Shown here piece after piece: positions 1 to 64,000 of a stretch of DNA of 64,000 bases. Numbering within the stretch: position 1 is the first letter of the stretch; the number at the start of each line of letters is the position of its first letter. The stretch spans positions 2,312,501 through 2,376,500 of the forward strand of contig NZ_CP091804.1 in assembly GCF_022024275.1 (NCBI RefSeq), in the 5' to 3' direction. The notes beneath the pieces are model-generated. The model saw nothing but the letters and a program-made list of their open reading frames with translations. It did not search any database and was not told the DNA's origin. Source of the DNA: Sphingopyxis sp. BSN-002. Its GTDB lineage: Bacteria > Pseudomonadota > Alphaproteobacteria > Sphingomonadales > Sphingomonadaceae. Both the position numbers and the translations under genes were made by a program.

Positions 1-657
1 GGCGTCGATGCCGCCGACGGATCGAAGCTGACGGTCAATGTGCCGTCGAGTGGCCGCATCGCCGGTGGTGCGACGGTCGAACGTGCGGTCGATACCGGCT
101 TTGCTACGGGCGACCAGCTGACCTTCAACCTCCACCAGTTCGACGCGACCAACGCGCAGCGCGTTGCCGACGCGATCAACAAGGCCATGCCTGGGACTGC
201 GGTCATGCTCGACGGCGCCAGCATCGCGATCCGGGCGGGCGGTGGCGGCGACGAACGCATGCGGCTGATGTCCCGAATCGAGAATCTCGACGTAATCCGG
301 GCCGAACCGCCGGCGAAAGTAATTGTTAATGCCCGGACCGGAACGGTCGTTATCAACGGCGCGGTCCGTGTCGGTACCGCGGCGGTGTCGCAGGGCAAGC
401 TCACCGTCTCGATCAAGGAATCGCCGACCGTCGTCCAGCCCGCGCCCTTCAGTCGCGGCGAAACAGCGGTGGAACAGTCGAGCGATATCGCCGTCGACCA
501 GGAATATCGTCCGATGATCATGGTGAAACCGACTGCCTCGCTCTCCCAGCTCGTCGATGCGATCAATCGCATGGGCGTTCCTCCCGGCGACCTTGTCGCC
601 ATCCTCGAAGCGCTGAGCCAGGCCGGCGCGCTGACTGCGGAACTGGTGATCATATGA
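1..657 (+). CDS. flgI: Flagellar P-ring protein FlgI (5' end outside window)
   Basis: The reading frame is open from base 1, so the gene begins before the window; the last 218 residues are visible. FlgI forms the periplasmic P-ring around the flagellar rod. The C-terminal part matches the family, including the ending region with LVDAINRMGVPPGDLVAILEAL. The stop overlaps the start of the next gene (ATGA at 654-657), so flgI, flgJ and flgK are translationally coupled. The internal GTG at 40 is not a start. The signal peptide expected for FlgI is in the missing part. Confidence 0.93.
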   Translation, partial: GVDAADGSKLTVNVPSSGRIAGGATVERAVDTGFATGDQLTFNLHQFDATNAQRVADAINKAMPGTAVMLDGASIAIRAGGGGDERMRLMSRIENLDVIRAEPPAKVIVNARTGTVVINGAVRVGTAAVSQGKLTVSIKESPTVVQPAPFSRGETAVEQSSDIAVDQEYRPMIMVKPTASLSQLVDAINRMGVPPGDLVAILEALSQAGALTAELVII

Positions 658-965
658 CGACGCCCATTTCTTCGATCGGATCGACGACCCCGGCCCCCGC
701 GGCAGCGGGGGGCGGCGACGGCGGGCTGCGCAAGGCGGCCGAGGCCTTCGAGGCGGTGATCCTGCGCCAGCTGATGGCCTCGATGCGGCAGGCGAAGCTC
801 GGCGACGATATCTTCGGATCGAGCGCGACCGACAATTTCCGCGAGATGGCCGATGCCAAGACCGCGGACTCGATGGCCTCGCTTCGCCAGTTCGGGATCG
901 CCGACATGGTCGAGGCACAGCTTCGCGGCCGCGTCGCCGCTGCCGGCACCGGAGGCGTCCAGTGA
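654..965 (+). CDS. flgJ: FlgJ-type rod-binding protein, short form without muramidase domain
   Basis: This 103-residue protein matches only the N-terminal rod-binding half of FlgJ, with the core LRKAAEAFEAVILRQLMASM near residues 24-43. Enterobacterial FlgJ is about three times longer and has a C-terminal peptidoglycan hydrolase domain. Alphaproteobacteria commonly have this one-domain form with the hydrolase encoded elsewhere. It sits between flgI and flgK with overlaps at both ends (ATGA at 654-657, GTGA at 962-965). The role as rod chaperone or scaffold is inferred from the family and position. Confidence 0.88.
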   Translation: MTTPISSIGSTTPAPAAAGGGDGGLRKAAEAFEAVILRQLMASMRQAKLGDDIFGSSATDNFREMADAKTADSMASLRQFGIADMVEAQLRGRVAAAGTGGVQ

Positions 966-2287
966 GCGACCTTCTCAGCATCGGCTATACCGGTCTGCGC
1001 GCCTATTCGAAGGCGCTGTCGACCGTCGGCGACAATATTGCGAACGCGCAGACGCCGGGCTATGCCCGGCGCCGGCTCGAACTCGCCGAAGTCCCCGGGG
1101 GCACCAACATGGTGCTCTATCGCGGCACGACCTCGCCGGGCGGCGTCGATATCAAGGGTGTTGTGCGCTCGGTCGACCAGTGGCTGATCAACGACGCGCG
1201 CATATCGTCGGGCGATTCCGAACGCGCCGCTGCAAAGCTCGACTGGATGAACCGCGTCGAAAGCGCCCTCAGCGACGATACCAACGGCATCAAGACCGCG
1301 CTCACCAAACTATACACGACCGCCGACCAGCTGACCGCCGACCCGGCCAACCCGACGCTGCGCGCGCAGTTCCTGCAGGCGGCGAGCGACGTCGCCGCAG
1401 GCTTCCAGACCGCCGCCAGCCGGCTGTCGAGCCTTTCCGAGGGGACCGCCGCAGCGGCGACCGACGGGGTGTCGCAGTTCAACACCAATCTGAACGCGCT
1501 CGAACAGATCAACGTCGGCCTGCGCAAGGCGCGCGACGGCTCGACCAACCAGGCTGCGCTGATGGACGAACGCGACCGGTTGCTCGACCAGCTGTCGTCG
1601 CAGGCCGGCGTCAGCGCCACCTTCGACGACCATGGCGCGGTGACGCTGCGCGCGACGGGCAGCGGCGACCTGCTGGTCGGTGGCGGCGTCGTGACCCCGA
1701 TCGCGATGACGACGGCGGCCGACGGGCGTGTTTCCTACACGATCGGCGGTTCGCCCTTTCCGAATGCCACCGGCTCGCTCGCGGGCTTCGCCGAAGCGTC
1801 GAACCATATCGCCGACCAGCGCGCCGGGCTCGATACGATGGCGACGCAGTTTGCGACCCAGCTCAACACCGCCCATCAGGCGGGGGTCGACGCGAACGGC
1901 AATCCCGGACAGCCGCTCTTCACGGGTACCAGCGCGGCGACGCTGAGCGCGACCGCGCTCACGGCAAGCCAGGTCGCGGCCGCGACGCCGACTTCGACGA
2001 ACGGCAACATGCTCGCGCTGGGCGCGATGCGCGGGGCGAACGATCCCGAGGCGCAATGGTCGGGGCATCTTGCCAATCAGGCGCAGGCGACCGCGTCGGC
2101 GCGCGCGCAGGACGCGGCCGCGACCACCCGCGCCGATGGCGCCGCCGCGGCGCGCGACGCCGTGAGCGAGGTCAATCTCGACAATGAAGCCGCCGAGTTG
2201 CTGCGATTCCAGCAAGCCTATTCGGCGGCGGCGCGCACCATACAGGTGGCGCGCGAGACGATGCAGACGCTCCTGAGCTCGCTGTAG
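962..2287 (+). CDS. flgK: Flagellar hook-associated protein 1 FlgK
   Basis: FlgK (HAP1) joins the hook to the filament. The 441-residue product has the conserved N-terminal SIGYTGLRAYSKALSTVGDN region, including the NIANAQTPGYARR motif near residues 26-38 shared by rod and hook proteins. It ends with the usual coiled-coil C-terminus (EAAELLRFQQAYSAAARTIQ). It is about 100 residues shorter than the E. coli protein, mostly in the variable middle, which is usual in this group. The start is GTG at 962, overlapping the flgJ stop. Confidence 0.93.
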   Translation: MSDLLSIGYTGLRAYSKALSTVGDNIANAQTPGYARRRLELAEVPGGTNMVLYRGTTSPGGVDIKGVVRSVDQWLINDARISSGDSERAAAKLDWMNRVESALSDDTNGIKTALTKLYTTADQLTADPANPTLRAQFLQAASDVAAGFQTAASRLSSLSEGTAAAATDGVSQFNTNLNALEQINVGLRKARDGSTNQAALMDERDRLLDQLSSQAGVSATFDDHGAVTLRATGSGDLLVGGGVVTPIAMTTAADGRVSYTIGGSPFPNATGSLAGFAEASNHIADQRAGLDTMATQFATQLNTAHQAGVDANGNPGQPLFTGTSAATLSATALTASQVAAATPTSTNGNMLALGAMRGANDPEAQWSGHLANQAQATASARAQDAAATTRADGAAAARDAVSEVNLDNEAAELLRFQQAYSAAARTIQVARETMQTLLSSL

Positions 2288-2300
2288 GAAAGGCCGGACG

Positions 2301-3131
2301 ATGATCAACGCCGTAGGCAATCGCATGACGCGCGAAATTGCGCGCCAGTCGAAACTCGCCGACGCTCTCGAGCGCACGCAGATCCAGATTTCCACCGGCA
2401 AGCGCCTTCAGCGCATGTCGGACGATCCGGTCGCCGCGCGCCGCATCGCGACGATCGGTACCACGCAGGCGAGCATGACGACCTGGCAGGCGAACATAAA
2501 GACGGCGCAGGCGCAGGTGGCGCAGGCAAGCGGCGTGCTCGGTTCGACGAGCGACCTGCTCGCGCGCGCCAGCGAACTCGCGCTGTCGGCGGCGAACGGG
2601 ACGATGAACCCGGCCGATCGCGCGACGATCGCGGCCGAACTCAACGCCATTGCCGACGAGATCGACGGCCTTGCCGCGACGCGCGATTCGAACGGCGAGC
2701 CGCTGTTCGCCACCGGCGTCGCGCGGGTCGTCCGCTTCGATTCGGATGTCAGTTTTGCCCCGGTGCAGTCGGCCGCGGCCGCCTTTGTGATCGGCGGCAA
2801 CGCGCTGACGACCAGCCTTCGCGACGCCGCCACCGCGGTCGCTGCAAGCGACGCGACGGGAATCGGCGCGGCGATGACCGGCATTACCGCCGCGGTGGCG
2901 CATGTCGCAGACCAGAATGCCTCGCTGGGCCTCTCGGCTGGCCGGCTCGAACGCATCGGCGACGGGCTTTCGGCGCGCGGAATCGAGGTCGCCGACGAAC
3001 GCAAGTCGATCGAGGATACCGATCTGGAGACCGCGATCGCGCTCCTGAATGCGCAGGACCTGACCCTGGGCGCCGCCCAGGCGGCCTTTGCCAAGATCAA
3101 CCGGCAGACTTTGTTCGATCTTTTGAACTGA
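2301..3131 (+). CDS. flgL: Flagellar hook-associated protein 3 FlgL
   Basis: FlgL (HAP3) is the second hook-filament junction protein. The 276 residues show flagellin-like ends: an N-terminal helix with RTQIQISTGKRLQRMSDDP (residues about 25-43) and a C-terminal helix with the IEDTDLETAIALLNAQDLTL motif. It lies 13 bases after flgK with an AG-rich ribosome site (GGAAAGG) before ATG 2301. It is the last gene of the visible flgI-flgL run. The 90-base gap to motA has no convincing terminator, so the transcript may continue. Confidence 0.92.
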   Translation: MINAVGNRMTREIARQSKLADALERTQIQISTGKRLQRMSDDPVAARRIATIGTTQASMTTWQANIKTAQAQVAQASGVLGSTSDLLARASELALSAANGTMNPADRATIAAELNAIADEIDGLAATRDSNGEPLFATGVARVVRFDSDVSFAPVQSAAAAFVIGGNALTTSLRDAATAVAASDATGIGAAMTGITAAVAHVADQNASLGLSAGRLERIGDGLSARGIEVADERKSIEDTDLETAIALLNAQDLTLGAAQAAFAKINRQTLFDLLN

Positions 3132-3221
3132 GCGGCCTCAATTTCTGCCGTCTGCTGCCGTTAAGCATAATGATGTCCTGATTTTTCCGGGGTCCGACCC
3201 CCCGATTGGAGTGGCCTGCGC

Positions 3222-4085
3222 ATGTTTCCCGTAATCGGCATTGTCGTCCTGATCCTGCTGGTGTTCGGGGGTTTCGCGCTGACCGGCGGTAACCTCGAGC
3301 CCGTCCTCCACGCGCTGCCCCACGAGATGCTGATCATCGGCGGCGCCGCGATCGGTTCGCTGATCATCGGCAATTCGGGCGCCGACCTGAAGGCGCTCGG
3401 CGGCGGACTGGGGAAGGTCTTCAAGGGGCCAGCCTACAAGAAGCAGGACTATCTCGATTGCATCCTGCTCGTCTCGACGCTGATGAAAATGATGCGGACC
3501 GACGGCCCCGTCGCGGTCGAGCCGCATATCGAGGATCCGAAAAGCTCGCCGATCTTCCAGCAATATCCCAAGCTTCTGAAGGACGACACGCTCGTCCACC
3601 TGATCTGCGATACGCTGCGCCTCGTCGTCGTGTCGTCGGGCACGCTCGATCCGCACGCGGTCGAGGATGTCATGGACAATGCGCTGAAGAACCATCGCCA
3701 TCATGCGATCAAACCCGCCGACGGGCTGCAAAGCCTTGCCGACGCGCTGCCCGCGCTCGGGATCGTCGCCGCGGTGCTCGGCGTCGTGAAGACGATGGGC
3801 TCGATCGACAAGCCGCCCGAGATCCTGGGCGCGATGATCGGTTCGGCGCTCGTCGGTACCTTCCTCGGCGTGTTGCTCGCGTATGGCCTCGTCGGTCCGT
3901 TCGCGGCGCGGGCGAAGACGGTGATCGAAAGCGATGCCGCCATCTATCATACGGTCAAGCAGCTGATCGTCGCCTCGCTTCACGGCCATCCGCAGCCGCT
4001 GGTGATCGAGGCGGCCCGCTCGGGCGTCGACCATCACAACCAGCCGAGCTTCGCGGAAGTCTTCGACGGGATGCGGGGCCGCTAA
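3222..4085 (+). CDS. motA: Flagellar motor stator protein MotA
   Basis: MotA is the four-helix inner-membrane half of the proton-driven stator. The 287-residue product starts with two hydrophobic helices (residues about 3-20 and 35-50). A large cytoplasmic loop follows, then two further helices carrying the conserved LPALGIVAAVLGVVKTMG and GTFLGVLLAYGLVGP segments. The stop (TAA 4083-4085) directly abuts the motB ATG, the classic motAB arrangement for 4:2 stator assembly. An SD-like GGAG stands about 10 bases before ATG 3222. Confidence 0.95.
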   Translation: MFPVIGIVVLILLVFGGFALTGGNLEPVLHALPHEMLIIGGAAIGSLIIGNSGADLKALGGGLGKVFKGPAYKKQDYLDCILLVSTLMKMMRTDGPVAVEPHIEDPKSSPIFQQYPKLLKDDTLVHLICDTLRLVVVSSGTLDPHAVEDVMDNALKNHRHHAIKPADGLQSLADALPALGIVAAVLGVVKTMGSIDKPPEILGAMIGSALVGTFLGVLLAYGLVGPFAARAKTVIESDAAIYHTVKQLIVASLHGHPQPLVIEAARSGVDHHNQPSFAEVFDGMRGR

Positions 4086-4934
4086 ATGGCCGCGCGTCCC
4101 AACATGGTGCGGCCGATCATCGTCAAGAAGGTGATCGAGGAAGCGCATGGCGGCCATCACGGCGGCGCCTGGAAGGTCGCCTATGCCGACTTCGTGACCG
4201 CGATGATGGCTTTCTTCCTGCTGATGTGGCTGCTCGGCGCGACGACCGAGAAGCAGCGCAAGGCGCTCGCCGACTATTTCGCGCCGACCATCGTCAAGAC
4301 CAAGGAGGGGAGCGCCGGTTCGAACGGCCTGTTCGGCGGCGATTCGATCGTGTCTGCCGACGACTATCCGCACCGCGCCGGCCAGACCGGGACGCGATCG
4401 ATCACGATTCCGAAGGACGCCGTCGGCGGCCCCAAGGAAGCGGCCGGGCGCGAACGCCAGAAGGAAAAATTCGCACAGGTCGCCAAATCCATGATGGACC
4501 GCGTCCAGAAGAAGGGCGACCTCAAGCGGCTCGCACGCAACCTGCGCTTCACCGTCACCACCGAGGGCATGCGGATCGACGTCGTCGACGACGCCGACTT
4601 CTCGATGTTCGTGATCGGGACCAGCCAGCTGACGCCGGCGGGCGCAAAGCTGTTCAGCGAGATCGCGAAGCCGATCGCGGAAACCCCGAACCAGGTCATG
4701 ATTCGCGGCCATACCGATGCAGCGCCCTGGTCGGCGAAGGCCGGGATGAACAACTGGCGGCTTTCGGTCGACCGGGCCGAGGTCGTTCGCAACTTCCTTG
4801 AGTATCGCGGGGTCGCCGGAAACCGGTACGCGCGCATCGAGGGAGTGGCCGATCGCGAGCCCTATAATCCCTCGGATCGATTCGATCCGCGCAATCGCCG
4901 CATCTCGATCACGCTCGGCTGGCGCACCGATTAA
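4086..4934 (+). CDS. motB: Flagellar motor stator protein MotB
   Basis: MotB carries the proton path and anchors the stator to peptidoglycan. The 282-residue protein has the N-terminal cytoplasmic KKVIEEAHGGHHGGAWKVAY motif. One transmembrane helix follows, with the proton-binding aspartate at about residue 35 (YADFVTAMMAFFLLMWLLG). The C-terminal OmpA-type domain contains RGHTDAAPW and NWRLSVDRAEVVR. It follows motA with no gap. The gene ends just before the duplicated palindromes of the next regulatory region. Confidence 0.95.
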   Translation: MAARPNMVRPIIVKKVIEEAHGGHHGGAWKVAYADFVTAMMAFFLLMWLLGATTEKQRKALADYFAPTIVKTKEGSAGSNGLFGGDSIVSADDYPHRAGQTGTRSITIPKDAVGGPKEAAGRERQKEKFAQVAKSMMDRVQKKGDLKRLARNLRFTVTTEGMRIDVVDDADFSMFVIGTSQLTPAGAKLFSEIAKPIAETPNQVMIRGHTDAAPWSAKAGMNNWRLSVDRAEVVRNFLEYRGVAGNRYARIEGVADREPYNPSDRFDPRNRRISITLGWRTD

Positions 4935-4939
4935 TCACA

Positions 4940-5010
4940 ATTATTGCCAATCTGGCAGCATTGAAAATCCTCAACGGCGCAATCGCGACGCTATTACTGC
5001 CAATCTGGCA
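4940..5010 (+). promoter_or_regulatory. Tandem palindromes TGCCAATCTGGCA, likely activator or operator sites
   Basis: Two exact copies of TGCCAATCTGGCA (arms TGCCA/TGGCA, 3-base centre) lie at 4945-4957 and 4998-5010. The preceding five bases also match except for one (ATTAT and ATTAC). The copies start 53 bases apart, close to five helical turns, so they face the same side of the DNA. They end 164 and 111 bases before ATG 5122 of the sigma-54 activator gene. Binding by that activator itself, as enhancer or autorepressor site, is an inference. Confidence 0.6.
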
Positions 5011-5121
5011 ATAACCCTTTGTTTTCAAAGGCTTGTGTCGGCTTGGATAAGGTTTCGTTTACCATTTTCCTCAATCTCTGTCCTCATCGAAGGCGCCATG
5101 GGGGGCGCGGTGGAGACGAAC

Positions 5122-6186
5122 ATGACTGTGGTGGGGCAGAACAAGGATCAGGCGGCGCTCGAGGCGCTGATCATCGGGCACAGCCCGGCGGTGGTCCGTT
5201 TGCGCGAAATGATCCAGCGGGTCGCCCGCTCGAACGCTTCGGTCATGCTGTGCGGCCCTTCGGGGTCGGGCAAGGAGCTCGTCGCCCGCGCCATTCACGA
5301 CGAAGGCGTCCGTTCAGGCAAGCCCTTCTCGGCCATCAACTGCGGAGCCATCCCCGGCGAACTCATCGAATCCGAACTTTTCGGGCATGAAAAGGGCAGC
5401 TTCACCGGCGCCCACGCCCGCCGTATCGGCCATTTCGAAGCGAGCGAAGGCGGCACGCTCTTCCTCGACGAAATCGGCGACATGCGATTCGACATGCAGG
5501 TCAAGCTTCTCCGCGTGCTCGAAGACCGGACGATCGTCCGCGTCGGCAGCAGCGAAGTGAAGAGCGTCGACATCCGCGTCATCTCGGCAACGCATCAGGA
5601 TCTGGGTACCGCGATCGCCGATGGCCGTTTCCGCGAGGACCTGTTCTTCCGTCTCGGCGTCGTCGTGATCCAGGTCCCGAGCCTTGCGGACCGTGTCGAG
5701 GACATTCCCGCACTGATCCGTCATTTCCAGCGCCAGATGCCCGCCGACGCCAAATGCCGCTATGACAATGCCGCGATGGCGATCCTCATGCAGCACGGCT
5801 GGCCGGGCAACGTCCGCGAGCTTCGTAACTTCGTCGAACGCGCCAGCGTTCTGCACAGCGGCGAGACGCTTGGCGCCGAGGACGTCCTGATGCTCCTGAA
5901 CCCCACCGCAGCGCTGGCGCCGCGTCCGGCTGGCCCCACCAGCCCGGCCGCGGTGCCCGCCAGCGACGACGACCAGCCCGCAGCGCCCGCTTTCGCGAAG
6001 GCGCCGGCACCCGGCCGTCCGATCGATCTCAAGCGCGAGATCGAGACGATCGAACTCGAACAGATCCACAATGCGCTCGACCTGGCCGACGGGATCATCT
6101 CCGAAGCCGCGCGTCTGCTCACGCTGAAGCGGACGACGCTGATCGAGAAAATGCGCAAGTACGGAGTTCAGCAGCAGGCAGCCTGA
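5122..6186 (+). CDS. Sigma-54-dependent flagellar transcriptional activator, FleQ/FlbD-like, without receiver domain
   Basis: The product (354 residues) is an enhancer-binding protein that uses ATP to open sigma-54 promoters. The AAA+ domain starts almost at once (IIGHSPAVVRLREMIQ), with Walker A GPSGSGKE, a GSFTGA loop in place of the usual GAFTGA, Walker B GGTLFLDEIGDM and a WPGNVRELRN sensor II segment. A proline-rich linker leads to a C-terminal Fis-type helix-turn-helix (EAARLLTLKRTTLIEKMRKY). No N-terminal receiver or PAS domain is present. ATG 5122 is preferred because GGAGA lies five bases upstream; ATG 5098 in the same frame is an alternative. Its place between motB and the fli cluster, plus a perfect sigma-54 site before fliE, points to flagellar control. 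Confidence 0.85.
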   Translation: MTVVGQNKDQAALEALIIGHSPAVVRLREMIQRVARSNASVMLCGPSGSGKELVARAIHDEGVRSGKPFSAINCGAIPGELIESELFGHEKGSFTGAHARRIGHFEASEGGTLFLDEIGDMRFDMQVKLLRVLEDRTIVRVGSSEVKSVDIRVISATHQDLGTAIADGRFREDLFFRLGVVVIQVPSLADRVEDIPALIRHFQRQMPADAKCRYDNAAMAILMQHGWPGNVRELRNFVERASVLHSGETLGAEDVLMLLNPTAALAPRPAGPTSPAAVPASDDDQPAAPAFAKAPAPGRPIDLKREIETIELEQIHNALDLADGIISEAARLLTLKRTTLIEKMRKYGVQQQAA

Positions 6187-6217
6187 TAACTACCCCACCA
6201 GTTTCGGCGCCGCTGAA

Positions 6218-6289
6218 TCGGCACCGGTCGCACCTTTCCCTCTGCCGCCTGTCCCCACTTGGCGGCCGCAGGGAAGCGGCCGGTGCCGA
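6218..6289. terminator. Large nested stem-loop between convergent genes, probable two-way terminator
   Basis: The 126-base gap between the activator (+) and fliS (-) holds a nested inverted repeat. The outer arms TCGGCACCGG (6218-6227) and CCGGTGCCGA (6280-6289) pair perfectly. Inside them TTCCCT pairs with AGGGAA and GCCGCC with GGCGGC. There is no long T-run on either side, so termination is inferred from the position between convergent stops. Confidence 0.5.
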
Positions 6290-6312
6290 ACCCCTTTCAG
6301 GATCATGGAATA

Positions 6313-6717
6313 TTACTGGCGCAGCTGGCGCCAGGCCGAGCTGACGGTGACGATGCCGCCGAGCAGCTCGTCGAGATCGTCGGCATCGTTCGCCGCGACC
6401 GCGTCGTCGAGCTTGCGGCGCATGCTGCGATAGACGCGCGAAAGCGCGACCGCGACGTCGCCGCCCTTGTCATGATCGAGCCCGACGTCGAGCCCGATCA
6501 GGATCGCGCGCGCGCGGTGGGCGGGTTCGGTCGCGGAAACGCGTTGGCCCTGACGCACCATCGACACGAGCACGCCTACTGCCGTTTCCAGCTCGTCATA
6601 GAGCATGGTGACGAGCTCGATCGGGTCGGACGCGACCGCCCGGCTTTCGCTCTGCATGCGTCGGTAAAGTCCGGCGGCGCGGACGGTGGATGCGGTTGCG
6701 GGCACGGTCGTGATCAT
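6313..6717 (-). CDS. fliS: Flagellin export chaperone FliS
   Basis: FliS binds the flagellin C-terminus and stops it polymerising in the cytoplasm. The 134-residue helical protein has the family pattern YRRMQSESRAVASDPIELVTMLYDELE near its N-terminus. The chosen ATG at 6717 overlaps the fliD stop by one base (TGATG), the usual fliD-fliS coupling; an upstream in-frame start at 6738 would lie inside fliD. The gene ends the - strand flagellar run and faces the activator gene across a large stem-loop. Confidence 0.88.
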   Translation of the reverse strand: MITTVPATASTVRAAGLYRRMQSESRAVASDPIELVTMLYDELETAVGVLVSMVRQGQRVSATEPAHRARAILIGLDVGLDHDKGGDVAVALSRVYRSMRRKLDDAVAANDADDLDELLGGIVTVSSAWRQLRQ

Positions 6718-8084
6718 CAGTCGTCCGATTTCGTCCACATCTTGATCTGTTGTTCAAGATAGGCCTGCGTTGCCTTGAAGGCGTTCAGCTTGACGTCGAG
6801 CGCGGCATATTGCTTCTCGAGCCGCGCCTTGTAGGCGGCTTCGCGTTCCTCGACCTTGCTCAGCTGGTCGGCGAGCGACTTGTCCTTGTCGGTCAGCGAC
6901 TTTTCGACCCGGCCGATCACGCCGTCGCTCGCGATCGCCTTGTCGCGGATTGCGTCGAGGACGCCGGCGATGCCGGGATCGCTGATCTCGTTATGGGTGC
7001 CGTCGCGCAGCGGATTGAACAGGCCCTCGACCGCGCCGGCGTCGGTTTCGAGCATCTTGTCGAGTTTGGTCTTGTCGAGCGTCAGCGTCCCGTCCTTGGC
7101 GGTCGAGATACCGATGTCGGACAGCTTGCTGATGCTTCCGTGGCTGGTCAGCACCTTGTTCACGAGCCCCTGAAGCTGGGTTTCAAGTTCGCGGAGACCC
7201 GTGGTGACGCCTGAAAGCTTCGATGCGGCCTGCAGGCTCTTCTTCAGCTGGTTATAGACGTCGACGAAGTCGCCGACCGTCTGCTTGATCATGTCGAGCG
7301 GACGGTTCGCGCCAAGGTCGACGGGCTGGCCGGGGGCGGCCTTCTTGAGCGTCAGCGAAACGCCGGGCACGACGTCGTCGATCGTGTTGCCGGGACGGCT
7401 GAACGCGACGCCGTCGATCGTGAACTCGGCATTGGCGGCGCTCTGGCCGACCGACAGTCCGCCATTGGTTGCAAAGGCGGAAAGGCCCGGATCCGCGCCG
7501 GCATCGGCCGTCAGCGTGAAGGCATTGTCGGCGCCGGTCGCGCCTTTCAGGATCAGGCGGCTGCCGCCCTGATCGGCAATGATCGTCGCGGTGACGCCCG
7601 CGCCGCTCGCGTTGATCGCGGTGGCAAGCCCTTCGAGGCTGTTGTTGGTGCTGCCGACGGTGATCGTCTTCTGGACGCCGCCCACGGTCAGCGTCATCGC
7701 CCCGGTCCCGATCGCGGCGGTCTTGTCGGCGACGACGCCCGAATAGCTGCTCTGCGCCCGCGCGAGGCTGTTGACGACGATCGTCGCGGCGAACTTGTCG
7801 GCCTGGAGCCCCGCCCGCGCGGTGGCGCTGAGGACGCTCTCGTCCGATACGGTCGCCTTGCTGCGCAGCGACCCGTCGGCGATCATCTGCTCGAGCGAAT
7901 CCGCGAAACCGACGAGGTCCGACCGTGCCTGCGCGACGGCGCTGATCCGCGCCGAGTTTGCGGTGGCGAGGCCGCTGAGACGCGCGACCTTGGGATCGCG
8001 CGACGCGGCCGCGAGGTCGGTGACGAGCTGCTTGACGTCGATTCCCGAACCGGCACCGAGCGAAGACGCAATGGACGTGAGCAT
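6717..8084 (-). CDS. fliD: Flagellar filament capping protein FliD
   Basis: FliD (HAP2) caps the growing filament and guides flagellin insertion. The 455 residues open with a typical SSLGAGSGIDVKQLVTDLAAASR region. The N-terminal and C-terminal coiled-coil domains of the family surround a variable beta-rich middle. An SD-like AAGGA lies before ATG 8084. It is separated from flhB by about 60 bases containing a hairpin, so it may have its own promoter or be read through from the fli operon. fliS follows with a one-base overlap. Confidence 0.92.
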   Translation of the reverse strand: MLTSIASSLGAGSGIDVKQLVTDLAAASRDPKVARLSGLATANSARISAVAQARSDLVGFADSLEQMIADGSLRSKATVSDESVLSATARAGLQADKFAATIVVNSLARAQSSYSGVVADKTAAIGTGAMTLTVGGVQKTITVGSTNNSLEGLATAINASGAGVTATIIADQGGSRLILKGATGADNAFTLTADAGADPGLSAFATNGGLSVGQSAANAEFTIDGVAFSRPGNTIDDVVPGVSLTLKKAAPGQPVDLGANRPLDMIKQTVGDFVDVYNQLKKSLQAASKLSGVTTGLRELETQLQGLVNKVLTSHGSISKLSDIGISTAKDGTLTLDKTKLDKMLETDAGAVEGLFNPLRDGTHNEISDPGIAGVLDAIRDKAIASDGVIGRVEKSLTDKDKSLADQLSKVEEREAAYKARLEKQYAALDVKLNAFKATQAYLEQQIKMWTKSDD

Positions 8085-8112
8085 GACAGAATATCCTTCG
8101 GACCTCTTAACG

Positions 8113-8128
8113 GCCCCCTTTTCGGGGC
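8113..8128 (-). other. Small hairpin in the flhB-fliD gap
   Basis: GCCCC (8113-8117) and GGGGC (8124-8128) form a five-pair stem with a six-base loop between the flhB stop and the fliD start. On the transcribed - strand it is followed by GTTAAG rather than a T-run, so it is a poor intrinsic terminator. It could instead be a processing or attenuation hairpin that separates early export genes from late filament genes. Confidence 0.3.
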
Positions 8129-8144
8129 TTTAAGCGCCGAGGGA

Positions 8145-9284
8145 TCAATTTTGTCGGCGGCCGTCGGGGTCGAAGCGATGCGAGGGTGGCACGTCGACCG
8201 ACGGCTGGCCGGTGCCTTCGGCGACCATGCGTTCGAGCTGGAAGACGAAGGCGAGGACGGTCGCGACCGCGACGAACAATTCCTCGGGAATCGTGCGGCC
8301 GGCGCGCGCGGTGAAGTAGATTGCACGCGCGAGCTGCGGATATTCGAGGATCGGCACATTGGCGCCGCGCGCCAGTTCGCGGATCGACAGCGCGACATCG
8401 CCGCGCCCGCGCGCGACGACGACCGGTGCGGCATCCTGTCCGGGGCGATAGCGGAGCGCGACCGAGAAGTGCGTCGGGTTGGTGAGCACGACCGTCGCGT
8501 CGGATACCGCCTTGCGCGCCGAGCCGCTCAGGATTTCGTGCGCACGCTGGCGCTGCGCCTGCTTGAGTTCGGGGGCGCCGTCGGATTCGCGCGATTCTTC
8601 CTTCACTTCCTGCTTGCTCATCATCAGGCGGCGGTTGCGCTGAAACCATTGTGCGGGGACGTCGATCAGCGCGATGACGACAAGACCGCCCGCCATCGCA
8701 AGCATCGCATGGCCGATCGCCTTGCCGGCCATCCCGATCGCGCCTTGCAGGTCGGACTGCGCCAGACCCATGATCTGCGGCATCGCGTCGGCGACGAGGA
8801 AATAGCCGATCGTACCGAGCAGGAGCACCTTGGCGAGCGATTTGACCAGCTCGATGACGCCCTGCGGACCGAACATGCGCTTGAGCCCGGACAGCGGATT
8901 CATCCGGTTGCCCTTGAAGCCCAGCGCCTTGCCGCGCCAGCCGAGCGAGCCGAGCATCGCGGGCGCCGCGATGCTCGCAGCGAGCGCGAGGCCGAAGAGC
9001 GCGGCGAGCGGCAGGAGGATTTCGACGCCGTTGCGCATCACCGCCTCGCCGGGCGCGAAATGGGCAACATCGTCGGCGTCGAGCGTCAGGCCACGCTTCA
9101 GCAGTTCGCCCGCCGACTGAACGAGCCAGCCGCCCGCAGCGAGCAGCCAGCCGGCGCCCGCGAGCATCATCAGCGCGGTCGCCAGCTCCTTCGACATCAA
9201 CACATCGCCTTCGCGTGCCGAATCGGCGAGCTTCTTGGCGGTTGGCTGTTCCGTCTTCTGGTCGCGCTCGGTTGTCCCCGCCAT
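8145..9284 (-). CDS. flhB: Flagellar export switch protein FlhB
   Basis: FlhB sits in the inner-membrane export gate and switches substrate from rod/hook to filament type. The 379-residue protein has the N-terminal ERDQKTEQPTAKKL segment and four hydrophobic helices (residues about 35-210). The cytoplasmic domain has the self-cleaving NPTH motif (VVLTNPTHFSVALRY, about residue 270). It starts three bases after the fliR stop. The order fliR-flhB is common in alphaproteobacteria. FliK, encoded in the same run, is its expected partner. Confidence 0.95.
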   Translation of the reverse strand: MAGTTERDQKTEQPTAKKLADSAREGDVLMSKELATALMMLAGAGWLLAAGGWLVQSAGELLKRGLTLDADDVAHFAPGEAVMRNGVEILLPLAALFGLALAASIAAPAMLGSLGWRGKALGFKGNRMNPLSGLKRMFGPQGVIELVKSLAKVLLLGTIGYFLVADAMPQIMGLAQSDLQGAIGMAGKAIGHAMLAMAGGLVVIALIDVPAQWFQRNRRLMMSKQEVKEESRESDGAPELKQAQRQRAHEILSGSARKAVSDATVVLTNPTHFSVALRYRPGQDAAPVVVARGRGDVALSIRELARGANVPILEYPQLARAIYFTARAGRTIPEELFVAVATVLAFVFQLERMVAEGTGQPSVDVPPSHRFDPDGRRQN

Positions 9285-9287
9285 CGC

Positions 9288-10073
9288 TCAGCGCCCCGCG
9301 GCGAGGGTGCGCGCCATGTCGAGCGCGTCGGAGAGGAAGCGGGCGATCGCCTCGGCCATCGCCGGGGTCGCCATGCCGAGCAGGATGATGCCGGCGAGCA
9401 GGGTCGCGGGCAGGCCGACCGCGAACAGGTTCATTGCGGGGGCCGAACGGCCGATCACGCCCATGATCATCTGGACGAGGATCAGAACGAAGCCGACGGG
9501 CAGCGCGATCGTCAGCCCGGCCGCGAACATCAGGCTGCCGAAATGCAGGATGCCGCCGATTGCGGCGAAGGAGGGGAAGGCGTTGCCCGGCGGCAGCGCC
9601 CGATAGCTGTCGACGATAATCTCGATCAGCAGCAGGTGACCGTTCGCCGCGAGGAAGAGCGCGGTCGCGAGCATCGAGAGGAACTGGCCGACGACGCTGC
9701 TCGACGTGCCGTTGAGCGGATCGGCCATCGATGCAAAGCCGAGGCCCATGGCGTTGCTGATCGCCTCGCCCGCGAGCAACGCTGCGGCGAGTCCCATCTG
9801 GAGCACGAAACCGATCGCGAGGCCGATCACGACCTCGCCGATGATCGTCAGGAAGCCGGGAAGCGAAACGATGCCCTCTGGCGGCAACGTCATTCCCGAC
9901 GCGGCAACGGCGGGCACGCCGACTGCCAGCGCGATCACCAGGCGGAGCTGTACCGGCACGCCGGCAGCACCGAAAACCGGCGCGGCCAGAAAGGCGGCGC
10001 CGGGCCGGATCATCCCCAGCATCCACAGCTGGAGCATCGCCTCGATATTCGGGACGGGGATATCGGGGGTCAT
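9288..10073 (-). CDS. fliR: Flagellar export gate protein FliR
   Basis: FliR is a membrane component of the type III export gate and forms a helical assembly with FliP and FliQ. The 261-residue product is strongly hydrophobic with about six membrane segments. It begins MTPDIPVPNIEAMLQLWMLG and includes PVFGAAGVPVQLRLVIALAV near residues 31-50. The ATG at 10073 was chosen because the upstream in-frame residues overlap fliQ and are arginine/serine-rich, unlike FliR. It lies 16 bases after fliQ. Confidence 0.94.
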   Translation of the reverse strand: MTPDIPVPNIEAMLQLWMLGMIRPGAAFLAAPVFGAAGVPVQLRLVIALAVGVPAVAASGMTLPPEGIVSLPGFLTIIGEVVIGLAIGFVLQMGLAAALLAGEAISNAMGLGFASMADPLNGTSSSVVGQFLSMLATALFLAANGHLLLIEIIVDSYRALPPGNAFPSFAAIGGILHFGSLMFAAGLTIALPVGFVLILVQMIMGVIGRSAPAMNLFAVGLPATLLAGIILLGMATPAMAEAIARFLSDALDMARTLAAGR

Positions 10074-10089
10074 CGCAGCCCTTGGCGCC

Positions 10090-10359
10090 CTAGCGGACCA
10101 GGTTCGGGATCTGCGCGAAAATGTCCTGCGTGAAATCGGTGAGCAGCACCAGGATGCTGCTGCCGAAGATCGCAAGGCAGATGGCGGTGACGATCAGCTT
10201 GGGCACAAAGCTCAGCGTCTGTTCGTTGATCGAGGTTGCGGCCTGCACCATGCCGAGCAGGACGCCGACCACGAGGATCGGGATCAGGATCGGCGCGGAG
10301 GCAAGCGCGAGCACCCACAGCGACTGCTGGGCAACTCCGACGAAATAATCGGCTTCCAT
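10090..10359 (-). CDS. fliQ: Flagellar export gate protein FliQ
   Basis: FliQ is an 89-residue two-helix membrane protein of the export gate. The hydrophobic segments (residues about 15-35 and 50-75), the VGVLLGMVQAATSINEQTLS motif and the ending FAQIPNLVR are characteristic of the family. It lies three bases after the fliP stop and 16 bases before fliR. Confidence 0.95.
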   Translation of the reverse strand: MEADYFVGVAQQSLWVLALASAPILIPILVVGVLLGMVQAATSINEQTLSFVPKLIVTAICLAIFGSSILVLLTDFTQDIFAQIPNLVR

Positions 10360-10362
10360 CGG

Positions 10363-11145
10363 CTATGTTCCGAAAGAGGAAGCGAGCGAGCCCATCGTCA
10401 GTGCCCAGCCGTCGACGAGGACGAAGAGCAGCAGCTTGAAGGGCATCGATATGACCGTCGGCGAGAGCATCATCATGCCGAGCGACATCAGCGCCGAGGC
10501 GACGATCAGGTCGATGATCAGAAAGGGCAGGAAAATCAGGAAGCCGATCTGGAACGCGGTCTTGAGTTCGCTGGTGACGAAGGCGGGCAGCACGATCGAG
10601 AAGGGCACATCCTTCGGGCTCGCATAATTGGGTGCCTTGGCGATCTTCGCGAACATCATCAGGTCCGACTTGCGCGTCTGTGCCATCATGAAGCCATGCA
10701 GCGCATCGCCCGAACGCGAGACCGCGGTGCCGATGTCGATCTGTTCCTGGCCATAGGGCTCGATCGCGACGCGATTCACCTCGCTGATCACCGGCTGCAT
10801 CACGAACAGCGAAAGAAACAGGCTGAGGCCGACGAGCACCTGGTTCGGCGGCGTCTGCTGGAGCCCGAGCGCGTGGCGCAGGATCGAGAGCACGATGATG
10901 ATGCGTGTAAAGCTGGTCATCATCAGGAGCAGCGACGGCAGAACCGTCAGCAGGCTCATCAGGACCAGGATCTGCAGCGACAGCGACAGCGGGCGGCCGT
11001 TGCCGCCGATTTCCTCGACCGCGCGGGTCAGGCCGCTCGCTTCCTGCGCGAGCGCAGGGGTCGCGGCGGCGAACAGCGCAAGGCCGCCGACGACGGCGGC
11101 GCGGCGCAGCCAGCGGGCGCGCGGTGAAAGGCTCCTAGCCGACAT
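10363..11145 (-). CDS. fliP: Flagellar export gate protein FliP
   Basis: FliP is the main membrane subunit of the export gate. The 260-residue product has a cleavable-type signal sequence ending near ATPALAQEA, then the conserved SLSLQILVLMSLLTVLPSLL and ALGLQQTPPNQVLVGLSLFL segments and the C-terminal FKLLLFVLVDGWALTMGSL. The start ATG 11145 overlaps the fliO stop by 11 bases; a further in-frame start at 11172 would overlap more. It is followed by fliQ after two bases. Confidence 0.95.
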   Translation of the reverse strand: MSARSLSPRARWLRRAAVVGGLALFAAATPALAQEASGLTRAVEEIGGNGRPLSLSLQILVLMSLLTVLPSLLLMMTSFTRIIIVLSILRHALGLQQTPPNQVLVGLSLFLSLFVMQPVISEVNRVAIEPYGQEQIDIGTAVSRSGDALHGFMMAQTRKSDLMMFAKIAKAPNYASPKDVPFSIVLPAFVTSELKTAFQIGFLIFLPFLIIDLIVASALMSLGMMMLSPTVISMPFKLLLFVLVDGWALTMGSLASSFGT

Positions 11146-11416
11146 GGAAATCGCCCTGGCTGTTGTCGGCAAGGCGCGTCACATTGCCGCGCGAGACCGA
11201 GAGCAGGATCTGTTGGCCGGCGAATTCGACGACCGCGAGCTTGGTGCCGGGGCCGAGCGGCAGGACTCCGATCATCTCGACCGGGCGCGCCTGTTTGCCG
11301 GCGCCACCGGTCAGCGGAACGCCCATCTGGACGCGCTTCCACAGCCACAGGCTGCCCCACGCCATACCGCCGACGAGCGGCAGCAGGATGAGCAGGCGGA
11401 GAATATATTCGAGCAT
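11135..11416 (-). CDS. fliO: Flagellar biosynthetic protein FliO
   Basis: FliO is a small, poorly conserved membrane protein that helps the FliP ring assemble. The 93 residues comprise one N-terminal membrane helix (LEYILRLLILLPLVGGMAWG) and a cytoplasmic part with the family-like IGVLPLGPGTKLAVVEFAGQ. The start overlaps the fliN stop by one base (TGATG). The call rests as much on the invariant order fliN-fliO-fliP as on sequence. Confidence 0.85.
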   Translation of the reverse strand: MLEYILRLLILLPLVGGMAWGSLWLWKRVQMGVPLTGGAGKQARPVEMIGVLPLGPGTKLAVVEFAGQQILLSVSRGNVTRLADNSQGDFHVG

Positions 11417-11745
11417 CAGGCCCTCCGGTCGAAACCGGCGATGCCGCGCTCGGGCGCGACGACTTCGGAGACCTGGATGCCATAGCGGCCGTCGACGCTG
11501 ACGATCTCGCCCTTCGCAATGAGGGTGCCGTTGGCATAGATGTCGAGAAGCTCGTTCGCGGCGCGGTCGAGTTCGACGACGCTGCCCTCGGACAGCGCGA
11601 GCAGTTCGGCGAGCGTCATCGAGGTCGAGCCGACCTCGACCGAGACGCGCAGCGAGACGCCGGCGAGCAGGTCGAAATTGGGCGCCCCGGCGATGCTCTT
11701 GTCGCGCCGGTCGGCCCGGGCGGGTGCTTCGGCCATGTCAGTCAT
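11416..11745 (-). CDS. fliN: Flagellar motor switch protein FliN
   Basis: FliN builds the lower cytoplasmic ring of the switch and docks export cargo. The 109-residue protein has a SpoA (surface presentation of antigens) domain: LLAGVSLRVSVEVGSTSMTL followed by VELDRAANELLDIYANGTLI and VSVDGRYGIQVSEV. The start lies within the end of fliM (8-base overlap), as expected for coupled fliM-fliN translation. Confidence 0.95.
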   Translation of the reverse strand: MTDMAEAPARADRRDKSIAGAPNFDLLAGVSLRVSVEVGSTSMTLAELLALSEGSVVELDRAANELLDIYANGTLIAKGEIVSVDGRYGIQVSEVVAPERGIAGFDRRA

Positions 11746-12652
11746 TGTCGGGTCCTTCTTCGATACGTTCGATCATGATCGCGGCGTTGCCATTGGCTTC
11801 ACCGATGCTGCCCGACGCAAAATTGCGGCCGGCGACGGTTACTGGAACATTGCGCGGAATGGTTAACGGAATGATATCACCGACCTCCAAAGAGAGCAGT
11901 TTGACCAAAGAAATTTCGGGGCGTGCCAGAACCGAGCGGACGGGCAGGCGAACGGTCTTGAGCGCCTTGTTCAGTGTTGCGGTCCACACCGGGTCGACGG
12001 CGGGCGCATCGCGCATCTCGGGAACCGGATCGGCGCCGGCGATTCCGCGCAGCGCCGCCTGCGGATAGGCGCAGAGAATTGTGCGTCCCTCGAACACGCC
12101 GCCGCGCAGCGTGAAGCGCTGGACGAGCAATTCGTCGTCGGCACGGACGGCCGCGAGCTTCGCCGGATCGCCGGTGACGGCGTCGAGTTCGGGTTCGATC
12201 CCCGACTTCCATGCGGCGGCGAGCTGCATTCCCATATCGCGCCCGAGGCGGGCGGCGAACCGCTCCTCGGCGTCGGTCAGTTCTTCGCGTTCGGCGACAT
12301 TCTGCCCCTTGCCGCCATAGAAGATGTCGACGAGCTGGAGGACGAGCGGGCGCGTCGCGGCGAGCAGCACCGGGCCCTTCAGCGGGGGAGCGTGATAGCG
12401 CCAGAACAGGCCGGGCGCGACTTCGTTGCACCAGTCGGCGAAGCGCATCTGCACCGCCGGCGCGCGCTCGACATTGACCGTCGGCGCGCCGAGCGCGCGG
12501 ACGAGATCGCGCAGGCTGCGCGCGAACTGGTTGCCGACGCTGTCGAGCACCGGGAAGGCATAGCTGTCCTCGGACTTGCGCAGCAGCAGCGACGCCTTCG
12601 CGTCGGCGGCCTGCTTGGCCGTGGCATCGACGGGTTTCGGTTCGAGGCTCAC
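11738..12652 (-). CDS. fliM: Flagellar motor switch protein FliM
   Basis: FliM binds phosphorylated CheY and, with FliG and FliN, sets rotation direction. The 304-residue product has the middle CheC-like domain (residues about 40-220) and a C-terminal SpoA domain with ARPEISLVKLLSLEVGDIIP and GSIGEANGNAAIMIE. The extreme N-terminus does not show a clear CheY-binding DQxEID motif, which may mean divergent chemotaxis coupling. It overlaps fliL by four bases and fliN by eight. Confidence 0.92.
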   Translation of the reverse strand: MSLEPKPVDATAKQAADAKASLLLRKSEDSYAFPVLDSVGNQFARSLRDLVRALGAPTVNVERAPAVQMRFADWCNEVAPGLFWRYHAPPLKGPVLLAATRPLVLQLVDIFYGGKGQNVAEREELTDAEERFAARLGRDMGMQLAAAWKSGIEPELDAVTGDPAKLAAVRADDELLVQRFTLRGGVFEGRTILCAYPQAALRGIAGADPVPEMRDAPAVDPVWTATLNKALKTVRLPVRSVLARPEISLVKLLSLEVGDIIPLTIPRNVPVTVAGRNFASGSIGEANGNAAIMIERIEEGPDND

Positions 12653-13266
12653 TGGATCACCAGGCTCGTGAAATAGACATTGTCGATGCCGCCGAAGCCT
12701 TCCTTGTCGCGCAGCACATCGTTGATCGCGTTGGTGAGCTGGCGCTGCAGCTGCTGCTTGCCCTGCGAGGTGGAAAGCAGCGCCGGATCCTGTTCGGCGA
12801 GCACCATCAGCACCGCCGAGCGGATCGGCACCTGCTGGCGTTTGATGTTGTTGATCACCTTGCCGTCGTAGAAGGTCGACAGGCTGATCCCGACCTGCAG
12901 GAAGCCCGAGCCGTCGGCGAGGTTCGTCGTGAAGGCATCGGTGATCGGATAATAGGTGACCTCATATTTGCTCGGGTCGACCTTGAAGCGGTCGTTCGGG
13001 ACCGAAACGGTGCCGACCTTCGGTGCCGCCTCGCCGCCTTCGCCGCCTTCGGCTGCGGCTTCCTCGCCGCCTTCGCTGCGCGCGACGAGCTTGGGATAAT
13101 GATCCTCAGGCTTTGCTTCATGGCCGCCGAGGCCGCCGCCCAGATAGATGCCTGCGCCGGCGCCCGCGCTGATCAGCGCGGTGCCGCCGATGCCGAGCAC
13201 CAGCAGTTTCTTCATCTTGCCGCCCTTTTTGGGTTCGGCGCCTTCGGGGGTTTTTTCCTTGCTCAT
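12649..13266 (-). CDS. fliL: Flagellar basal body-associated protein FliL
   Basis: FliL is a single-span membrane protein that surrounds and supports the stator. The 205 residues have a lysine-rich cytoplasmic head (EPKKGGKMKKLL), one helix (LVLGIGGTALISAGAGAGIY), an acidic Glu/Gly linker and a C-terminal periplasmic domain with FLQVGISLSTFYDGKVINNI and the ending GIDNVYFTSLVIQ. It overlaps fliM by four bases and follows fliK by 17. Confidence 0.93.
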   Translation of the reverse strand: MSKEKTPEGAEPKKGGKMKKLLVLGIGGTALISAGAGAGIYLGGGLGGHEAKPEDHYPKLVARSEGGEEAAAEGGEGGEAAPKVGTVSVPNDRFKVDPSKYEVTYYPITDAFTTNLADGSGFLQVGISLSTFYDGKVINNIKRQQVPIRSAVLMVLAEQDPALLSTSQGKQQLQRQLTNAINDVLRDKEGFGGIDNVYFTSLVIQ

Positions 13267-13283
13267 GGTCAGGTCCTTCCTGG

Positions 13284-14615
13284 TCAGGCAAAGCGGCCGC
13301 GGCGATCCGCGGTGCGTTCGTCATGGGTGGGATCCGCCTGGTCGGCGGCGGTTTCGATCAGATGGCTGGCATCGGGCGCACTGCTGCGGCCCTGGCTCTG
13401 GTTCTGCTGCTGGCGACCGGCTTCTGCCGGCGTGTGCGTCACCTGCGCATCGGCGACGCGGACGCCCTGCTGCCGCAGATCCTCGACGAGCCGCGGCTGC
13501 GCGGCCTGGACGATCGTCGCGGTTGCCTCATGGTGCGTGTCGAGCTTCAGCGTCACGCCCTCGTCGCCGCTCAGCATCGAGACGTCGAGGCGACCGAGAT
13601 GACGCGGCATCAGGCGGAAACTGATGTCGCCCTTGTCCGACTTGGTCGCCGCGATGTCAGCGGCGAGCTGGGCGATCCACTGATCGTCGCTCGTCATGTC
13701 GAGCGTGCGTTCGGCGAGCGGCGCTGCCTTTGCGGCTTCGATGAGCGGTGCACCACCCTGCAGCTCGGGCTGCGCGAAGAGAACGGTCATTGCTGCGCCG
13801 GCGTCGACCACGGGCTTGGCGGTCCCGGGTTCGGCACGGGTGGCCGGCACCGGCTGCGGCCGCGTCGCCTCGACCACCTCGGCCGGGGTCGATGCGACCG
13901 GAGCCGCGTCGGCTTGGCGCGTGACGGATGCCGCCGCGGCTGCTGCGGGCTTCGATGCCTTCTCGGTCAACGGCTTGTCGGCCGTCGGGATCGCGGCGGC
14001 GATCACGGTTGCGGCGACCGGTGCTTCGGCGACGGCGGTGGCCGGCAAGACGACCGGCACTGCGATGGCCGGGGCGGCGGTCTCATTGCCGTCCGGTTCG
14101 CCGGCTTCGGCGATGCCAGCGCCCTTGTCGCCAGCGGCGGGCGCAGCGGGCTTTGTCGGTGTCGCAACCGCGATCAGAAGCGTCGCGGCGGCCGCGGCGT
14201 CGACCGTATCGGCCACGGGACGGGCTTCCGTCTTCGGCGCAGCCGGGGTCTTGATCGGCGTTCCGGCGGGAAGCGCGTCGGCGGTTGCCTCGCCGGCGAT
14301 CGGCTGGGGCAGCCCGAAGAGGGCAGCCGCCGGAGGCGCCGGCGTTACGGCCGGAACAGCCTGCGCTTCGACGCCGGACGCCATGATGCCTGCTGCCGCC
14401 ACGGTCTGGATGCCGGGCTGTCCAGCGGCCGGGTTAGCCGCGTTCGGGATCGTCATTGTCGGGGTCTCCGTCGTCGCGGCTTCGGGCAGGCTCGCGAACA
14501 GCTGTTCGAAACCCGGCGCGTCGGTCGCGGTGCCAGCGGGCGCGGTCTGGCCGAGCGCGGCAAGGATCGACGCGAGTCCGGTCTGCGCCGGCGTCTGGGG
14601 AAGCGAGGCCATCAT
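13284..14615 (-). CDS. fliK: Flagellar hook-length control protein FliK
   Basis: FliK measures hook length and triggers the FlhB switch. The 443-residue product is mostly a low-complexity Ala/Pro/Thr-rich region, typical of FliK. A C-terminal hook-length domain (residues about 335-410) contains ISFRLMPRHLGRLDVSMLSG and TIVQAAQPRLVEDLRQQGVR. ATG 14615 was chosen because it overlaps the fliJ stop (ATGA); longer frames upstream lie inside fliJ. Identity rests on the C-terminal domain and the position between fliJ and fliL. Confidence 0.88.
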   Translation of the reverse strand: MMASLPQTPAQTGLASILAALGQTAPAGTATDAPGFEQLFASLPEAATTETPTMTIPNAANPAAGQPGIQTVAAAGIMASGVEAQAVPAVTPAPPAAALFGLPQPIAGEATADALPAGTPIKTPAAPKTEARPVADTVDAAAAATLLIAVATPTKPAAPAAGDKGAGIAEAGEPDGNETAAPAIAVPVVLPATAVAEAPVAATVIAAAIPTADKPLTEKASKPAAAAAASVTRQADAAPVASTPAEVVEATRPQPVPATRAEPGTAKPVVDAGAAMTVLFAQPELQGGAPLIEAAKAAPLAERTLDMTSDDQWIAQLAADIAATKSDKGDISFRLMPRHLGRLDVSMLSGDEGVTLKLDTHHEATATIVQAAQPRLVEDLRQQGVRVADAQVTHTPAEAGRQQQNQSQGRSSAPDASHLIETAADQADPTHDERTADRRGRFA

Positions 14616-15055
14616 GCCGCGCCGCCGTCGAGCAGGCGGAGGCTCATCGCGCGGCGGCGATGCGGACGGTTGGCGTCGGTGCGGCGTTCCAGCTCGGCCT
14701 CGGCCGAACGGCGGCTGCGCTCGTAAAGGCGGACGGCCGATTCTTCCTTCACCATCGCGCTCTGGGCGATGATGCCGGCCTCGTCGCGGCGGACGCTGGC
14801 GTTGACGAGCGGCGTCGCGAGGTTTTCCTTCGCCATGTCGAGCCGCATGCCGAGTTCGCCGATGGTGTTGAGCGCGCGGCCCGCGACCGCACCTTTCGCC
14901 ATCGCGAGATCGGCGCGCAGCGCCTCGAGGCGCTTCGACAATTCGACCAGGCTCGCGAGCTCGCCGGTGGCGCGCGCCAGATTGGCTTCGGCCATCTGAT
15001 GTTCGACGGTGCGCACGCGGATGATACGTTTGCGGCGTGCGGTGCGGGCGTTCAT
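14612..15055 (-). CDS. fliJ: Flagellar export ATPase stalk protein FliJ (probable)
   Basis: This 147-residue, charged, almost wholly helical coiled-coil protein directly follows fliI and precedes fliK, the standard place of FliJ, the central stalk of the FliI hexamer. Sequence conservation in this family is low. What can be seen is a long run of heptad-like Leu/Ala and Arg/Glu residues (LARATGELASLVELSKRLEA). It overlaps fliI and fliK by four bases each. The name is based mainly on position and coiled-coil character. Confidence 0.78.
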   Translation of the reverse strand: MNARTARRKRIIRVRTVEHQMAEANLARATGELASLVELSKRLEALRADLAMAKGAVAGRALNTIGELGMRLDMAKENLATPLVNASVRRDEAGIIAQSAMVKEESAVRLYERSRRSAEAELERRTDANRPHRRRAMSLRLLDGGAA

Positions 15056-16383
15056 GCGGAATATCCTTCAATCAGGGCTTGGCGGGAATTTTCGAAATCG
15101 ACCTGGGCGTTCGCGGGCTGCGAGACGAAGGCGAGCTGGTGCGCGTGATGCGCGATTGCCTCGTCGAGCACCGGATCGGCGCCGGCGACATAGGCACCCA
15201 TCAGCATCAGGTCGCGGTTCTCTTCATAGGCAGACCAGAGCTGGCGGAAGCGCGCCGCAGCGGCGGCATGGTCGGGATCGACCGAATCGGCCATCGTGCG
15301 CGACAGCGAACGCGCGACGTCGATCGCAGGATAGACGCCCTGTTCGGCGAGCGTGCGCGACAGGATGATGTGCCCGTCGACGATCGCGCGCGCGCTGTCG
15401 ACGACCGGGTCGTCGATGTCGCCGCCATCGGCAAGGACGGTGTAAAGTGCGGTGATCGAACCCCCGGTCGCATTGTCGTTACCCGCGCGTTCGACGAGCG
15501 AGGGGATCAGCGCGAAGGTCGAGGGCGGATAGCCCTTCATCGTCGGCGGTTCGCCGAGCGTCAGCCCGATCTCGCGCTGCGCATGCGCGACGCGCGTCAG
15601 GCTGTCGATCAGGAGAAGCACTTTCTTGCCGTCGGCGCGGAAAGACTCGGCAATCGCGGTTGCGCGCATCGCGGCGCGCAGGCGCAGCAGCGGCGGATGG
15701 TCGGCGGGAACCGCGACCACGACCGACTTCTTGCGGACCGACGGGGGCAGCTTGGTTTCGACGAAATCGCTGACTTCGCGGCTACGCTCGCCGATGAGCC
15801 CGACAACGATCACGTCGCATTCGGTGCCAGCGATCATCTGGCCCATCAGGACCGACTTGCCGACGCCCGAACCCGCAATGATCGCGACGCGCTGGCCCTC
15901 GCCGACGGTCAGCAGACCGTTGATCGCACGCACGCCCATGTTGAGCGGTTTCGTCACGCGGCCACGGCGAAGCGGATTGACCTTGCGGCCGGCGAGCGGC
16001 CACTGGAACTGCGATTTCACCGCGGGGCGGCCGTCGAGCGGATTGCCCTGCGCATCGATGATGCGGCCGAGCAGCGCCTTGCCGACCGGAACCATCGAGC
16101 TTGCGCCATGCGGTTCGACCGGCGCGCCGGTGACCAGCGGCATGTTGGTGTCGAAGGGGAGCACGAGGCTGCGATGACCGCGGAAGCCGACGACCTCGCC
16201 ATAGACATAGTCGTTGTTCGCCGACTTGATGCGGACATTGCTGCCAAGCGGCTGGGGAAAGCCCGACACCTCGAGCATGATGCCTTCGTGGGCGACGAGC
16301 GTGCCGATACGGCGCGGGCTTGCGTCGGTCAGGTCGACGGGAGCGAGCAGCTGCTGCGCGGTCATGGCGAGGCGGCGCGTCAT
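15052..16383 (-). CDS. fliI: Flagellum-specific export ATPase FliI
   Basis: FliI is the hexameric ATPase at the cytoplasmic mouth of the flagellar type III exporter, related to F1 beta. The 443 residues include Walker A GSGVGKSVLMGQ (about residue 175), VVVGLIGERSREVSDFVE, Walker B KKVLLLIDSLTRVAHAQREI and GEPPTMKGYPPSTFALIPSL. ATG 16383 overlaps the fliH stop (ATGA); ATG 16365 is a slightly shorter alternative. All catalytic motifs are intact. Confidence 0.96.
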   Translation of the reverse strand: MTRRLAMTAQQLLAPVDLTDASPRRIGTLVAHEGIMLEVSGFPQPLGSNVRIKSANNDYVYGEVVGFRGHRSLVLPFDTNMPLVTGAPVEPHGASSMVPVGKALLGRIIDAQGNPLDGRPAVKSQFQWPLAGRKVNPLRRGRVTKPLNMGVRAINGLLTVGEGQRVAIIAGSGVGKSVLMGQMIAGTECDVIVVGLIGERSREVSDFVETKLPPSVRKKSVVVAVPADHPPLLRLRAAMRATAIAESFRADGKKVLLLIDSLTRVAHAQREIGLTLGEPPTMKGYPPSTFALIPSLVERAGNDNATGGSITALYTVLADGGDIDDPVVDSARAIVDGHIILSRTLAEQGVYPAIDVARSLSRTMADSVDPDHAAAAARFRQLWSAYEENRDLMLMGAYVAGADPVLDEAIAHHAHQLAFVSQPANAQVDFENSRQALIEGYSA

Positions 16384-16976
16384 GCGGCGACGCCTTCGCT
16401 GCCGAGCGCGGCGCGCAGTTCGTTCAGATATACGGCACGGCCGTGCTCGATCCAGCCTGCCGAGGTTTCGATGCGGACGGTGCCGCGCACCATCGACGGA
16501 TCGGCCTCGATCGGCAGGGCAATCGGCGCATCCATCAGCAGCGCGGCATCGGCGGGGTTGACCCACAGGGTGCGTGCCTTGTCGGCCTCGGCAACCATTG
16601 CGGCAGCGGTTTCGGCCTGCGACTGCAGCCATCCGGCGTCGATCGCGGCGCTGTCGACAATTTGACGCACGAGCCGTTCGACCGTCTCGGCGATCAGTTG
16701 CGCGAGTTCCTCACTCGGCTCGTCCTGCAGCGCCTCGGCCCCTGCGACGAGCGCGAGCAACTGGCCACGTTCGACTGCGAACGCCGCTTCGGCGATCCGC
16801 TGGCCTTCGGCGAGGCCGAGCGCGAACGGATCGTCGGCTTCGGGCGCAAAGGCGGATTCGGCAGGTACCGCCGGGGCGACGGACACGCCGCCGAAGTGCA
16901 GCGGACGAAAGCCGCGGGCTTCGGCCATGATCTGCGCGAGCGAGATCGCGCCGGTTTCGGCAGAGCGGTCAGACAT
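16380..16976 (-). CDS. fliH: Flagellar export ATPase regulator FliH
   Basis: FliH is the peripheral stalk and negative regulator of FliI and links it to FliN. The 198-residue protein has a glycine-poor, charged N-terminal half and a helical C-terminal domain (LIAETVERLVRQIVDSAAID) resembling the family. Conservation is weak, and the call leans on its place between fliG and fliI. ATG 16976 was preferred; it overlaps the end of fliG by eight bases. Confidence 0.82.
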   Translation of the reverse strand: MSDRSAETGAISLAQIMAEARGFRPLHFGGVSVAPAVPAESAFAPEADDPFALGLAEGQRIAEAAFAVERGQLLALVAGAEALQDEPSEELAQLIAETVERLVRQIVDSAAIDAGWLQSQAETAAAMVAEADKARTLWVNPADAALLMDAPIALPIEADPSMVRGTVRIETSAGWIEHGRAVYLNELRAALGSEGVAA

Positions 16977-18012
16977 AATCGTCGCCCGCACCCGCGATCA
17001 TGATTTCGCCCGAGGACGCCATCTGCCGGACGACCTGCATGATCGCCTTCTGCGCTTCGTCGACATCGACGCGCTTGACCATCGTCATTTCGGTCATCTC
17101 GTCGCGGATCGTTTCCGATGCGCGCTTCGACATGGTGGCGAGGCAGCGATCGACCATGTCGGTGTCGGTGCCCTTGAGCGCGATCGCAAGCTGCGCCGCG
17201 TCGACCGAGCGGAGCACGGTGCCGAGACTCTTGGCGTCGAGGTCGCGCAGGTTCTCGAAGATGAACATCTCTTCCTCGATCGTCTGGGCGAGGAACTTGT
17301 CCTGCTTCTTGAGCGCGCGGATCGTGCGTTCGCTGAGCTGCTTCGGCATCTTCTTCATGATCTTGGCGACGTCGCTCGGACCGCCGATCGGCTGTTTGGC
17401 GACGCGCTGGCCGCCGACATTCGCGGCGGCGAGCACGGCTTCGAGATCCTCGATCGCGGCGGCCGGAACGGCGGTGAGCTGGGCAGCGCGCAGGACTAGT
17501 TCGGACTGGAGCCCCTCGTCGAGCGTTTCGATCGCACGCGCTGCGACATCGGGGACGAGCACCGACAGGATCAGCGCGCCGACCTGCGGATGCTCGTTGG
17601 CGAGCAGCGCGCTGATCGCATCGACGTCCATCCAGCGCAGCATCTCGAGCGAGGCCGCGCTCGACTGCGGCGCGACGGCGGCGAGGATATTGTCGGCGCG
17701 GACGTTGCCGACCGCTTGGTGGATCACGGTGCGAATGCGCGTGTCGGCGCCCACGGCCAGCGCGCTGACACCGCGGCTCTGGCTGACGAACTGGTCGAGC
17801 GCCTGGTCGATCTGGCCCTCGCTCGCATTGGCGCTGTCGAACATCGACTTCGCAAGCTGGCGAACCTCGTCGGCGTCGAGATGCTTCAGGATCGTCGCGG
17901 CTTCTTCTTCCTCGAGCAGCATCAGCAGGATGGCGGCGGCCGAGGCCCCTTCGAGCGCAGGCTTTGCGCGCGGGGTTTCGATTTCCATATCGACGTCGAA
18001 ATCGTCAGCCAC
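16969..18012 (-). CDS. fliG: Flagellar motor switch protein FliG
   Basis: FliG is the rotor protein that contacts MotA. The 347-residue product has the N-terminal FliF-binding domain (AAAILLMLLEEEEAATILKH), the middle domain with the EHPQ motif (ANEHPQVGALILSVL), the Gly-Gly linker region after the middle domain, and a C-terminal torque domain containing EEEMFIFENLRDLDAKSLG with its charged ridge. It overlaps fliF by eight bases. Confidence 0.96.
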   Translation of the reverse strand: MADDFDVDMEIETPRAKPALEGASAAAILLMLLEEEEAATILKHLDADEVRQLAKSMFDSANASEGQIDQALDQFVSQSRGVSALAVGADTRIRTVIHQAVGNVRADNILAAVAPQSSAASLEMLRWMDVDAISALLANEHPQVGALILSVLVPDVAARAIETLDEGLQSELVLRAAQLTAVPAAAIEDLEAVLAAANVGGQRVAKQPIGGPSDVAKIMKKMPKQLSERTIRALKKQDKFLAQTIEEEMFIFENLRDLDAKSLGTVLRSVDAAQLAIALKGTDTDMVDRCLATMSKRASETIRDEMTEMTMVKRVDVDEAQKAIMQVVRQMASSGEIMIAGAGDDYV

Positions 18013-19663
18013 GGGCGCCCTCCTGCATCAGCTGGCGGACGACGAGCGCGGCGCGCGCCGAATCCTGGCGGACGAAGGCGCGGACGAGGTTTGCGCGGGC
18101 TTCATAGCTCGGCGCGGCCTCGATCATCTCGAGCGTGATTTCACGACCCGAGCTGCTTGCCGGGGCGGCGAGCGCCTGCCGGTCGGCGACGGCGAGCAGG
18201 CTTTCTTCCAGCTTCGTGTTGCGTTCGGCCCGCTCGGCGGCGCGCGCCTTGGCGGCCTTGATCATCGGGCGACCGATGAAGAAGAAGGCGAGGATTGCGG
18301 CGAGCACTGCGCCCACCTGCTTCAGCAGCGGCATGAACCAGGGTGCGTCATAGAAGGCCGGCTCGGCGTCCTCGACCTTGGCAAAGGGACGCTGGCTGAT
18401 TGCAACCTGATCGCCGCGCGTGGCGTCGTAGCCGACCGCGCCCTTCACCAGCGCATCGATCTTTGCGATGTCGGCCTGCGTCAGTGCCTTCTTGCCCTGG
18501 TTGAGCGCGACGGCCACCGAAACACGGCGGAGCTGGCCCTGCGGCTGGTGCGTGACCGAAATCTCGCGGCCGACTTCATAGGCGCGGGTGGCGTTTTCAT
18601 TGCTGTTCGTCTGCGCCGGCGGCGGTGCGCCGGGGGTCGAGGGAACGGGCGCGGTGTCGGTGACGGTCGAAGCCTGCGGCGGCTGGTTCGACAGCGCCCC
18701 CGGAATGCCGACCGCGGGGGCAGTGCCTTCGCCGCTGACGGTGCGGGTGACCTGTTCGCTGGTGAGCGCACGGTCGTCCTTGGGGAAGCTCTCGCGCGTC
18801 GCCTGGCTTTCCGACATGTCGACGTCGGCGTGGACTTCCACGGTGTAGTTGCCGGTGCCGAGCATCGGCCCGAGCAGGGTGTCGAGCGCACGGCGGAAGC
18901 GTTCCTCCATCTGCGTCTGCAGCTGGAAGGATTTCATGTCGGCGTTCGACACGCCATCGCTGAGCAGCGAGCCGCGCTGGTCGATGACCTGAACCTCGTC
19001 GGCGTTCATGCCGGGGACCGACGACGCGACGAGGAAGCGGATCGCCTGGACCTGACCGTCGCTGAGCGAACGGCCGTTCTGGAGGGTCAGCATGACCGAC
19101 GCGGTCGCGGGCTTGTCTTCGCGGACGAACAGGCTCGGTTCGGCGGCGGCGATATGAACGCGCGCGACCTTGACCGCGTCGATCGTCTCGATCGTGCGCG
19201 ACAGGTCGGCTTCGCGCGCCGAACGCAGCGTCTCGCCCTCGATTGCCCGGCTCGATCCCATCGGGAGCGAGGAGATCAGGCTGTCGCCGCTCGGCTGTGC
19301 CTTGGGCAGGCCCTGCCCCGCGAGCGCGATGCGCGCCTGATACAGCTTGTCGGCATCGACGGTCAGCGCGCCGGTGGTCGGATCGATCGTGTGTGCGATG
19401 CCTTGCGACTGCAGCGCATCGGCGACCGCAGCCTTGTCGGCGTCGTCGAGCCCCGCGAACAGCGGAGCCTGCGGCGCCGAGGTGGTCATGAAATAGGCGA
19501 GGGCGGCAATGCCGATCGCGCCGGTGGTTGCGATCATCGGCAGCGCGCGCTGGACGGCGGGCTGGCGCATGAATTGCTGTACCGGCGCAAAGCGGCCGCC
19601 CATCGGGGCGGGGAGGCGGTTGGCGGTGCCGTCGACGGGCGTGAGGGTCTGGGTTTCGGCCAT
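18005..19663 (-). CDS. fliF: Flagellar MS-ring protein FliF
   Basis: FliF builds the MS-ring, the first assembled basal body part. The 552 residues have a membrane helix near residues 38-58 (ALPMIATTGAIGIAALAYFM), the periplasmic ring-building domains with LARTIETIDAV-like signatures and VARVHIAAAEPSLFVREDKP, a Pro/Thr-rich loop (residues about 320-350), a second helix (LLKQVGAVLAAILAFFFIGR) and a cytoplasmic FliG-binding tail. It starts three bases after the fliE stop. Confidence 0.95.
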   Translation of the reverse strand: MAETQTLTPVDGTANRLPAPMGGRFAPVQQFMRQPAVQRALPMIATTGAIGIAALAYFMTTSAPQAPLFAGLDDADKAAVADALQSQGIAHTIDPTTGALTVDADKLYQARIALAGQGLPKAQPSGDSLISSLPMGSSRAIEGETLRSAREADLSRTIETIDAVKVARVHIAAAEPSLFVREDKPATASVMLTLQNGRSLSDGQVQAIRFLVASSVPGMNADEVQVIDQRGSLLSDGVSNADMKSFQLQTQMEERFRRALDTLLGPMLGTGNYTVEVHADVDMSESQATRESFPKDDRALTSEQVTRTVSGEGTAPAVGIPGALSNQPPQASTVTDTAPVPSTPGAPPPAQTNSNENATRAYEVGREISVTHQPQGQLRRVSVAVALNQGKKALTQADIAKIDALVKGAVGYDATRGDQVAISQRPFAKVEDAEPAFYDAPWFMPLLKQVGAVLAAILAFFFIGRPMIKAAKARAAERAERNTKLEESLLAVADRQALAAPASSSGREITLEMIEAAPSYEARANLVRAFVRQDSARAALVVRQLMQEGARG

Positions 19664-19666
19664 GGG

Positions 19667-20026
19667 TTACACCGGCATGTTCATGATGTCGCGATACGCG
19701 GAGAGAAGCTTGTTGCGGACCTGCAGGGTCGTCTCGAAGCCGAGCGAGGCCTTCTGGCGTTCGATCATCACGCTGACGATGTCGTGCGTGTCGCCGCGTT
19801 CATAGGCCTCGCTGAGTTCGCTGGCTTTCGACTGCTGGGCGTTGACCTGCTGCAGCGCGTTGCTGATCGCCGCGCCGAAATCGGGGGTGGAGCCCTGACC
19901 GGGACCCCCAACGCCGCCGTCGATGCCGCCCGCGGCGCCGCGGCCCGCGGCGCGTTGCAGCGCCTGGTTCTGATTGAGAATCGTACTGCGCATCTGCAGC
20001 AGCCGGCTCGGGTCAATCGTGCTCAT
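19667..20026 (-). CDS. fliE: Flagellar hook-basal body complex protein FliE
   Basis: FliE links the MS-ring to the rod. The 119-residue protein has the family C-terminal helix pair with SKASELSEAYERGDTHDIVS and the ending RNKLLSAYRDIMNMPV. It is the first gene of the long - strand fli run. A perfect sigma-54 promoter lies 55 bases upstream of its ATG, so it likely defines the class II start of the operon. A glycine-rich stretch (residues about 25-50) is variable in the family. Confidence 0.95.
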   Translation of the reverse strand: MSTIDPSRLLQMRSTILNQNQALQRAAGRGAAGGIDGGVGGPGQGSTPDFGAAISNALQQVNAQQSKASELSEAYERGDTHDIVSVMIERQKASLGFETTLQVRNKLLSAYRDIMNMPV

Positions 20027-20080
20027 AAGCTTTCATCCGTCCTGGTGCGTAGCGGTGGGCCCGCACGCCCAAAGAGTAAT

Positions 20081-20095
20081 GCAAAGCGCGTGCCA
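20081..20095 (-). promoter_or_regulatory. Sigma-54 promoter of the fliE operon
   Basis: Read on the - strand the sequence is TGGCACG-CGCT-TTGCA. It matches the -24/-12 consensus (TGGCACG-N4-TTGC) with the exact GG-N10-GC spacing. The -12 end is about 54 bases before the fliE ATG. Activation by the FleQ/FlbD-like protein encoded at 5122-6186 is inferred. Confidence 0.85.
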
Positions 20096-20109
20096 AAAAT
20101 CTTTTTGGC
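20092..20109. promoter_or_regulatory. Perfect palindrome overlapping the fliE promoter
   Basis: GCCAAAAATCTTTTTGGC has eight-base arms (GCCAAAAA/TTTTTGGC) around a TC centre and overlaps the -24 element of the fliE promoter. It may be an operator or a bent A/T tract affecting both fliE (-) and fliC (+). There is no T-run context to make it a terminator. Confidence 0.5.
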
Positions 20110-20273
20110 GCTTTTCCAGTGCCATAAGTGGTTGGGGATGACCGTTAACGCCGCCTTCGGCATTTTTTTGACACGCCGGCTTAATCGCTGCCGCCGCTCG
20201 CCGTTACTGCATCCGTGACCGCTCTCGAGCCCTCACATCACGGGAATGGCCATCGAGGCCGGAAAGGAACAAC

Positions 20274-21095
20274 ATGACTGTCATCAACACCAATGTGAGC
20301 GCGCTCCGCGCCCAGAACAGCTCGCGTGTTGCCGAGCGCGCCCAGTCGCAGGCGATGGAACGCCTCTCGAGCGGCAAGCGCATCAACAGCGCGAAGGACG
20401 ACGCCGCCGGCCTCGCCGTCGCGACCCGCATGCAGGCTGCTTCGCGTGGTTTCACGCAGGCGATCCGTAACGCCAACGACGGCATTTCGCTCGCCCAGAC
20501 CGCCGACAGCGGCGCCGGCAGCATCTCGGACATCCTCGTTCGTATGCGTGACCTGGCGATGCAGGCTTCGACCGGCACGCTGAGCGATGCCGACCGTACG
20601 CTGGTGCAGAAGGAAGTCACCGCGCTGATCTCGCAGATCGGCGACATCACGACGCAGACGACCTTCAACGGCAACAAGCTGCTCGACGGCAGCGTCACCG
20701 CCGGCTTCGACATCCAGACCGGCATCAACACCGGTGAAAAGGTGAACATCACGATCGGCAACCTCACCGCCACGACGCTGGGCGTCGGCACCCTCTCGGT
20801 TGCCACCGCTGCCGGTGCTACCGCTGCCCTGGCGACGCTCGACACCGCGATCACCACGGTCGCCGGCGAACGCGCCAACCTCGGTGCGCAGCAGAACCGC
20901 CTGACCGCAGCTGTCGACAATCTGACGGCCCGCGTCACCAACCTCGACGAATCGCGCTCGCGCATCGAAGACACCGACTTCTCGGCGGAATCGACGAAGC
21001 TCGCTGCCGCCCAGATCCTGTCGCAGGCATCGACCGCGATGCTCGCCCAGGCGAATCAGAGCGCGCAGGGCGTGATGAACCTGCTCCGCGGCTAA
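20274..21095 (+). CDS. fliC: Flagellin FliC
   Basis: Flagellin forms the filament. The 273-residue product is compact: conserved N-terminal D0/D1 helices ([33 protein letters not shown]) and C-terminal D1/D0 helices ([30 protein letters not shown]) with almost no D2/D3 between. It is monocistronic: ribosome site GGAAAGGA before ATG 20274 and a strong terminator after the stop. It is divergent from fliE. Codons are strongly biased to C-ending forms, as for a highly expressed gene. FliS, encoded at 6313-6717, is its expected chaperone. Confidence 0.97.
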
Positions 21096-21155
21096 GCGGT
21101 AAGGGTCGCAAACAAGTTCAGGCACTATTTGGTTGGTCCCTTTAATGCCTGATCC

Positions 21156-21193
21156 GACGCCCCGGCTCCCCACAGCCGGGGCGTCTTTGTTTT
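21156..21193 (+). terminator. Intrinsic terminator of fliC
   Basis: GACGCCCCGGCT (21156-21167) pairs perfectly with AGCCGGGGCGTC (21174-21185), a 12-pair stem with a six-base loop, and is followed by TTTGTTTT. It lies 61 bases after the fliC stop. Confidence 0.92.
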
Positions 21194-21245
21194 CTGTTTC
21201 GGCGTGACAGGAACCGTTCCCGGCGCGAGCCGGGACAAGACCTCC

Positions 21246-24200
21246 TCAATGAAAATCGCGCGACTTGGGCAGAATGCGGACGTTACGCGGATGTCCGTGC
21301 CGCTGGGCATAATCGCCTTCGGACCGCCCGCGCGGTACTTGTGGATGCTTCACCTCGTCGGCGCGGCAGACCTCGGGATCGAAGCGCCGGTCGCTTCCCA
21401 GCGCGTCGAGCATCGCGGTGCGATCGACGATCCGCGTCGCCATCAGGTGGATCACCCCCTCCTTGCTCCGCTGCACCTCGCCATCGGCGAGCATCAGCCG
21501 CGACGCCATGACGGCGCGGCGATAGCGTTCGAAATGGCGCGCCCAGAGCAGGATGTTGACGATCCCGCCCTCGTCCTCAAGCGTGATGAAGATCGCATTG
21601 CCCTTGCCGGGGCGCTGGCGGATCAGCACCACGCCCGCGGTTCGCACGATCGACCCGTTCTTTGCCGCCGCGACCCGGGTAGCGCTCAGCACGCCTTCGC
21701 GTTCGAAATCGGGGCGCAGAAATGCCATCGGATGGCCCTTCAGTGACAGCCGCGTCGTCTGGTAATCGGTCAACACATGCTCCACCATCGGCGTCGGCGG
21801 CAGCTGCGCATCTTCCTCGAAGCCAAGCTCGTTCGCCTCGGCCGCGCCGAACAACGGCAATACCCCCTGCCGCACCCGCCGTGCATCCCACAGCGCTGGC
21901 CGCCTATCGAGCCCCATCGACCGGCACGCATCGGCATCGGCGATCAGGCGCAGCGCCCGCGATGGCAGGTTCGCGCGGCGCGCAAGCTCCTCGACCGAAG
22001 CGAAGGGGGCACCGACACGCGCCCCAGCGATTGCCTTCGCCCATTCCTCGCGAAACCCGTCGACCTGCCGGAAGCCGAGCCGCAGCGCGAGGCTGCCGTC
22101 TTCGCGCTGTTCGAGGCTGTTGTCCCAACCGCTTGCATTGACGTCGACCTCGCGCACTTCGACACCATGCTCGCGCGCGTCGCGCACGAGCTGCGCGGGG
22201 GCGTAGAAGCCCATCGGTTGCGAATTGAGAATGCCGCACGCGAAGACCGCGGGGTGGTGGCATTTCAGCCACGACGACACATACACGAGCTTGGCAAATG
22301 ACTGGGCATGGCTTTCGGGAAAGCCATAGCTGCCGAAGCCCTCGATCTGTTTGAAACAACGCGCGGCGAAGTCCGGTTCGTAGCCGCGGCGGACCATGCC
22401 TCCGATCATCTTCTCCTTGTACTGATGGATCGTTCCGACGTTTCGGAAGGTTGCCATCGCTCGCCGCAATCCATTGGCTTCATCGGGTGTGAAGCCCGCC
22501 GCGACGATGGCCAGCTTCATTGCTTGCTCTTGAAACAGGGGAACGCCTTCGGTCTTCCCCAGCACCTCTTCCAGCTCGTTGGCTTCCGATCCAGCGCGTA
22601 ATGGTAGTTCGGGCTTTTCCTCCTTGTTACGCCGCCTCAGATAGGGATGGACCATATCGCCCTCGATCGGTCCGGGGCGGACGATCGCCACCTGAATGAC
22701 GAGATCGTAGAATTTTTTGGGACGCAGCCGTGGCAGCATGTTGATCTGCGCCCGGCTCTCGACCTGAAAGACGCCGATGCTGTCGCCCTTGCAGAGCATG
22801 TCATAAACAACCCCGTCTTCGGGCGGGACCGACTTCAGGTCATGGTCGCCCAGATCGTGAAGCCGCATCAGGTCAAAACATTTGCGGATGCAGGTGAGCA
22901 TGCCGAGCGCGAGGACGTCGACCTTCATCAAGGCGAGTTCGTCGATATCGTCCTTGTCCCACTCGATGAAGGTGCGGTCCTCCATCGCGGCATTGTGGAT
23001 CGGCACCGTCTCGTCGAGCCGGTCCTCGGTGAGCACATAGCCGCCGACATGCTGCGACAGGTGGCGAGGAAAGGTCAGCAATTGTGCAACGATCCATTGC
23101 AGCCTCGCGATATCGTCCAGCTCGGGGTCGAGACCCGCTTCGATGAAGCGTTCGACCGGCATCTCGCTACCCCAGCTGCCCCAAGTCGTGTCGGCAAGCC
23201 GCTGCGTGACATCCTCGCTGAGGCCCAGCGCCTTCCCGACCTCGCGGACTGCGCTGCGTGGTCGGTAGTGGATCACCGTCGCGGCGATACCCGCACGCCG
23301 CCGTGTGTAGCGGCGATAGACATATTGCATCACCTCCTCGCGCCGTTCGTGCTCGAAATCGACGTCGATGTCGGGCGGCTCGCGCCGCTCCTCGGACAGG
23401 AAGCGCGTGAAGAGCAGATTGTTATGGATGGGATCGATCGAGGTGATCTCGAGCAGGTAGCAGACCAGCGAATTGGCTGCCGAACCGCGCCCCTGACAAA
23501 GGATGGGCGGGTCTCGCGTTCGCGCATGCTGAACGATGTCGTGGACAGTCAGGAAATAGCAGGCGAAGTTGCATTTGCGGATGAGCGAGAGCTCCTCGTC
23601 GAGCACCTCCTGCCAGCGATCAGGCAATCCATCGGGATGGAGTCTGTGTGCAGCTTCCATCACCATATGTTCGAGCCAGCTTTGGGGCTCCCATCCTTTA
23701 GGGACCGGCTCGTGCGGATATTCATATTCGAGATCGCGCAGCGAAAAGCCGATGAGATCGAGAATCCTTGCGCTTTCGTCGACCGCCTCGGGGCACGGGC
23801 GGAAAAGGCGGCGCATTTCCTGCGGAGATTTCAAATGGCGCTCGCCATTGGCGCGCAGCAGGCGGCCGGCATCGTTCAGGTTCGTCCCTTCGCGAATGCA
23901 GGTGATGATGTCATGGAGCGGCCGCTGTTCGCGCGTCGCGTAGAGAGCATCGTTGGTCGCGAGCAAGGGGATGCCGACCCGGTCAGCCAAGGCGCTCAGC
24001 CGGGTGAGATGACGGCGGTCGCAGCCGCCATGGGGCATCGTCACACCGAGCCATAGCGAACCAGGTGCCCTTTCAGCGAGGCGGTGGAGTATCGCTTCAT
24101 CCTTCTCGGTCGCCATCGCGATCAGCAGCAGATCCTCGCAGTGGATCAGCAGATTCTTGAGCCTCATCACGCAGTCGCCCTTTACGGTGCGGCGATTGCC

Positions 24201-24542
24201 GATGGTCAGCATGCGCGTGAGGCGCCCCCAGCCATGGCGTGAGGTCGGATAGGCAATGATGTCGGGGGTGCCGTCGTCGAAGACTAGCCGGGCGCCGACG
24301 ACGAGCTTGAACGGCGGCAGCCCGATCCCTTCTTCGGCGGCTTCCTCGCGCAGCTTGCGCAGTCCAGTGAGCGCCCGCACCACCCCCGCGACGCTGTTGC
24401 GGTCGGCGATGCCGATGCCGGGCATGCCGAGCGCAATCGCCCCGGCCACCATCTCGCGCGCATGCGAAGCTCCGCGCAGGAAGCTGTAGTTGGTCGCAGC
24501 GACCAATTCGGCGAAGCCGGGGTCGGCGGGCTCTTCATTCAT
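21246..24542 (-). CDS. dnaE2: Error-prone DNA polymerase DnaE2 (ImuC)
   Basis: DnaE2 is the catalytic subunit of the SOS mutasome that copies past DNA damage. The 1098-residue C-family polymerase starts with a PHP domain (ATNYSFLRGASHAREMV). It has the active-site region GRGSAANSLVCYLLEITSID and PDIDVDFEHERREEV (about residues 389-403), the FQEQAMKLAIVAAGFTPDEA motif and an OB-fold near the C-terminus. The PHP metal site is degenerate at the start (Asn-Tyr-Ser), as usual for DnaE2. It overlaps imuB by four bases, last in an SOS-controlled three-gene operon. Confidence 0.95.
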   Translation of the reverse strand: MNEEPADPGFAELVAATNYSFLRGASHAREMVAGAIALGMPGIGIADRNSVAGVVRALTGLRKLREEAAEEGIGLPPFKLVVGARLVFDDGTPDIIAYPTSRHGWGRLTRMLTIGNRRTVKGDCVMRLKNLLIHCEDLLLIAMATEKDEAILHRLAERAPGSLWLGVTMPHGGCDRRHLTRLSALADRVGIPLLATNDALYATREQRPLHDIITCIREGTNLNDAGRLLRANGERHLKSPQEMRRLFRPCPEAVDESARILDLIGFSLRDLEYEYPHEPVPKGWEPQSWLEHMVMEAAHRLHPDGLPDRWQEVLDEELSLIRKCNFACYFLTVHDIVQHARTRDPPILCQGRGSAANSLVCYLLEITSIDPIHNNLLFTRFLSEERREPPDIDVDFEHERREEVMQYVYRRYTRRRAGIAATVIHYRPRSAVREVGKALGLSEDVTQRLADTTWGSWGSEMPVERFIEAGLDPELDDIARLQWIVAQLLTFPRHLSQHVGGYVLTEDRLDETVPIHNAAMEDRTFIEWDKDDIDELALMKVDVLALGMLTCIRKCFDLMRLHDLGDHDLKSVPPEDGVVYDMLCKGDSIGVFQVESRAQINMLPRLRPKKFYDLVIQVAIVRPGPIEGDMVHPYLRRRNKEEKPELPLRAGSEANELEEVLGKTEGVPLFQEQAMKLAIVAAGFTPDEANGLRRAMATFRNVGTIHQYKEKMIGGMVRRGYEPDFAARCFKQIEGFGSYGFPESHAQSFAKLVYVSSWLKCHHPAVFACGILNSQPMGFYAPAQLVRDAREHGVEVREVDVNASGWDNSLEQREDGSLALRLGFRQVDGFREEWAKAIAGARVGAPFASVEELARRANLPSRALRLIADADACRSMGLDRRPALWDARRVRQGVLPLFGAAEANELGFEEDAQLPPTPMVEHVLTDYQTTRLSLKGHPMAFLRPDFEREGVLSATRVAAAKNGSIVRTAGVVLIRQRPGKGNAIFITLEDEGGIVNILLWARHFERYRRAVMASRLMLADGEVQRSKEGVIHLMATRIVDRTAMLDALGSDRRFDPEVCRADEVKHPQVPRGRSEGDYAQRHGHPRNVRILPKSRDFH

Positions 24543-26077
24543 GCGAAGACCCCATGGATATACCAGCGCGGATCGGGTTTCTCGTCATAAAGTCCATGGC
24601 GGAAGAGCCAGTAGCGACGACCCTGGACATCCTCGACGCGATAATAGTCGCGCGTCAGTCCGCCATTGTCGCGGCGGCGCCACCATTCGGCGGCGATACG
24701 CTCGGGACCTTCGTAGCGGCGCACGGCATGCGTCGCACGGCGCCAGCGGAACTGGTGCGGCGGGCCGTCGGGGACTTCGGCGATCACTTCGATCGGCTGC
24801 GGCGGGTCGAAGAGGTGGAAGGGGCGTGTCGGGGGTTCGCCGGGAACGGGTGCCTGCCAGGGCAGCGGTGCCGCCGCGTCGATCGCGGGGAGCGCGAGCT
24901 GTGCCTGCTCGGGGATATGCGTATCCTCGGCCATCAATTTTTTGACACGTCGCCGACCGAGCCGCGTCGTCATCCGGTCGACGAGCTCGTCCATCGCCGC
25001 TTCGCGGACCTCTCCGCCTTCGAGTTTCAGCTGCGTCGCGCCGAGCGGGTCGAGCCGCGGCACCGCGAGGCGGATCATGTCGAAGCCGAAGCCGGGGTCG
25101 AGCGGGTCGGCGAGGCTGTCCATCCGCTCGGCGAACAGCCGCATGACGAGGCGCGTGTCGCGCGTGGCATGACCGGTCTCTACCTCGATGCTGCGCGCGA
25201 GCCCGTCGCTGCGGAAGAAGGTCGCGCGGAAATGGCGGCCGCCCTTGCCGCGTTCGGTGAGGTCCGCGATCGCTTCATCGGCGAGTTCGGCGAGGATTTT
25301 GGTCGCATGCGCGGTGCTGGCGAGCGGTTCGGCGAAGCGGCGCTCGACCGCGACCGGCGGCGGCGCGATGCGCGGGTCGAGCGGGCTCGGCGCGTCGCCG
25401 AGGATGCGGCGGAGAGCCAGCGCGGCACCGGCGCCGAAACGCGCGGCGATATTTGCCATAGGTCGGCTGGAAAGATCGCCGAGCGTCTTGAGTCCCGCGC
25501 GGACGAGCGCGGTCGTCGCCTCGGGCTCAAGCTCGAGTGCCGCGACGGGCAGGCGGCGGATGGCTTGCCCCTCATCGGGGGCGGGTCGCGTCTGGTAGCG
25601 CGCGAGCGCCCGCGCCGCGTCGGCGGTTGGGCCGAGCGCGTGGCGCATGGTCATCCCCAGCCGCGACAGCCGCATTTCGACATCGGCGATCAGACCGGCT
25701 TCGCCACCCGCCAGATGCTCGGCCCCCGCAATGTCGAGGATCAGCCCGTCGGGAGCGTCGAGCGCAACGAGCGGCGTATAGCGGTTGCAGCCGAGTGCAA
25801 GCCGGTCGAGCCAGCCATGATCGGCAACCGGGTCGTGCTGGACGGTGATCAGCCCCGGCACCTGCGCGCGCGCGTCGGCAAGGGGCATGCCCACGGTGAG
25901 CCCGACTGCCTGCGCAGCCGGATCGACGCTCGCGATGCGCAGCGCGCCGCGGACCTTCTCGGCAAAGATCAGCGGGGCGTCAGGCGGCCGCGGCGCCGTG
26001 CGGTACAGCCGCTCGGCGGGCAGGTAGGGGAAGAAGAGTGCCAGATAGCGCCGGCTCCCCGAAGCGATTTTCGTCAT
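24539..26077 (-). CDS. imuB: ImuB, Y-family-like mutasome adaptor
   Basis: ImuB resembles Y-family polymerases but serves as the hub joining DnaE2, ImuA and the beta clamp. The 512-residue product begins TKIASGSRRYLALFFPYLPA. The catalytic acidic residues of true Y polymerases are missing: the first motif reads LFFPYLP and the SIDE-like site reads LDIAG. A clamp-binding-like QLALP lies near residue 392. The start is ATG 26077; the upstream in-frame residues overlap imuA and are Arg/Pro-rich. It overlaps imuA by 98 bases and dnaE2 by four. Confidence 0.92.
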   Translation of the reverse strand: MTKIASGSRRYLALFFPYLPAERLYRTAPRPPDAPLIFAEKVRGALRIASVDPAAQAVGLTVGMPLADARAQVPGLITVQHDPVADHGWLDRLALGCNRYTPLVALDAPDGLILDIAGAEHLAGGEAGLIADVEMRLSRLGMTMRHALGPTADAARALARYQTRPAPDEGQAIRRLPVAALELEPEATTALVRAGLKTLGDLSSRPMANIAARFGAGAALALRRILGDAPSPLDPRIAPPPVAVERRFAEPLASTAHATKILAELADEAIADLTERGKGGRHFRATFFRSDGLARSIEVETGHATRDTRLVMRLFAERMDSLADPLDPGFGFDMIRLAVPRLDPLGATQLKLEGGEVREAAMDELVDRMTTRLGRRRVKKLMAEDTHIPEQAQLALPAIDAAAPLPWQAPVPGEPPTRPFHLFDPPQPIEVIAEVPDGPPHQFRWRRATHAVRRYEGPERIAAEWWRRRDNGGLTRDYYRVEDVQGRRYWLFRHGLYDEKPDPRWYIHGVFA

Positions 26078-26771
26078 GGTTCCAGTCCAGTCGCCAGCGG
26101 CCGCCCGCGGGCCCGGCGCGCCAGCGCAAGAGTTCGAGATCGAAGGCAGGCGCGCCGGGGGCATTGGCTTCGAGTGCGCGTGAGGCCGCCGCGGCGACGC
26201 CCCAGCGCGTTTCGGCGACGCTCGGCGCGGGCACGGCATTGAGACGGAGCATCAGCAGCGTCGTCCCGGCGTCGCGTGCGCCGAGCGCAAGACGGCGACC
26301 TGCAGTCAGGTCGAGTAGCGGGAATTTCCCCCAGCTTTCGACGATCACCGCCGCCGATCCGGCGCAGCGGATCGCGTCGTTCGCGCAGGCGAGCAGCATT
26401 TTGGGATCGGGGGTTTCGACAAGCAGAAGCCGGTCGGGGTCCCCGCCGAGCTCGGCGATCCCGGGCGCGTAGATATGCCCGGATCGGCCCGCGGCATCGG
26501 CGCTGCGGAGCCAGATCAGCGGCGCCTTGCCGGGGGTGCGAAGCGCGAGGAGCGCGGCGAAGGCCGCAGCGCTCGTTCCATCGAGTGCGTCGGCGGCGAA
26601 AAATTCGTGGGTCTTTCCGATCGCGAGCCCACCGCCGAGTGCGGCGTCGAAACCCGCATGCCCGCTCGCCAGCCAGCCCTCGGCTTGGCGGCTGGCGGGA
26701 CCGTCGGTGACGGCCAGCCGGGCGATACGCTTGCGCAGCCCGGCGAGAGGTTGGGACGACTCGCGCATCAT
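25980..26771 (-). CDS. imuA: ImuA, RecA-like SOS mutasome protein
   Basis: ImuA (also called SulA/RecA-like in this context) is required with ImuB and DnaE2 for damage-induced mutagenesis. The 263-residue product has a RecA-fold core: HAGFDAALGGGLAIGKTHEF near residues 35-54 in place of a canonical Walker A, and LLMLRLNAVPAPSVAETRWG further on. Two adjacent ATGs (26771 and 26768) are possible starts. The LexA box ends only two bases upstream of the first, leaving no room for a ribosome site, so translation may be leaderless. Confidence 0.88.
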   Translation of the reverse strand: MMRESSQPLAGLRKRIARLAVTDGPASRQAEGWLASGHAGFDAALGGGLAIGKTHEFFAADALDGTSAAAFAALLALRTPGKAPLIWLRSADAAGRSGHIYAPGIAELGGDPDRLLLVETPDPKMLLACANDAIRCAGSAAVIVESWGKFPLLDLTAGRRLALGARDAGTTLLMLRLNAVPAPSVAETRWGVAAAASRALEANAPGAPAFDLELLRWRAGPAGGRWRLDWNHDENRFGEPALSGTLLPLPARRAAVPHGAAAA

Positions 26772-26773
26772 AT

Positions 26774-26788
26774 GTTCCTGATATGTTC
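26774..26788 (-). promoter_or_regulatory. LexA SOS box of imuA-imuB-dnaE2
   Basis: GTTC-N7-GTTC on the + strand (GTTC at 26774-26777 and 26785-26788; read GAACATATCAGGAAC on the coding strand) is the alphaproteobacterial LexA box. It is two bases upstream of the first imuA ATG, so bound LexA would cover promoter and start codon together. Confidence 0.93.
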
Positions 26789-26834
26789 TATTAGCGCCCG
26801 ACGCACGGCGCTTGTCAACAAGAGTCAGGAAATG

Positions 26835-26850
26835 CCCCTTCCGGAAGGGG
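26835..26850 (-). terminator. Palindromic hairpin after the efflux operon
   Basis: CCCCTTCCGGAAGGGG is a perfect 16-base palindrome directly after the stop of the outer membrane factor gene. It is followed on the - strand by CATTTCCTGACTCTT, a weak T-tract. It probably ends the efflux transcript before the SOS promoter. Confidence 0.5.
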
Positions 26851-28254
26851 TTAGCGCGCGGCCGTTTCGCTTGCTCCGGCACTATCCCCGCCCAGCGCAC
26901 GGAACAGCGCGATTCGAGTCTGGACGAGCAGCAATTGCGTCCCGATCTCACTCCGCCGTGCCGAATAGAGGCTGCGCTGGGCATCGAGGCTGGCGAGGAA
27001 GCTGTCGACCCCACCTTTGTAGCGCGCGTCGCTGAGCATCGCGGTATCGGTGGCGGCCGATGTGTTCGCGGCGGCGGCGCGGACGCGCTCGGCGATCGTG
27101 CCCTGCACCGCGAGCGCGTCGGCGACTTCGCGGAACGCGGTCTGGATCGCGCCTTCATAGGATGCGAGCGCGGCATCGCGCTGCGCCTTCGTCACGTCGA
27201 CACCCGCGCGGCGGCCACCGAAGTCGAAGATCGTCGCGGTGGCATCGCCGCCGACCGAGTAATTGAACGAGCCGCCGTCGAACAGGCTGCCGAGCGCGTC
27301 GCTCGCGAAGCCGAGCAGTCCGGTGAGCGAGATCGTCGGGAATAGCCGCGCGCGCGCGACGCCGATGTCGGCATTGGCGGCGCGCAGGCGATATTCGGCC
27401 TCGATCACGTCGGGGCGACGGAGCAAGATTTGCGAATTGACCCCGGCGGGCAACGATACGACGCCGGGCGTTACCTCGGCGAGTCCGGCGGGCAGAAGCG
27501 CGCGGTCGATGTCGCCGCCGACAAGCAGCCGGATCAGATTCTCGTCCTGCGCGAGCGCGGTCTTCTGCTGCGCGATCGAATCCTCGGCGGTTGCGAGTAT
27601 CTGCTCGGCCTGGCGCAGGTCAGTGCGCGGCGCGACCCCGCCGTCGAGCCGTGCCTGCGTCAGCCGGACATTCTCGCGCGCGTTGGCGGCAGTATCCTCG
27701 GCGATCTTGAGCAGGTCGCGATCGGCGCCATAGGCGGCCCAGGCATTGGCGAGATCGGCGATCAGCGCGACGCGTACGGTGCGCGACGCCGCCTCGGTCG
27801 CCAGCGCGCTGTTGCGGTCGGATTCGGCGGCGTTGGCGAGGCGGCCGAACAGGTCGAGTTCGAACGCGGTTACCCCGCCGCGCAGCGAGAAATCGCCCGC
27901 ACCGCCGCCGGTACCGCCATTGTCCGAATAGCCCGCCCCCGCGCTCAGTCCGAGCGCCGGGAACTGCCCCGCGCGGCTGACGCGTGCCTGCGCGCGGGCG
28001 GCGGCGACATTGGCATAGGCGACGCGGAGGTCGCGATTGTTGACGAGCGCCTGGTCGACGAGACTCTGTAGCCGCGCGTCGGTGAACACCGTCTTGTACG
28101 ACAGGACCGGCAGCGCTTCCTCGCTCTGGAGGAGATAAGCATCGCCGACCGGCCAGCTCTGCGACACCGGCGGTGCGGGCAGCACCGTCTTCGGCGCGAG
28201 CGAGCATCCGGCGAGGAGCAGCGGGGCGACGACAAGGGTTAGATTGCGCTTCAT
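26851..28254 (-). CDS. RND efflux outer membrane factor, NodT/OprM-type lipoprotein
   Basis: This is the outer membrane channel of the tripartite pump. The 467-residue protein has a lipoprotein signal (LVVAPLLLAGCSLAP, lipidated Cys near residue 17) and two OEP repeats. Visible markers include LQSLVDQALVNNRDLRVAYA, RLFPTISLTGLLGFASDALG and LLVQTRIALFRALGGD. It overlaps the pump gene by four bases and ends the operon at a palindrome. The substrate is unknown. Confidence 0.93.
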   Translation of the reverse strand: MKRNLTLVVAPLLLAGCSLAPKTVLPAPPVSQSWPVGDAYLLQSEEALPVLSYKTVFTDARLQSLVDQALVNNRDLRVAYANVAAARAQARVSRAGQFPALGLSAGAGYSDNGGTGGGAGDFSLRGGVTAFELDLFGRLANAAESDRNSALATEAASRTVRVALIADLANAWAAYGADRDLLKIAEDTAANARENVRLTQARLDGGVAPRTDLRQAEQILATAEDSIAQQKTALAQDENLIRLLVGGDIDRALLPAGLAEVTPGVVSLPAGVNSQILLRRPDVIEAEYRLRAANADIGVARARLFPTISLTGLLGFASDALGSLFDGGSFNYSVGGDATATIFDFGGRRAGVDVTKAQRDAALASYEGAIQTAFREVADALAVQGTIAERVRAAAANTSAATDTAMLSDARYKGGVDSFLASLDAQRSLYSARRSEIGTQLLLVQTRIALFRALGGDSAGASETAAR

Positions 28255-31200
28255 GCCGTCACCTCGGCGCCGCCGTTCTTCTTGCCGAACCGTGCGCGTA
28301 CCGCGGCAAGCCCATCGCGCACGCCGCGGCGCACAAGGACGAAGAAGAGCGGGATGAAGAAGATCGCGAGCAGCGCGGCGGTCAGCATGCCACCGATCAC
28401 CGCGGTGCCGATCGCGACGCGGCTGTTCGCACCGCCGCCGGTTGCGATCGCGAGCGGCAGCACGCCGAAAATGAAGGCAAAGCTCGTCATCAGGATCGGG
28501 CGGAGACGGATGCGGGCCGCCTCGACCGCGGCCTCGATCACGCGTTTGCCCTTTTTCTCTTCCTGCTCGGCGAATTCGATCATCAGGATCGCATTTTTCG
28601 CCGCGAGCCCCATCGTCGTGAGCAGGCCGATCTGCAGATAGACGTCATTTTCGAGCCCGCGCAGCGTCACCGCGAAAACCGAGCCGACGAGCCCGAGGGG
28701 AATGACGAGCAGCACCGCAAGCGGGATCGACCAGCTTTCATAAAGCGCCGCGAGGCAGAGGAAGACGACGAGCAGCGACAGCGCATAGAGCAACGGGGCC
28801 TGCCCCGACGACAGCCGTTCCTGATAGGAAGAACCCGCCCAGGCGACGCTGGTGCCGGGGATTTCGGCGGCCATCCGCTCCATCTCGTCCATCGCCTCGC
28901 CCGAGCTGGTGCCGGCTGCGGGCTGGCCCGAGATTTCGAACGCTGGGACTCCCTGGAAGCGCGAGGTGCTGCTCGGCGTCGTCGACCAGCCGAGGTCGGC
29001 GAAGGCCGAGAAGGGCGACATCTCGCCGTCCGACGAGCGGACATACCATTGGCCGAGGTCTTCGGGCTTGGCGCGATATTGCGCGTCGCCCTGGACATAG
29101 ACGCGCTTGACGCGCCCCTTGTCGATGAAGTCGTTGACGTAGCGCCCGCCCCACGCCGTCGACAGCGTGTTGTTCACGTCGCTGTTGGTCAGGCCGTAGG
29201 CGGTCAGTCGCTGCGAATCGATGTCGATCTTGAGCGTCGCCACGTCGGGAAGGTCGGAGAGGCGCACCGAAGTCAGCTTCGGATTGGCGTTGGCCGCGGC
29301 GAGCAGCTTTTCGCGCGCCGCCACGAATTCGTCGCGGCTCATTCCGCTGCGGTTCTGGAACTCCATCGTGAAGCCCGACGCGTCGCCGAGCCCGCGGACC
29401 GCGCCCGGAACGAGTGCGAATACCTGCGCATCGCGGATTCCCGACAAAGCCTTGCGTGTGCGGTCGGCGATCGCATCGGCGGTATTCTCCTTGCCCGGCC
29501 GGCTGTCCCAGTCGACGAGGTTGATGAAGCCCTGACCGGTGTTCTGGCCGACGGCGCCGCCGCCCCCGCCGCCGCCCGCGACGAGGAAGAGCGCGCCGAC
29601 GTTCGCCTTTTCCTGCGTCAGCAGATATTTCTCGATCTGGTCGCGCACCTGCAGCGTGCGCTCCTGCGTCGCGCCCGCGGGCAGACGGAACTGGATCTGG
29701 ACGCGGCCCTGATCCTCGTTCGGCAGGAAGCCGCTCGGCAGCCGCAGGAACATCACCGCGAGCAGGACGAGGATCAGCGCATAGATGCCGAGGAACAGCC
29801 ATTTGCGGTCGACGACCTTGGTGACGCTGCCGACATAGGCGTTCACCCGGCGGTCGAACCAGGTGTTGAAGCCATGCTGCGCGCGCGTCATCGCGGCATG
29901 CGCGCGCGGGAAACGGTGCGGTTTTTCGGGCACGTCTCCATGCTGCGGGGGCTTGAGCAAGGTCGAGGTCAGCGCCGGGCTCAGAATCAGCGCGACGAGC
30001 ACCGACAGCGCCATCGCCGAGACGATCGTCACCGAGAACTGGCGATAGATGACGCCGGTCGAGCCGCCGAAGAAGGCCATCGGCAGGAACACCGCCGACA
30101 GCACGAGCGCGATCGCGATCAGCGCGACCTGCAGCTCCTTCATCGACTGGATCGTCGCCTCGCGCGCCGACATGCCGGGATTCTCTTCCATCAGGCGCTC
30201 GACATTCTCGACGACGACGATCGCGTCGTCGACGAGCAGGCCGATGGCGAGCGTCAACCCGAACAGCGTCATCGTGTTGATGCTGAAACCCAATATGTAA
30301 AAAACGCCGAAGGTGCCGAGCAGCACGACGGGCACTGCGATCGCAGGGATCAGCACCGCGCGCCAGCTTTGCAGGAATACGAACATCACGAGCACGACGA
30401 GCAGGATCGCCTCGAACAGCGATTTCTGCACCTCGCTGACCGACAGCTTGATGAAGGCGGTCGCGTCATTGGCGTAGCTGTAGGTGAGCCCGTCGGGGAA
30501 GTCGGCGGACAATTCCTCCATGCGCGCCTTGACGCGGTCGGCGGTTTCGAGCGCGTCGGAGCCGGGCGAGAGCGAGATCGACATGCCCGCGCCGGGGTGA
30601 CCGTTGATGCGGACGATCGTCGCGTAATTTTCGGCGCCGATCTCGACCCGCGCGATATCCTTGATCCGCACGCTCGACCCGTCGGGCAGCGTCTTCAGCA
30701 CGATATTCTCGAACTGCTCGGCGGTCTGGAGCCGCGATTGTGCGGTGACCGTCGCGTTGAGCATCTGGCCCTGCGGCGCCGGCGTGCCGCCGACCTCGCC
30801 CGCAGCAACCTCGGCATTCTGCGCGGTGATTGCGGTGACGACGTCGCCGGGCATCAGCGACACCGCGGCGAGCCGCTGCGGGTTGAGCCAGATGCGCATG
30901 GCATGCGGCGAGCCGAAGACGTTGACGTCGCCGACCCCCTCGACGCGCGACAGCGGGTCCTGGATGTTCGACGACAGGAAATCCGACACGTCCTGGAACG
31001 AGCGCGTGTCGGTGGTGTCATAGACGCCAACGAGCAGCAGCGTATCCGAATTGGCCTTGGTGACGCGGATTCCCTGGCTTTGCACCTGCGCCGGCAGACG
31101 CGAGATTGCCGAGGCGATCTTGTTCTGGACCTGCACCTGCGCGATGTCGGGGTCGGTTCCCTTGGCGAAGATTGCGGTGATATTCGCCTGTCCGCGCGAA

Positions 31201-31448
31201 CTCGACTGCGAGCTGAAATAGAGCAGGCCGTCGATTCCGGTCAGCTGCTGTTCGAGCACCTGCGTAACGCTGTTCTCGATCGCCTCGGCCGATGCACCCG
31301 GATAGGTGGCGCGGATATTGACCTGGGCAGGCGCGATGTCGGGATATTGCTCGATCGGCAGGGCGCGCAGGGCCCCGAGTCCGCCGAGCATGACGATGAT
31401 CGCCAGCACCCAGGCGAAGATCGGCCGGTCGATGAAGAGACGCGACAT
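28251..31448 (-). CDS. RND multidrug efflux permease, AcrB/MexB (HAE1) type
   Basis: This is a proton-driven inner-membrane trimer that exports hydrophobic compounds. The 1065-residue product has 12 expected helices. The N-terminus SRLFIDRPIFAWVLAIIVML is typical. The paired aspartates of the proton relay are present in helix 4 (IGLLVDDAIVVVENVERLME), and the GxxPxxQ-like IEQYPDIAPAQVNI motif and the C-terminal FFIPLFFVLVRR are also seen. It lies six bases after the adaptor gene and overlaps the outer membrane factor gene by four. No regulator gene is adjacent. Confidence 0.96.
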   Translation of the reverse strand: MSRLFIDRPIFAWVLAIIVMLGGLGALRALPIEQYPDIAPAQVNIRATYPGASAEAIENSVTQVLEQQLTGIDGLLYFSSQSSSRGQANITAIFAKGTDPDIAQVQVQNKIASAISRLPAQVQSQGIRVTKANSDTLLLVGVYDTTDTRSFQDVSDFLSSNIQDPLSRVEGVGDVNVFGSPHAMRIWLNPQRLAAVSLMPGDVVTAITAQNAEVAAGEVGGTPAPQGQMLNATVTAQSRLQTAEQFENIVLKTLPDGSSVRIKDIARVEIGAENYATIVRINGHPGAGMSISLSPGSDALETADRVKARMEELSADFPDGLTYSYANDATAFIKLSVSEVQKSLFEAILLVVLVMFVFLQSWRAVLIPAIAVPVVLLGTFGVFYILGFSINTMTLFGLTLAIGLLVDDAIVVVENVERLMEENPGMSAREATIQSMKELQVALIAIALVLSAVFLPMAFFGGSTGVIYRQFSVTIVSAMALSVLVALILSPALTSTLLKPPQHGDVPEKPHRFPRAHAAMTRAQHGFNTWFDRRVNAYVGSVTKVVDRKWLFLGIYALILVLLAVMFLRLPSGFLPNEDQGRVQIQFRLPAGATQERTLQVRDQIEKYLLTQEKANVGALFLVAGGGGGGGAVGQNTGQGFINLVDWDSRPGKENTADAIADRTRKALSGIRDAQVFALVPGAVRGLGDASGFTMEFQNRSGMSRDEFVAAREKLLAAANANPKLTSVRLSDLPDVATLKIDIDSQRLTAYGLTNSDVNNTLSTAWGGRYVNDFIDKGRVKRVYVQGDAQYRAKPEDLGQWYVRSSDGEMSPFSAFADLGWSTTPSSTSRFQGVPAFEISGQPAAGTSSGEAMDEMERMAAEIPGTSVAWAGSSYQERLSSGQAPLLYALSLLVVFLCLAALYESWSIPLAVLLVIPLGLVGSVFAVTLRGLENDVYLQIGLLTTMGLAAKNAILMIEFAEQEEKKGKRVIEAAVEAARIRLRPILMTSFAFIFGVLPLAIATGGGANSRVAIGTAVIGGMLTAALLAIFFIPLFFVLVRRGVRDGLAAVRARFGKKNGGAEVTA

Positions 31449-31454
31449 GGGGGC

Positions 31455-32645
31455 TCAGTTTCCTTTCGCCGCGCCCTTTTCGGCGCCCTTGCCCGCGGGC
31501 GCGCCCAGACGCTGCGGACTGCTTGCCGGAACCGGCTTGATCGGAGCACCCTGCTTCAGGTTGCCGACCCCCTGCGTAATGACCTTGTCGCCGGGCTTCA
31601 GCCCGTCGGTAACGACCCAGTTCGGGCCGACGGTGCGTTCGGCGACGATCTTGCGCCGCGCCGCCTTGTTGTCCTTGCCGACCAGATAGACGAAAGCCGA
31701 TCCGTCGAAATCGCGCTGCACCGCCGCCTGCGGTACCAGCATTGCGGTCGGATTGATCGCCTGGTCGAACAGCGCGGTCACGAACATGCCGGGCAGCAGC
31801 AATCCCTGCGGGTTGGCGAAGCGCGCGCGCAACGTCACCGTTCCGGTTCCTTCATTGACCGTCACTTCGGAAAACTGGACCGTGCCGGCGAAGCCATAAT
31901 CGCTGCCGTCCTCGAGCTTCAGCCGCACAGAGGTGCTGCCCGGCGTCACCCCGCCACTCGCGAGCGCCTGACGCAGGCGCGTGAGGTCGGCGCTCGACTG
32001 CTGCATGTCGACATACATTGGATCGGTCTGCTGGATCACGGCGAGCGGGGTCGCCTGCCCCGCGCTCGCCAGTCCGCCCGGTGTGACGAGCGAACGGCCG
32101 ATGCGCCCGCTGATCGGGGCGGACAGCGTCGTATAGCGCAGGTTGATCCGTGCGGTTTCCAGCGCGGCGGCATTTTGCGCCACCGCAGCCCGGGCGGCGC
32201 GGGCGGCCGCCAGCGCATCGCTGTAATCCTGTTGCGACACCGCTTGGATCTTTGCCAGCGGTTCGAAACGCCGTGCCTTCTCCTCGGCCGCCTGCACATT
32301 GGCCCGCGCGCTGGCGAGATTGGCTTCGGCCTGATCGACCGCCGCCTGATAGAGGCTCGCGTCAATCTGATAGAGCGGCTGACCGGCACGTACGAAGCCG
32401 CCTTCGGTAAACAGCCGGCGGCGCACGATACCATTGACCTGCGGCCGCACTTCGCTCGTCTCGAATGCGACGGTGCGCCCACCGAGCGACGTGGTGAGCG
32501 GTACCGGTTCGACCTTCACCACGACATAGCCGACCTGCGGCGTGCGGTTGCCGCGTCCTTCGTCTTCCTTGCCCGAACAGGCGCCGAGCGAAAGTGTTGC
32601 AATGCAAAGGGCCCCGATCAGGAGCAACGGCGTCTTGTTCGTCAT
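31455..32645 (-). CDS. RND efflux periplasmic adaptor, MexA/AcrA type
   Basis: This membrane-fusion protein links pump and channel. The 396 residues have a lipoprotein signal (TLSLGACSGKED, Cys near residue 23), a barrel-sandwich domain (VRPQVNGIVRRRLFTEGGFV, APISGRIGRSLVTPGGLASA) around a helical hairpin, and a beta-barrel region ending with VTQGVGNLKQGAPIKPVPAS. It is the first gene of the operon. Its 210-base upstream region is shared with kduI and contains repeats that could bind a regulator. Confidence 0.94.
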   Translation of the reverse strand: MTNKTPLLLIGALCIATLSLGACSGKEDEGRGNRTPQVGYVVVKVEPVPLTTSLGGRTVAFETSEVRPQVNGIVRRRLFTEGGFVRAGQPLYQIDASLYQAAVDQAEANLASARANVQAAEEKARRFEPLAKIQAVSQQDYSDALAAARAARAAVAQNAAALETARINLRYTTLSAPISGRIGRSLVTPGGLASAGQATPLAVIQQTDPMYVDMQQSSADLTRLRQALASGGVTPGSTSVRLKLEDGSDYGFAGTVQFSEVTVNEGTGTVTLRARFANPQGLLLPGMFVTALFDQAINPTAMLVPQAAVQRDFDGSAFVYLVGKDNKAARRKIVAERTVGPNWVVTDGLKPGDKVITQGVGNLKQGAPIKPVPASSPQRLGAPAGKGAEKGAAKGN

Positions 32646-32704
32646 TCGATAGATCCGTCTCGGGTTATTGCCGGGCGGCCGGGGAGTCGGCGCTATTCAA
32701 CCTA

Positions 32705-32754
32705 TTGCAATGCACCATGCAAGCGCTTTCAGGCCGTTGCGACAAAGTGCGACA
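32705..32754. promoter_or_regulatory. Repeat-rich control region between the efflux operon and kduI
   Basis: Three structures lie close together: inverted repeat TTGCA-N8-TGCAA (32705-32722), the palindrome AAGCGCTT (32721-32728), and a direct repeat TGCGACA (32738-32744, 32748-32754) at a 10-base period. They lie 60-109 bases upstream of the efflux adaptor ATG. They may be sites for an efflux repressor encoded elsewhere; this is inference from structure and position. Confidence 0.35.
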
Positions 32755-32793
32755 CTTTAGTTCGCAACGATCGAAACGACCCTGTCGTGATAT

Positions 32794-32807
32794 TGACACC
32801 GGTTACC
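32794..32807 (+). promoter_or_regulatory. LacI-type operator before kduI
   Basis: TGACACCGGTTACC, centred on the palindrome ACCGGT, lies 48 bases before ATG 32856. The identical 14-mer stands before the pectate lyase and, inverted, before the TonB receptor. A more symmetric version lies beside the lacI gene. Confidence 0.75.
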
Positions 32808-32855
32808 GTTGGCGATAGCGAGAGACCAACACCCGATAATTTTCGATGAGCGAGG

Positions 32856-33701
32856 ATGCCGCCGATGTTTGCCAAGACCTATCACGCCACGCACCCCGAC
32901 ATGATGGAATGCGTCGACAACGAAGACCTGCGCGACCGCTATCTGGTCGGTGGGATGTTCGAGGACGGCAAGGTCAATCTCAATTACTCGCACAACGAAC
33001 GCTTCGTGATCGGCGGCGCGGTGCCGAAGGGCGCTGCGCTCCGGCTTCCGGACCAGAGCGAACCCGCATCGGCGGCCGGTCGTCCTTTCCTCGAACGGCG
33101 CGAGATGGCGGCGGTGAATATCGGCACTTCGGGTGCCATCACGGTCGACGGCCAGCGCTTCGAGATGAAGAACAAGGAATGTCTATACATATCGATGGGC
33201 TCGAAAGAGGTCGTTTTCGAAGGCGACGGCGCGCGCTTCTATCTCGCGTCGCTTCCGGCGCATAAGGTCTGCCCGATCCGGCACATCACGCTCGATCAGG
33301 CAAACCCGCTCGCCCGCGGCGATCTGGCCAATTCGAACCAGCGGACGATCTACCAGCTGGTGATTCCGGGCGTGTGCGAAAGCGCGCAGCTTCTGCTCGG
33401 CCTGACCGTGCTCGAAGAGGGGAGCGTCTGGAACACGATGCCGCCGCACCTCCACGACCGTCGCAGCGAAATCTATCTCTATTTCGATCTGCCCGAGGCG
33501 AACGACCGCGTCTTCCATTACATGGGCGAACCCGACAGCATGCGGCATATTGTCATCGCGAACGAGGAGGCGGTGATCAGCCCGCCCTGGTCGATCCACA
33601 TGGGATCGGGGACGAAGAAATACGCCTTCATCTGGGCGATGGGCGGCGAGAATCTCGACTATACCGACATGAACGTCCTCGATATCTGCCAGCTCAAGTG
33701 A
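32856..33701 (+). CDS. kduI: 5-dehydro-4-deoxy-D-glucuronate isomerase KduI
   Basis: KduI converts 5-keto-4-deoxyuronate from unsaturated pectin fragments to 2,5-diketo-3-deoxygluconate in the cytoplasm. The product (281 residues, as usual) matches the family throughout, with [20 protein letters not shown], the metal-binding region [20 protein letters not shown] and [23 protein letters not shown] 32856 is given; ATG 32865, with GAGGA eight bases upstream, is at least as likely. The stop overlaps the kduD start by one base. Confidence 0.95.
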
Positions 33702-34456
33702 TGGCGGGCCTCTTCGATCTTTCGGGCAAGGTCGCGCTGGTCACCGGTGCCAACACCGGCATCGGGCAGGGGATCGCGGTGGCGCTCGCCGGGGCGGGCG
33801 CCGATATCGCCGCCGCGGGCCGCTCGCCCGCTGACGAGACGGTGGGCAAGGTGCGCGGGCTTGGCCGCAGGGCGGAGAATTTCAGCGCCGACCTGTCGAG
33901 CGCGGGTGCGGCACAGCCGCTGGTCGATGCGGTGCTCGCCGAATTCGGACGCATCGACATCCTCGTCAACAATGCGGGGATCATCCGCCGCGCCGACGCG
34001 GTCGATTTCACCGAAGCCGACTGGGACGCGGTGATGGATACCAATCTCAAGACGCTCTTCTTCCTGTGTCAGGCGGCCGGCAAGCATATGATCGCGCGCG
34101 GATCGGGCAAGATCATCAACATCGCCTCGATGCTGACCTTCCAGGGCGGCATCCGCGTGCCGAGTTATACCGCGTCGAAATCGGGCGTCGGCGGTCTCAC
34201 CAAGCTGCTCGCGAACGAATGGGCGGCGAAGGGTGTGCAGGTCAATGCGATCGCGCCGGGCTATATCGCGACGAACAACACCGCCGCGCTGCAGGCCGAC
34301 GAGACGCGCAACCGTCAGATCATGGAGCGCATCCCCGCGGGCCGCTGGGGCGATCCTGCGGACATCGGCGGCGCGGCGGTCTTCCTCGCCTCTTCGGCGT
34401 CGGACTATGTGCAGGGCCATATCCTCGCCGTCGACGGCGGCTGGCTCGCGCGCTAG
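33701..34456 (+). CDS. kduD: 2-dehydro-3-deoxy-D-gluconate 5-dehydrogenase KduD
   Basis: KduD reduces 2,5-diketo-3-deoxygluconate to 2-keto-3-deoxygluconate. The 251-residue short-chain dehydrogenase has the cofactor motif TGANTGIGQG (residues 15-24), NNAG near residue 90, and the catalytic Ser/Tyr/Lys (IASMLTF, SYTASKSG with Tyr near 156). Its start shares one base with the kduI stop (TGATG), so the two consecutive steps are coupled. The ending DVQGHILAVDGGW-like segment is typical. Confidence 0.95.
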   Translation: MAGLFDLSGKVALVTGANTGIGQGIAVALAGAGADIAAAGRSPADETVGKVRGLGRRAENFSADLSSAGAAQPLVDAVLAEFGRIDILVNNAGIIRRADAVDFTEADWDAVMDTNLKTLFFLCQAAGKHMIARGSGKIINIASMLTFQGGIRVPSYTASKSGVGGLTKLLANEWAAKGVQVNAIAPGYIATNNTAALQADETRNRQIMERIPAGRWGDPADIGGAAVFLASSASDYVQGHILAVDGGWLAR

Positions 34457-34465
34457 CATCGTCCC

Positions 34466-35476
34466 ATGACCGGCCGCCTTGTCTTTTTCGGGGAACTGCT
34501 GATCCGCCTCACCGCGCCGGGCAACGAGCTGCTGATGCAGTCGCCGTCACTGGCGCTGCATGTCGGCGGTGCCGAGGCGAATGTCGCGATCGGGCTCGCG
34601 CATCTTGGCCATGATTGCGCGATGGTCAGCAAGATACCCTCGAATGCTCTGGGTCGCGGAGCAGTGGCGGCGGTGCGCGGCGCAGGCGTCGATTGCACCG
34701 CCGTCACGCCTCACCCGGGGCGGATGGGGCTTTATTTCCTGAGCGTCGGGGCGGGGCTTCGCGCGTCCGAAATCGTCTACGACCGCGCGGGGTCGAGTTT
34801 TGCGGCGACCGGGCCGGAGGATTATGATTTCGACCGGCTGCTGGCAGGCGCGGGGCTGCTCCATCTGTCGGGCATCACGCCTGCGCTCCGCCCGCGCTCG
34901 GCCGCGGCGGCCTTGGCGGCGGCGCGCGCGGCGAAGCGGCTCGGCGTTCCGGTCAGCTTCGACGGCAACTATCGCGCGATGCTGTGGGAGGCGTGGGACA
35001 GCGATCCGCGCGCCATCCTGTCCGAGCTCATCGGTAGCGCCGACATCTTGTTCGGTAACCACCGCGACCTGTCGCTGGTGCTGGGACAGGAATTCAGCGG
35101 CGAGGGCGAGGACCGGCGGCGCGAAGCGGCCGAGGCGGGCTTCGCTGCCTTTCCGGACCTCAAGCTGATCGCGTCGACCGCGCGGCACACCGTCACCGCC
35201 GATCATCACCGGATCGCTGCACGCGTCGACCTGCGCGCGAGCTGCCACCAGACCGACGAGATCGACGTCACCGGCATCGTCGACCGGATCGGTGCGGGCG
35301 ACGCCTTTGCGGCAGGCGTTCTGCATGCGCATCTGGCCGGCGGCGATGCCAGGGCGATGGCCGAATCCGGCCTTGCGCTCACCTGTCTCAAACATTCGCT
35401 GCCGGGCGATGCGAGCCGTTTCGGCCAAGGCGATATCGACGCCTTCCACGGCGGCGGGCTCGATGTCCGGCGCTGA
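34466..35476 (+). CDS. kdgK: 2-dehydro-3-deoxygluconokinase KdgK
   Basis: KdgK phosphorylates 2-keto-3-deoxygluconate, giving KDPG for the Entner-Doudoroff aldolase. The 336-residue PfkB-family sugar kinase starts with the FFGELLIRLTAPGNELLMQ region. It has the substrate-side GGAEANVAIGLAHLG near residue 34 and the ATP/catalytic motif DRIGAGDAFAAG at about residues 273-284, whose Asp is the base. It follows kduD by nine bases and overlaps the esterase start by 14. Confidence 0.93.
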   Translation: MTGRLVFFGELLIRLTAPGNELLMQSPSLALHVGGAEANVAIGLAHLGHDCAMVSKIPSNALGRGAVAAVRGAGVDCTAVTPHPGRMGLYFLSVGAGLRASEIVYDRAGSSFAATGPEDYDFDRLLAGAGLLHLSGITPALRPRSAAAALAAARAAKRLGVPVSFDGNYRAMLWEAWDSDPRAILSELIGSADILFGNHRDLSLVLGQEFSGEGEDRRREAAEAGFAAFPDLKLIASTARHTVTADHHRIAARVDLRASCHQTDEIDVTGIVDRIGAGDAFAAGVLHAHLAGGDARAMAESGLALTCLKHSLPGDASRFGQGDIDAFHGGGLDVRR

Positions 35477-37013
35477 ACTGACGCGGCGCGGCCTGCTTGC
35501 GGGCGGGCTGGGACTGGCCGTTAGTTCGACGGTGTCGGCGCGGACCTATATCGCGTCGGCGGAGACCCGAGTGACGGTCAATGCTCCAGTTGGCCCCTAT
35601 GTCGGATCGATCGTCGCGCCGCCGCGCGACGGTGCGCTCGCGGCGATCCGCTTTCGCGGCATCCGCTATGGTCTCGATACCGGCCGCCGCCGCTTCCGGT
35701 CGCCCGTCGTGCCGCCTGATCACCGGGAGCCCTTCGACGCTACCGGCGACTTCGCGCCCGCCTGCCCGCAGCGGGGCGACCGCTATGCGCCGGTCAGCGA
35801 AGACTGCCTGTTCCTCAACATCTGGACTCCCAACGTCTTGCCGCGGCCGTCCGACAAGCGGCCGGTGATGGTCTATTTTCACGGCGGCGCTTATTCGACC
35901 GGCAGCGTCACCGATCCGGTCAACGATGGCGCAAGGCTCGCCGCGCGCGGCGATGTCGTGTTGGTGACGGTGAACCACCGGCTGAACGCGCTCGGCTATC
36001 TTTATCTGGCAGGCCTCGACCCGCGCTTTCCCGACAGCGGCAATGCCGGGCAGCTCGATCTGATGGTCGCGCTGCAATGGGTCCAGCGGAACATCGCGGC
36101 CTTCGGCGGCGATCCGGGCAATGTCACCGTCTTCGGCCAGTCGGGCGGCGGCGCGAAGATCGCGACGCTGATGGCGATGCCCGAGGCGAAGGGCCTGTTC
36201 CACAAGGCGATCACGATGAGCGGGCAACAGGTTACCGCCTCGGGGCCGCTCAACGCGACGAAGCGCGCACAGGCGTTTCTCGATACGCTGGGGAAGGGCG
36301 TCGATCCCGCGACCGCGCCGGTCGAGCAGATCGTCGCGGCGCTCTCGGCGACCGATCCGGTGCTCGGCGGCGGCGTCTATATGGGGCCGGTGGTCGACAT
36401 GAAGCATCTGACACGCCACCCCTTCTGGCCCGACGCGCCGCCGCAGTCGCTCCGCATTCCGATGATGCTCGGCAATGTGGTGATGGAGACGCGCGCCTTT
36501 TATGCGCCGGACAGCAAGCAACTTGCGGGCCTCGGCTTCGACAATCTTGCCCAGCGCGTCGCGCCCGAGATGCGGATCGATATCGAGCCGTCATGGGTCG
36601 TGAAGCAATTCCGCGCCCGCTATCCGAAGGCCGAACCGCTCGAGCTGTTCCACCGCATCGTCACGTCGGCGCGGAGCTGGCGCGGGCAGGTCGAGGAAGC
36701 CGAAGCGCGCGATCGGGCGGGGCATCCGGGGTTCGTTTATCAGCTCGATTTCGAGAGCGCCAAGCACGCCGACGATATCGCCCTCAGCTTCGGCACGGTC
36801 GCCGACGCAACGCTCGCGCAGCAGGCGATGAGCGACCGGGTGATGGATGCCTTCGTCCGCTTCGCACGCACCGGTAATCCGGGCTGGCCCGCCTATACGC
36901 TGGCCAAGCGGCAGACGATGATCTTCGATCGCGAGAGCCGCGTCGAGAAGGATCCGCGGCAATGGGAGCGCGAGCTGTTCGCGCGCGTGCCGTATATCCA
37001 GCCGGGCAGCTAG
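35463..37013 (+). CDS. Exported type B carboxylesterase
   Basis: This 516-residue protein belongs to the carboxylesterase/cholinesterase family. It begins with a twin-arginine-like signal (LTRRGLLAGGLGLAVSS), so export to the periplasm is likely. Visible motifs are VYFHGGAYSTGS (oxyanion hole), EDCLFLNIWTP and the nucleophile elbow FGQSGGG with Ser near residue 227. It overlaps kdgK by 14 bases and so belongs to the kdu operon. Removal of acetyl, methyl or feruloyl groups from pectin is a plausible job inferred from context. Its stop overlaps the convergent gene's stop at CTAG. Confidence 0.88.
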   Translation: MSGAELTRRGLLAGGLGLAVSSTVSARTYIASAETRVTVNAPVGPYVGSIVAPPRDGALAAIRFRGIRYGLDTGRRRFRSPVVPPDHREPFDATGDFAPACPQRGDRYAPVSEDCLFLNIWTPNVLPRPSDKRPVMVYFHGGAYSTGSVTDPVNDGARLAARGDVVLVTVNHRLNALGYLYLAGLDPRFPDSGNAGQLDLMVALQWVQRNIAAFGGDPGNVTVFGQSGGGAKIATLMAMPEAKGLFHKAITMSGQQVTASGPLNATKRAQAFLDTLGKGVDPATAPVEQIVAALSATDPVLGGGVYMGPVVDMKHLTRHPFWPDAPPQSLRIPMMLGNVVMETRAFYAPDSKQLAGLGFDNLAQRVAPEMRIDIEPSWVVKQFRARYPKAEPLELFHRIVTSARSWRGQVEEAEARDRAGHPGFVYQLDFESAKHADDIALSFGTVADATLAQQAMSDRVMDAFVRFARTGNPGWPAYTLAKRQTMIFDRESRVEKDPRQWERELFARVPYIQPGS

Positions 37014-37981
37014 ACGATCTTACGCGCCGCGAGCCAGTTCCGGAACAGCTCGGGCCAGATCGCTACGGGCAGGCCGGCGGCTTTCAATATGCCGAAGCCA
37101 TGTTCGCCTTCGGCAAAATAATGCGCCTCGCACGGCACGCCGGCCGTTCGAGCGGCTTCGTGGAGGCGAAGGCTGTTTTCGATGTTCACGACGCTGTCGT
37201 TCTCGGCGTGGAGCAGGAACAGCGGCGGCATGTCGGTGCGGACGTTGCGTTCGGGCGAGTAGAGTTTCTCGCGCGCGGCGTCGGGGTTGATACCGATCAG
37301 CTTCTCGCGGCTGACCGCATGCGCAATCGCCGGGTCCATCGAGACGACGGAATAGAAGCCCGCCGATACATCGGGCCTTGCCGACAGCGCGTCGGCGGAA
37401 TCGACGGGCGCGTAAACCTTCGCGTCGAAACGCGTGAGCAGGCTGGTGGCGACCTGTCCGCCCGCAGAGAAACCGCCGAAAGCGACGCGCGCAGGATCGA
37501 TGCCGTCGGCACCCGCGCGGCTGCGTACCAGCCGCATCGCGCGCTGCGCGTCGCTCAGCGGGACGTCGGCGCCGTCGATCCAGCCGTCGCCAGGCAGGCG
37601 GTAGAAGAGGACATAGACGGTGATCCCGCGATCCTTCAGCCAGCGCGCGAGCTCATAGCCTTCCTTGTCGACCACGACGTAACGATAGCCGCCGCCGGGA
37701 GCGAGGATGACCGCGGCGCCATTGGGCTTTGCCGGGCGGAAGATGTCGAGCCGCGGGCGCGTGATCCCCTGTAGCATCCGGTCGCTCGCATCCGGATCGT
37801 CGCTGCGCTGGACGACCTGCTCGACGAGGCCGGGCGGGGGCTTGATATGGCCCCCGGGCCAGAGCGCGACGCTCGCATCGGGCGTCAGGCCCGCGGGCCG
37901 CGTCCACGCCTCTTTCGCCGCCGCGCTCGCAAAGGGCAGCGCGAGGCTTGCCGACAGCAGCGCGCGGCGGTCCAGCGTCAC
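37010..37981 (-). CDS. Exported alpha/beta hydrolase, acetylesterase-like
   Basis: This 323-residue hydrolase has an N-terminal signal (LDRRALLSASLALPFASAAA). It has the oxyanion motif LAPGGGYRYVVVDKEGYELA and the nucleophile GFSAGG (Ser near residue 170), and ends with an acid/His pair region (LHAENDSVVNIENS, FAEGEHGFGI). Similar proteins remove acetyl groups from xylan or pectin. The GTG start at 37981 overlaps the cupin gene's stop (GTGA). It is third in the lyase-cupin-hydrolase operon. An upstream in-frame start (38074) would lie inside the cupin gene. Confidence 0.85.
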   Translation of the reverse strand: MTLDRRALLSASLALPFASAAAKEAWTRPAGLTPDASVALWPGGHIKPPPGLVEQVVQRSDDPDASDRMLQGITRPRLDIFRPAKPNGAAVILAPGGGYRYVVVDKEGYELARWLKDRGITVYVLFYRLPGDGWIDGADVPLSDAQRAMRLVRSRAGADGIDPARVAFGGFSAGGQVATSLLTRFDAKVYAPVDSADALSARPDVSAGFYSVVSMDPAIAHAVSREKLIGINPDAAREKLYSPERNVRTDMPPLFLLHAENDSVVNIENSLRLHEAARTAGVPCEAHYFAEGEHGFGILKAAGLPVAIWPELFRNWLAARKIV

Positions 37982-38379
37982 GGCGCGGGCGCCTTGTTCG
38001 GATAGGCGACGATCAGCACCAGCGGTTCGCCGCCGGTCTGGCGGATGCCGACCTTGGCACCCTTGTAAAGCCACGCGGCGGTCCCCGCCTTCAGCGCCTT
38101 TTCCTCGCCATCCGAATGGACGACGCCGGTGCCCGACAGGACATAATAGATTTCGTCATGGTCGATCGGATGCACCCCGATCGCGGCGCCGACGTGCAGC
38201 GCGCGCTTGCGGAATTCGAAGCTGCGCGGGGCCGGAACGCTGTCGCTGATCCGGTAGGCGGTCGACATGCCGATCGCACCGTGCGGCGGCGCTTCCTCGC
38301 GCACCGTCGTGGCTTCGTCGATCACGACCATCGCGGGCGCAGCTGCCCCGCTCAGCAGCAGTGCGAGCAGTGCACTCAC
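37978..38379 (-). CDS. Small exported cupin-domain protein
   Basis: A 133-residue protein with a short hydrophobic signal (SALLALLLSGAAAPA) and one cupin barrel (HVGAAIGVHPIDHDEIYYVL, then GTGVVHSDGEE). The GTG start overlaps the pectate lyase stop (GTGA) and its own stop overlaps the next gene, so the three are coupled. The pectin-linked cupin KdgF opens the ring of unsaturated uronates, but this protein lacks the usual HxH pair and is exported. The reaction is therefore unknown. A periplasmic or surface role on pectin fragments is inferred. Confidence 0.78.
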   Translation of the reverse strand: MSALLALLLSGAAAPAMVVIDEATTVREEAPPHGAIGMSTAYRISDSVPAPRSFEFRKRALHVGAAIGVHPIDHDEIYYVLSGTGVVHSDGEEKALKAGTAAWLYKGAKVGIRQTGGEPLVLIVAYPNKAPAP

Positions 38380-39755
38380 TTCACGCCTCCGCGCGAATCG
38401 AGATCGCGCGCCGACAGATGTTCCTGCGGCATCGGCGCGGTCTGCGCGGGGTACATCCCCGACTTCGGCTCCATCGTCGCGAGATCCCATTCGGCCTCGA
38501 CGAAAGGCGCGCGGACGGGCGCAGCGACCTTCGGATAGGCGCTGACCTGCTTTTCGTCGTCGATCACCTGTCCGCGGCCTTCGGCGACGAAGAAGAGGAT
38601 ACGGATCTCCTCGGCGTCGCGCGCCCACGGCCGCGCGCCCGCGGTTGCGAGAACAGAGGTTTCGACATCGCGCACCGGCAGGATGTGATAGCCGCCGACC
38701 GGCGCGAGCGGCACCTTGGCGCGGATCAGCTTGGCCTGCGTCTCCCCGTAGCGGCCGAACTCGGGTAGCGCATTGCCATGGCGGTCGACCGCCAGATTGT
38801 CCTTGCCATAATAATCGAGGTCGCCGTCGCCGCCGAGCATCAGGAAGGGCAGGCCCTCGTCGGTATCGTTGCCCCCGCGCATGACATTGCCGATCGCGGT
38901 GATCTGGCCGGTCACATAGGGATGGCCGGTCCATTCGAGATTCATGAGGTTATAGTGCACCGCGCGGTGCTTCGGGTTGTAGATCAGATTGTTGATCATC
39001 AGCACCTGCGCCCCGCCCTTCACCAGTGGCGCGCGCTCGACATTATGTGCCCAGACGTTGCGGTAGAAGACGATGCCGCTGGTATTGTCATGAACGAGCG
39101 AGCCCTTGCTGTGCTCGCCCTTCGGGTGGCTCGCATCGGCGAGTCCCTCGGCGGCGAGATTGTTCGAGAAGGTAACGTTCTTGCTCGTTCCCTCGCGCCA
39201 TTCGGCGACATCCTTGCCGTTGAAGCGCGGGCCCGACGCCGACATATTCTCGTCGATTGCCCACAGAAAGGTGCAGTGATCGACGATGACGTTGTGTGCG
39301 CCGACGGTTGAAAAGGCGTCGGCTTCCCAGCCGCTTCGCTTCGGCTGGCCGTCGACCCCGGTATAGACGCGCAGATGGCGCATCACGACGTCGTGCGTCT
39401 TGAGGTCGATGCCGGTGCGGATCAGCGTGATGCCGGGACCGGGCGCGGTCTGGCCGGCGATCGTCAGCCAGGGCTCGGTAATCGTGAGCGTCTCGCGTCC
39501 CAGATCGATGACGCCGCCGACCTCGAACACGACGATGCGCGGCCCCTTCGCTTCGACCGCGGCCCTGAATGACCCCGGGCCGTCGGCCGCGAGCGTCGTC
39601 ACGCGAATGATTTTCCCGCCGCGTCCTCCTGCCGTCACCGCCGCCGGACCGACCGCGCCGGGGAAGGCGACCGTCGTCGAATCAGCTGCGAACAGGGGTG
39701 GCGGGGTCAGTGCCGGCGCCAGCAAAAGTGTCGCAAACCACAGCTTTTTCAGCAT
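38376..39755 (-). CDS. Secreted pectate lyase (parallel beta-helix, PL1-like)
   Basis: This lyase cuts polygalacturonate by beta-elimination, giving the unsaturated ends that feed KduI. The 459-residue product has a signal peptide ending near PPPLFAADS. A beta-helix domain follows with TAGGRGGKIIRVTTL, PWLTIAGQTAPGPGITLI, NVIVDHCTFLWAIDENMSAS and NLIYNPKHRAVHYNL. ATG 39755 is supported by AAGGAGAGA upstream. An operator with TGACACCGGTTACC lies 58 bases before it. The assignment to a polysaccharide lyase family is from recall of motifs. Confidence 0.88.
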   Translation of the reverse strand: MLKKLWFATLLLAPALTPPPLFAADSTTVAFPGAVGPAAVTAGGRGGKIIRVTTLAADGPGSFRAAVEAKGPRIVVFEVGGVIDLGRETLTITEPWLTIAGQTAPGPGITLIRTGIDLKTHDVVMRHLRVYTGVDGQPKRSGWEADAFSTVGAHNVIVDHCTFLWAIDENMSASGPRFNGKDVAEWREGTSKNVTFSNNLAAEGLADASHPKGEHSKGSLVHDNTSGIVFYRNVWAHNVERAPLVKGGAQVLMINNLIYNPKHRAVHYNLMNLEWTGHPYVTGQITAIGNVMRGGNDTDEGLPFLMLGGDGDLDYYGKDNLAVDRHGNALPEFGRYGETQAKLIRAKVPLAPVGGYHILPVRDVETSVLATAGARPWARDAEEIRILFFVAEGRGQVIDDEKQVSAYPKVAAPVRAPFVEAEWDLATMEPKSGMYPAQTAPMPQEHLSARDLDSRGGVK

Positions 39756-39813
39756 CGCTCTCTCCTTGTTGAAAGGGGTCTTGACATAGACGTCACAATC
39801 CTTCAATCCTTTT

Positions 39814-39827
39814 TGACACCGGTTACC
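39814..39827 (-). promoter_or_regulatory. LacI-type operator before the pectate lyase
   Basis: TGACACCGGTTACC on the + strand, an exact copy of the kduI site, lies 58 bases before the lyase ATG. The divergent TonB receptor gene has its own inverted copy 121 bases away, so the 246-base gap holds one site per promoter. Confidence 0.75.
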
Positions 39828-39948
39828 TAAGCCGGTCAAAAACAGAGCCAAGGGGGAGAGGGCGCCCTGCCAGCCGCATCGCGGCGGTCGAATGCGTACT
39901 CTCTGAAAATTCGGGACGGGCGATTGCTCGATTTGCCTGTCTCGCAAA

Positions 39949-39962
39949 GGTAACCGGTGTCA
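39949..39962 (+). promoter_or_regulatory. LacI-type operator before the TonB-dependent receptor
   Basis: GGTAACCGGTGTCA is the exact reverse complement of the kduI and lyase sites. It ends 39 bases before ATG 40002. Confidence 0.75.
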
Positions 39963-40001
39963 ATTCTTGCCAGAGGCGGGAAGGCACTGCGATAAGGGAG
40001 G

Positions 40002-42845
40002 ATGATGATGGCAATTCACAACGCGCGGGGCATTCGCACGCTCACCAGATTGGCCTGCGGCGCGTCGCTCGCGGTGCTCGCAGCTTCGCCCGCCTGGGCA
40101 CAAGATACGGCTGAGGCTGCACCCGCAGCGGAAGATGAGATCGTCGTCACCGGCTTTCGCGCCTCGCTCGAGGCGGCGCTCAACGTAAAGCGCGACTCGG
40201 TCGCAGCCGTCGATGCCGTCGTCGCCGAGGATATCGCCAAATTCCCCGACCAGAACCTCGCCGAATCGCTCCAGCGCATTCCGGGCATTTCGATCCAGCG
40301 CGACGGCGGCGAGGGCCGTGCGATCACGGTCCGCGGTCTCGGCGCGCAGTTCACCCGTGTTCGCCTGAACGGGCTGGAGACGGTTGCAACCTCGACCGAC
40401 GGTGCATCGTCGAACCGCGACCGTGCGTTCGACTTCAACGTCTTTGCGTCGGAACTCTTCAGCAGCATCGTTGTCCACAAGACCGCGGAAGCCTCGCTCG
40501 ACGAAGGTTCGCTCGGGGCGGTCGTCGACCTCAACACGGGCAACCCGCTCGGTGCGAAAGACGGCCTCCATGGCGCTCTCTCGCTCGTCGGATCGTACAA
40601 CGACCTGTCGAAGGATCTGGGGCCGCGCGTCGCGGGCCTGCTCAGCTGGCGCAATGTCGACGGTACCTTCGGCGTCTCGGTTTCGGGCGCCTATTCGAAG
40701 AGCGACACGCTCGAGCTCGGCAACAACAGCGTCCGCTGGGCGCAGGCGCGCTTCGATTCGGTCAACGGCACCAACTGCTGGACGACCGCGAACAGTGGCG
40801 GCACCTATGTGCCCGGCACCGCCTGCAATCAGGCCGCGCTTGCCTTTCACCCGCGTATTCCGCGCTACGGTGAAATCGACCACCGCCGCGAGCGCCTGGG
40901 CCTGACCGGTTCGATCCAGTTCGCGCCCACCGAAAGCACCAAGATCTCGCTCGATGCGCTCTATTCGCGGTTTCGCGAGGATCGCGAGGAAAAGTGGGGC
41001 GAGGTCCTGCTCCGGTCCAACGAACGGTCGATCAACGTCGTCAATCCGGTCTATGATTCGAACAACAACATGATCTCGGCGACGCTCAACGACGCCTGGG
41101 TCCGCACCGAACACTATCTCCGCCAGTCGAAAACCGAATTCACCCAGTTCGGCGGCAGCTGGGATCAGGATCTCGGCGACAGCTTCCGTTTCACCCTGCT
41201 CGGCGGCTTCTCGAAGTCGGATGCCGACATTCCGGTCGAGACGACGATCGTCTTCGACGACCGCGACGCGCAGGGATACAGCTACGACTATAGCGACATG
41301 AAGCGGCCGGTGCTGACCTTCGGCACCAGCGTCACCGATCCTGCGAACTTCCAGCTCGCCGAGATCCGCGACCGCCCGTCGAACGTCACCAACAAGTTCA
41401 AGACCGCGCAGCTCCGCACCGAATGGGACGTCACCGACGGCTTCCAGGTGAAGGCGGGCGGTATGTGGCGCCGTTTCAACTTCGACGCGGTCGCCTTCAC
41501 CCGCGACAGTGCGGTATGCGGCAACGGCGGCACCAGCCTCGTCACCAGCACATCGGGGACGATCGCCTGCTCGCCGACCAGCCTGTTCGGCCCGACCGCG
41601 GTCTACGGCTTCCCGGTCACTCCGGCGCTGGCCGAACTGTTCACCCTCGGCAAGGCGGGGCAGCCCTCGGGTACGACGACGCAGTGGCTGATCCCGTCCT
41701 TCCCCGCCGCGACCGATTTCACGCAGCTCTACAATCGCACGGCGGCGCCTGACACCGGCAACACGCGTGCGGTGCAGGAAACGACTTCGGGCGGCTATCT
41801 GCAGTTCGACGTCAAGGGCGAGCTCTTCGGTCTCGAATATGCGGGGAATGCCGGCATCCGCTATGCGCATACCGCGCAATCGTCGCGCGGCGTGCTGTCG
41901 GGCAGCACGGTTACCGTGAAGCGCAGCTACGACGACTGGCTGCCGTCGATGAACATCGCCCTCTATCCGGCGCACGACGTCATCGTCCGCGGCGCCATCG
42001 CCAAGGTCATCACGCGCCCGACGCTCGGCAACCTGACCCCGGGCGGCACGATCGACGGGTTCAACTATCGCATCAGCTACGGCAATCCGCAGCTCGACCC
42101 CTACCGCGCGACCAACTTCGACCTTGGCGTCGAATGGTATTTCGCGCCGGGAGCGGTGCTGTCGGCCGCGGGCTTCGTGAAAAAGGTCGAAAGCTTCCCG
42201 ATCAGCCAGGCCTTCACCGCGACCTTCGCGTCGACCGGGCTGCCGAAGGAGGCGCTGCCGCCAAGCTCGCCCGCCTTCATCAACTTCGATCCGAACCAGC
42301 TCTATACGATCACCGCGAACGTCAATGGCGCGGGTGCGACGCTGAAGGGGGTCGAGCTGGCGGCACAGGTGCCGTTCACGGCCTTCGTCGACCAAGGCTT
42401 CATCAGCCACTTCGGCATCCTCGCGAACGCGACCTTCATCAAGTCGGACGCCGACTATAATGTTCAGGGTCCGGCGACGACGCCCGGCGGCGCGCTGGTG
42501 AACGCGGTGCGTTCGGCGACGCTGTTCGGGGTGTCGAAGCGCGCCTACAACGGAACGCTCTATTACGATGATGGCGCGTTCAGCGCGCGTATCTCGGCCA
42601 GCTATCGTAGCCGGTACATCGATGCGAACAGCGGCACCGGCAACGTCTTCGAGGGCTATGGCGCGACGTGGAACATGGACGCGTCGGTCCGCTACAAGGT
42701 GACGGAATGGATGGAGCTGTCGGTCGAGGGCAACAATCTGCTCGATACCTACCGCTATCGCTTCACCGATTTCGACGCCGACCGCAATTACGAGAACAAC
42801 CATTTCGGCCGCACCATCCTGTTCGGTGCGCGCTTCAAGATGTGA
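40002..42845 (+). CDS. TonB-dependent receptor, probable pectin oligomer importer
   Basis: This outer membrane gated channel moves substrate into the periplasm with TonB energy. The 947-residue product has a signal peptide (ACGASLAVLAASPAWA), a TonB box-like DEIVVTGFRAS near residue 47, a plug domain (FPDQNLAESLQRIPGISIQR, AITVRGLGAQFTRVRLNGLE) and a 22-strand-type barrel ending in RTILFGARFKM with a terminal hydrophobic residue. Three ATGs stand in tandem (40002, 40005, 40008); the AGGGAGG site best fits 40008. Pectin specificity is inferred from the shared operator and neighbours. Confidence 0.93.
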   Translation: MMMAIHNARGIRTLTRLACGASLAVLAASPAWAQDTAEAAPAAEDEIVVTGFRASLEAALNVKRDSVAAVDAVVAEDIAKFPDQNLAESLQRIPGISIQRDGGEGRAITVRGLGAQFTRVRLNGLETVATSTDGASSNRDRAFDFNVFASELFSSIVVHKTAEASLDEGSLGAVVDLNTGNPLGAKDGLHGALSLVGSYNDLSKDLGPRVAGLLSWRNVDGTFGVSVSGAYSKSDTLELGNNSVRWAQARFDSVNGTNCWTTANSGGTYVPGTACNQAALAFHPRIPRYGEIDHRRERLGLTGSIQFAPTESTKISLDALYSRFREDREEKWGEVLLRSNERSINVVNPVYDSNNNMISATLNDAWVRTEHYLRQSKTEFTQFGGSWDQDLGDSFRFTLLGGFSKSDADIPVETTIVFDDRDAQGYSYDYSDMKRPVLTFGTSVTDPANFQLAEIRDRPSNVTNKFKTAQLRTEWDVTDGFQVKAGGMWRRFNFDAVAFTRDSAVCGNGGTSLVTSTSGTIACSPTSLFGPTAVYGFPVTPALAELFTLGKAGQPSGTTTQWLIPSFPAATDFTQLYNRTAAPDTGNTRAVQETTSGGYLQFDVKGELFGLEYAGNAGIRYAHTAQSSRGVLSGSTVTVKRSYDDWLPSMNIALYPAHDVIVRGAIAKVITRPTLGNLTPGGTIDGFNYRISYGNPQLDPYRATNFDLGVEWYFAPGAVLSAAGFVKKVESFPISQAFTATFASTGLPKEALPPSSPAFINFDPNQLYTITANVNGAGATLKGVELAAQVPFTAFVDQGFISHFGILANATFIKSDADYNVQGPATTPGGALVNAVRSATLFGVSKRAYNGTLYYDDGAFSARISASYRSRYIDANSGTGNVFEGYGATWNMDASVRYKVTEWMELSVEGNNLLDTYRYRFTDFDADRNYENNHFGRTILFGARFKM

Positions 42846-42867
42846 TGATCGACAGATAGTCCCGGAA

Positions 42868-42906
42868 AAGGCCCGGTCTTCCAAGCGAGGGCCGGGCCTT
42901 TTCTTT
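42868..42906 (+). terminator. Intrinsic terminator of the TonB receptor gene
   Basis: AAGGCCCGG (42868-42876) pairs with CCGGGCCTT (42892-42900), followed by TTCTTT. The next gene's ribosome site starts within ten bases, so the GH43 gene needs read-through or a promoter inside the terminator region. Confidence 0.85.
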
Positions 42907-42922
42907 GTCCGAGGAGAAGAAT

Positions 42923-44521
42923 GTGACCGACCGGCGCGAGATGCTGAAACTGGCGGGCGCGGGCCTGATCGCGAGCGGGCTGCCCGGCGCCGCGCGTGCG
43001 GAGGCAGCCGAGCCGTCGGCGGCGCCGGCGTCTTCTTGGGCGAGGGGCCTCGACGGCCAGCGCAAGGCCGACCTCGGCGACGGGCGTTTCCTCAATCCGA
43101 TCATGGCCGGCGACCATCCCGATCCTTCGATCCTGAAGGACGGGCGCGACTATTACATGACCTTCTCGACCTTCGATTCCTATCCGGGGCTGGTGATCTG
43201 GCATTCGCGCGATCTGGTGAACTGGCGACCGGTCGGTCCCGCGCTGACGAAGAATATCGGAGCGGTCTGGGCGCCCGAACTGGTGAAGCACAAGGGACGC
43301 TATTTTCTCTACATCCCGACCAAGGGCCCGAACACGAGCTGGGTGATCTGGGCCGACCGCATCGAAGGACCGTGGAGCGATCCCGTCGACCTGAACCTGC
43401 CGAACCATATCGATCCCGGCCATGCGGTTGGCGAGGACGGGTCGCGCTGGCTGTTCCTGTCAGGGGGCGATCGCGTGCGGCTGTCGGATGACGGGCTCAG
43501 TCGCATCGGCGATCCCGAACATGTCTATGACCCGTGGCGCTATCCGTCGGACTGGGTGGTCGAGGGATTCTCGCCCGAAGGGCCGAAAATCATGCGGCAC
43601 GGCGACCATTTCTACATGATCACCGCAGTGGGCGGCACGGCCGGGCCCCCCACCGGGCACATGGTGATCGCTGCGCGTTCGAAGTCGATCCATGGTCCCT
43701 GGGAAAATTGCCCCGCGAACCCGATCGTGCGCACGACCTCGCTGACGGAGAAATGGTGGTCGCGTGGTCATGCGACCCTGATCGAAGGCCCGGCGGGCGA
43801 CTGGTGGAGCGTTTATCACGGTTTCGAAAACGGCTATTGGACCCTCGGGCGGCAGACGCTGCTCGACCCGGTCGAGTGGACCGACGACGGCTGGTTCCGC
43901 ATGAAGGGCGGCGATCTGTCGCAGCCGATCGCCAAACCGAAAGGCGGCGTCGCGGGACCGCATGGCATGGCACTGTCGGACGATTTTGCGACGCTCGCGC
44001 TCGGCGCCAGATGGAATTTCTTCAAGCCCGCCGCCGACGAACGCAGCCGCGCGCGCGTCGAAAACAATACGCTGGTGCTGAAGGCGCGCGGCAAGGCGCC
44101 GGTCGACAGTTCGCCCTTGCTGTTGATTGCGGGCGATCAGGCGTACCGCTTCGAATGCGACATCGAGATCGCACCGGGCGGCACTGCCGGGCTGATCCTC
44201 TTCTACGACGAGCGGCTCTATTGCGGACTCGGCTTCGACGGCGAGCGCTTCGTGACGCACCAATATGGGATCGAACGCGCACGCCCCGCCAATCCGCACG
44301 GCCGCAAGATGCGGATGCGGGTCACCAACGATCGCCATATCGTCACCTATGACACCAGCGGCGACGGCGGGAAGACGTGGGTTCGCTTTGATCGCGGGAT
44401 GGAGGTGTCGGGCTATCACCACAATGTCCGCGGCGGTTTCCTGATGCTGCGGCCCGGCCTCTATTCGGCTGGTGAAGGCGAAGCGCGCTTCCGCAACTTC
44501 AAATTCGAGGCGCTCGCCTAG
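42923..44521 (+). CDS. Exported glycoside hydrolase family 43-like enzyme with C-terminal lectin-like domain
   Basis: The 532-residue product has a twin-arginine-like signal (TDRREMLKLAGAGLIASGL). It has a five-bladed propeller domain of GH43 type: MAGDHPDPSILKDGRDYYMT carries the usual Asp base, with GAVWAPELVKHKGRYFLYIP and a WWSRGHATLIEGPAGDWWSV segment. A C-terminal beta-sandwich (residues about 340-530) resembles DUF1349-type domains. GTG 42923 is chosen because GAGGAG lies six bases upstream. It probably trims arabinose or galactose side chains of pectin (inferred). Its stop overlaps uxaA's stop at CTAG. Confidence 0.87.
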   Translation: MTDRREMLKLAGAGLIASGLPGAARAEAAEPSAAPASSWARGLDGQRKADLGDGRFLNPIMAGDHPDPSILKDGRDYYMTFSTFDSYPGLVIWHSRDLVNWRPVGPALTKNIGAVWAPELVKHKGRYFLYIPTKGPNTSWVIWADRIEGPWSDPVDLNLPNHIDPGHAVGEDGSRWLFLSGGDRVRLSDDGLSRIGDPEHVYDPWRYPSDWVVEGFSPEGPKIMRHGDHFYMITAVGGTAGPPTGHMVIAARSKSIHGPWENCPANPIVRTTSLTEKWWSRGHATLIEGPAGDWWSVYHGFENGYWTLGRQTLLDPVEWTDDGWFRMKGGDLSQPIAKPKGGVAGPHGMALSDDFATLALGARWNFFKPAADERSRARVENNTLVLKARGKAPVDSSPLLLIAGDQAYRFECDIEIAPGGTAGLILFYDERLYCGLGFDGERFVTHQYGIERARPANPHGRKMRMRVTNDRHIVTYDTSGDGGKTWVRFDRGMEVSGYHHNVRGGFLMLRPGLYSAGEGEARFRNFKFEALA

Positions 44522-46032
44522 AGCGTCACACCCGATTTCCAGATCGCGATGTCGCGTTCCTCGTTGAGTTCGGCCTTCGTCGGCATGCCCGAGGCGGTCG
44601 CGGCGATCAGGTCGAGCAGCGCGTCGGCGCTGTCGTCGAAGCCCGCGTCGAGCACCTGTCCCGCATCGAAATCGATCCAGCCCGCCTTGCGCTGCGCAAG
44701 CGGGCTGTTCGACGCGATCTTCAGCGTCGGCGCGGGAAAGCCAAGCGGTGTCCCGCGGCCGGTGGTGAACAGGATCACCGTCGCGCCCGCCGCGGTCAGT
44801 GCGGTCGACGACACCGCGTCGTTGCCAGGCGCTTCAAGCAGGGTCAGGCCGGGCAGGCTGGCCTCGCCGCCATAGCGCTGGACATCGACCACCGGCGCCT
44901 TGCCGCCCTTCTGCACCGCGCCGAGCGACTTTTCCTCGAGCGTGGTGATCCCACCGGCGATATTGCCGGGCGAGGGATTCTCGCTGACAGGCTCGCCGTT
45001 GCGGATGAAATATTGCTTGAAGTCCTGCACCAGCGCGACAGTCGCGTCGAACACATCGCGCGACACCGCGCGCTCCATCAGCATCTGCTCGGCACCGAAG
45101 ATTTCGGGGATTTCGGTGAGGATGACCTTGCCGTTCGCAGCGGCGACCGCATCGGCCATGCGCCCGACGAGCGGGTTCGCGGTCAGGCCCGACAGCCCGT
45201 CCGACCCGCCGCATTTGACGCCCAGCACCAGCTTCGACAGCGGCACTTCTGTGCGCGGGGTGTCGGCACAGGCGTCGACCAGCTCGTCGACCAGCGCGAG
45301 GCACGCGGCCTCGTCGTCCTCGACCGCCTGCGCCGACAGGGTGCGGATGCTCACGCGGCGTTCGGGCGCGATTCCCTCCAGCAGCGGGGCGAGCTGGTTG
45401 CTCTCGCACCCCAGCCCGACGATCAGCACGCCACCGGCGTTGGGGTGCTGGGCGAGCGCCGCAAGCAGCGCGCGCGTGTGGCCGAGGTCGTCGCCGAGCT
45501 GCGAGCAGCCGAAGGGATGCTTGAAGGCATGCACGCCATCGACGCGCCCGGCGTGGCGCGTTCCCGCAATCCTTGCGACGCGCGCGGCGAGATTGCCGAC
45601 GCAGCCGACGGTCGGGATGATCCAGACCTCGTTACGCGTGCCGACGCGTCCGTCGGCGCGGACATAGCCCTCGAAGGTCTTCGAAGACGGGTGGGTTTGC
45701 GCAGCCTCAGGCGCTTCGTAATGATAATCTCCAGCACCGCTCAGCGCGGTCGCCAGATTGTGGCTGTGGACGTGCGCGCCGGGCTCGATGTCGGCGGTCG
45801 CCAGCCCGATCGGGAAGCCATATTTGATTACCGGCGCACCCTTGGCGATCGGCACCAGCGCGACCTTGTGTCCGCGCGCGACCTGATCGGCGAGGCGGAG
45901 GTTGATACCGCCGATCGAGAGATCGGTACCCGCGTCCAGATCGGCGATCGCTGTCGCGACATTGTCCGACGGATGGATATGCAGCGCCGTCACCGGTGTC
46001 ATATCGACCGCGGCAGGGCCATCGTTCGCCAT
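44518..46032 (-). CDS. uxaA: Altronate dehydratase UxaA
   Basis: UxaA dehydrates D-altronate to 2-keto-3-deoxygluconate in the galacturonate route. The 504-residue product has the N-terminal SAF-like domain (LRLADQVARGHKVALVPIAK) and the large C-terminal domain (FKHPFGCSQLGDDLGHTRAL, VGLGCESNQLAPLLEGI, KLVLGVKCGGSDGLSGLTAN, VILFTTGRGTPLGFPAPTLK), including the conserved cysteines. Full length for a fused UxaA. It starts four bases after the lacI stop, so it is co-transcribed with its likely regulator and separated from uxaC. ATG at residue 11 is an alternative start. Confidence 0.94.
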   Translation of the reverse strand: MANDGPAAVDMTPVTALHIHPSDNVATAIADLDAGTDLSIGGINLRLADQVARGHKVALVPIAKGAPVIKYGFPIGLATADIEPGAHVHSHNLATALSGAGDYHYEAPEAAQTHPSSKTFEGYVRADGRVGTRNEVWIIPTVGCVGNLAARVARIAGTRHAGRVDGVHAFKHPFGCSQLGDDLGHTRALLAALAQHPNAGGVLIVGLGCESNQLAPLLEGIAPERRVSIRTLSAQAVEDDEAACLALVDELVDACADTPRTEVPLSKLVLGVKCGGSDGLSGLTANPLVGRMADAVAAANGKVILTEIPEIFGAEQMLMERAVSRDVFDATVALVQDFKQYFIRNGEPVSENPSPGNIAGGITTLEEKSLGAVQKGGKAPVVDVQRYGGEASLPGLTLLEAPGNDAVSSTALTAAGATVILFTTGRGTPLGFPAPTLKIASNSPLAQRKAGWIDFDAGQVLDAGFDDSADALLDLIAATASGMPTKAELNEERDIAIWKSGVTL

Positions 46033-46036
46033 CCCG

Positions 46037-47089
46037 TCAGCCTTTCGGTGGCGCGACCGACTGGCGCTCGATGAAGGTCGAGGGCATCACCGGGCTTTCG
46101 TCGTCGGCGGCCTTCGCGTTCGGGCCGAGGAAGTCCGACACCAGCGTGCGGGCGGCGCGCGATCCCATCTCGCGGATTGGCCAACGTACCGTACTCAGCG
46201 CGGGCCAGATATGGGTTGCGGTCGGCGAATCGTCGAAGCCGATGATCGACAGGTCGGCAGGGACCGAGAGGCCCTTGCCGTGCGCGACGCTCATCACGCC
46301 CGCGGCCATTTCGTCGTTCGACACGAACACCGCGGTTGGCGGCTGCGGCAGGGAGAGCAGCGACTCTCCGGCCTCGACGCCTGCGGTGTAGCGATAATTG
46401 CCGGGCGCATAGAGTTCGTCCGGCAATGACAGGCCCGCCCCGGCGAGCGCTTCGCGAAAGCCCTCCTCGCGCTCGGCGGCCGACCGGAAGCCGACGGGGC
46501 CGCGGACGAAGCCGATGCGGCGATGGCCGAGCGCGATCAGCTTGCCGACCGCCTCGGCGACGACCTCGCGGTCGTTCGACGACACGCAATGCCGCGCATC
46601 GTCGAGCAGCGCCGAGCCGACGCGGACGTAGCGCACGCCCAGATCCTCGCAGAGCTTGGCGAGATCGTCGTTTTCCGAAATCGGCGGCAGCAGCATCGCG
46701 CCGATCGGGCGCTGCTTTTCGAGGAAGACGCGGACGTCCTCGAGCATCCTGTCCGACCCCCGATCGACCGGACGGACGAGCAGCGCAAGGTCGCTGTCCT
46801 TGATCGCGTCGAGCACGCCCTGCTGAAAGTTCAGGACGGTCTGCGCATTCGGATTGTCGTGAAGCAGCGCGATCAGGAAGTTGCGGCGAAAGGCCAGCGC
46901 GCGCGCCTGCGGATTCGGAACGAAGCCCAGCGTCTCGATCGCTTTGCGCACCGCATCGCGCGTCTTGTCGCTGATGAACTCGGAACGGTTGATGACGCGG
47001 CTGACGGTCTTTTTCGAAACCCCGGCGAGGGCTGCGACGTCGTTGATCGTCGGTTGCTTTCCATTCTGTCCGCCCGTGCGTGCCGCCAT
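46037..47089 (-). CDS. LacI-family regulator of the pectin/hexuronate locus
   Basis: This 350-residue repressor has an N-terminal helix-turn-helix and hinge (INDVAALAGVSKKTVSRVIN, FVPNPQARALAFRRN) and a periplasmic-binding-protein-like effector domain (GHRRIGFVRGPVGFRSAAER, VFVSNDEMAAGVMSVAHGKG, LSIIGFDDSPTATHIWPALS). ATG 47089 is chosen; GTG 47107 in frame is possible. The near-perfect palindrome in its upstream region and three copies before other pectin genes suggest it controls itself, uxaA and the whole locus. The inducer is likely 2-keto-3-deoxygluconate or a uronate, by analogy. Confidence 0.9.
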   Translation of the reverse strand: MAARTGGQNGKQPTINDVAALAGVSKKTVSRVINRSEFISDKTRDAVRKAIETLGFVPNPQARALAFRRNFLIALLHDNPNAQTVLNFQQGVLDAIKDSDLALLVRPVDRGSDRMLEDVRVFLEKQRPIGAMLLPPISENDDLAKLCEDLGVRYVRVGSALLDDARHCVSSNDREVVAEAVGKLIALGHRRIGFVRGPVGFRSAAEREEGFREALAGAGLSLPDELYAPGNYRYTAGVEAGESLLSLPQPPTAVFVSNDEMAAGVMSVAHGKGLSVPADLSIIGFDDSPTATHIWPALSTVRWPIREMGSRAARTLVSDFLGPNAKAADDESPVMPSTFIERQSVAPPKG

Positions 47090-47217
47090 GATCTGTTTTC
47101 TTCCCACTCCGCGCTGCGCACCAAAGCGCCTGTCCTCGAATTCTCCGGCCGATTCCTTGTCCTAGTGGGGACTCGGCCGGGCAAAATCAACCGTGGGTAC
47201 GGCTAATTGCTTGCTTT

Positions 47218-47230
47218 TGACACCGGTGTC
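47218..47230. promoter_or_regulatory. Perfect palindromic operator between lacI and the FAH-like gene
   Basis: TGACACCGGTGTC contains the 12-base perfect palindrome GACACCGGTGTC (47219-47230), the most symmetric of four sites in the locus. It lies 27 bases before ATG 47258 and 128 bases before the lacI ATG, so one site could control both directions. Confidence 0.8.
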
Positions 47231-47257
47231 TTTTAGGACATCCGGCGGAAGAGGGAA

Positions 47258-48052
47258 ATGACAAAGATGCCGGCAACGAACGAACAGCAAAATATCGCCA
47301 AGGCGTTTCTCGCGGCACGCGCGAAAAAGACACCGCTTACCCTGTATCCCGGCGCAATGCCCGAAACGATGGGCGAGGCCTATGCGATTCAGGATGCGGC
47401 GATCGGATTCGACGGCCGGATGGTCGGCGGCTGGAAGGTCGGGCGTATCCCGGCGGAGCTGGTCGGCCGCTATGGCGACAACCGGCTGGCCGGCCCCATC
47501 TTCAGCGACGAAATTTTCGACGGCGGTGCGGGCGAGCGCCCCGTCATGCCGGTCTATACCGACGGCTTCGCTGCTGCCGAGGCCGAGGTTCTGCTGTGCC
47601 TCGGCGATGTCGGTACGCGCGATTACGACATCGATTCGGTGCGTGACTGCATCACCGACGCCCGCACGGGGATCGAGATCGCAAGTTCGCCTTATCCGGC
47701 GATCAACCGGCATGGCCCCGCGGTCACTGCTTCGGACTATGGCAACAACAAGGGACTGATCCTTGGCCCTTCGATCCCCGACTGGCGGACCGCCGACCTG
47801 ATCCGCATGCCGGTCGAATTCTTCATAGACGACACGCCGGTGGGTGCGGCGACGATGGAAACGATGCTCGACGGTCCGTTCGGATCGGCGCTGTTCCTGA
47901 TCCGCACGCTGCGCGCGCGCGGTATCGCGATTCACGCCGGTACGTGGGTGTCGACCGGCGCGATCACCGGCATCCACGAAATCCGTCCCGGTCAGCGGGG
48001 CGATGCGCTCTTCGACGGAAAAATCCGCGTCGGCTGCACGATTACCGGATAA
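47258..48052 (+). CDS. FAH/MhpD-like hydratase-hydrolase of unknown substrate
   Basis: The 264-residue product resembles 2-keto-4-pentenoate hydratases (MhpD) within the fumarylacetoacetate hydrolase superfamily. Visible features are GEAYAIQDAAI, GGWKVGRIPAEL, an AAEAEVLLCLGDV segment with the acidic metal ligands, and HAGTWVSTGAITGIHEIRPG near the end. It is first in an operon with the transporter, uxaC and the uxuB-like gene, 27 bases after the strongest operator. No classical hexuronate step needs such an enzyme; related family members cleave or hydrate keto-deoxy sugar acids. Substrate not assigned. Confidence 0.85.
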   Translation: MTKMPATNEQQNIAKAFLAARAKKTPLTLYPGAMPETMGEAYAIQDAAIGFDGRMVGGWKVGRIPAELVGRYGDNRLAGPIFSDEIFDGGAGERPVMPVYTDGFAAAEAEVLLCLGDVGTRDYDIDSVRDCITDARTGIEIASSPYPAINRHGPAVTASDYGNNKGLILGPSIPDWRTADLIRMPVEFFIDDTPVGAATMETMLDGPFGSALFLIRTLRARGIAIHAGTWVSTGAITGIHEIRPGQRGDALFDGKIRVGCTITG

Positions 48053-48075
48053 GACACAAGAATCGGGAGAGAGAT

Positions 48076-49383
48076 ATGGCGCAGGCATTTGCGGACGGAG
48101 GTGCGGCGTCGCCGGTTCCCCGGTCCGGTCGCTACCGCTGGCTGATCGTCGGGGTGCTGTTCGCCGCCACCACGGTCAATTATATCGACCGCACCATGCT
48201 CGGCCTGCTCGCGCCGACGCTCGGCACCGAGCTCGGGTGGAGCGAGAATGACTATGGCAACATCGTCACCGCCTTTCAGGCCGCCTATGCGCTAGGCTTC
48301 CTCCTCATGGGCTGGATGATCGACCGCTTCGGGCCGAAAATCGGCTATGCGGTCGCGATCTCGATCTGGACGATCGGCCATGTCGCGCACGGCTTCGCTT
48401 CCTCGGTCGTCTCGTTCATGCTGGCGCGCGTCATTCTCGGCGTGGGCGAGGCGGGGCATTTCCCGTCGGTCGTTCGCGCATCGAGCGAATGGTTTCCCCA
48501 GAAGGAGCGCTCCTATGCCATCGGCTGGGTCAACAGCGCGACGACGATCGGCGTCATCCTGACCGCGCCCACGATCGCGCTGTTCATGCGCTTCCTCGGC
48601 TTCGACTGGCGCGAGACCTTCATCGTCACGGGCGCATTCGGCGTGATCCTGCTGCTGCTATGGCTCTGGCTCTACAGCAATCCGCGCGAGAGCGGGAAGG
48701 TCAGCGAGGCCGAACTGGCGTGGATCGAGCATGACCCGCCCGAAAAGATCGAGCGGCTCGGCTGGGGTGCGATCGTCACCAAGCGCGAGGCCTGGGCCTA
48801 TGCGACCGGCAAGTTCCTGACCGACCCGGTCTGGTTCCTGATGCTCTTCTGGCTGCCCAAATATTTCAGCACCACCTACAATGTCGATCTGAAGGTCGTG
48901 CTGCTGCCGATGATCATCATGTACCTGCTCTCCGACGTCGGCAGCATCCTCGGCGGCTGGGTGTCGTCGAAGCTGATCCAGACCGGGCGCAGCGTCAACT
49001 TCGCGCGCAAGGCGACGATGCTCGGCGCGGGCTGCTGCGTCCTGCCTTTGCTGTTCGTCTCTGGGCTCGACAATATGTGGCTCGCGGTCGTGCTGATCGG
49101 CATCGCGCTCGCCGGGCATCAGGCCTTTTCGTCGACGATCCTGTCGATTCCGCCCGACATGTTTCCGAAGCGCGCCGTCGGTTCGGTAATCGGGCTGGGC
49201 GGCTTTGCCGGCGGCGTCGGCGGAATGATCATGGCGAAGTCGACCGGCCTCGTACTCGATGCGACCGGCGGCAATTACACGCTCATCTTTGCGGCCTGCA
49301 CCACCGTCTATTTCCTCGCCGTGCTGGCGATCCACATCCTCAGCCCGCGCCTCGAGCCGGTGACCGTCGAAAGCAAAACCTGA
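48076..49383 (+). CDS. MFS hexuronate transporter, ExuT-like
   Basis: This is a probable proton symporter for galacturonate and glucuronate in the inner membrane. The 435-residue product has 12 expected helices. It has the anion:cation symporter family signatures NYIDRTMLGLLAPTLGTELG, WMIDRFGPKIGYAVAISIWT and ARVILGVGEAGHFPSVVRAS. ATG 48076 follows GGGAGAGAGAT; the upstream in-frame residues overlap the previous gene. It sits between the FAH-like gene and uxaC (four-base gap), which supports hexuronate as substrate. Confidence 0.92.
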   Translation: MAQAFADGGAASPVPRSGRYRWLIVGVLFAATTVNYIDRTMLGLLAPTLGTELGWSENDYGNIVTAFQAAYALGFLLMGWMIDRFGPKIGYAVAISIWTIGHVAHGFASSVVSFMLARVILGVGEAGHFPSVVRASSEWFPQKERSYAIGWVNSATTIGVILTAPTIALFMRFLGFDWRETFIVTGAFGVILLLLWLWLYSNPRESGKVSEAELAWIEHDPPEKIERLGWGAIVTKREAWAYATGKFLTDPVWFLMLFWLPKYFSTTYNVDLKVVLLPMIIMYLLSDVGSILGGWVSSKLIQTGRSVNFARKATMLGAGCCVLPLLFVSGLDNMWLAVVLIGIALAGHQAFSSTILSIPPDMFPKRAVGSVIGLGGFAGGVGGMIMAKSTGLVLDATGGNYTLIFAACTTVYFLAVLAIHILSPRLEPVTVESKT

Positions 49384-49387
49384 TTCC

Positions 49388-50800
49388 ATGTCGCGCCCGC
49401 TGCTGCTCTCCCCCGACCGCCTCTTTCCGTCCGATCCGGTCCAGCGCGATATTGCGCGCCGGCTCTACAAGGAGGTTGCGGGGCTGCCGATCATCAGCCC
49501 GCACGGGCACACCGATCCGCGCTGGTTCGCTGGCAACGCGCCCTTCGGCAACGCGACAGAGATGCTGCTGCACCCCGACCATTATGTGTTCCGGATGCTC
49601 TATTCGCAGGGGATTCCGCTCGATGCTCTTGGCATCCGCAACCCGCAAGCCGATCCGCGCGAGAGCTGGCGGCTGTTCGCGCAGAATTACCACCTCTTTC
49701 GCGGCACTCCGTCGCGGATGTGGATGGACTGGGTGTTCGCCGAGGCGTTCGGCTTCGATGTACAGTTCTCGGCCGAAACATCGGACCTCTATTATGATCG
49801 TATCACCGAGGCGCTCGCGACCGACGCCTTCCGCCCGCGCGCTCTGTTCGACCGCTTCGGGATCGAGGTGATCGCGACGACCGAAAGCCCGCTCGATACG
49901 CTCGAGCATCATGCCGAGATCCGCGTCGCGAACGCGAACGGCGAATGGAGCGGTCGCGTCATCACCGCCTATCGCCCCGATCCGGTGGTCGACCCGGAAT
50001 TCGAAGGCTTCTACGCCAATCTCGCGCGCTTCTCCGAGTTATCGGGCGAAGATGCCTACAGTTACGCCGGCTATCTCGCCGCGCACCGCAACCGCCGCGC
50101 CTTCTTCGCCGACATGGGCGCGACCTCGACCGACCACGGCCACCCGACCGCAGCAACCGCTGACCTGTCGGACGCCGAGGCCGAGGCGCTGTTCGCGCGC
50201 GTCACCGGCGCCGATGTCAGCGCCGCCGATGCCGAGTTGTTCCGCGCGCATATGCTGACCGTCATGGCGGGGATGAGCCTCGACGACGGTCTGGTCATGC
50301 AAATCCACCCGGGTGCGTTCCGTAACCACAATCCCTGGCTGTTCAAGCATTACGGGCGCGACAAGGGTGCCGATATTCCCATGTCGACCGACTATGTCCA
50401 TGCGCTGCGCCCGCTGCTCGGCCGCTATGGCAATGAGGCGGGGCTGACGATCATCCTCTTCACGCTCGACGAGACCAGCTACGCGCGGGAACTGGCGCCG
50501 CTTGCAGGGCACTATCCGGCCTTGAAGCTCGGCCCCGCCTGGTGGTTTCACGACAGTCCCGAAGGAATGCGCCGCTTCCGCAATCAGATGACCGAGACCG
50601 CGGGCTTCTACAACACGGTCGGCTTCAACGACGACACCCGCGCTTTCCTGTCGATCCCTGCGCGCCACGATGTCGCGCGCCGCATCGACTGCGGCTTCCT
50701 CGCGCAGCTCGTCGCCGAGCACCGGATGGAGGAATGGGAAGCGGCCGAACTCGCGACCGACCTCAGCTACAATCTCGCCAAGGCCGCGTACAAGCTGTGA
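49388..50800 (+). CDS. uxaC: Glucuronate/galacturonate isomerase UxaC
   Basis: UxaC converts D-galacturonate to tagaturonate and D-glucuronate to fructuronate. The 470-residue amidohydrolase-fold protein has the metal-site motif LPIISPHGHTDPRWFA near residue 37, TESPLDTLEHHAEI, the long VMQIHPGAFRNHNPWLFKHY segment and the ending GFNDDTRAFLSIPARHDVAR. Length is standard. Its TGA shares bases with the GTG start of the next gene, coupling isomerase and reductase. Confidence 0.96.
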   Translation: MSRPLLLSPDRLFPSDPVQRDIARRLYKEVAGLPIISPHGHTDPRWFAGNAPFGNATEMLLHPDHYVFRMLYSQGIPLDALGIRNPQADPRESWRLFAQNYHLFRGTPSRMWMDWVFAEAFGFDVQFSAETSDLYYDRITEALATDAFRPRALFDRFGIEVIATTESPLDTLEHHAEIRVANANGEWSGRVITAYRPDPVVDPEFEGFYANLARFSELSGEDAYSYAGYLAAHRNRRAFFADMGATSTDHGHPTAATADLSDAEAEALFARVTGADVSAADAELFRAHMLTVMAGMSLDDGLVMQIHPGAFRNHNPWLFKHYGRDKGADIPMSTDYVHALRPLLGRYGNEAGLTIILFTLDETSYARELAPLAGHYPALKLGPAWWFHDSPEGMRRFRNQMTETAGFYNTVGFNDDTRAFLSIPARHDVARRIDCGFLAQLVAEHRMEEWEAAELATDLSYNLAKAAYKL

Positions 50801-52119
50801 GGCTGTCGGCTGAAACGCCGCTCCCGGCGTCGGTGCAGGCACCGGGTTATGACCGCGGCGTGCAGGCGGCGGGGATCGTCCATATCGGCATCGGCGCGTT
50901 TCATCGCGCGCATCAGGCGGTCTACACCGACGACGCGATGGCGGCGGGCGACCGCGATTGGGGCATCGTTGGCGTGTCGCTGCGTTCTGGCGATGTCGCG
51001 TCGCAGCTGAATCCTCAGGACGGGCTCTACTCGGTGAGCATGCGCAGCGCGGCGGGTAGCGAATTGCGGTTGATCGGGGCCGTACAGAAGGTGCTGGTCG
51101 CGGCGGACGATCCGCAGGCGGTGGTCGATGCGATCGCTGCACCGACGACACATATCGTCAGCTTCACCGTCACCGAGAAGGGTTATCTGCGCGGCTCCGA
51201 CGGTGCGCTCGATCTCGACGCTGCCAAGGGTGCGTCGAGCCTCTACCGCTTCGTCGGTGCGGCGCTTGCCGCGCGCAAGGCGTCTGGCCTGTCCGGATTG
51301 ACCCTGCTCAGCTGCGACAACCTCGCCAGTAATGGCGCGGCGCTGAAGGCGCTGATGCGCCAGTATCTTGCCGCGGAATATTCCCATCTGGTGGATTGGT
51401 TCGACCGCGAATGCTGCTGCCCCGCGACGATGATCGACCGCATCGTTCCCGCGACGACCGATGCCGACCGCGCCGCCGTCGAAGCGGCGCTCGGTGTACG
51501 CGACGAGGGTGCGGTGGTCACCGAAGGCTTCAGCCAGTGGGTGATCGAGGATGATTTCGCCGGTCCGCGTCCGCGCTGGGAAAAGGTCGGTGCCGAACTG
51601 GTCGCCGACGTCGCGCCCTATGAGACCGCGAAACTGCGCATGCTCAACGGCGCGCATTCGGCGCTTGCCTACATCGGGCTGGGGGCGGGGCATGAATTCG
51701 TCCATCAGGCGATCGCCGACCCCGCCATTCGTCCGGTCATCGAACGGCTGATGCGCGATGAAGCCGCGCCGACGATCGATGCCGCGCCGGGGCAGGATCT
51801 GTCGGCCTATGCCGACGCGCTGCTCGACCGCTTCGCCAATCCGGCGCTCCATCACAGGCTGATCCAGATCGCGATGGACGGCAGCCAGAAGATTCCGCAG
51901 CGCTGGCTGGAGACGCTCGCTTGGCATCAGAAGCGGGGGCGGCGCTGTCCGTCGCTCGAAGCCGCCATCGCGGCATGGATCGCCTTCCTGCGGAGCGAGC
52001 ATCCGGTTGACGATCCGCTGGCCGACAAGCTGCGCGAAGCCGCCGCAGCTCCCGACGCGATGCAAAAGCTGTTCGGTGACGGCGGCCTGATCGCCTCGGA
52101 CTGGCGACCGGAGACCTAA
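50797..52119 (+). CDS. uxuB: Mannitol dehydrogenase family hexuronate reductase, UxuB-like
   Basis: The 440-residue NAD-dependent reductase matches fructuronate reductase UxuB more than tagaturonate reductase UxaB: GIVHIGIGAFHRAHQAVYTD near the N-terminus, IVSFTVTEKGYLRGSDGALD, WVIEDDFAGPRPRWEKVGAE and AKLRMLNGAHSALAYIGLG. The start is GTG 50797 overlapping the uxaC stop (GTGA). The cluster has uxaA but no uxuA. The enzyme may therefore act on tagaturonate or both sugars, or uxuA is elsewhere. Last gene of the operon, followed by a repeat hairpin. Confidence 0.88.
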   Translation: MRLSAETPLPASVQAPGYDRGVQAAGIVHIGIGAFHRAHQAVYTDDAMAAGDRDWGIVGVSLRSGDVASQLNPQDGLYSVSMRSAAGSELRLIGAVQKVLVAADDPQAVVDAIAAPTTHIVSFTVTEKGYLRGSDGALDLDAAKGASSLYRFVGAALAARKASGLSGLTLLSCDNLASNGAALKALMRQYLAAEYSHLVDWFDRECCCPATMIDRIVPATTDADRAAVEAALGVRDEGAVVTEGFSQWVIEDDFAGPRPRWEKVGAELVADVAPYETAKLRMLNGAHSALAYIGLGAGHEFVHQAIADPAIRPVIERLMRDEAAPTIDAAPGQDLSAYADALLDRFANPALHHRLIQIAMDGSQKIPQRWLETLAWHQKRGRRCPSLEAAIAAWIAFLRSEHPVDDPLADKLREAAAAPDAMQKLFGDGGLIASDWRPET

Positions 52120-52124
52120 TTACA

Positions 52125-52214
52125 TCCGTTCGCCCTGAGCTTGTCGAAGGGCCGTTCTTTCTTTTGCGGTGCTGAGGGGAAGAACGGTGCTTCGACAAGC
52201 TCAGCACGAACGGA
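52125..52214. repeat. Long inverted repeat between convergent uxuB and lysR
   Basis: The left arm from 52125 (TCCGTTCGCCCTGAGCTTG...) and the right arm ending at 52214 (...CAAGCTCAGCACGAACGGA) pair over about 35 bases with four mismatches. The core GAGCTTGTCGAAG is a widespread intergenic repeat in sphingomonads and related bacteria (from recall). It fills the gap between convergent genes and may end transcription both ways. Confidence 0.8.
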
Positions 52215-52227
52215 TTTGGGATGAACG

Positions 52228-53115
52228 CTAAACCGGCACCAGCAATCCCCGGCTCTCGCGTACCTCGGCGTCGAGCCAGTCGATGAAGGCGCGGATGCGC
52301 GGCTGGGGCGCAACGTCGCGGTGGAGCGCCAGCCAGAAAGCGCGCGCGACGACCTGATCGCGCCGCACGCGCACCAGCCCCGGATCGCCCGCGGCGAGGA
52401 AGCAAGGCAGAACGCCGACCCCCGCACCGCCCGCGATCATCCGCCGCTGCGCGAGGATCGACGAGGAGCGGACATTGGCGCGCAGCCCCGGCTCTATCTC
52501 GCCCAGATAGTCCAGTTCGGGCGCGTAGAGGATATCGGGCATATAGCCGATCACCGGGATGCCCGCGCGCGACAGCGGCGCGGCGGCGACCGCCTCCTGC
52601 CAGTCGGGCCGATCGGCGGGGGCGTAGAGGCCGAGGCTATAGTCGGACAGCTTGCGCGTGATCAGCGGGCCTTTGCGCGGCCGCGCGAGAAGCACCGCCA
52701 TATCGGCCTCGCGCCGCGAGGGGTTGAGGAAGCCCGACGAGGCGACGAGGTCGATCTCGAGCTCGGGATGCGCTGCGACGAACCCGCCCAGCCGCGGCGC
52801 GATGAAGCTGTAGCCGAATCCTTCGGAGACGCTGACCCGCAATTGTCCGGACAGTGCCGACCCACCGGCCTGCGCGGAATGGATGCGCGCCGCCGCCGCC
52901 GCCATCGCTTCGGCGTGCGGAACGAGCGCCCGGCCCGCTGCGGTCAGAACGAAACCCGTCGGCGCGCGTTCGAACAAGGTCTGCTGGAGCGCGGCTTCGA
53001 GCGCGCTGACCTGACGGCTGACCGTCGTCGCATCGACATGCAACGCCGCGCCGGCGCGCGCGAGCGTGCCATGGCGTGCGACGAACAGGAAATATTGCAG
53101 CTTGTCCCAGTCCAT
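52228..53115 (-). CDS. LysR-family transcriptional regulator
   Basis: The 295-residue protein has the N-terminal winged helix (MDWDKLQYFLFVARHGTLAR, ALHVDATTVSRQVSALEAAL) and a LysR effector-binding domain (GQLRVSVSEGFGYSFIAPRL, ISR-like GVGVLPCFLA). ATG 53115 gives a normal length; in-frame residues further upstream overlap mmsA. It is divergent from mmsA with 97 bases between, containing inverted repeats. Control of the mmsA-led valine genes, or of itself, is the expected role. The effector is unknown. Confidence 0.9.
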   Translation of the reverse strand: MDWDKLQYFLFVARHGTLARAGAALHVDATTVSRQVSALEAALQQTLFERAPTGFVLTAAGRALVPHAEAMAAAAARIHSAQAGGSALSGQLRVSVSEGFGYSFIAPRLGGFVAAHPELEIDLVASSGFLNPSRREADMAVLLARPRKGPLITRKLSDYSLGLYAPADRPDWQEAVAAAPLSRAGIPVIGYMPDILYAPELDYLGEIEPGLRANVRSSSILAQRRMIAGGAGVGVLPCFLAAGDPGLVRVRRDQVVARAFWLALHRDVAPQPRIRAFIDWLDAEVRESRGLLVPV

Positions 53116-53118
53116 AAG

Positions 53119-53143
53119 CTGCAAATATGCAGGATATGCCTGC
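53119..53143. promoter_or_regulatory. Overlapping inverted repeats in the lysR-mmsA gap, candidate LysR site
   Basis: CTGCA-N4-TGCAG (53119-53132) overlaps GCAGG-N5-CCTGC (53129-53143). They lie directly upstream of the lysR start and 70 bases before mmsA, a usual place for a LysR autoregulatory site. Confidence 0.45.
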
Positions 53144-53212
53144 AAGTCTATCCCTTGCAATCGCCCCGTAACTCGGCTGTGGCAGCGGCAACATTTTACG
53201 GGAGACTCGGAT

Positions 53213-54706
53213 ATGCGACAGATCGACCACCACATCGTCGGCGGGGCCGGCGGCAGCAGCCGCTTCGCGGATGTCCTCGACCCCAACAACGGCGGCGTAC
53301 AGGCGCAGGTGGCGCTCGGCGACCGCGCGATCCTCGACCGGGCTGTCGCGGCCGCGAAGGCCGCACAGCCGGCCTGGGCGGCGACCAACCCGCAGCGCCG
53401 CGCGCGCGTGATGTTCGAATTCAAGCGGCTTGTCGAAGCCAATATGAACCAGCTCGCTGAAATGCTCTCGAACGAGCATGGCAAGGTGATCGCGGACTCG
53501 AAGGGCGACATCCAGCGCGGCCTTGAAGTCATCGAATTCTGCTGCGGCATCCCGCATGTGCTGAAGGGCGAATATACGCAGGGCGCGGGCCCCGGCATCG
53601 ATGTCTATTCGATGCGCCAGCCGATCGGCATCGGCGCGGGCATCACCCCGTTCAACTTCCCCGCGATGATCCCGCTGTGGATGGGCGGCGTCGCGACCGC
53701 GGTCGGCAACGCCTTCATCCTGAAGCCCAGCGAGCGCGACCCATCGGTCCCCGTGCGCCTGTCGGAACTGTTCCTCGAAGCCGGCATGCCCGAAGGCATC
53801 TTCCAGACCGTCCATGGCGACAAGGAAATGGTCGATGCGATCCTCGACCATCCCGACATCGGCGCGGTCAGCTTCGTCGGTTCGTCGGACATCGCGCATT
53901 ATGTCTATAATCGCGGCGTCTCGGCCGGGAAGCGCGTGCAGGCGATGGGCGGCGCGAAGAACCATGGCATCGTCATGCCCGACGCCGACCTCGACCAGGT
54001 CGTCAACGACCTGACCGGCGCGGCCTTCGGCTCGGCGGGCGAGCGCTGCATGGCGCTGCCGGTCGTCGTTCCCGTCGGCGAGGACACCGCGAACCGGCTT
54101 CGTGAAAAGCTGATCCCCGCGATCGAGGCGCTGCGCGTCGGCGTGTCGACCGATGCCGAGGCGCATTACGGCCCCGTCGTGACGCAGGCGCACAAGGAAA
54201 AGGTCGAAGGCTGGATCGCGAAATGCGCCGACGAGGGCGCCGAGCTGGTCGTCGACGGCCGCGGCTTCACGCTGCAGGGGCATGAAAAGGGCTTTTTCGT
54301 CGGCCCGACCCTGTTCGACCATGTCACGACCGACATGGAATCATACAAGGAAGAGATTTTCGGCCCCGTGCTGCAGATCGTCCGCGCGCCCGATTTCGAG
54401 ACCGCGCTCGAATTGCCCAGCAAGCACCAGTACGGCAACGGCGTCGCGATCTTCACGCGCAACGGCCACGCCGCGCGCGAATTCGCTGCGCGGGTCAACG
54501 TCGGGATGGTCGGCATCAACGTGCCGATCCCCGTGCCGGTCGCCTATCACACCTTCGGCGGCTGGAAGCGCTCGGCGTTCGGCGACACCAACCAGCACGG
54601 CATGGAAGGCGTGAAGTTCTGGACCAAGGTCAAGACCGTCACCGCGCGCTGGCCCGACGGCTCGCCCGACGGCGGCAACGCCTTCGTCATCCCGACGATG
54701 GGGTAA
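53213..54706 (+). CDS. mmsA: Methylmalonate-semialdehyde dehydrogenase (CoA-acylating) MmsA
   Basis: MmsA converts methylmalonate semialdehyde to propionyl-CoA, last step of valine breakdown here. The 497-residue aldehyde dehydrogenase shows GITPFNFPAMIPLWMGGVA, FVGSSDIAHYVYNRG, GAKNHGIVMPDADLD and the catalytic region GSAGERCMAL with Cys near residue 279. ATG 53213 follows GGGAGA. Neighbouring acyl-CoA and hydroxyisobutyrate genes fill in the earlier steps. The lysR gene stands divergent upstream. Confidence 0.95.
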   Translation: MRQIDHHIVGGAGGSSRFADVLDPNNGGVQAQVALGDRAILDRAVAAAKAAQPAWAATNPQRRARVMFEFKRLVEANMNQLAEMLSNEHGKVIADSKGDIQRGLEVIEFCCGIPHVLKGEYTQGAGPGIDVYSMRQPIGIGAGITPFNFPAMIPLWMGGVATAVGNAFILKPSERDPSVPVRLSELFLEAGMPEGIFQTVHGDKEMVDAILDHPDIGAVSFVGSSDIAHYVYNRGVSAGKRVQAMGGAKNHGIVMPDADLDQVVNDLTGAAFGSAGERCMALPVVVPVGEDTANRLREKLIPAIEALRVGVSTDAEAHYGPVVTQAHKEKVEGWIAKCADEGAELVVDGRGFTLQGHEKGFFVGPTLFDHVTTDMESYKEEIFGPVLQIVRAPDFETALELPSKHQYGNGVAIFTRNGHAAREFAARVNVGMVGINVPIPVPVAYHTFGGWKRSAFGDTNQHGMEGVKFWTKVKTVTARWPDGSPDGGNAFVIPTMG

Positions 54707-54713
54707 GCCGGCG

Positions 54714-55652
54714 TTGCTGCGCCGGCTGCTCATTCCCCTGATGCTTCTGTTGCTGCTGCCGGTTCCGGCGGCGGCGCAGAAGATGATCGCGCTGTCGTTC
54801 GACGACGTGCCGCGCGGTCGCGGCGCTTTCTTTAAACCCGAAGAACGCACGAAGCGGATCATCGCCGAGCTGAAGAAGGCGAAGGCGCCGCAAGCCGTCT
54901 TCTTCGTCAATCCCTGCCGGATCGGAACAGGCGATGGCGTCGGCGGAGCCGAACGGATCGCAGCCTATGTCGCGGCGGGTCATGTCATTGCCAATCACAG
55001 CTGCACCCATCCGCATCTGAACGCGACCACCGCCGAGGCCTATCTCGCCGACATCGACGCGGCAGAGGCGTGGCTGAAGGATCAGCCCGGCCATCGCCCC
55101 TGGTTCCGCTTTCCCTTCCTCGACGAGGGCGGGAAGGACAAGACGAAGCGCGACGCCGTCCGCGCGGGTCTCGCGGCGCGCGGGCTCCGCAACGGCTATG
55201 TCACCGCCGAAAGCTCGGACTGGCGGCTCGAGGCGCTCGCTGCCGACGCGGTGCGTGATGGCAAGAGCGTCGATCGAAAGGCGCTCGGCGAACTTTACGT
55301 GCGCTGGCATGTCGAGGCGGCGGACTTTTCCGATCGGCTGATGCAGCAGGCTATCGGCCGCCAGCCGGTCCAGATGATGCTGCTCCACGAAACCGATCTG
55401 GCCGCGCTCCATATCGGTGAACTCGTTCGTGCGCTGCGCAAGGACGGCTGGACCATCGTCAGCGCCGACGCGGCCTATGCCGATCCGATCGGCACGCTCA
55501 TGCCCGACACCCCCGCCGCGAATGGCACGCTGACCGAAGCGCTGGCGTGGGAGAAGGGTCTGCCTGCGCCGCGCTGGTACCGTTACAACGAGGACGCGCC
55601 CGCGACCGCCGAATTCCGCGCCAAGGTGCTCCACGAAGGGGTCGGCGAATGA
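54714..55652 (+). CDS. Exported polysaccharide deacetylase-like protein
   Basis: The 312-residue protein has a signal peptide (LRRLLIPLMLLLLLPVPAAA) and a NodB-type deacetylase domain with the metal/catalytic motifs SFDDVPRGRG (residues about 28-37) and NHSCTHPHLN near residue 101. The start is probably TTG 54714, which gives an Arg-Arg head to the signal; ATG 54741 is an alternative. It lies seven bases after mmsA but has no clear link to valine breakdown; a role in cell wall or exopolysaccharide is inferred from the family. Confidence 0.85.
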   Translation: MLRRLLIPLMLLLLLPVPAAAQKMIALSFDDVPRGRGAFFKPEERTKRIIAELKKAKAPQAVFFVNPCRIGTGDGVGGAERIAAYVAAGHVIANHSCTHPHLNATTAEAYLADIDAAEAWLKDQPGHRPWFRFPFLDEGGKDKTKRDAVRAGLAARGLRNGYVTAESSDWRLEALAADAVRDGKSVDRKALGELYVRWHVEAADFSDRLMQQAIGRQPVQMMLLHETDLAALHIGELVRALRKDGWTIVSADAAYADPIGTLMPDTPAANGTLTEALAWEKGLPAPRWYRYNEDAPATAEFRAKVLHEGVGE

Positions 55653-55699
55653 AACCCGCTTCACCTGCCGGGCATTTCTCCTCCCGAAGGAGACGAGAG

Positions 55700-56221
55700 A
55701 TGCCCCGCTTGATGCTTCCCGCCGCGCTGTTGCTCCTTGCCGCGTGCAGCGGCGGCGATGACAAAGCCCCGCCGGACGACGCGACAGCGACCGGCTCGCC
55801 CGACAAGGCCGACCCCGCTGCGTCCGATGGCGTGGTCGATGCAGATCTGCCTGCCGAAGCGAAGAAGACACCCGCAGCGCCTGAAGCCGAGCGGGCCGTC
55901 GACGGCGACGGCATTCCTGAAGCCATCCGCGGGCGCTGGGCTCTCAAGGCGGCCGACTGCACCGCGAAACGCGGCACCGACCTGACGGCGCTGGTGATCG
56001 ACGCGACGAACCTGCGTTTCTATGAATCGCATGGCGAACTGGTACGCGTTCGCTCCAGCGGCGCGACGCAGGTCCTTGCGGATTATAAATTCAGCGGCGA
56101 AGGGCAGGACTGGGACCAGCGGGTGCAGCTCGAACTCGCCGGCGACGGCAAGACGCTCGTCCTTCGCGACCAAGGCAAGGGTGCCGCGGCCGAGCCGATG
56201 CGCTATACGCGCTGTACCTGA
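55700..56221 (+). CDS. Hypothetical lipoprotein
   Basis: I do not recognise the family of this 173-residue product. It has a lipoprotein signal with lipobox LLLLAACSGG (Cys near residue 15), an acidic Pro/Ala/Asp-rich linker (residues about 20-65), and a C-terminal domain (RWALKAADCTAKRGTDLTAL ... AEPMRYTRCT) with two cysteines that could pair. ATG 55700 is chosen for the AAGGAG seven bases upstream; ATG 55649 would overlap the deacetylase stop. It may be co-transcribed with both neighbours. Confidence 0.8.
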   Translation: MPRLMLPAALLLLAACSGGDDKAPPDDATATGSPDKADPAASDGVVDADLPAEAKKTPAAPEAERAVDGDGIPEAIRGRWALKAADCTAKRGTDLTALVIDATNLRFYESHGELVRVRSSGATQVLADYKFSGEGQDWDQRVQLELAGDGKTLVLRDQGKGAAAEPMRYTRCT

Positions 56222-56246
56222 AGATCTGACGAAAGGGAGACTCATC

Positions 56247-56549
56247 ATGGACATTCGTTTGCTTGCAATCGCCGCCGTCCTGCCGCTTGCCGCCTGTACG
56301 CAGGAGAAGCCGCCCGTCGAGTCGACCCCGCCGCCCCCCGCCGAAATGACGTGCAGCGCCGATGCAGCGGCAAGCTTCGTCGGCCAGACCGCCAGCGCCG
56401 ATGTCGGCGCCGCGATCGTCAAGGCGACCGGCGCGCGGACGCTGCGCTGGGGGCCGCCGCGCTCGGCGATGACGATGGACTATCGTCAGGACCGCGTGAA
56501 CATCATGTACGACGACGCCTACAAGATCACGCAGGTCACCTGTGGCTGA
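56247..56549 (+). CDS. I78-family peptidase inhibitor lipoprotein
   Basis: The 100-residue product has a lipoprotein signal (LLAIAAVLPLAACTQ, Cys near residue 17), a proline-rich spacer and an I78-type inhibitor domain: ADAAASFVGQTASADVGAAI, then RTLRWGPPRSAMTMDYRQDR and VNIMYDDAYKITQVTCG. Family members bind serine proteases through an exposed loop; here the protein would sit at a periplasmic membrane face. GGGAGA precedes ATG 56247. It overlaps the next gene by eight bases. Confidence 0.85.
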   Translation: MDIRLLAIAAVLPLAACTQEKPPVESTPPPPAEMTCSADAAASFVGQTASADVGAAIVKATGARTLRWGPPRSAMTMDYRQDRVNIMYDDAYKITQVTCG

Positions 56550-56952
56550 AGGCCAATCGAAAACCGGGGGGCGGCGTAACCACAGCTCGGCGTCCCCGTT
56601 CGAACCGGTCTACGGCTACAGCCGGGCGGTCCGGGTGGGGAACCGCATCGACGTCGCGGGCTGCGCGCCGATCGAGCCCGACGGCAGCTCGACCCCCGGC
56701 GACGCGGGTGCACAAGCTGCGCGCTGCCTGACGATCATAAGCGAGGCGCTCGAAGCGCTCGGCGGCTCGCCCGCCGATGTCGTCCGGACACGCATGTATA
56801 TCACCGACCCCACCGACGCCGATCTTGTCGGCCGCGCGCATGGCGCGATGTTCGGCGACATCCGCCCTGCCTCGACGATGCTCGTCATCCCCGCACTGAT
56901 CCGCCCCGAGTGGAAAGTCGAAATCGAAGCCGAAGCCATTTTAGAGAAATGA
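56542..56952 (+). CDS. RidA-family protein
   Basis: RidA (YjgF/YER057c) proteins hydrolyse reactive enamine/imine intermediates and support amino-acid metabolism. The 136-residue product has YGYSRAVRVGNRIDVAGCAP, GGSPADVVRTRMYITDPTDA and the ending PEWKVEIEAEAIL with the family Arg and Glu. The start is GTG 56542, inside the end of the I78 gene. Its stop overlaps ATG 56949. It is placed directly before the valine catabolic dehydrogenase. Subfamily not resolved. Confidence 0.85.
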   Translation: MAEGQSKTGGRRNHSSASPFEPVYGYSRAVRVGNRIDVAGCAPIEPDGSSTPGDAGAQAARCLTIISEALEALGGSPADVVRTRMYITDPTDADLVGRAHGAMFGDIRPASTMLVIPALIRPEWKVEIEAEAILEK

Positions 56953-56954
56953 TC

Positions 56955-58100
56955 ATGACCGACCAGTTTCAGCTTACCGACGACCAGCTCGCCATTCAGG
57001 ACATGGCGCGCAAGTTCACCGCCGACCGCATCACGCCCTTCGCGGCGGAGTGGGACGAAAAAAGCCATTATCCCGTCGAGGTCTGGAAAGCGGCGGGCGA
57101 ACTCGGCTTCGGAGCGATCTACGTGGCCGAGGAATCGGGCGGCATCGGGCTTGGCCGATTGGAAGCCGCGCTGATCATGGAGGCGATGGCCTATGGCTGC
57201 CCCGCGACCAGCGCCTATGTCTCGATCCACAATATGGCGACGTGGATGATCGACCGCTTCGGCGGCGCGGAGATCAAGGCGCGTTTCCTGCCCGAGCTCG
57301 TCAGCATGGAGAAGATCGCGAGCTATTGCCTGACCGAACCCGGCTCGGGCTCGGACGCCGCGGCGCTCAAGACCACCGCGAAGAAGGACGGCGACCATTA
57401 TGTGCTGAACGGCACCAAGCAGTTCATCTCGGGCGCGGGTTACAACGACATCTATGTCTGCATGGTTCGCACCGGCGAGGAAAAGTCGAAGGGGATCTCC
57501 TGCCTCGTCATCGAAAAGGACACGCCCGGCCTCAGCTTCGGCGCGCCCGAGAAGAAACTCGGCTGGAATGCCTCGCCGACCGCGCAGGTGATTTTCGAGG
57601 ACTGCCGCGTGCCGGTGGAAAATCTGGTCGGCGCCGAGGGCGACGGTTTTCGCTTCGCGATGGCGGGGCTCGACGGCGGCCGCCTCAACATCGGCGCCTG
57701 TTCGCTCGGCGGCGCGCAGCGTTGTCTCGACGAGGCGATCGCCTATACCAAGGACCGCCAGCAGTTCGGGCAGCCGATCGCCGATTTCCAGAACACCCAG
57801 TTCATGCTCGCCGACATGGCGACCGACCTCGAAGCGTCGCGCGCGCTGCTCTATCTCGCGGCGGCGAAGGTCACGGCGAACGCCCCCGACAAGTCGCGCT
57901 TCTCGGCGATGGCGAAGCGGCTCGCGACCGACAATGGCAGCAAGATCGTCAACGACGCGCTCCAACTCTTCGGCGGCTATGGCTATCTGCGTGATTATCC
58001 GATCGAGCGTTTCTGGCGCGACCTGCGCGTCCACTCGATCCTCGAAGGCACCAACCAGGTGATGCGGATGATCGTTGGAAGGGACCTGCTGCGCCAATGA
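56955..58100 (+). CDS. Acyl-CoA dehydrogenase, probably isobutyryl-CoA dehydrogenase
   Basis: This flavoenzyme probably oxidises isobutyryl-CoA to methacrylyl-CoA. The 381-residue product has the acyl-CoA dehydrogenase motifs YCLTEPGSGSDAAALKTTA, GTKQFISGAG, DRQQFGQPIADFQNTQF and LFGGYGYLRDYPIERFWRDL, with the catalytic Glu in ILEGTNQVM (about residue 364), the position used by short/branched-chain types. ATG 56955 is preferred; ATG 56949 is possible. It overlaps the next gene by four bases. Isobutyryl specificity is inferred from neighbours. Confidence 0.9.
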   Translation: MTDQFQLTDDQLAIQDMARKFTADRITPFAAEWDEKSHYPVEVWKAAGELGFGAIYVAEESGGIGLGRLEAALIMEAMAYGCPATSAYVSIHNMATWMIDRFGGAEIKARFLPELVSMEKIASYCLTEPGSGSDAAALKTTAKKDGDHYVLNGTKQFISGAGYNDIYVCMVRTGEEKSKGISCLVIEKDTPGLSFGAPEKKLGWNASPTAQVIFEDCRVPVENLVGAEGDGFRFAMAGLDGGRLNIGACSLGGAQRCLDEAIAYTKDRQQFGQPIADFQNTQFMLADMATDLEASRALLYLAAAKVTANAPDKSRFSAMAKRLATDNGSKIVNDALQLFGGYGYLRDYPIERFWRDLRVHSILEGTNQVMRMIVGRDLLRQ

Positions 58101-59143
58101 CCGAAGATGTTTTGATCAGCGTCGACGGCCGCGTCGGCCGCCTGTCGCTCAATCGTCCCAAAGCGATCCATGCGCTCAACCTGCCGATGTGCCAGGCGAT
58201 GATCGAGGCATTGCTCAAATGGCGCGATGACGACGCCGTCGAGGCGGTGATCATCGACCATAGCGAGGGCCGCGGCTTCTGCGCCGGCGGCGACATCCGC
58301 ATGCTCGCGGAGAGCGGTGCGAAAGACGGAACCGAAGCGCGCCTCTTCTTCCACACCGAATATCGCCTCAACCATCTGCTCTTCACCTACCCCAAGCCCG
58401 TCGTCGCCTTCATGGACGGCATCACGATGGGCGGCGGGGTCGGGATTTCGCAGCCGGCGAAATATCGCGTCGCGACCGAGCATACGCGCTTCGCGATGCC
58501 CGAGACCGGGATCGGCCTCTTCCCCGACGTCGGCGGCGGCTGGTATCTGCCGCGGCTCGAAGGCCGCGTCGGCGTCTTCCTCGCACTCACTGGCGCGCGG
58601 CTCGACGGCGCCGAATGCGTCGCGCTCGGCCTTGCGACCCACTATCTGCCGTCGGAGAAGCTCGCCGAGGCGAAGGACCGCATCGCGCAGCACCCCGACC
58701 GCATCGGCGGCATTTTGGGCGAGCTGTCGGTTACCGCGCCGCCGGCCGCGATCACCGGCCAGATCGACAAGATCAACCGCCTGTTCGCGAGCGACACCTA
58801 TGAGGACATCCTCGCCGCGCTCGAAGCCGATGGCGGCGAATGGGCCGGAAAGGAGCTGGCTGCTCTCCACAGCAAGTCGCCGCAGACCTGCAAGGTCGCG
58901 CTTCGCCAGCTCAGGGAAGGCGCCGAAATGCACGATTTCGCGGCGCAGATGACGCAGGAATATGCGATCGGCAGCCGCGTTGTCGCGATGCACGATTTCA
59001 TCGAGGGCGTCCGCGCGCTGATCGTCGACAAGGACAACAGCCCGAAATGGGACCCGCCGACCCCCGAAGCCGTCACCGACGACTGGATCGACGCGATCTT
59101 CGCGCCGCAGCCCGAATCCGAGAAATGGACCCCTCTAACCTAA
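58097..59143 (+). CDS. 3-hydroxyisobutyryl-CoA hydrolase (crotonase superfamily)
   Basis: The 348-residue protein fits the hydrolase branch of the enoyl-CoA hydratase superfamily. It has GRGFCAGGDIRMLAESGA (oxyanion hole), FMDGITMGGGVGISQPAKYR with the conserved Glu-position change, and PETGIGLFPDVGGGWYLPRL, which marks HIBCH-type enzymes. It removes CoA from 3-hydroxyisobutyryl-CoA before MmsB acts. Longer than ordinary hydratases (about 260). ATGA overlap with the dehydrogenase. A repeat element follows the stop. Confidence 0.9.
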   Translation: MTEDVLISVDGRVGRLSLNRPKAIHALNLPMCQAMIEALLKWRDDDAVEAVIIDHSEGRGFCAGGDIRMLAESGAKDGTEARLFFHTEYRLNHLLFTYPKPVVAFMDGITMGGGVGISQPAKYRVATEHTRFAMPETGIGLFPDVGGGWYLPRLEGRVGVFLALTGARLDGAECVALGLATHYLPSEKLAEAKDRIAQHPDRIGGILGELSVTAPPAAITGQIDKINRLFASDTYEDILAALEADGGEWAGKELAALHSKSPQTCKVALRQLREGAEMHDFAAQMTQEYAIGSRVVAMHDFIEGVRALIVDKDNSPKWDPPTPEAVTDDWIDAIFAPQPESEKWTPLT

Positions 59144-59150
59144 GCCGTCG

Positions 59151-59201
59151 CCCCGGCGGAGGCCGGGGCCTCACCGTTGAGATTCCGGCCTTCGCCGGAA
59201 T
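59151..59201. repeat. Two short palindromic repeat units
   Basis: CCCCGGC/GCCGGGG (59151-59157, 59162-59168) and ATTCCGGC/GCCGGAAT (59182-59189, 59194-59201) form two hairpins in the 76-base gap. Such pairs occur in many intergenic gaps of related genomes (from recall). The second lies 18 bases before the next gene's ATG, leaving GAAGGAG free as ribosome site. Confidence 0.75.
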
Positions 59202-59219
59202 GACGAAGGAGATTGCCGA

Positions 59220-60002
59220 ATGACTTACGAAACCCTCCTCGTCGAAACGCGCGGGGCCGTCACGCTGGTGACGCTCAATCGTCCGCAGGCGCTCAACGCG
59301 CTGAACTCGGGCGTGCTCGACGATCTGATCGCGGCCTTCGCGGCATTCGAAGCCGACGACAGCCAGCGCTGCGCGGTGCTCACCGGCTCGGGCGACAAGG
59401 CGTTCGCCGCGGGCGCCGACATCAAGGAAATGGCCGACAAGCCGGCCGCCGACTTCTACCTCGAGGACTTCTTCTCGAAATGGACGAGCGACTTTGTGAA
59501 GAAGGTCCGCAAGCCGTGGATCGCCGCGGTCAACGGCTTCTCGCTCGGCGGCGGCTGCGAGCTGGCGATGATGGCCGACTTCATCATTGCGTCGGACAAG
59601 GCGAAATTCGGCCAGCCCGAAATCAAGCTCGGCGTCGCGCCGGGCATGGGCGGGTCGCAGCGGCTGACGCGCGCGATCGGCAAGGCGAAGGCGATGGAAA
59701 TGTGCCTGACCGGCCGCATGATGGACGCCGCCGAAGCCGAGCGTTCGGGGCTCGTCGCACGCGTCGTGCCGCATGAGACGCTGGTCGACGAAGCGGTGAA
59801 GACCGCGACCACGATCGCGTCGATGCCGCCGATGGCTGCGATGGTGAACAAGGACATGGTCAACGCCGCGTTCGAAACGACGCTCGATCAGGGCCTCATC
59901 TACGAACGCCGCCTGTTCCAGATTCTCGCCGCGACCGAGGACAAGGCCGAAGGCATGGCCGCCTTCATCGAGAAGCGCGAAGGCGTGTGGAAGGGGCGGT
60001 GA
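59220..60002 (+). CDS. Enoyl-CoA hydratase
   Basis: The 260-residue crotonase has the oxyanion motif [13 protein letters not shown] and both catalytic glutamates of true hydratases ([11 protein letters not shown] and [18 protein letters not shown]), unlike the hydrolase before it. It probably hydrates methacrylyl-CoA to 3-hydroxyisobutyryl-CoA in the valine route, though it may also serve fatty acids. GAAGGAG precedes ATG 59220. It is separated from both neighbours by palindromic repeats. Confidence 0.93.
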
Positions 60003-60010
60003 GCCCGGTC

Positions 60011-60113
60011 CCCCTCCCGCTTGCGGGAGGGGTTAGGGGAGGGTCTGTTTCCTCTCCACCAGTTCAATATTCGGGACAGGCCCTCCCCCGGCCCCTCCCG
60101 CAAGCGGGAGGGG
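60011..60113. repeat. Pair of large palindromes before mmsB
   Basis: CCCCTCCCGC/GCGGGAGGGG occurs at 60011-60032 (loop TT) and again at 60092-60113 (loop AA). Between them GGGGAGGGTC and GGCCCTCCCC add further pairing. The right palindrome's last arm runs into the ribosome site of mmsB (AGGGGAGAGAGATA before ATG 60123). Confidence 0.8.
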
Positions 60114-60122
60114 AGAGAGATA

Positions 60123-60995
60123 ATGAAAATCGCATTTATCGGGCTGGGCAACATGGGCGGCGGCATGGCTGCGAACCTTGCGAAGGCGGGGCATGAGGTG
60201 CGCGCCTTCGACCTCAGCGAAGAAGCGCTCGCGCGCGCCGTCGAAGCTGGCTGCACCCGCGTTGCATCGGCTGCCGAAGCGGTGACGGGCGCCGAGGCGG
60301 TCGTAACGATGCTTCCTGCGGGCAAGCATGTCGCGGGCGTCTATGAAGGCGACGTTTTCCCGAACGCCGCGCCGGGGACGCTGCTGCTCGACTGCTCGAC
60401 GATCGACGTCGCGACCGCGCGATCGAATATCGAAGCCGCGACTGCCAAAGGCCTCGTCGCGGTCGACGCCCCCGTCTCGGGCGGTATCGCGGCCGCCAAC
60501 GCGGGCACGCTGACCTTCATGGTCGGTGGCACCGACGACGCCTTTGCGCGCGCCGAACCGATTCTTGCCGCAATGGGCAAGGCCGTGATCCACGCCGGTG
60601 ACGCGGGCGCGGGGCAGGGCGCGAAGATCTGCAACAACATGCTGCTCGGCGCCTCGATGATCGCGACGTGCGAGACGCTCGCGCTCGCGCAGAAGCTGGG
60701 GCTCGATCCGCAGCGCTTTTTCGACATCGCCAGCGTCTCGTCGGGGCAATGCTGGTCGCTCACCAGCTACGCGCCGCTTCCCGGTGTTGGGCCGACCACG
60801 CCCGCCGACAATGATTACAAGGGTGGTTTCGCCGCGGCGCTGATGCTCAAGGATCTGCGTCTGGCAATGGAGGCAGCGGCGAGCGTCGATGCCGACGTCC
60901 CGATGGGGACGAAGGCGCGCGAGCTTTATGAGGCTTTCGTCGAGGCCGACAAGGATGGCCGTGACTTCTCGGCGATCATCAAGACGCTTCAGTAA
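60123..60995 (+). CDS. mmsB: 3-hydroxyisobutyrate dehydrogenase MmsB
   Basis: MmsB oxidises 3-hydroxyisobutyrate to methylmalonate semialdehyde, the MmsA substrate. The 290 residues have the NAD motif FIGLGNMGGGMAANLAKAGH (residues 4-23), the substrate motif DAPVSGGIAAANAGTLTFMV near residue 117 and the catalytic Lys region GAGQGAKICNNMLLG. ATG 60123 is chosen; the upstream in-frame residues are repeat-encoded. Its ribosome site lies in a palindrome arm. The stop overlaps the convergent small gene's stop region. Confidence 0.94.
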   Translation: MKIAFIGLGNMGGGMAANLAKAGHEVRAFDLSEEALARAVEAGCTRVASAAEAVTGAEAVVTMLPAGKHVAGVYEGDVFPNAAPGTLLLDCSTIDVATARSNIEAATAKGLVAVDAPVSGGIAAANAGTLTFMVGGTDDAFARAEPILAAMGKAVIHAGDAGAGQGAKICNNMLLGASMIATCETLALAQKLGLDPQRFFDIASVSSGQCWSLTSYAPLPGVGPTTPADNDYKGGFAAALMLKDLRLAMEAAASVDADVPMGTKARELYEAFVEADKDGRDFSAIIKTLQ

Positions 60996-61225
60996 AAGTC
61001 GGCGGTTGTTCCGCCGTCGCGGCGTTCGGTCCGATGCACCTGTGTCGGTGCCTTGCGGTCGCCGGTCTTGATCTCCAGCCGGTCGCCGACGCGGCGTACC
61101 TCGGCCGGCGCCAATATGCGCGCGCGCGCCACGCCGACTGCGGTAGCCTGCGGCGGCGCCGCGGCCGGCGGCGTCGAGGAGCTTCCGGCGAGGAGCAGGG
61201 CTGCAATCAGCGACATGGCGGTCAT
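60989..61225 (-). CDS. Small exported hypothetical protein
   Basis: A 78-residue frame begins with a signal-like segment (TAMSLIAALLLAGSSS), then a Pro/Ala linker and a basic domain with ARARILAPAEVRRVGD and the ending GGTTADFY. I recall similar small exported proteins of unknown function in sphingomonads but cannot name a family. It overlaps the mmsB 3' end by seven bases in convergent orientation. M1 (61225) or M4 (61216) may be the start. Confidence 0.55.
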   Translation of the reverse strand: MTAMSLIAALLLAGSSSTPPAAAPPQATAVGVARARILAPAEVRRVGDRLEIKTGDRKAPTQVHRTERRDGGTTADFY

Positions 61226-61314
61226 GCTTTGCCGTAACGGCAGCCATGACCATGGTTTTAACCCTGAATCGCCCCCGGTTCGCCCCGCCCATACCGGCTT
61301 CGCAACAAAGCAAA

Positions 61315-61345
61315 GGCCGCCCGCCCCGGCGTGGGACAGGCGGCC
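61315..61345 (-). terminator. Intrinsic terminator of the FadB-like gene
   Basis: On the - strand GGCCGCC (61345-61339) pairs with GGCGGCC (61321-61315), followed by TTTGCTTTG. It lies 25 bases after the stop of the FadB-like gene. Confidence 0.75.
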
Positions 61346-61369
61346 CTGCTTTGCTTGCCGATTAAAGGA

Positions 61370-63403
61370 TCAGAAGCCCGTCTTCGCGTCGGCCTTTTCC
61401 TTCAGCAGCGGTGCGATGTCGAAGCCATGCTTCTCCAGCGCCGCCACGATCTTGTCGGTGCCTTCGAGGCCCGCCCAGAACATCGGGCCGCCGCGATACA
61501 CCGGCCATCCATAGCCATAGATCCACACCACATCGATGTCGCTCGCGCGTTGCGCCTTGCCCTCGGCAAGGATCAGTGCGCCCTCGTTGACCATCGGATA
61601 GAGCGTGCGCTCGATGATCTCCTGATCGGTGATCTCGCGCTTCTCGACCTCCGCCTTCTTGCGGAACTCGTCGATGATTTCCTCGACGCGTGCGCTGGGC
61701 GACGGATTGCGCTTTTCGTCATAGTCGTAAAAACCCGCCTGCTTCTTCTGGCCCCAGCGGCCTTCGGCGCAGAGCGCGTCGCGGATGCTCTCGATGCGGT
61801 TCGGATCGCGGTGCCAGCCGATGTCGACGCCGGCAAGGTCGCTCATCTGGAATGGGCCCATCGGCATGCCGAATTCGACATGAACCTTGTCGACCTGCGC
61901 CGGGGTGGCGCCTTCCATCAGCAGCTTCATCGCCTCGAGCTGGCGGGGCTTCAGCATGCGATTGCCGATGAAGCCGTCGCACACGCCGGCGACCACGGCG
62001 ACCTTGCCGATCTTCTTGCCGATCGCCATCGCCGTCGCCAGCGCATCGTCGGCCGTCTTGTCGCCGCGCACGACCTCAAGCAGCTTCATGACGTTTGCGG
62101 GCGAGAAGAAGTGCATGCCGAGCACGTCGCCGGGACGGCTCGTCGCGGTCGCGATTTCGTTGACGTCGAGGTAGCTGGTGTTCGAGGCGAGGATCGCGCC
62201 GGGCTTGGCGATCGTGTCGAGCTTGCCGAAGATATCCTTCTTGACGCCCATGTCCTCATAGACCGCCTCGATGATCAGGTCGCAATCGGCGAGATCGTCG
62301 AGGTTCAGCGTCGGGGTCAGGATGCCCATCATCTGGTCGACCTGCTCGGGCTTGAAGCGACCCTTGGCGGCGGACGCGTCGTAATTCTTGCGGATCACGC
62401 CGACGCCGCGGTCGAGCGCTTCCTGCTGCATCTCGACGATCGTGACCGGGATGCCCTTCTGCAGGAAGTTCATGCTGATCCCGCCGCCCATCGTGCCGGC
62501 GCCGATGACGCCAACCTTCTTGATGTCGCGCAGCTGCGTATCCTTGGGCAGGCCGTCGATCTTCGCGGCCTGACGCTCGGCGAAGAAGATGTGACGCTGA
62601 GCGGCCGACTGGCTGCCGAACATCAGCTTCATGAACTGCTCGCGCTCGAAGGCGAGGCCTTCGTCGAAGGGCAGTCTCGTCGCGGCCTCGACGCAGGCGA
62701 GGTTCGCATAAGGCGCCTCGAACCCGCGCCAGCGCCTGGCATTGGCGGTCTTGAGCTGCTCGATCACCGCGACGTCGCCGAACACGGCACGTTCGCGTGT
62801 CGGGCGCGGGCCGTCGGCGATCTTCGCGCGGGCAAAGGCGATTGCGTCGGCGGCCAGGCTGTTCTCGCCCGCGAGCTGGTCGACGAGGCCGAGGTCCTTC
62901 GCCTTCGATGCGGGGAGCGGATCGCCGAGCGAGGTCATCGTCGCGGCGGCTTCGACGCCGACGATGCGCGGCAGGCGCTGCGTGCCGCCTGCGCCGGGCA
63001 GCAGGCCGAGCTTCACTTCGGGTACACCGAGCTTCGCCGACGGGACCGCGACGCGATAGTGGCAGACGAGCGCGGTCTCGAGCCCGCCGCCGAGCGCGGT
63101 TCCGTGGATTGCGGCGACAACGGGCTTCGATGCGGCTTCGATCATGTTGAGCACCGCGTTGAAGTCGGGACCGCGCGGCGGCTTGCCGAACTCGCTGATG
63201 TCGGCGCCGGCGATGAAGGTCGCGCCGTCGCAGCGCAGCACGATCGCCTTCACGCCATCGTCGGCAAGCGCGGCTTCGAAATTGGTCTTGAGGCCCTCGC
63301 GGACGTGCCACGACAGCGCGTTCACCGGCGGATTGTTGACGATGACGACGGCAACGTCGCCGTCCTTCTGCATCGTCACGCTGACGGGGGTTTCATCGGA
63401 CAT
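61370..63403 (-). CDS. FadB-like multifunctional enoyl-CoA hydratase/3-hydroxyacyl-CoA dehydrogenase
   Basis: The 677-residue enzyme fuses an N-terminal hydratase/isomerase domain (residues about 10-190: [57 protein letters not shown]) to a NAD-binding hydroxyacyl-CoA dehydrogenase ([20 protein letters not shown] near residue 297; [19 protein letters not shown]). C-terminal domains follow with [11 protein letters not shown] and [18 protein letters not shown]. It performs two steps of fatty-acid beta-oxidation. No thiolase gene is next to it in the window. Confidence 0.94.
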
Positions 63404-63464
63404 GGGAGACTCCTTCGATCAATGGACCGCCCGCGCATGGCGAACGGAAAGGTGGTGTTGCATT

Positions 63465-64000
63465 TCAGTCGTCGATGGCGGCGTGGACGAGCGTCTTGAC
63501 CTCGCGCCGGACGGGATAGGTGGAAGAGGGCATCAGCTGGGTCATGAAGACCATGCAGATCTCCTCGACCGGATCGACGAAGAAACCGGTCGAGAACATG
63601 CCGCCCCAGTAAAAGTCGCCCGCCGATCCCGGGATGCCCGCGCGTGCGGGATCGAGTGTGACCGCAAAGCCGAGGCCGAAGCCGACCCCGGCATTCTCGT
63701 CCTCGGAAAAGATACCGACGCTGTGCTGCGTCAGGTCGCCGCCGCCGACGAGATGGTTCGACGTCATCAGATCGAGCGTCTTGCGGCTGACGATGCGCGT
63801 ATCGCCGAGCTTGCCGCCGCCGAGCAGCATCAGGCAGAAACGGTGATAGTCGTCGAGTGTTGAGGCGAGCCCGCCGCCGCCCGAATGGAAGCTGCGGTCC
63901 TTCGCCCAACGGCTGCGGTCGCCGGCGTCGAAGCCCTTCATTTTCTCCTTCGGGTCGAAGGCATAGGCGTCGGTCAGGCGATGCTGCTGGTCGGCGGGCA
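63465..64000 (-). CDS. Serine beta-lactamase/esterase-like protein (N-terminal part outside window)
   Basis: The frame is open to the window edge; the last 178 residues are visible. GGGGLASTLDDYHRFCLMLL, IVSRKTLDLMTSNHLVGGG and FYWGGMFSTGFFVDP fit the C-terminal part of class C beta-lactamase-like serine hydrolases (EstB type). The SxxK and YxN motifs would be in the missing part, so activity cannot be judged. It is 61 bases upstream of the FadB-like gene on the same strand and may be co-transcribed with it. Confidence 0.85.
   Translation of the reverse strand, partial: PADQQHRLTDAYAFDPKEKMKGFDAGDRSRWAKDRSFHSGGGGLASTLDDYHRFCLMLLGGGKLGDTRIVSRKTLDLMTSNHLVGGGDLTQHSVGIFSEDENAGVGFGLGFAVTLDPARAGIPGSAGDFYWGGMFSTGFFVDPVEEICMVFMTQLMPSSTYPVRREVKTLVHAAIDD

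Follow-up and report, generated by a model that had tools for sequence, protein, structure and literature searches.

A diverged MhpD-like protein as a probable non-homologous replacement for KdgF in the pectin clusters of sphingomonads

The window, a stretch of 64,000 nucleotides from Sphingopyxis sp. BSN-002 (contig NZ_CP091804.1, positions 2,312,501 to 2,376,500), contains a pectin cluster that runs from about 32.8 kb and includes genes for KduI, KduD, a PfkB protein, esterases, a cupin, PelZ, a TonB receptor, GH43 and UxaA (Table 1). KDPG aldolase, the end of the route, is present in the same genome. An open reading frame with an ATG start, divergent from a LacI-family regulator gene, encodes a protein of 264 amino acids, dubbed FAHx here. 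The genes that follow it encode a transporter, UxaC and a UxuB-like dehydrogenase, and UxaC scored 579.8 bits against the NCBIfam glucuronate isomerase model (cut-off, 387). The open reading frames, the gaps between them and the NCBIfam match agree with the operon order given in an earlier note on this DNA.

Table 1. Features of the pectin cluster and the FAHx operon (positions in the window)
Feature	Position	Strand	Basis or remark
Weaker operator match, 3 mismatches	32794..32807	.	upstream of kduI
KduI, 5-keto-4-deoxyuronate isomerase	32856..33701	+	83.5% identity to a plasmid gene annotated kduI
KduD-type SDR	33701..34456	+	position as KduD in relatives, one of them annotated kduD
KDG kinase-like PfkB protein	34466..35476	+	same position in relatives; N. 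aromaticivorans copy annotated 'sugar kinase'
PelZ-like pectate lyase	38376..39779	-	
Two operator matches, 3 mismatches each	39814..39827, 39949..39962	.	between pelZ and TonB receptor
TonB-dependent receptor	40002..42845	+	ORF; TonB-dependent receptors annotated in related clusters
GH43 glycoside hydrolase	42905..44521	+	
UxaA-like altronate/galactarate dehydratase family protein	44518..46032	-	
Operator match, 2 mismatches	45988..46001	.	just inside the listed uxaA start
LacI-family regulator, divergent from FAHx	46037..47107	-	
LacI-type operator upstream of FAHx	47218..47231	.	motif match count and shuffles
FAHx, diverged MhpD-like FAH-fold protein	47258..48052	+	ORF; fold and metal/Lys residues; co-occurrence; KdgF/FAHx exchange in PL17 clusters
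MFS transporter, operon gene 2	48067..49383	+	14-bp gap after FAHx
UxaC, glucuronate/galacturonate isomerase	49388..50800	+	4-bp gap after MFS; exceeds NCBIfam cut-off
UxuB-like dehydrogenase (mannitol_dh-type)	about 50797..52119	+	start codon uncertain

Seven matches to TGACACCGGTGTCA with at most 3 mismatches were found in the window. The best of them, TGACACCGGTGTCT, is the one upstream of FAHx and contains a perfect 12-bp palindrome; two others, at 33739 and 41750, are intragenic. The shuffled window gave a mean of 1.65 matches, and seven were reached in none of 100 shuffles. The most symmetric operator thus lies directly before FAHx, as previously claimed. For each gene, sites that differed from the motif at no more than 2 positions and lay in the 250 bp before it were counted across the fetched loci, which were not de-duplicated. 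Such a site preceded FAHx in 123 of 151 cases, LacI in 67 of 110, the TonB receptor in 59 of 144, PelZ in 34 of 79 and UxaA in 26 of 62, and it was rare before KduI (3/69), the RpiB-like gene (1/39), MFS (1/129) and UxaC (0/57). Six scrambled palindromes, applied as a control to the first 40 sources, gave 0 to 2 sites each versus 56 for the operator. Among the genes counted, FAHx is the one with the most constant operator. Since strong sites are rare before KduI, a regulator common to FAHx and the isomerase is not demonstrated by the operator counts, and their rarity before both KduI and the RpiB-like gene was counted against a joint role with the isomerase.

FAHx matched no Pfam family at E ≤ 1e-3, including FAA_hydrolase and the GH88/GH105 family PF07470. 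The match to the NCBIfam MhpD model (PRK11342 equivalog; 4.1e-6, 26.2 bits) was far under the cut-off of 350, and a single-sequence search against the PDB reached MhpD only weakly, at 0.0018. A profile of 47 FAHx orthologs found NahK and MhpD at 4.9e-14 to 1.3e-13; ortholog profile A5 was preferred to A2 because the latter had taken in one aromatic-type hydratase (L066). The AlphaFold model built from the ortholog alignment had a pLDDT of 94.9 and a pTM of 0.91, and in Foldseek it returned the hydratases and decarboxylases of the MhpD/HpcG/NahK group first (8ih6, 1sv6 and 2wqt were among the top hits; TM, 0.82 to 0.86), indicating that FAHx has the FAH fold. The assignment to the MhpD-like branch of the FAH superfamily is therefore based on profile and fold and not on a Pfam score, and the earlier label 'FAH/MhpD-like' is upheld by the clear fold match despite the low bit score and the lack of a Pfam hit. 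With this fold FAHx falls outside the KdgF family, which is defined by a cupin fold and by sequence.

Lys60, Glu108, Glu110 and Glu140 of FAHx align with E. coli MhpD and were kept in all 75 sampled family rows. We take the three glutamates to be the metal-binding triad and Lys60 to be the active-site lysine. Asp84, which is also Asp in MhpD, was found in 39 of 52 rows from pectin clusters and in none of 9 rows from PL17 clusters. At positions Arg76, Pro80, Gly103, Pro145 and His240, E. coli MhpD has other residues; His240 was present in 75/75 family rows, and His was not among the residues listed at this position for the generic MhpD-like proteins (6 of 11 listed). In the tree, the 46-row FAHx family formed a clade with support of 100/100, separate from the 11 generic rows. 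Public annotation names the members of this family 2-keto-4-pentenoate hydratase, FAH family protein or hypothetical protein.

The class-level search gave FAHx matches at 1e-8 in 69 of 240 genomes. Seven relatives (E < 1e-40), from bacteria of the same class and other families, adjoin LacI, Kdu, UxaC or pectate lyase genes, and ten matches at 6.9e-26 or weaker were placed among the generic MhpD-like rows in the tree. A separate FAHx clade, also with support of 100/100, comprises the copies of L058, L060, L062, L282, L288, L289 and L198; Arg76 is not conserved in it, and TRAP transporter genes are near five of the seven.

In fetched stretches of at most about 20 kb, the common neighbors of FAHx are LacI, an MFS or TRAP transporter, KduI or an RpiB-like protein, KduD, KDG kinase and pectate lyase. 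On plasmid pNL2 of N. aromaticivorans, for example, an altronate dehydratase gene, a '2-keto-4-pentenoate hydratase' gene (SARO_RS18430), MFS, LacI, the RpiB-like gene, kduD, a sugar kinase gene and a pectate lyase gene occur together. After removal of 7 duplicates and exclusion of L055, L056, L066 and L068, and with the window entered as 36001 to 58500, 134 non-duplicate FAHx loci were obtained. An isomerase was within the fetched stretch in just 81 of these loci, which was counted against a role in the branch of 5-keto-4-deoxyuronate (DKI), and UxaC was within it in 46. All inspected FAHx loci were pectin or PL17 clusters, none of them a meta-cleavage context.

Some loci carry further genes of related type. 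In Sphingopyxis HIX and PET50 (L101 and L103), a second pectin-type FAHx (70 to 73% identity) is located between a beta-helix lyase-like gene and kduI; in L058 the beta-helix lyase-like gene is under the Pfam cut-offs. In L049 (genome G250), FAHx is adjoined by a gene at 10335 to 11471 on the plus strand for a 378-aa protein with a C-terminal Pfam FAA_hydrolase domain, followed by an SDR-like gene (judged by its N-terminus), so that a second, different FAH-type gene is present in this pectin cluster.

The distribution of FAHx was determined in a sample of 396 Sphingomonadales genomes by tblastn, since some genes, such as KduI in L190, were missed in gene calling. FAHx (E ≤ 1e-10) was found in 113 genomes, KduI (1e-30) in 63 and UxaC (1e-30) in 107. 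An RpiB-family protein located beside KduD in place of KduI (1e-40) was found in 57; it corresponds to DhuI, which the available text of PMC12838403 describes as isofunctional with KduI. FAHx and either isomerase occurred together in 108 genomes, FAHx alone in 5, an isomerase alone in 5 and neither in 278, giving an odds ratio of about 1200. Because the genomes share ancestry, Fisher p-values overstate independence, and the pattern itself is taken as the evidence. The genomes with FAHx and no isomerase were G083, G122, G158, G178 and G224; those with an isomerase and no FAHx were G113 (62% complete), G132, G263, G274 and G334. In G083 and G224 the FAHx is of the pectin type and no isomerase was detected genome-wide, which was counted against the DKI-branch role.

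The association with UxaC was looser, with both genes in 80 genomes, FAHx alone in 33 and UxaC alone in 27. The co-occurrence check proposed in the earlier note, against kduI and uxaC, thus shows that FAHx tracks KduI or the RpiB-like protein more closely than UxaC. Of the 24 UxaC genomes with neither isomerase, 22 had no FAHx, and 30 genomes contained FAHx and an isomerase and no UxaC. These results indicate that FAHx does not belong to the UxaC route. As that route also makes KDG, they indicate further that FAHx is not a KDG-level enzyme, and on the strength of the UxaC genomes without an isomerase both roles were rejected.

KdgF is a cupin that converts 4,5-unsaturated uronate to DKI, an activity seen as loss of A235; the KdgF paper is said to be that of Hobbs et al. 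from 2016. The KdgF query (A4) was an alignment of KdgF genes taken from kduD/RpiB clusters of Rahnella and Vibrio and from a plasmid of Alteromonas, and its Rahnella member was checked against PDB structures of KdgF. The profile search found no match to KdgF in the genome of the window at E ≤ 1e-3. Among the 118 genomes with FAHx or an isomerase, strong matches (E ≤ 1e-30) were found in 12 and weak ones (1.1e-11 to 7.2e-4) in 8. The five isomerase-only genomes were searched for KdgF and none was found. KdgF was likewise missing from 21 of the 24 loci with an isomerase and no FAHx, the other 3 being sources of the KdgF query; both results were counted against a need for a dedicated enzyme.

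The small cupin gene directly behind PelZ (37978 to 38379, minus strand) recurs in the pectin clusters of other loci (60 tblastn matches), and in some species the N-terminus of its product resembles a signal sequence. The idea that it might be a hidden KdgF was rejected: the protein shares 20% identity with KdgF, has no His at KdgF position 84 and lacks the C-terminal Arg/Asp. Its matches to the KdgF structures 5fpx and 5fpz were at 0.026 to 0.027.

The 12 genomes with strong KdgF matches have KdgF besides FAHx, in different clusters, which was counted against a replacement. All 12 KdgF genes are located with a PL17-type lyase, a Chondroitinase_B-type lyase, GntR and MFS genes, and 11 of them with an SDR gene inside the fetched stretch. 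The PL17-type lyase of one such locus, L286, matched Pfam Hepar_II_III_C, Alginate_lyase and Alg17C_C, and the KdgF-bearing clusters are accordingly classed as alginate-type. None of these clusters contains FAHx; in L282 and L283 the FAHx of a neighboring LacI/RpiB pectin cluster is nearby. A second FAHx copy was found in 9 sampled genomes of the genus of the window (L057, L059, L061 and L297 to L302). All nine copies are in one cluster type with GntR, a TonB receptor, PL17, MFS, SDR and a PfkB kinase, in which PL17 was identified by Pfam in L059 and by 53 to 58% identity to the L286 lyase in the others. The GntR, PL17, MFS and SDR proteins of L057 and L059 share 48 to 59% identity with their counterparts in the KdgF clusters. 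KdgF was not found in any of the nine clusters, and the genomes contain no strong KdgF match, two of them having weak ones. The genome of the window itself has no second FAHx copy, the best other match being 27% at E 0.175, and a search for PL17 clusters in plasmids gave 9 records, none from a sphingomonad.

The inspected PL17 clusters thus comprise 12 with KdgF, 9 with FAHx and none with both inside the cluster. Both sets were picked by their marker, KdgF or the second FAHx, and are not an unselected sample of PL17 clusters; in these loci, KdgF and FAHx each accompany this cluster type, and neither occurs together with the other. The position of FAHx in the clusters of the genus differs from that of KdgF, which was counted against a replacement, as was the fact that the polymer is assigned there from Pfam matches and similarity. 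In the tree, the nine PL17-cluster copies formed a clade (100/100) inside a clade (96/95) with 18 FAHx rows from pectin clusters; their branch is long (1.62), and the exact placement is less sure. In all nine, Asn150 is replaced by His and Asn163 by Ile. From the tree and the relatedness of the clusters, a copy of an FAHx of the pectin type seems to have entered a kind of alginate-type cluster in which KdgF is found in other genomes. Common to the pectin and the alginate-type clusters are the 4,5-unsaturated uronate and the 5-keto compound formed from it.

These results suggest that FAHx is probably a non-homologous replacement for KdgF, which would ketonise the ring-opened unsaturated (galact)uronate to DKI. 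Its coupling to KduI or the RpiB-like isomerase places FAHx in the lyase branch and not in the UxaC branch; its location in one operon with UxaC in the genus of the window was counted against this placement. In the proposed mechanism, pectate lyase would yield unsaturated galacturonates, and the ring of the imported monomer would open. The 2-hydroxy-2-enoate so formed is an alpha-keto acid in its enol form, a type of substrate on which MhpD/FAH enzymes act. A metal bound by Glu108, Glu110 and Glu140 would, together with Lys60, hold the enol carboxylate and allow protonation of C4 to give DKI, which would pass through KduI or the RpiB-like isomerase, KduD and KDG kinase to KDPG aldolase. The metal triad and Lys60 could be sufficient for ketonisation, and the absence of Asp84 from some members of the family would be easier to reconcile with a tautomerase than with a hydratase. 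We infer the reaction and the use of a metal, with ring opening, ketonisation or both as the catalyzed part.

Enol-keto tautomerization has been put forward as the original activity of the FAH fold, and FAHD proteins are described as enol-keto tautomerases in the available text of PMC10825186. According to the accessible part of PMC8778563, ring opening together with enol-keto tautomerization is thought to be the spontaneous step. The portion of PMC11381880 at hand reports BeKdgF to be about 8-fold faster than the spontaneous reaction, so that the step is partly spontaneous, which was counted against a need for FAHx. The same authors favor ring opening alone as the catalyzed part, and this would suit an enol-keto enzyme less well. 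In the accessible portions of the open-access literature, no FAH/MhpD-type protein is assigned to the step from unsaturated to 5-keto uronate. An FAH family protein is encoded in the alginate locus of Vibrio sp. C42, which contains kdgF as well, and is called not apparently alginate-related by its authors in the part of PMC13390454 that is accessible.

Several expectations of the earlier note fit this interpretation. The link of FAHx to the catabolism of pectin sugars is supported by co-occurrence and by the pectin-cluster context, the isomerase route of UxaC, UxuB and UxaA indeed leaves it without a step, and its chemistry is likely to involve a keto-deoxy uronate. The view that no known step was left to fill was not supported, as the conversion of unsaturated galacturonate to DKI is a free main-line step and the genome gave no match to KdgF, which usually performs it. 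The suggested removal of a side product or a new branch from pectin sugars was not supported either.

A bolder proposal, which is unlikely, is that FAHx founds a family of FAH-fold unsaturated-uronate hydratases that would replace two unrelated enzyme types and act on mono- and digalacturonide to give DKI and galacturonate. A copy would have been recruited to the alginate-type cluster, with Asn150His and Asn163Ile possibly marking a switch from pectin- to alginate-type stereochemistry. Rather unlikely is the narrower idea that FAHx adds water at C4=C5 in unsaturated digalacturonide, before the unsaturated residue is released, so that the dimer splits into DKI for KduI and galacturonate for UxaC, and that it takes the place of GH88/GH105 and PL22 and not of KdgF alone. 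UxaC in the operon would fit the second product. GH88/105 (PF07470) was found in only 3 of 28 FAHx genomes tested and PL22 (PF14583) in 2 of 27, one of them over the cut-off, with neither found in the genome of the window. By tblastn, none of the 134 non-duplicate FAHx loci had a GH88 or PL22 relative, versus 12 of the 24 isomerase loci without FAHx (11 after dropping L193, Pfam DUF4861), a set of picked exceptions, paralogs and annotated outgroups on which a Fisher test is descriptive. Pfam confirmed the relatives in L190, L211, L212 and L217, and that in L196 is a tblastn match. However, GH28 and exo-pectate lyases are outside this tally, Asp84, which aligns with an Asp of MhpD, is lost in the nine PL17-cluster paralogs, and KdgF acts on the monomer, which the PL17 clusters of the genus should also yield. 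One genome, G062, has two RpiB-like loci, L205 with FAHx and no PL22 relative found and L212 with PL22 (Pfam) and no FAHx.

It is also quite improbable that FAHx serves in repair or detoxification of by-products of 5-keto-4-deoxyuronate, such as furanoid hydrates or diketo forms of DKI/DEH, a role near the view of the earlier note. With such a role FAHx would be tied to the DKI/DEH branch in the same way, DEH is described as reactive in the accessible part of PMC8778563, and metabolite repair enzymes are listed among FAH enzymes in the available text of PMC10825186. A repair enzyme would not, however, be expected to replace KdgF in the way seen in the PL17 clusters, nor to have the most constant operator of the genes counted. 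A dehydratase or hydrolase acting on KDG or another 2-keto-3-deoxy acid in a nonphosphorylative branch, like KdaD or XylX, is very unlikely: FAH-type enzymes do act on 2-keto-3-deoxypentonates, with KdaD named in the available text of PMC10825186, but KDG is also made in UxaC-only genomes, where FAHx is mostly lacking, and the window's genome has KDPG aldolase and a KDG-kinase-like gene in the cluster. It is hardly credible that FAHx is a 2-keto-4-pentenoate hydratase of aromatic meta-cleavage located here by chance, as its nearest characterized folds (MhpD, HpcG and NahK) and annotations such as that of SARO_RS18430 might suggest, given scores far under the NCBIfam cut-offs, its presence in the pectin clusters of several genera, and a clade and a conserved His240 that set it apart from the generic rows.

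As the probable replacement for KdgF, FAHx would share with that cupin (5fpx, 5fpz, 5fq0 and 7zyb) a predicted reaction and a pathway slot, and KdgF genes adjoin RpiB-like/KduD genes in Rahnella and Vibrio or go with PL17 and SDR genes. The two differ in that KdgF is a cupin of about 106 aa and FAHx a 264-aa protein of the FAH fold, and no sequence relation was seen between them. MhpD, HpcG and NahK have the fold, the Glu triad, Lys60 and the handling of enols and keto acids in common with FAHx (TM, 0.78 to 0.85), whereas identity is 18 to 22% and their context is aromatics, not pectin. The FAHD/OAT1 oxaloacetate tautomerases, which bring about the enol-to-keto conversion of an alpha-keto acid according to the accessible part of PMC10825186, have the FAH fold as well but belong to another subfamily (TM of about 0.57 to FAHD1). 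GH88/GH105 and PL22 oligogalacturonate lyase belong to this pathway too, where their substrates are unsaturated galacturonate ends or oligomers, and they are of other Pfam families, neither of which FAHx matches. Among the KduI/DhuI-KduD clusters treated in the available text of PMC12838403, that of the window is of the KduI-KduD kind, and its relatives carry the RpiB-type isomerase beside KduD; the dhuI-kduD arrangement (type G) is reported there only from Sphingomonadaceae and Erythrobacteraceae.

The same 2025 survey, as far as its accessible text goes, takes the step as nonenzymatic in most strains without kdgF, and its main text has no match for 'fumarylacetoacetate' or 'hydratase' (PMC12838403). 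If the proposed role is true, FAHx would fill this step. It would give a function to the sphingomonad family with the public annotations named above, and it would be a case in which one enzyme takes the place of a non-homologous one, with a natural control in the related PL17 clusters, which bear either KdgF or FAHx. Such a role would also agree with the idea that enol-keto chemistry is central to what the FAH fold does.
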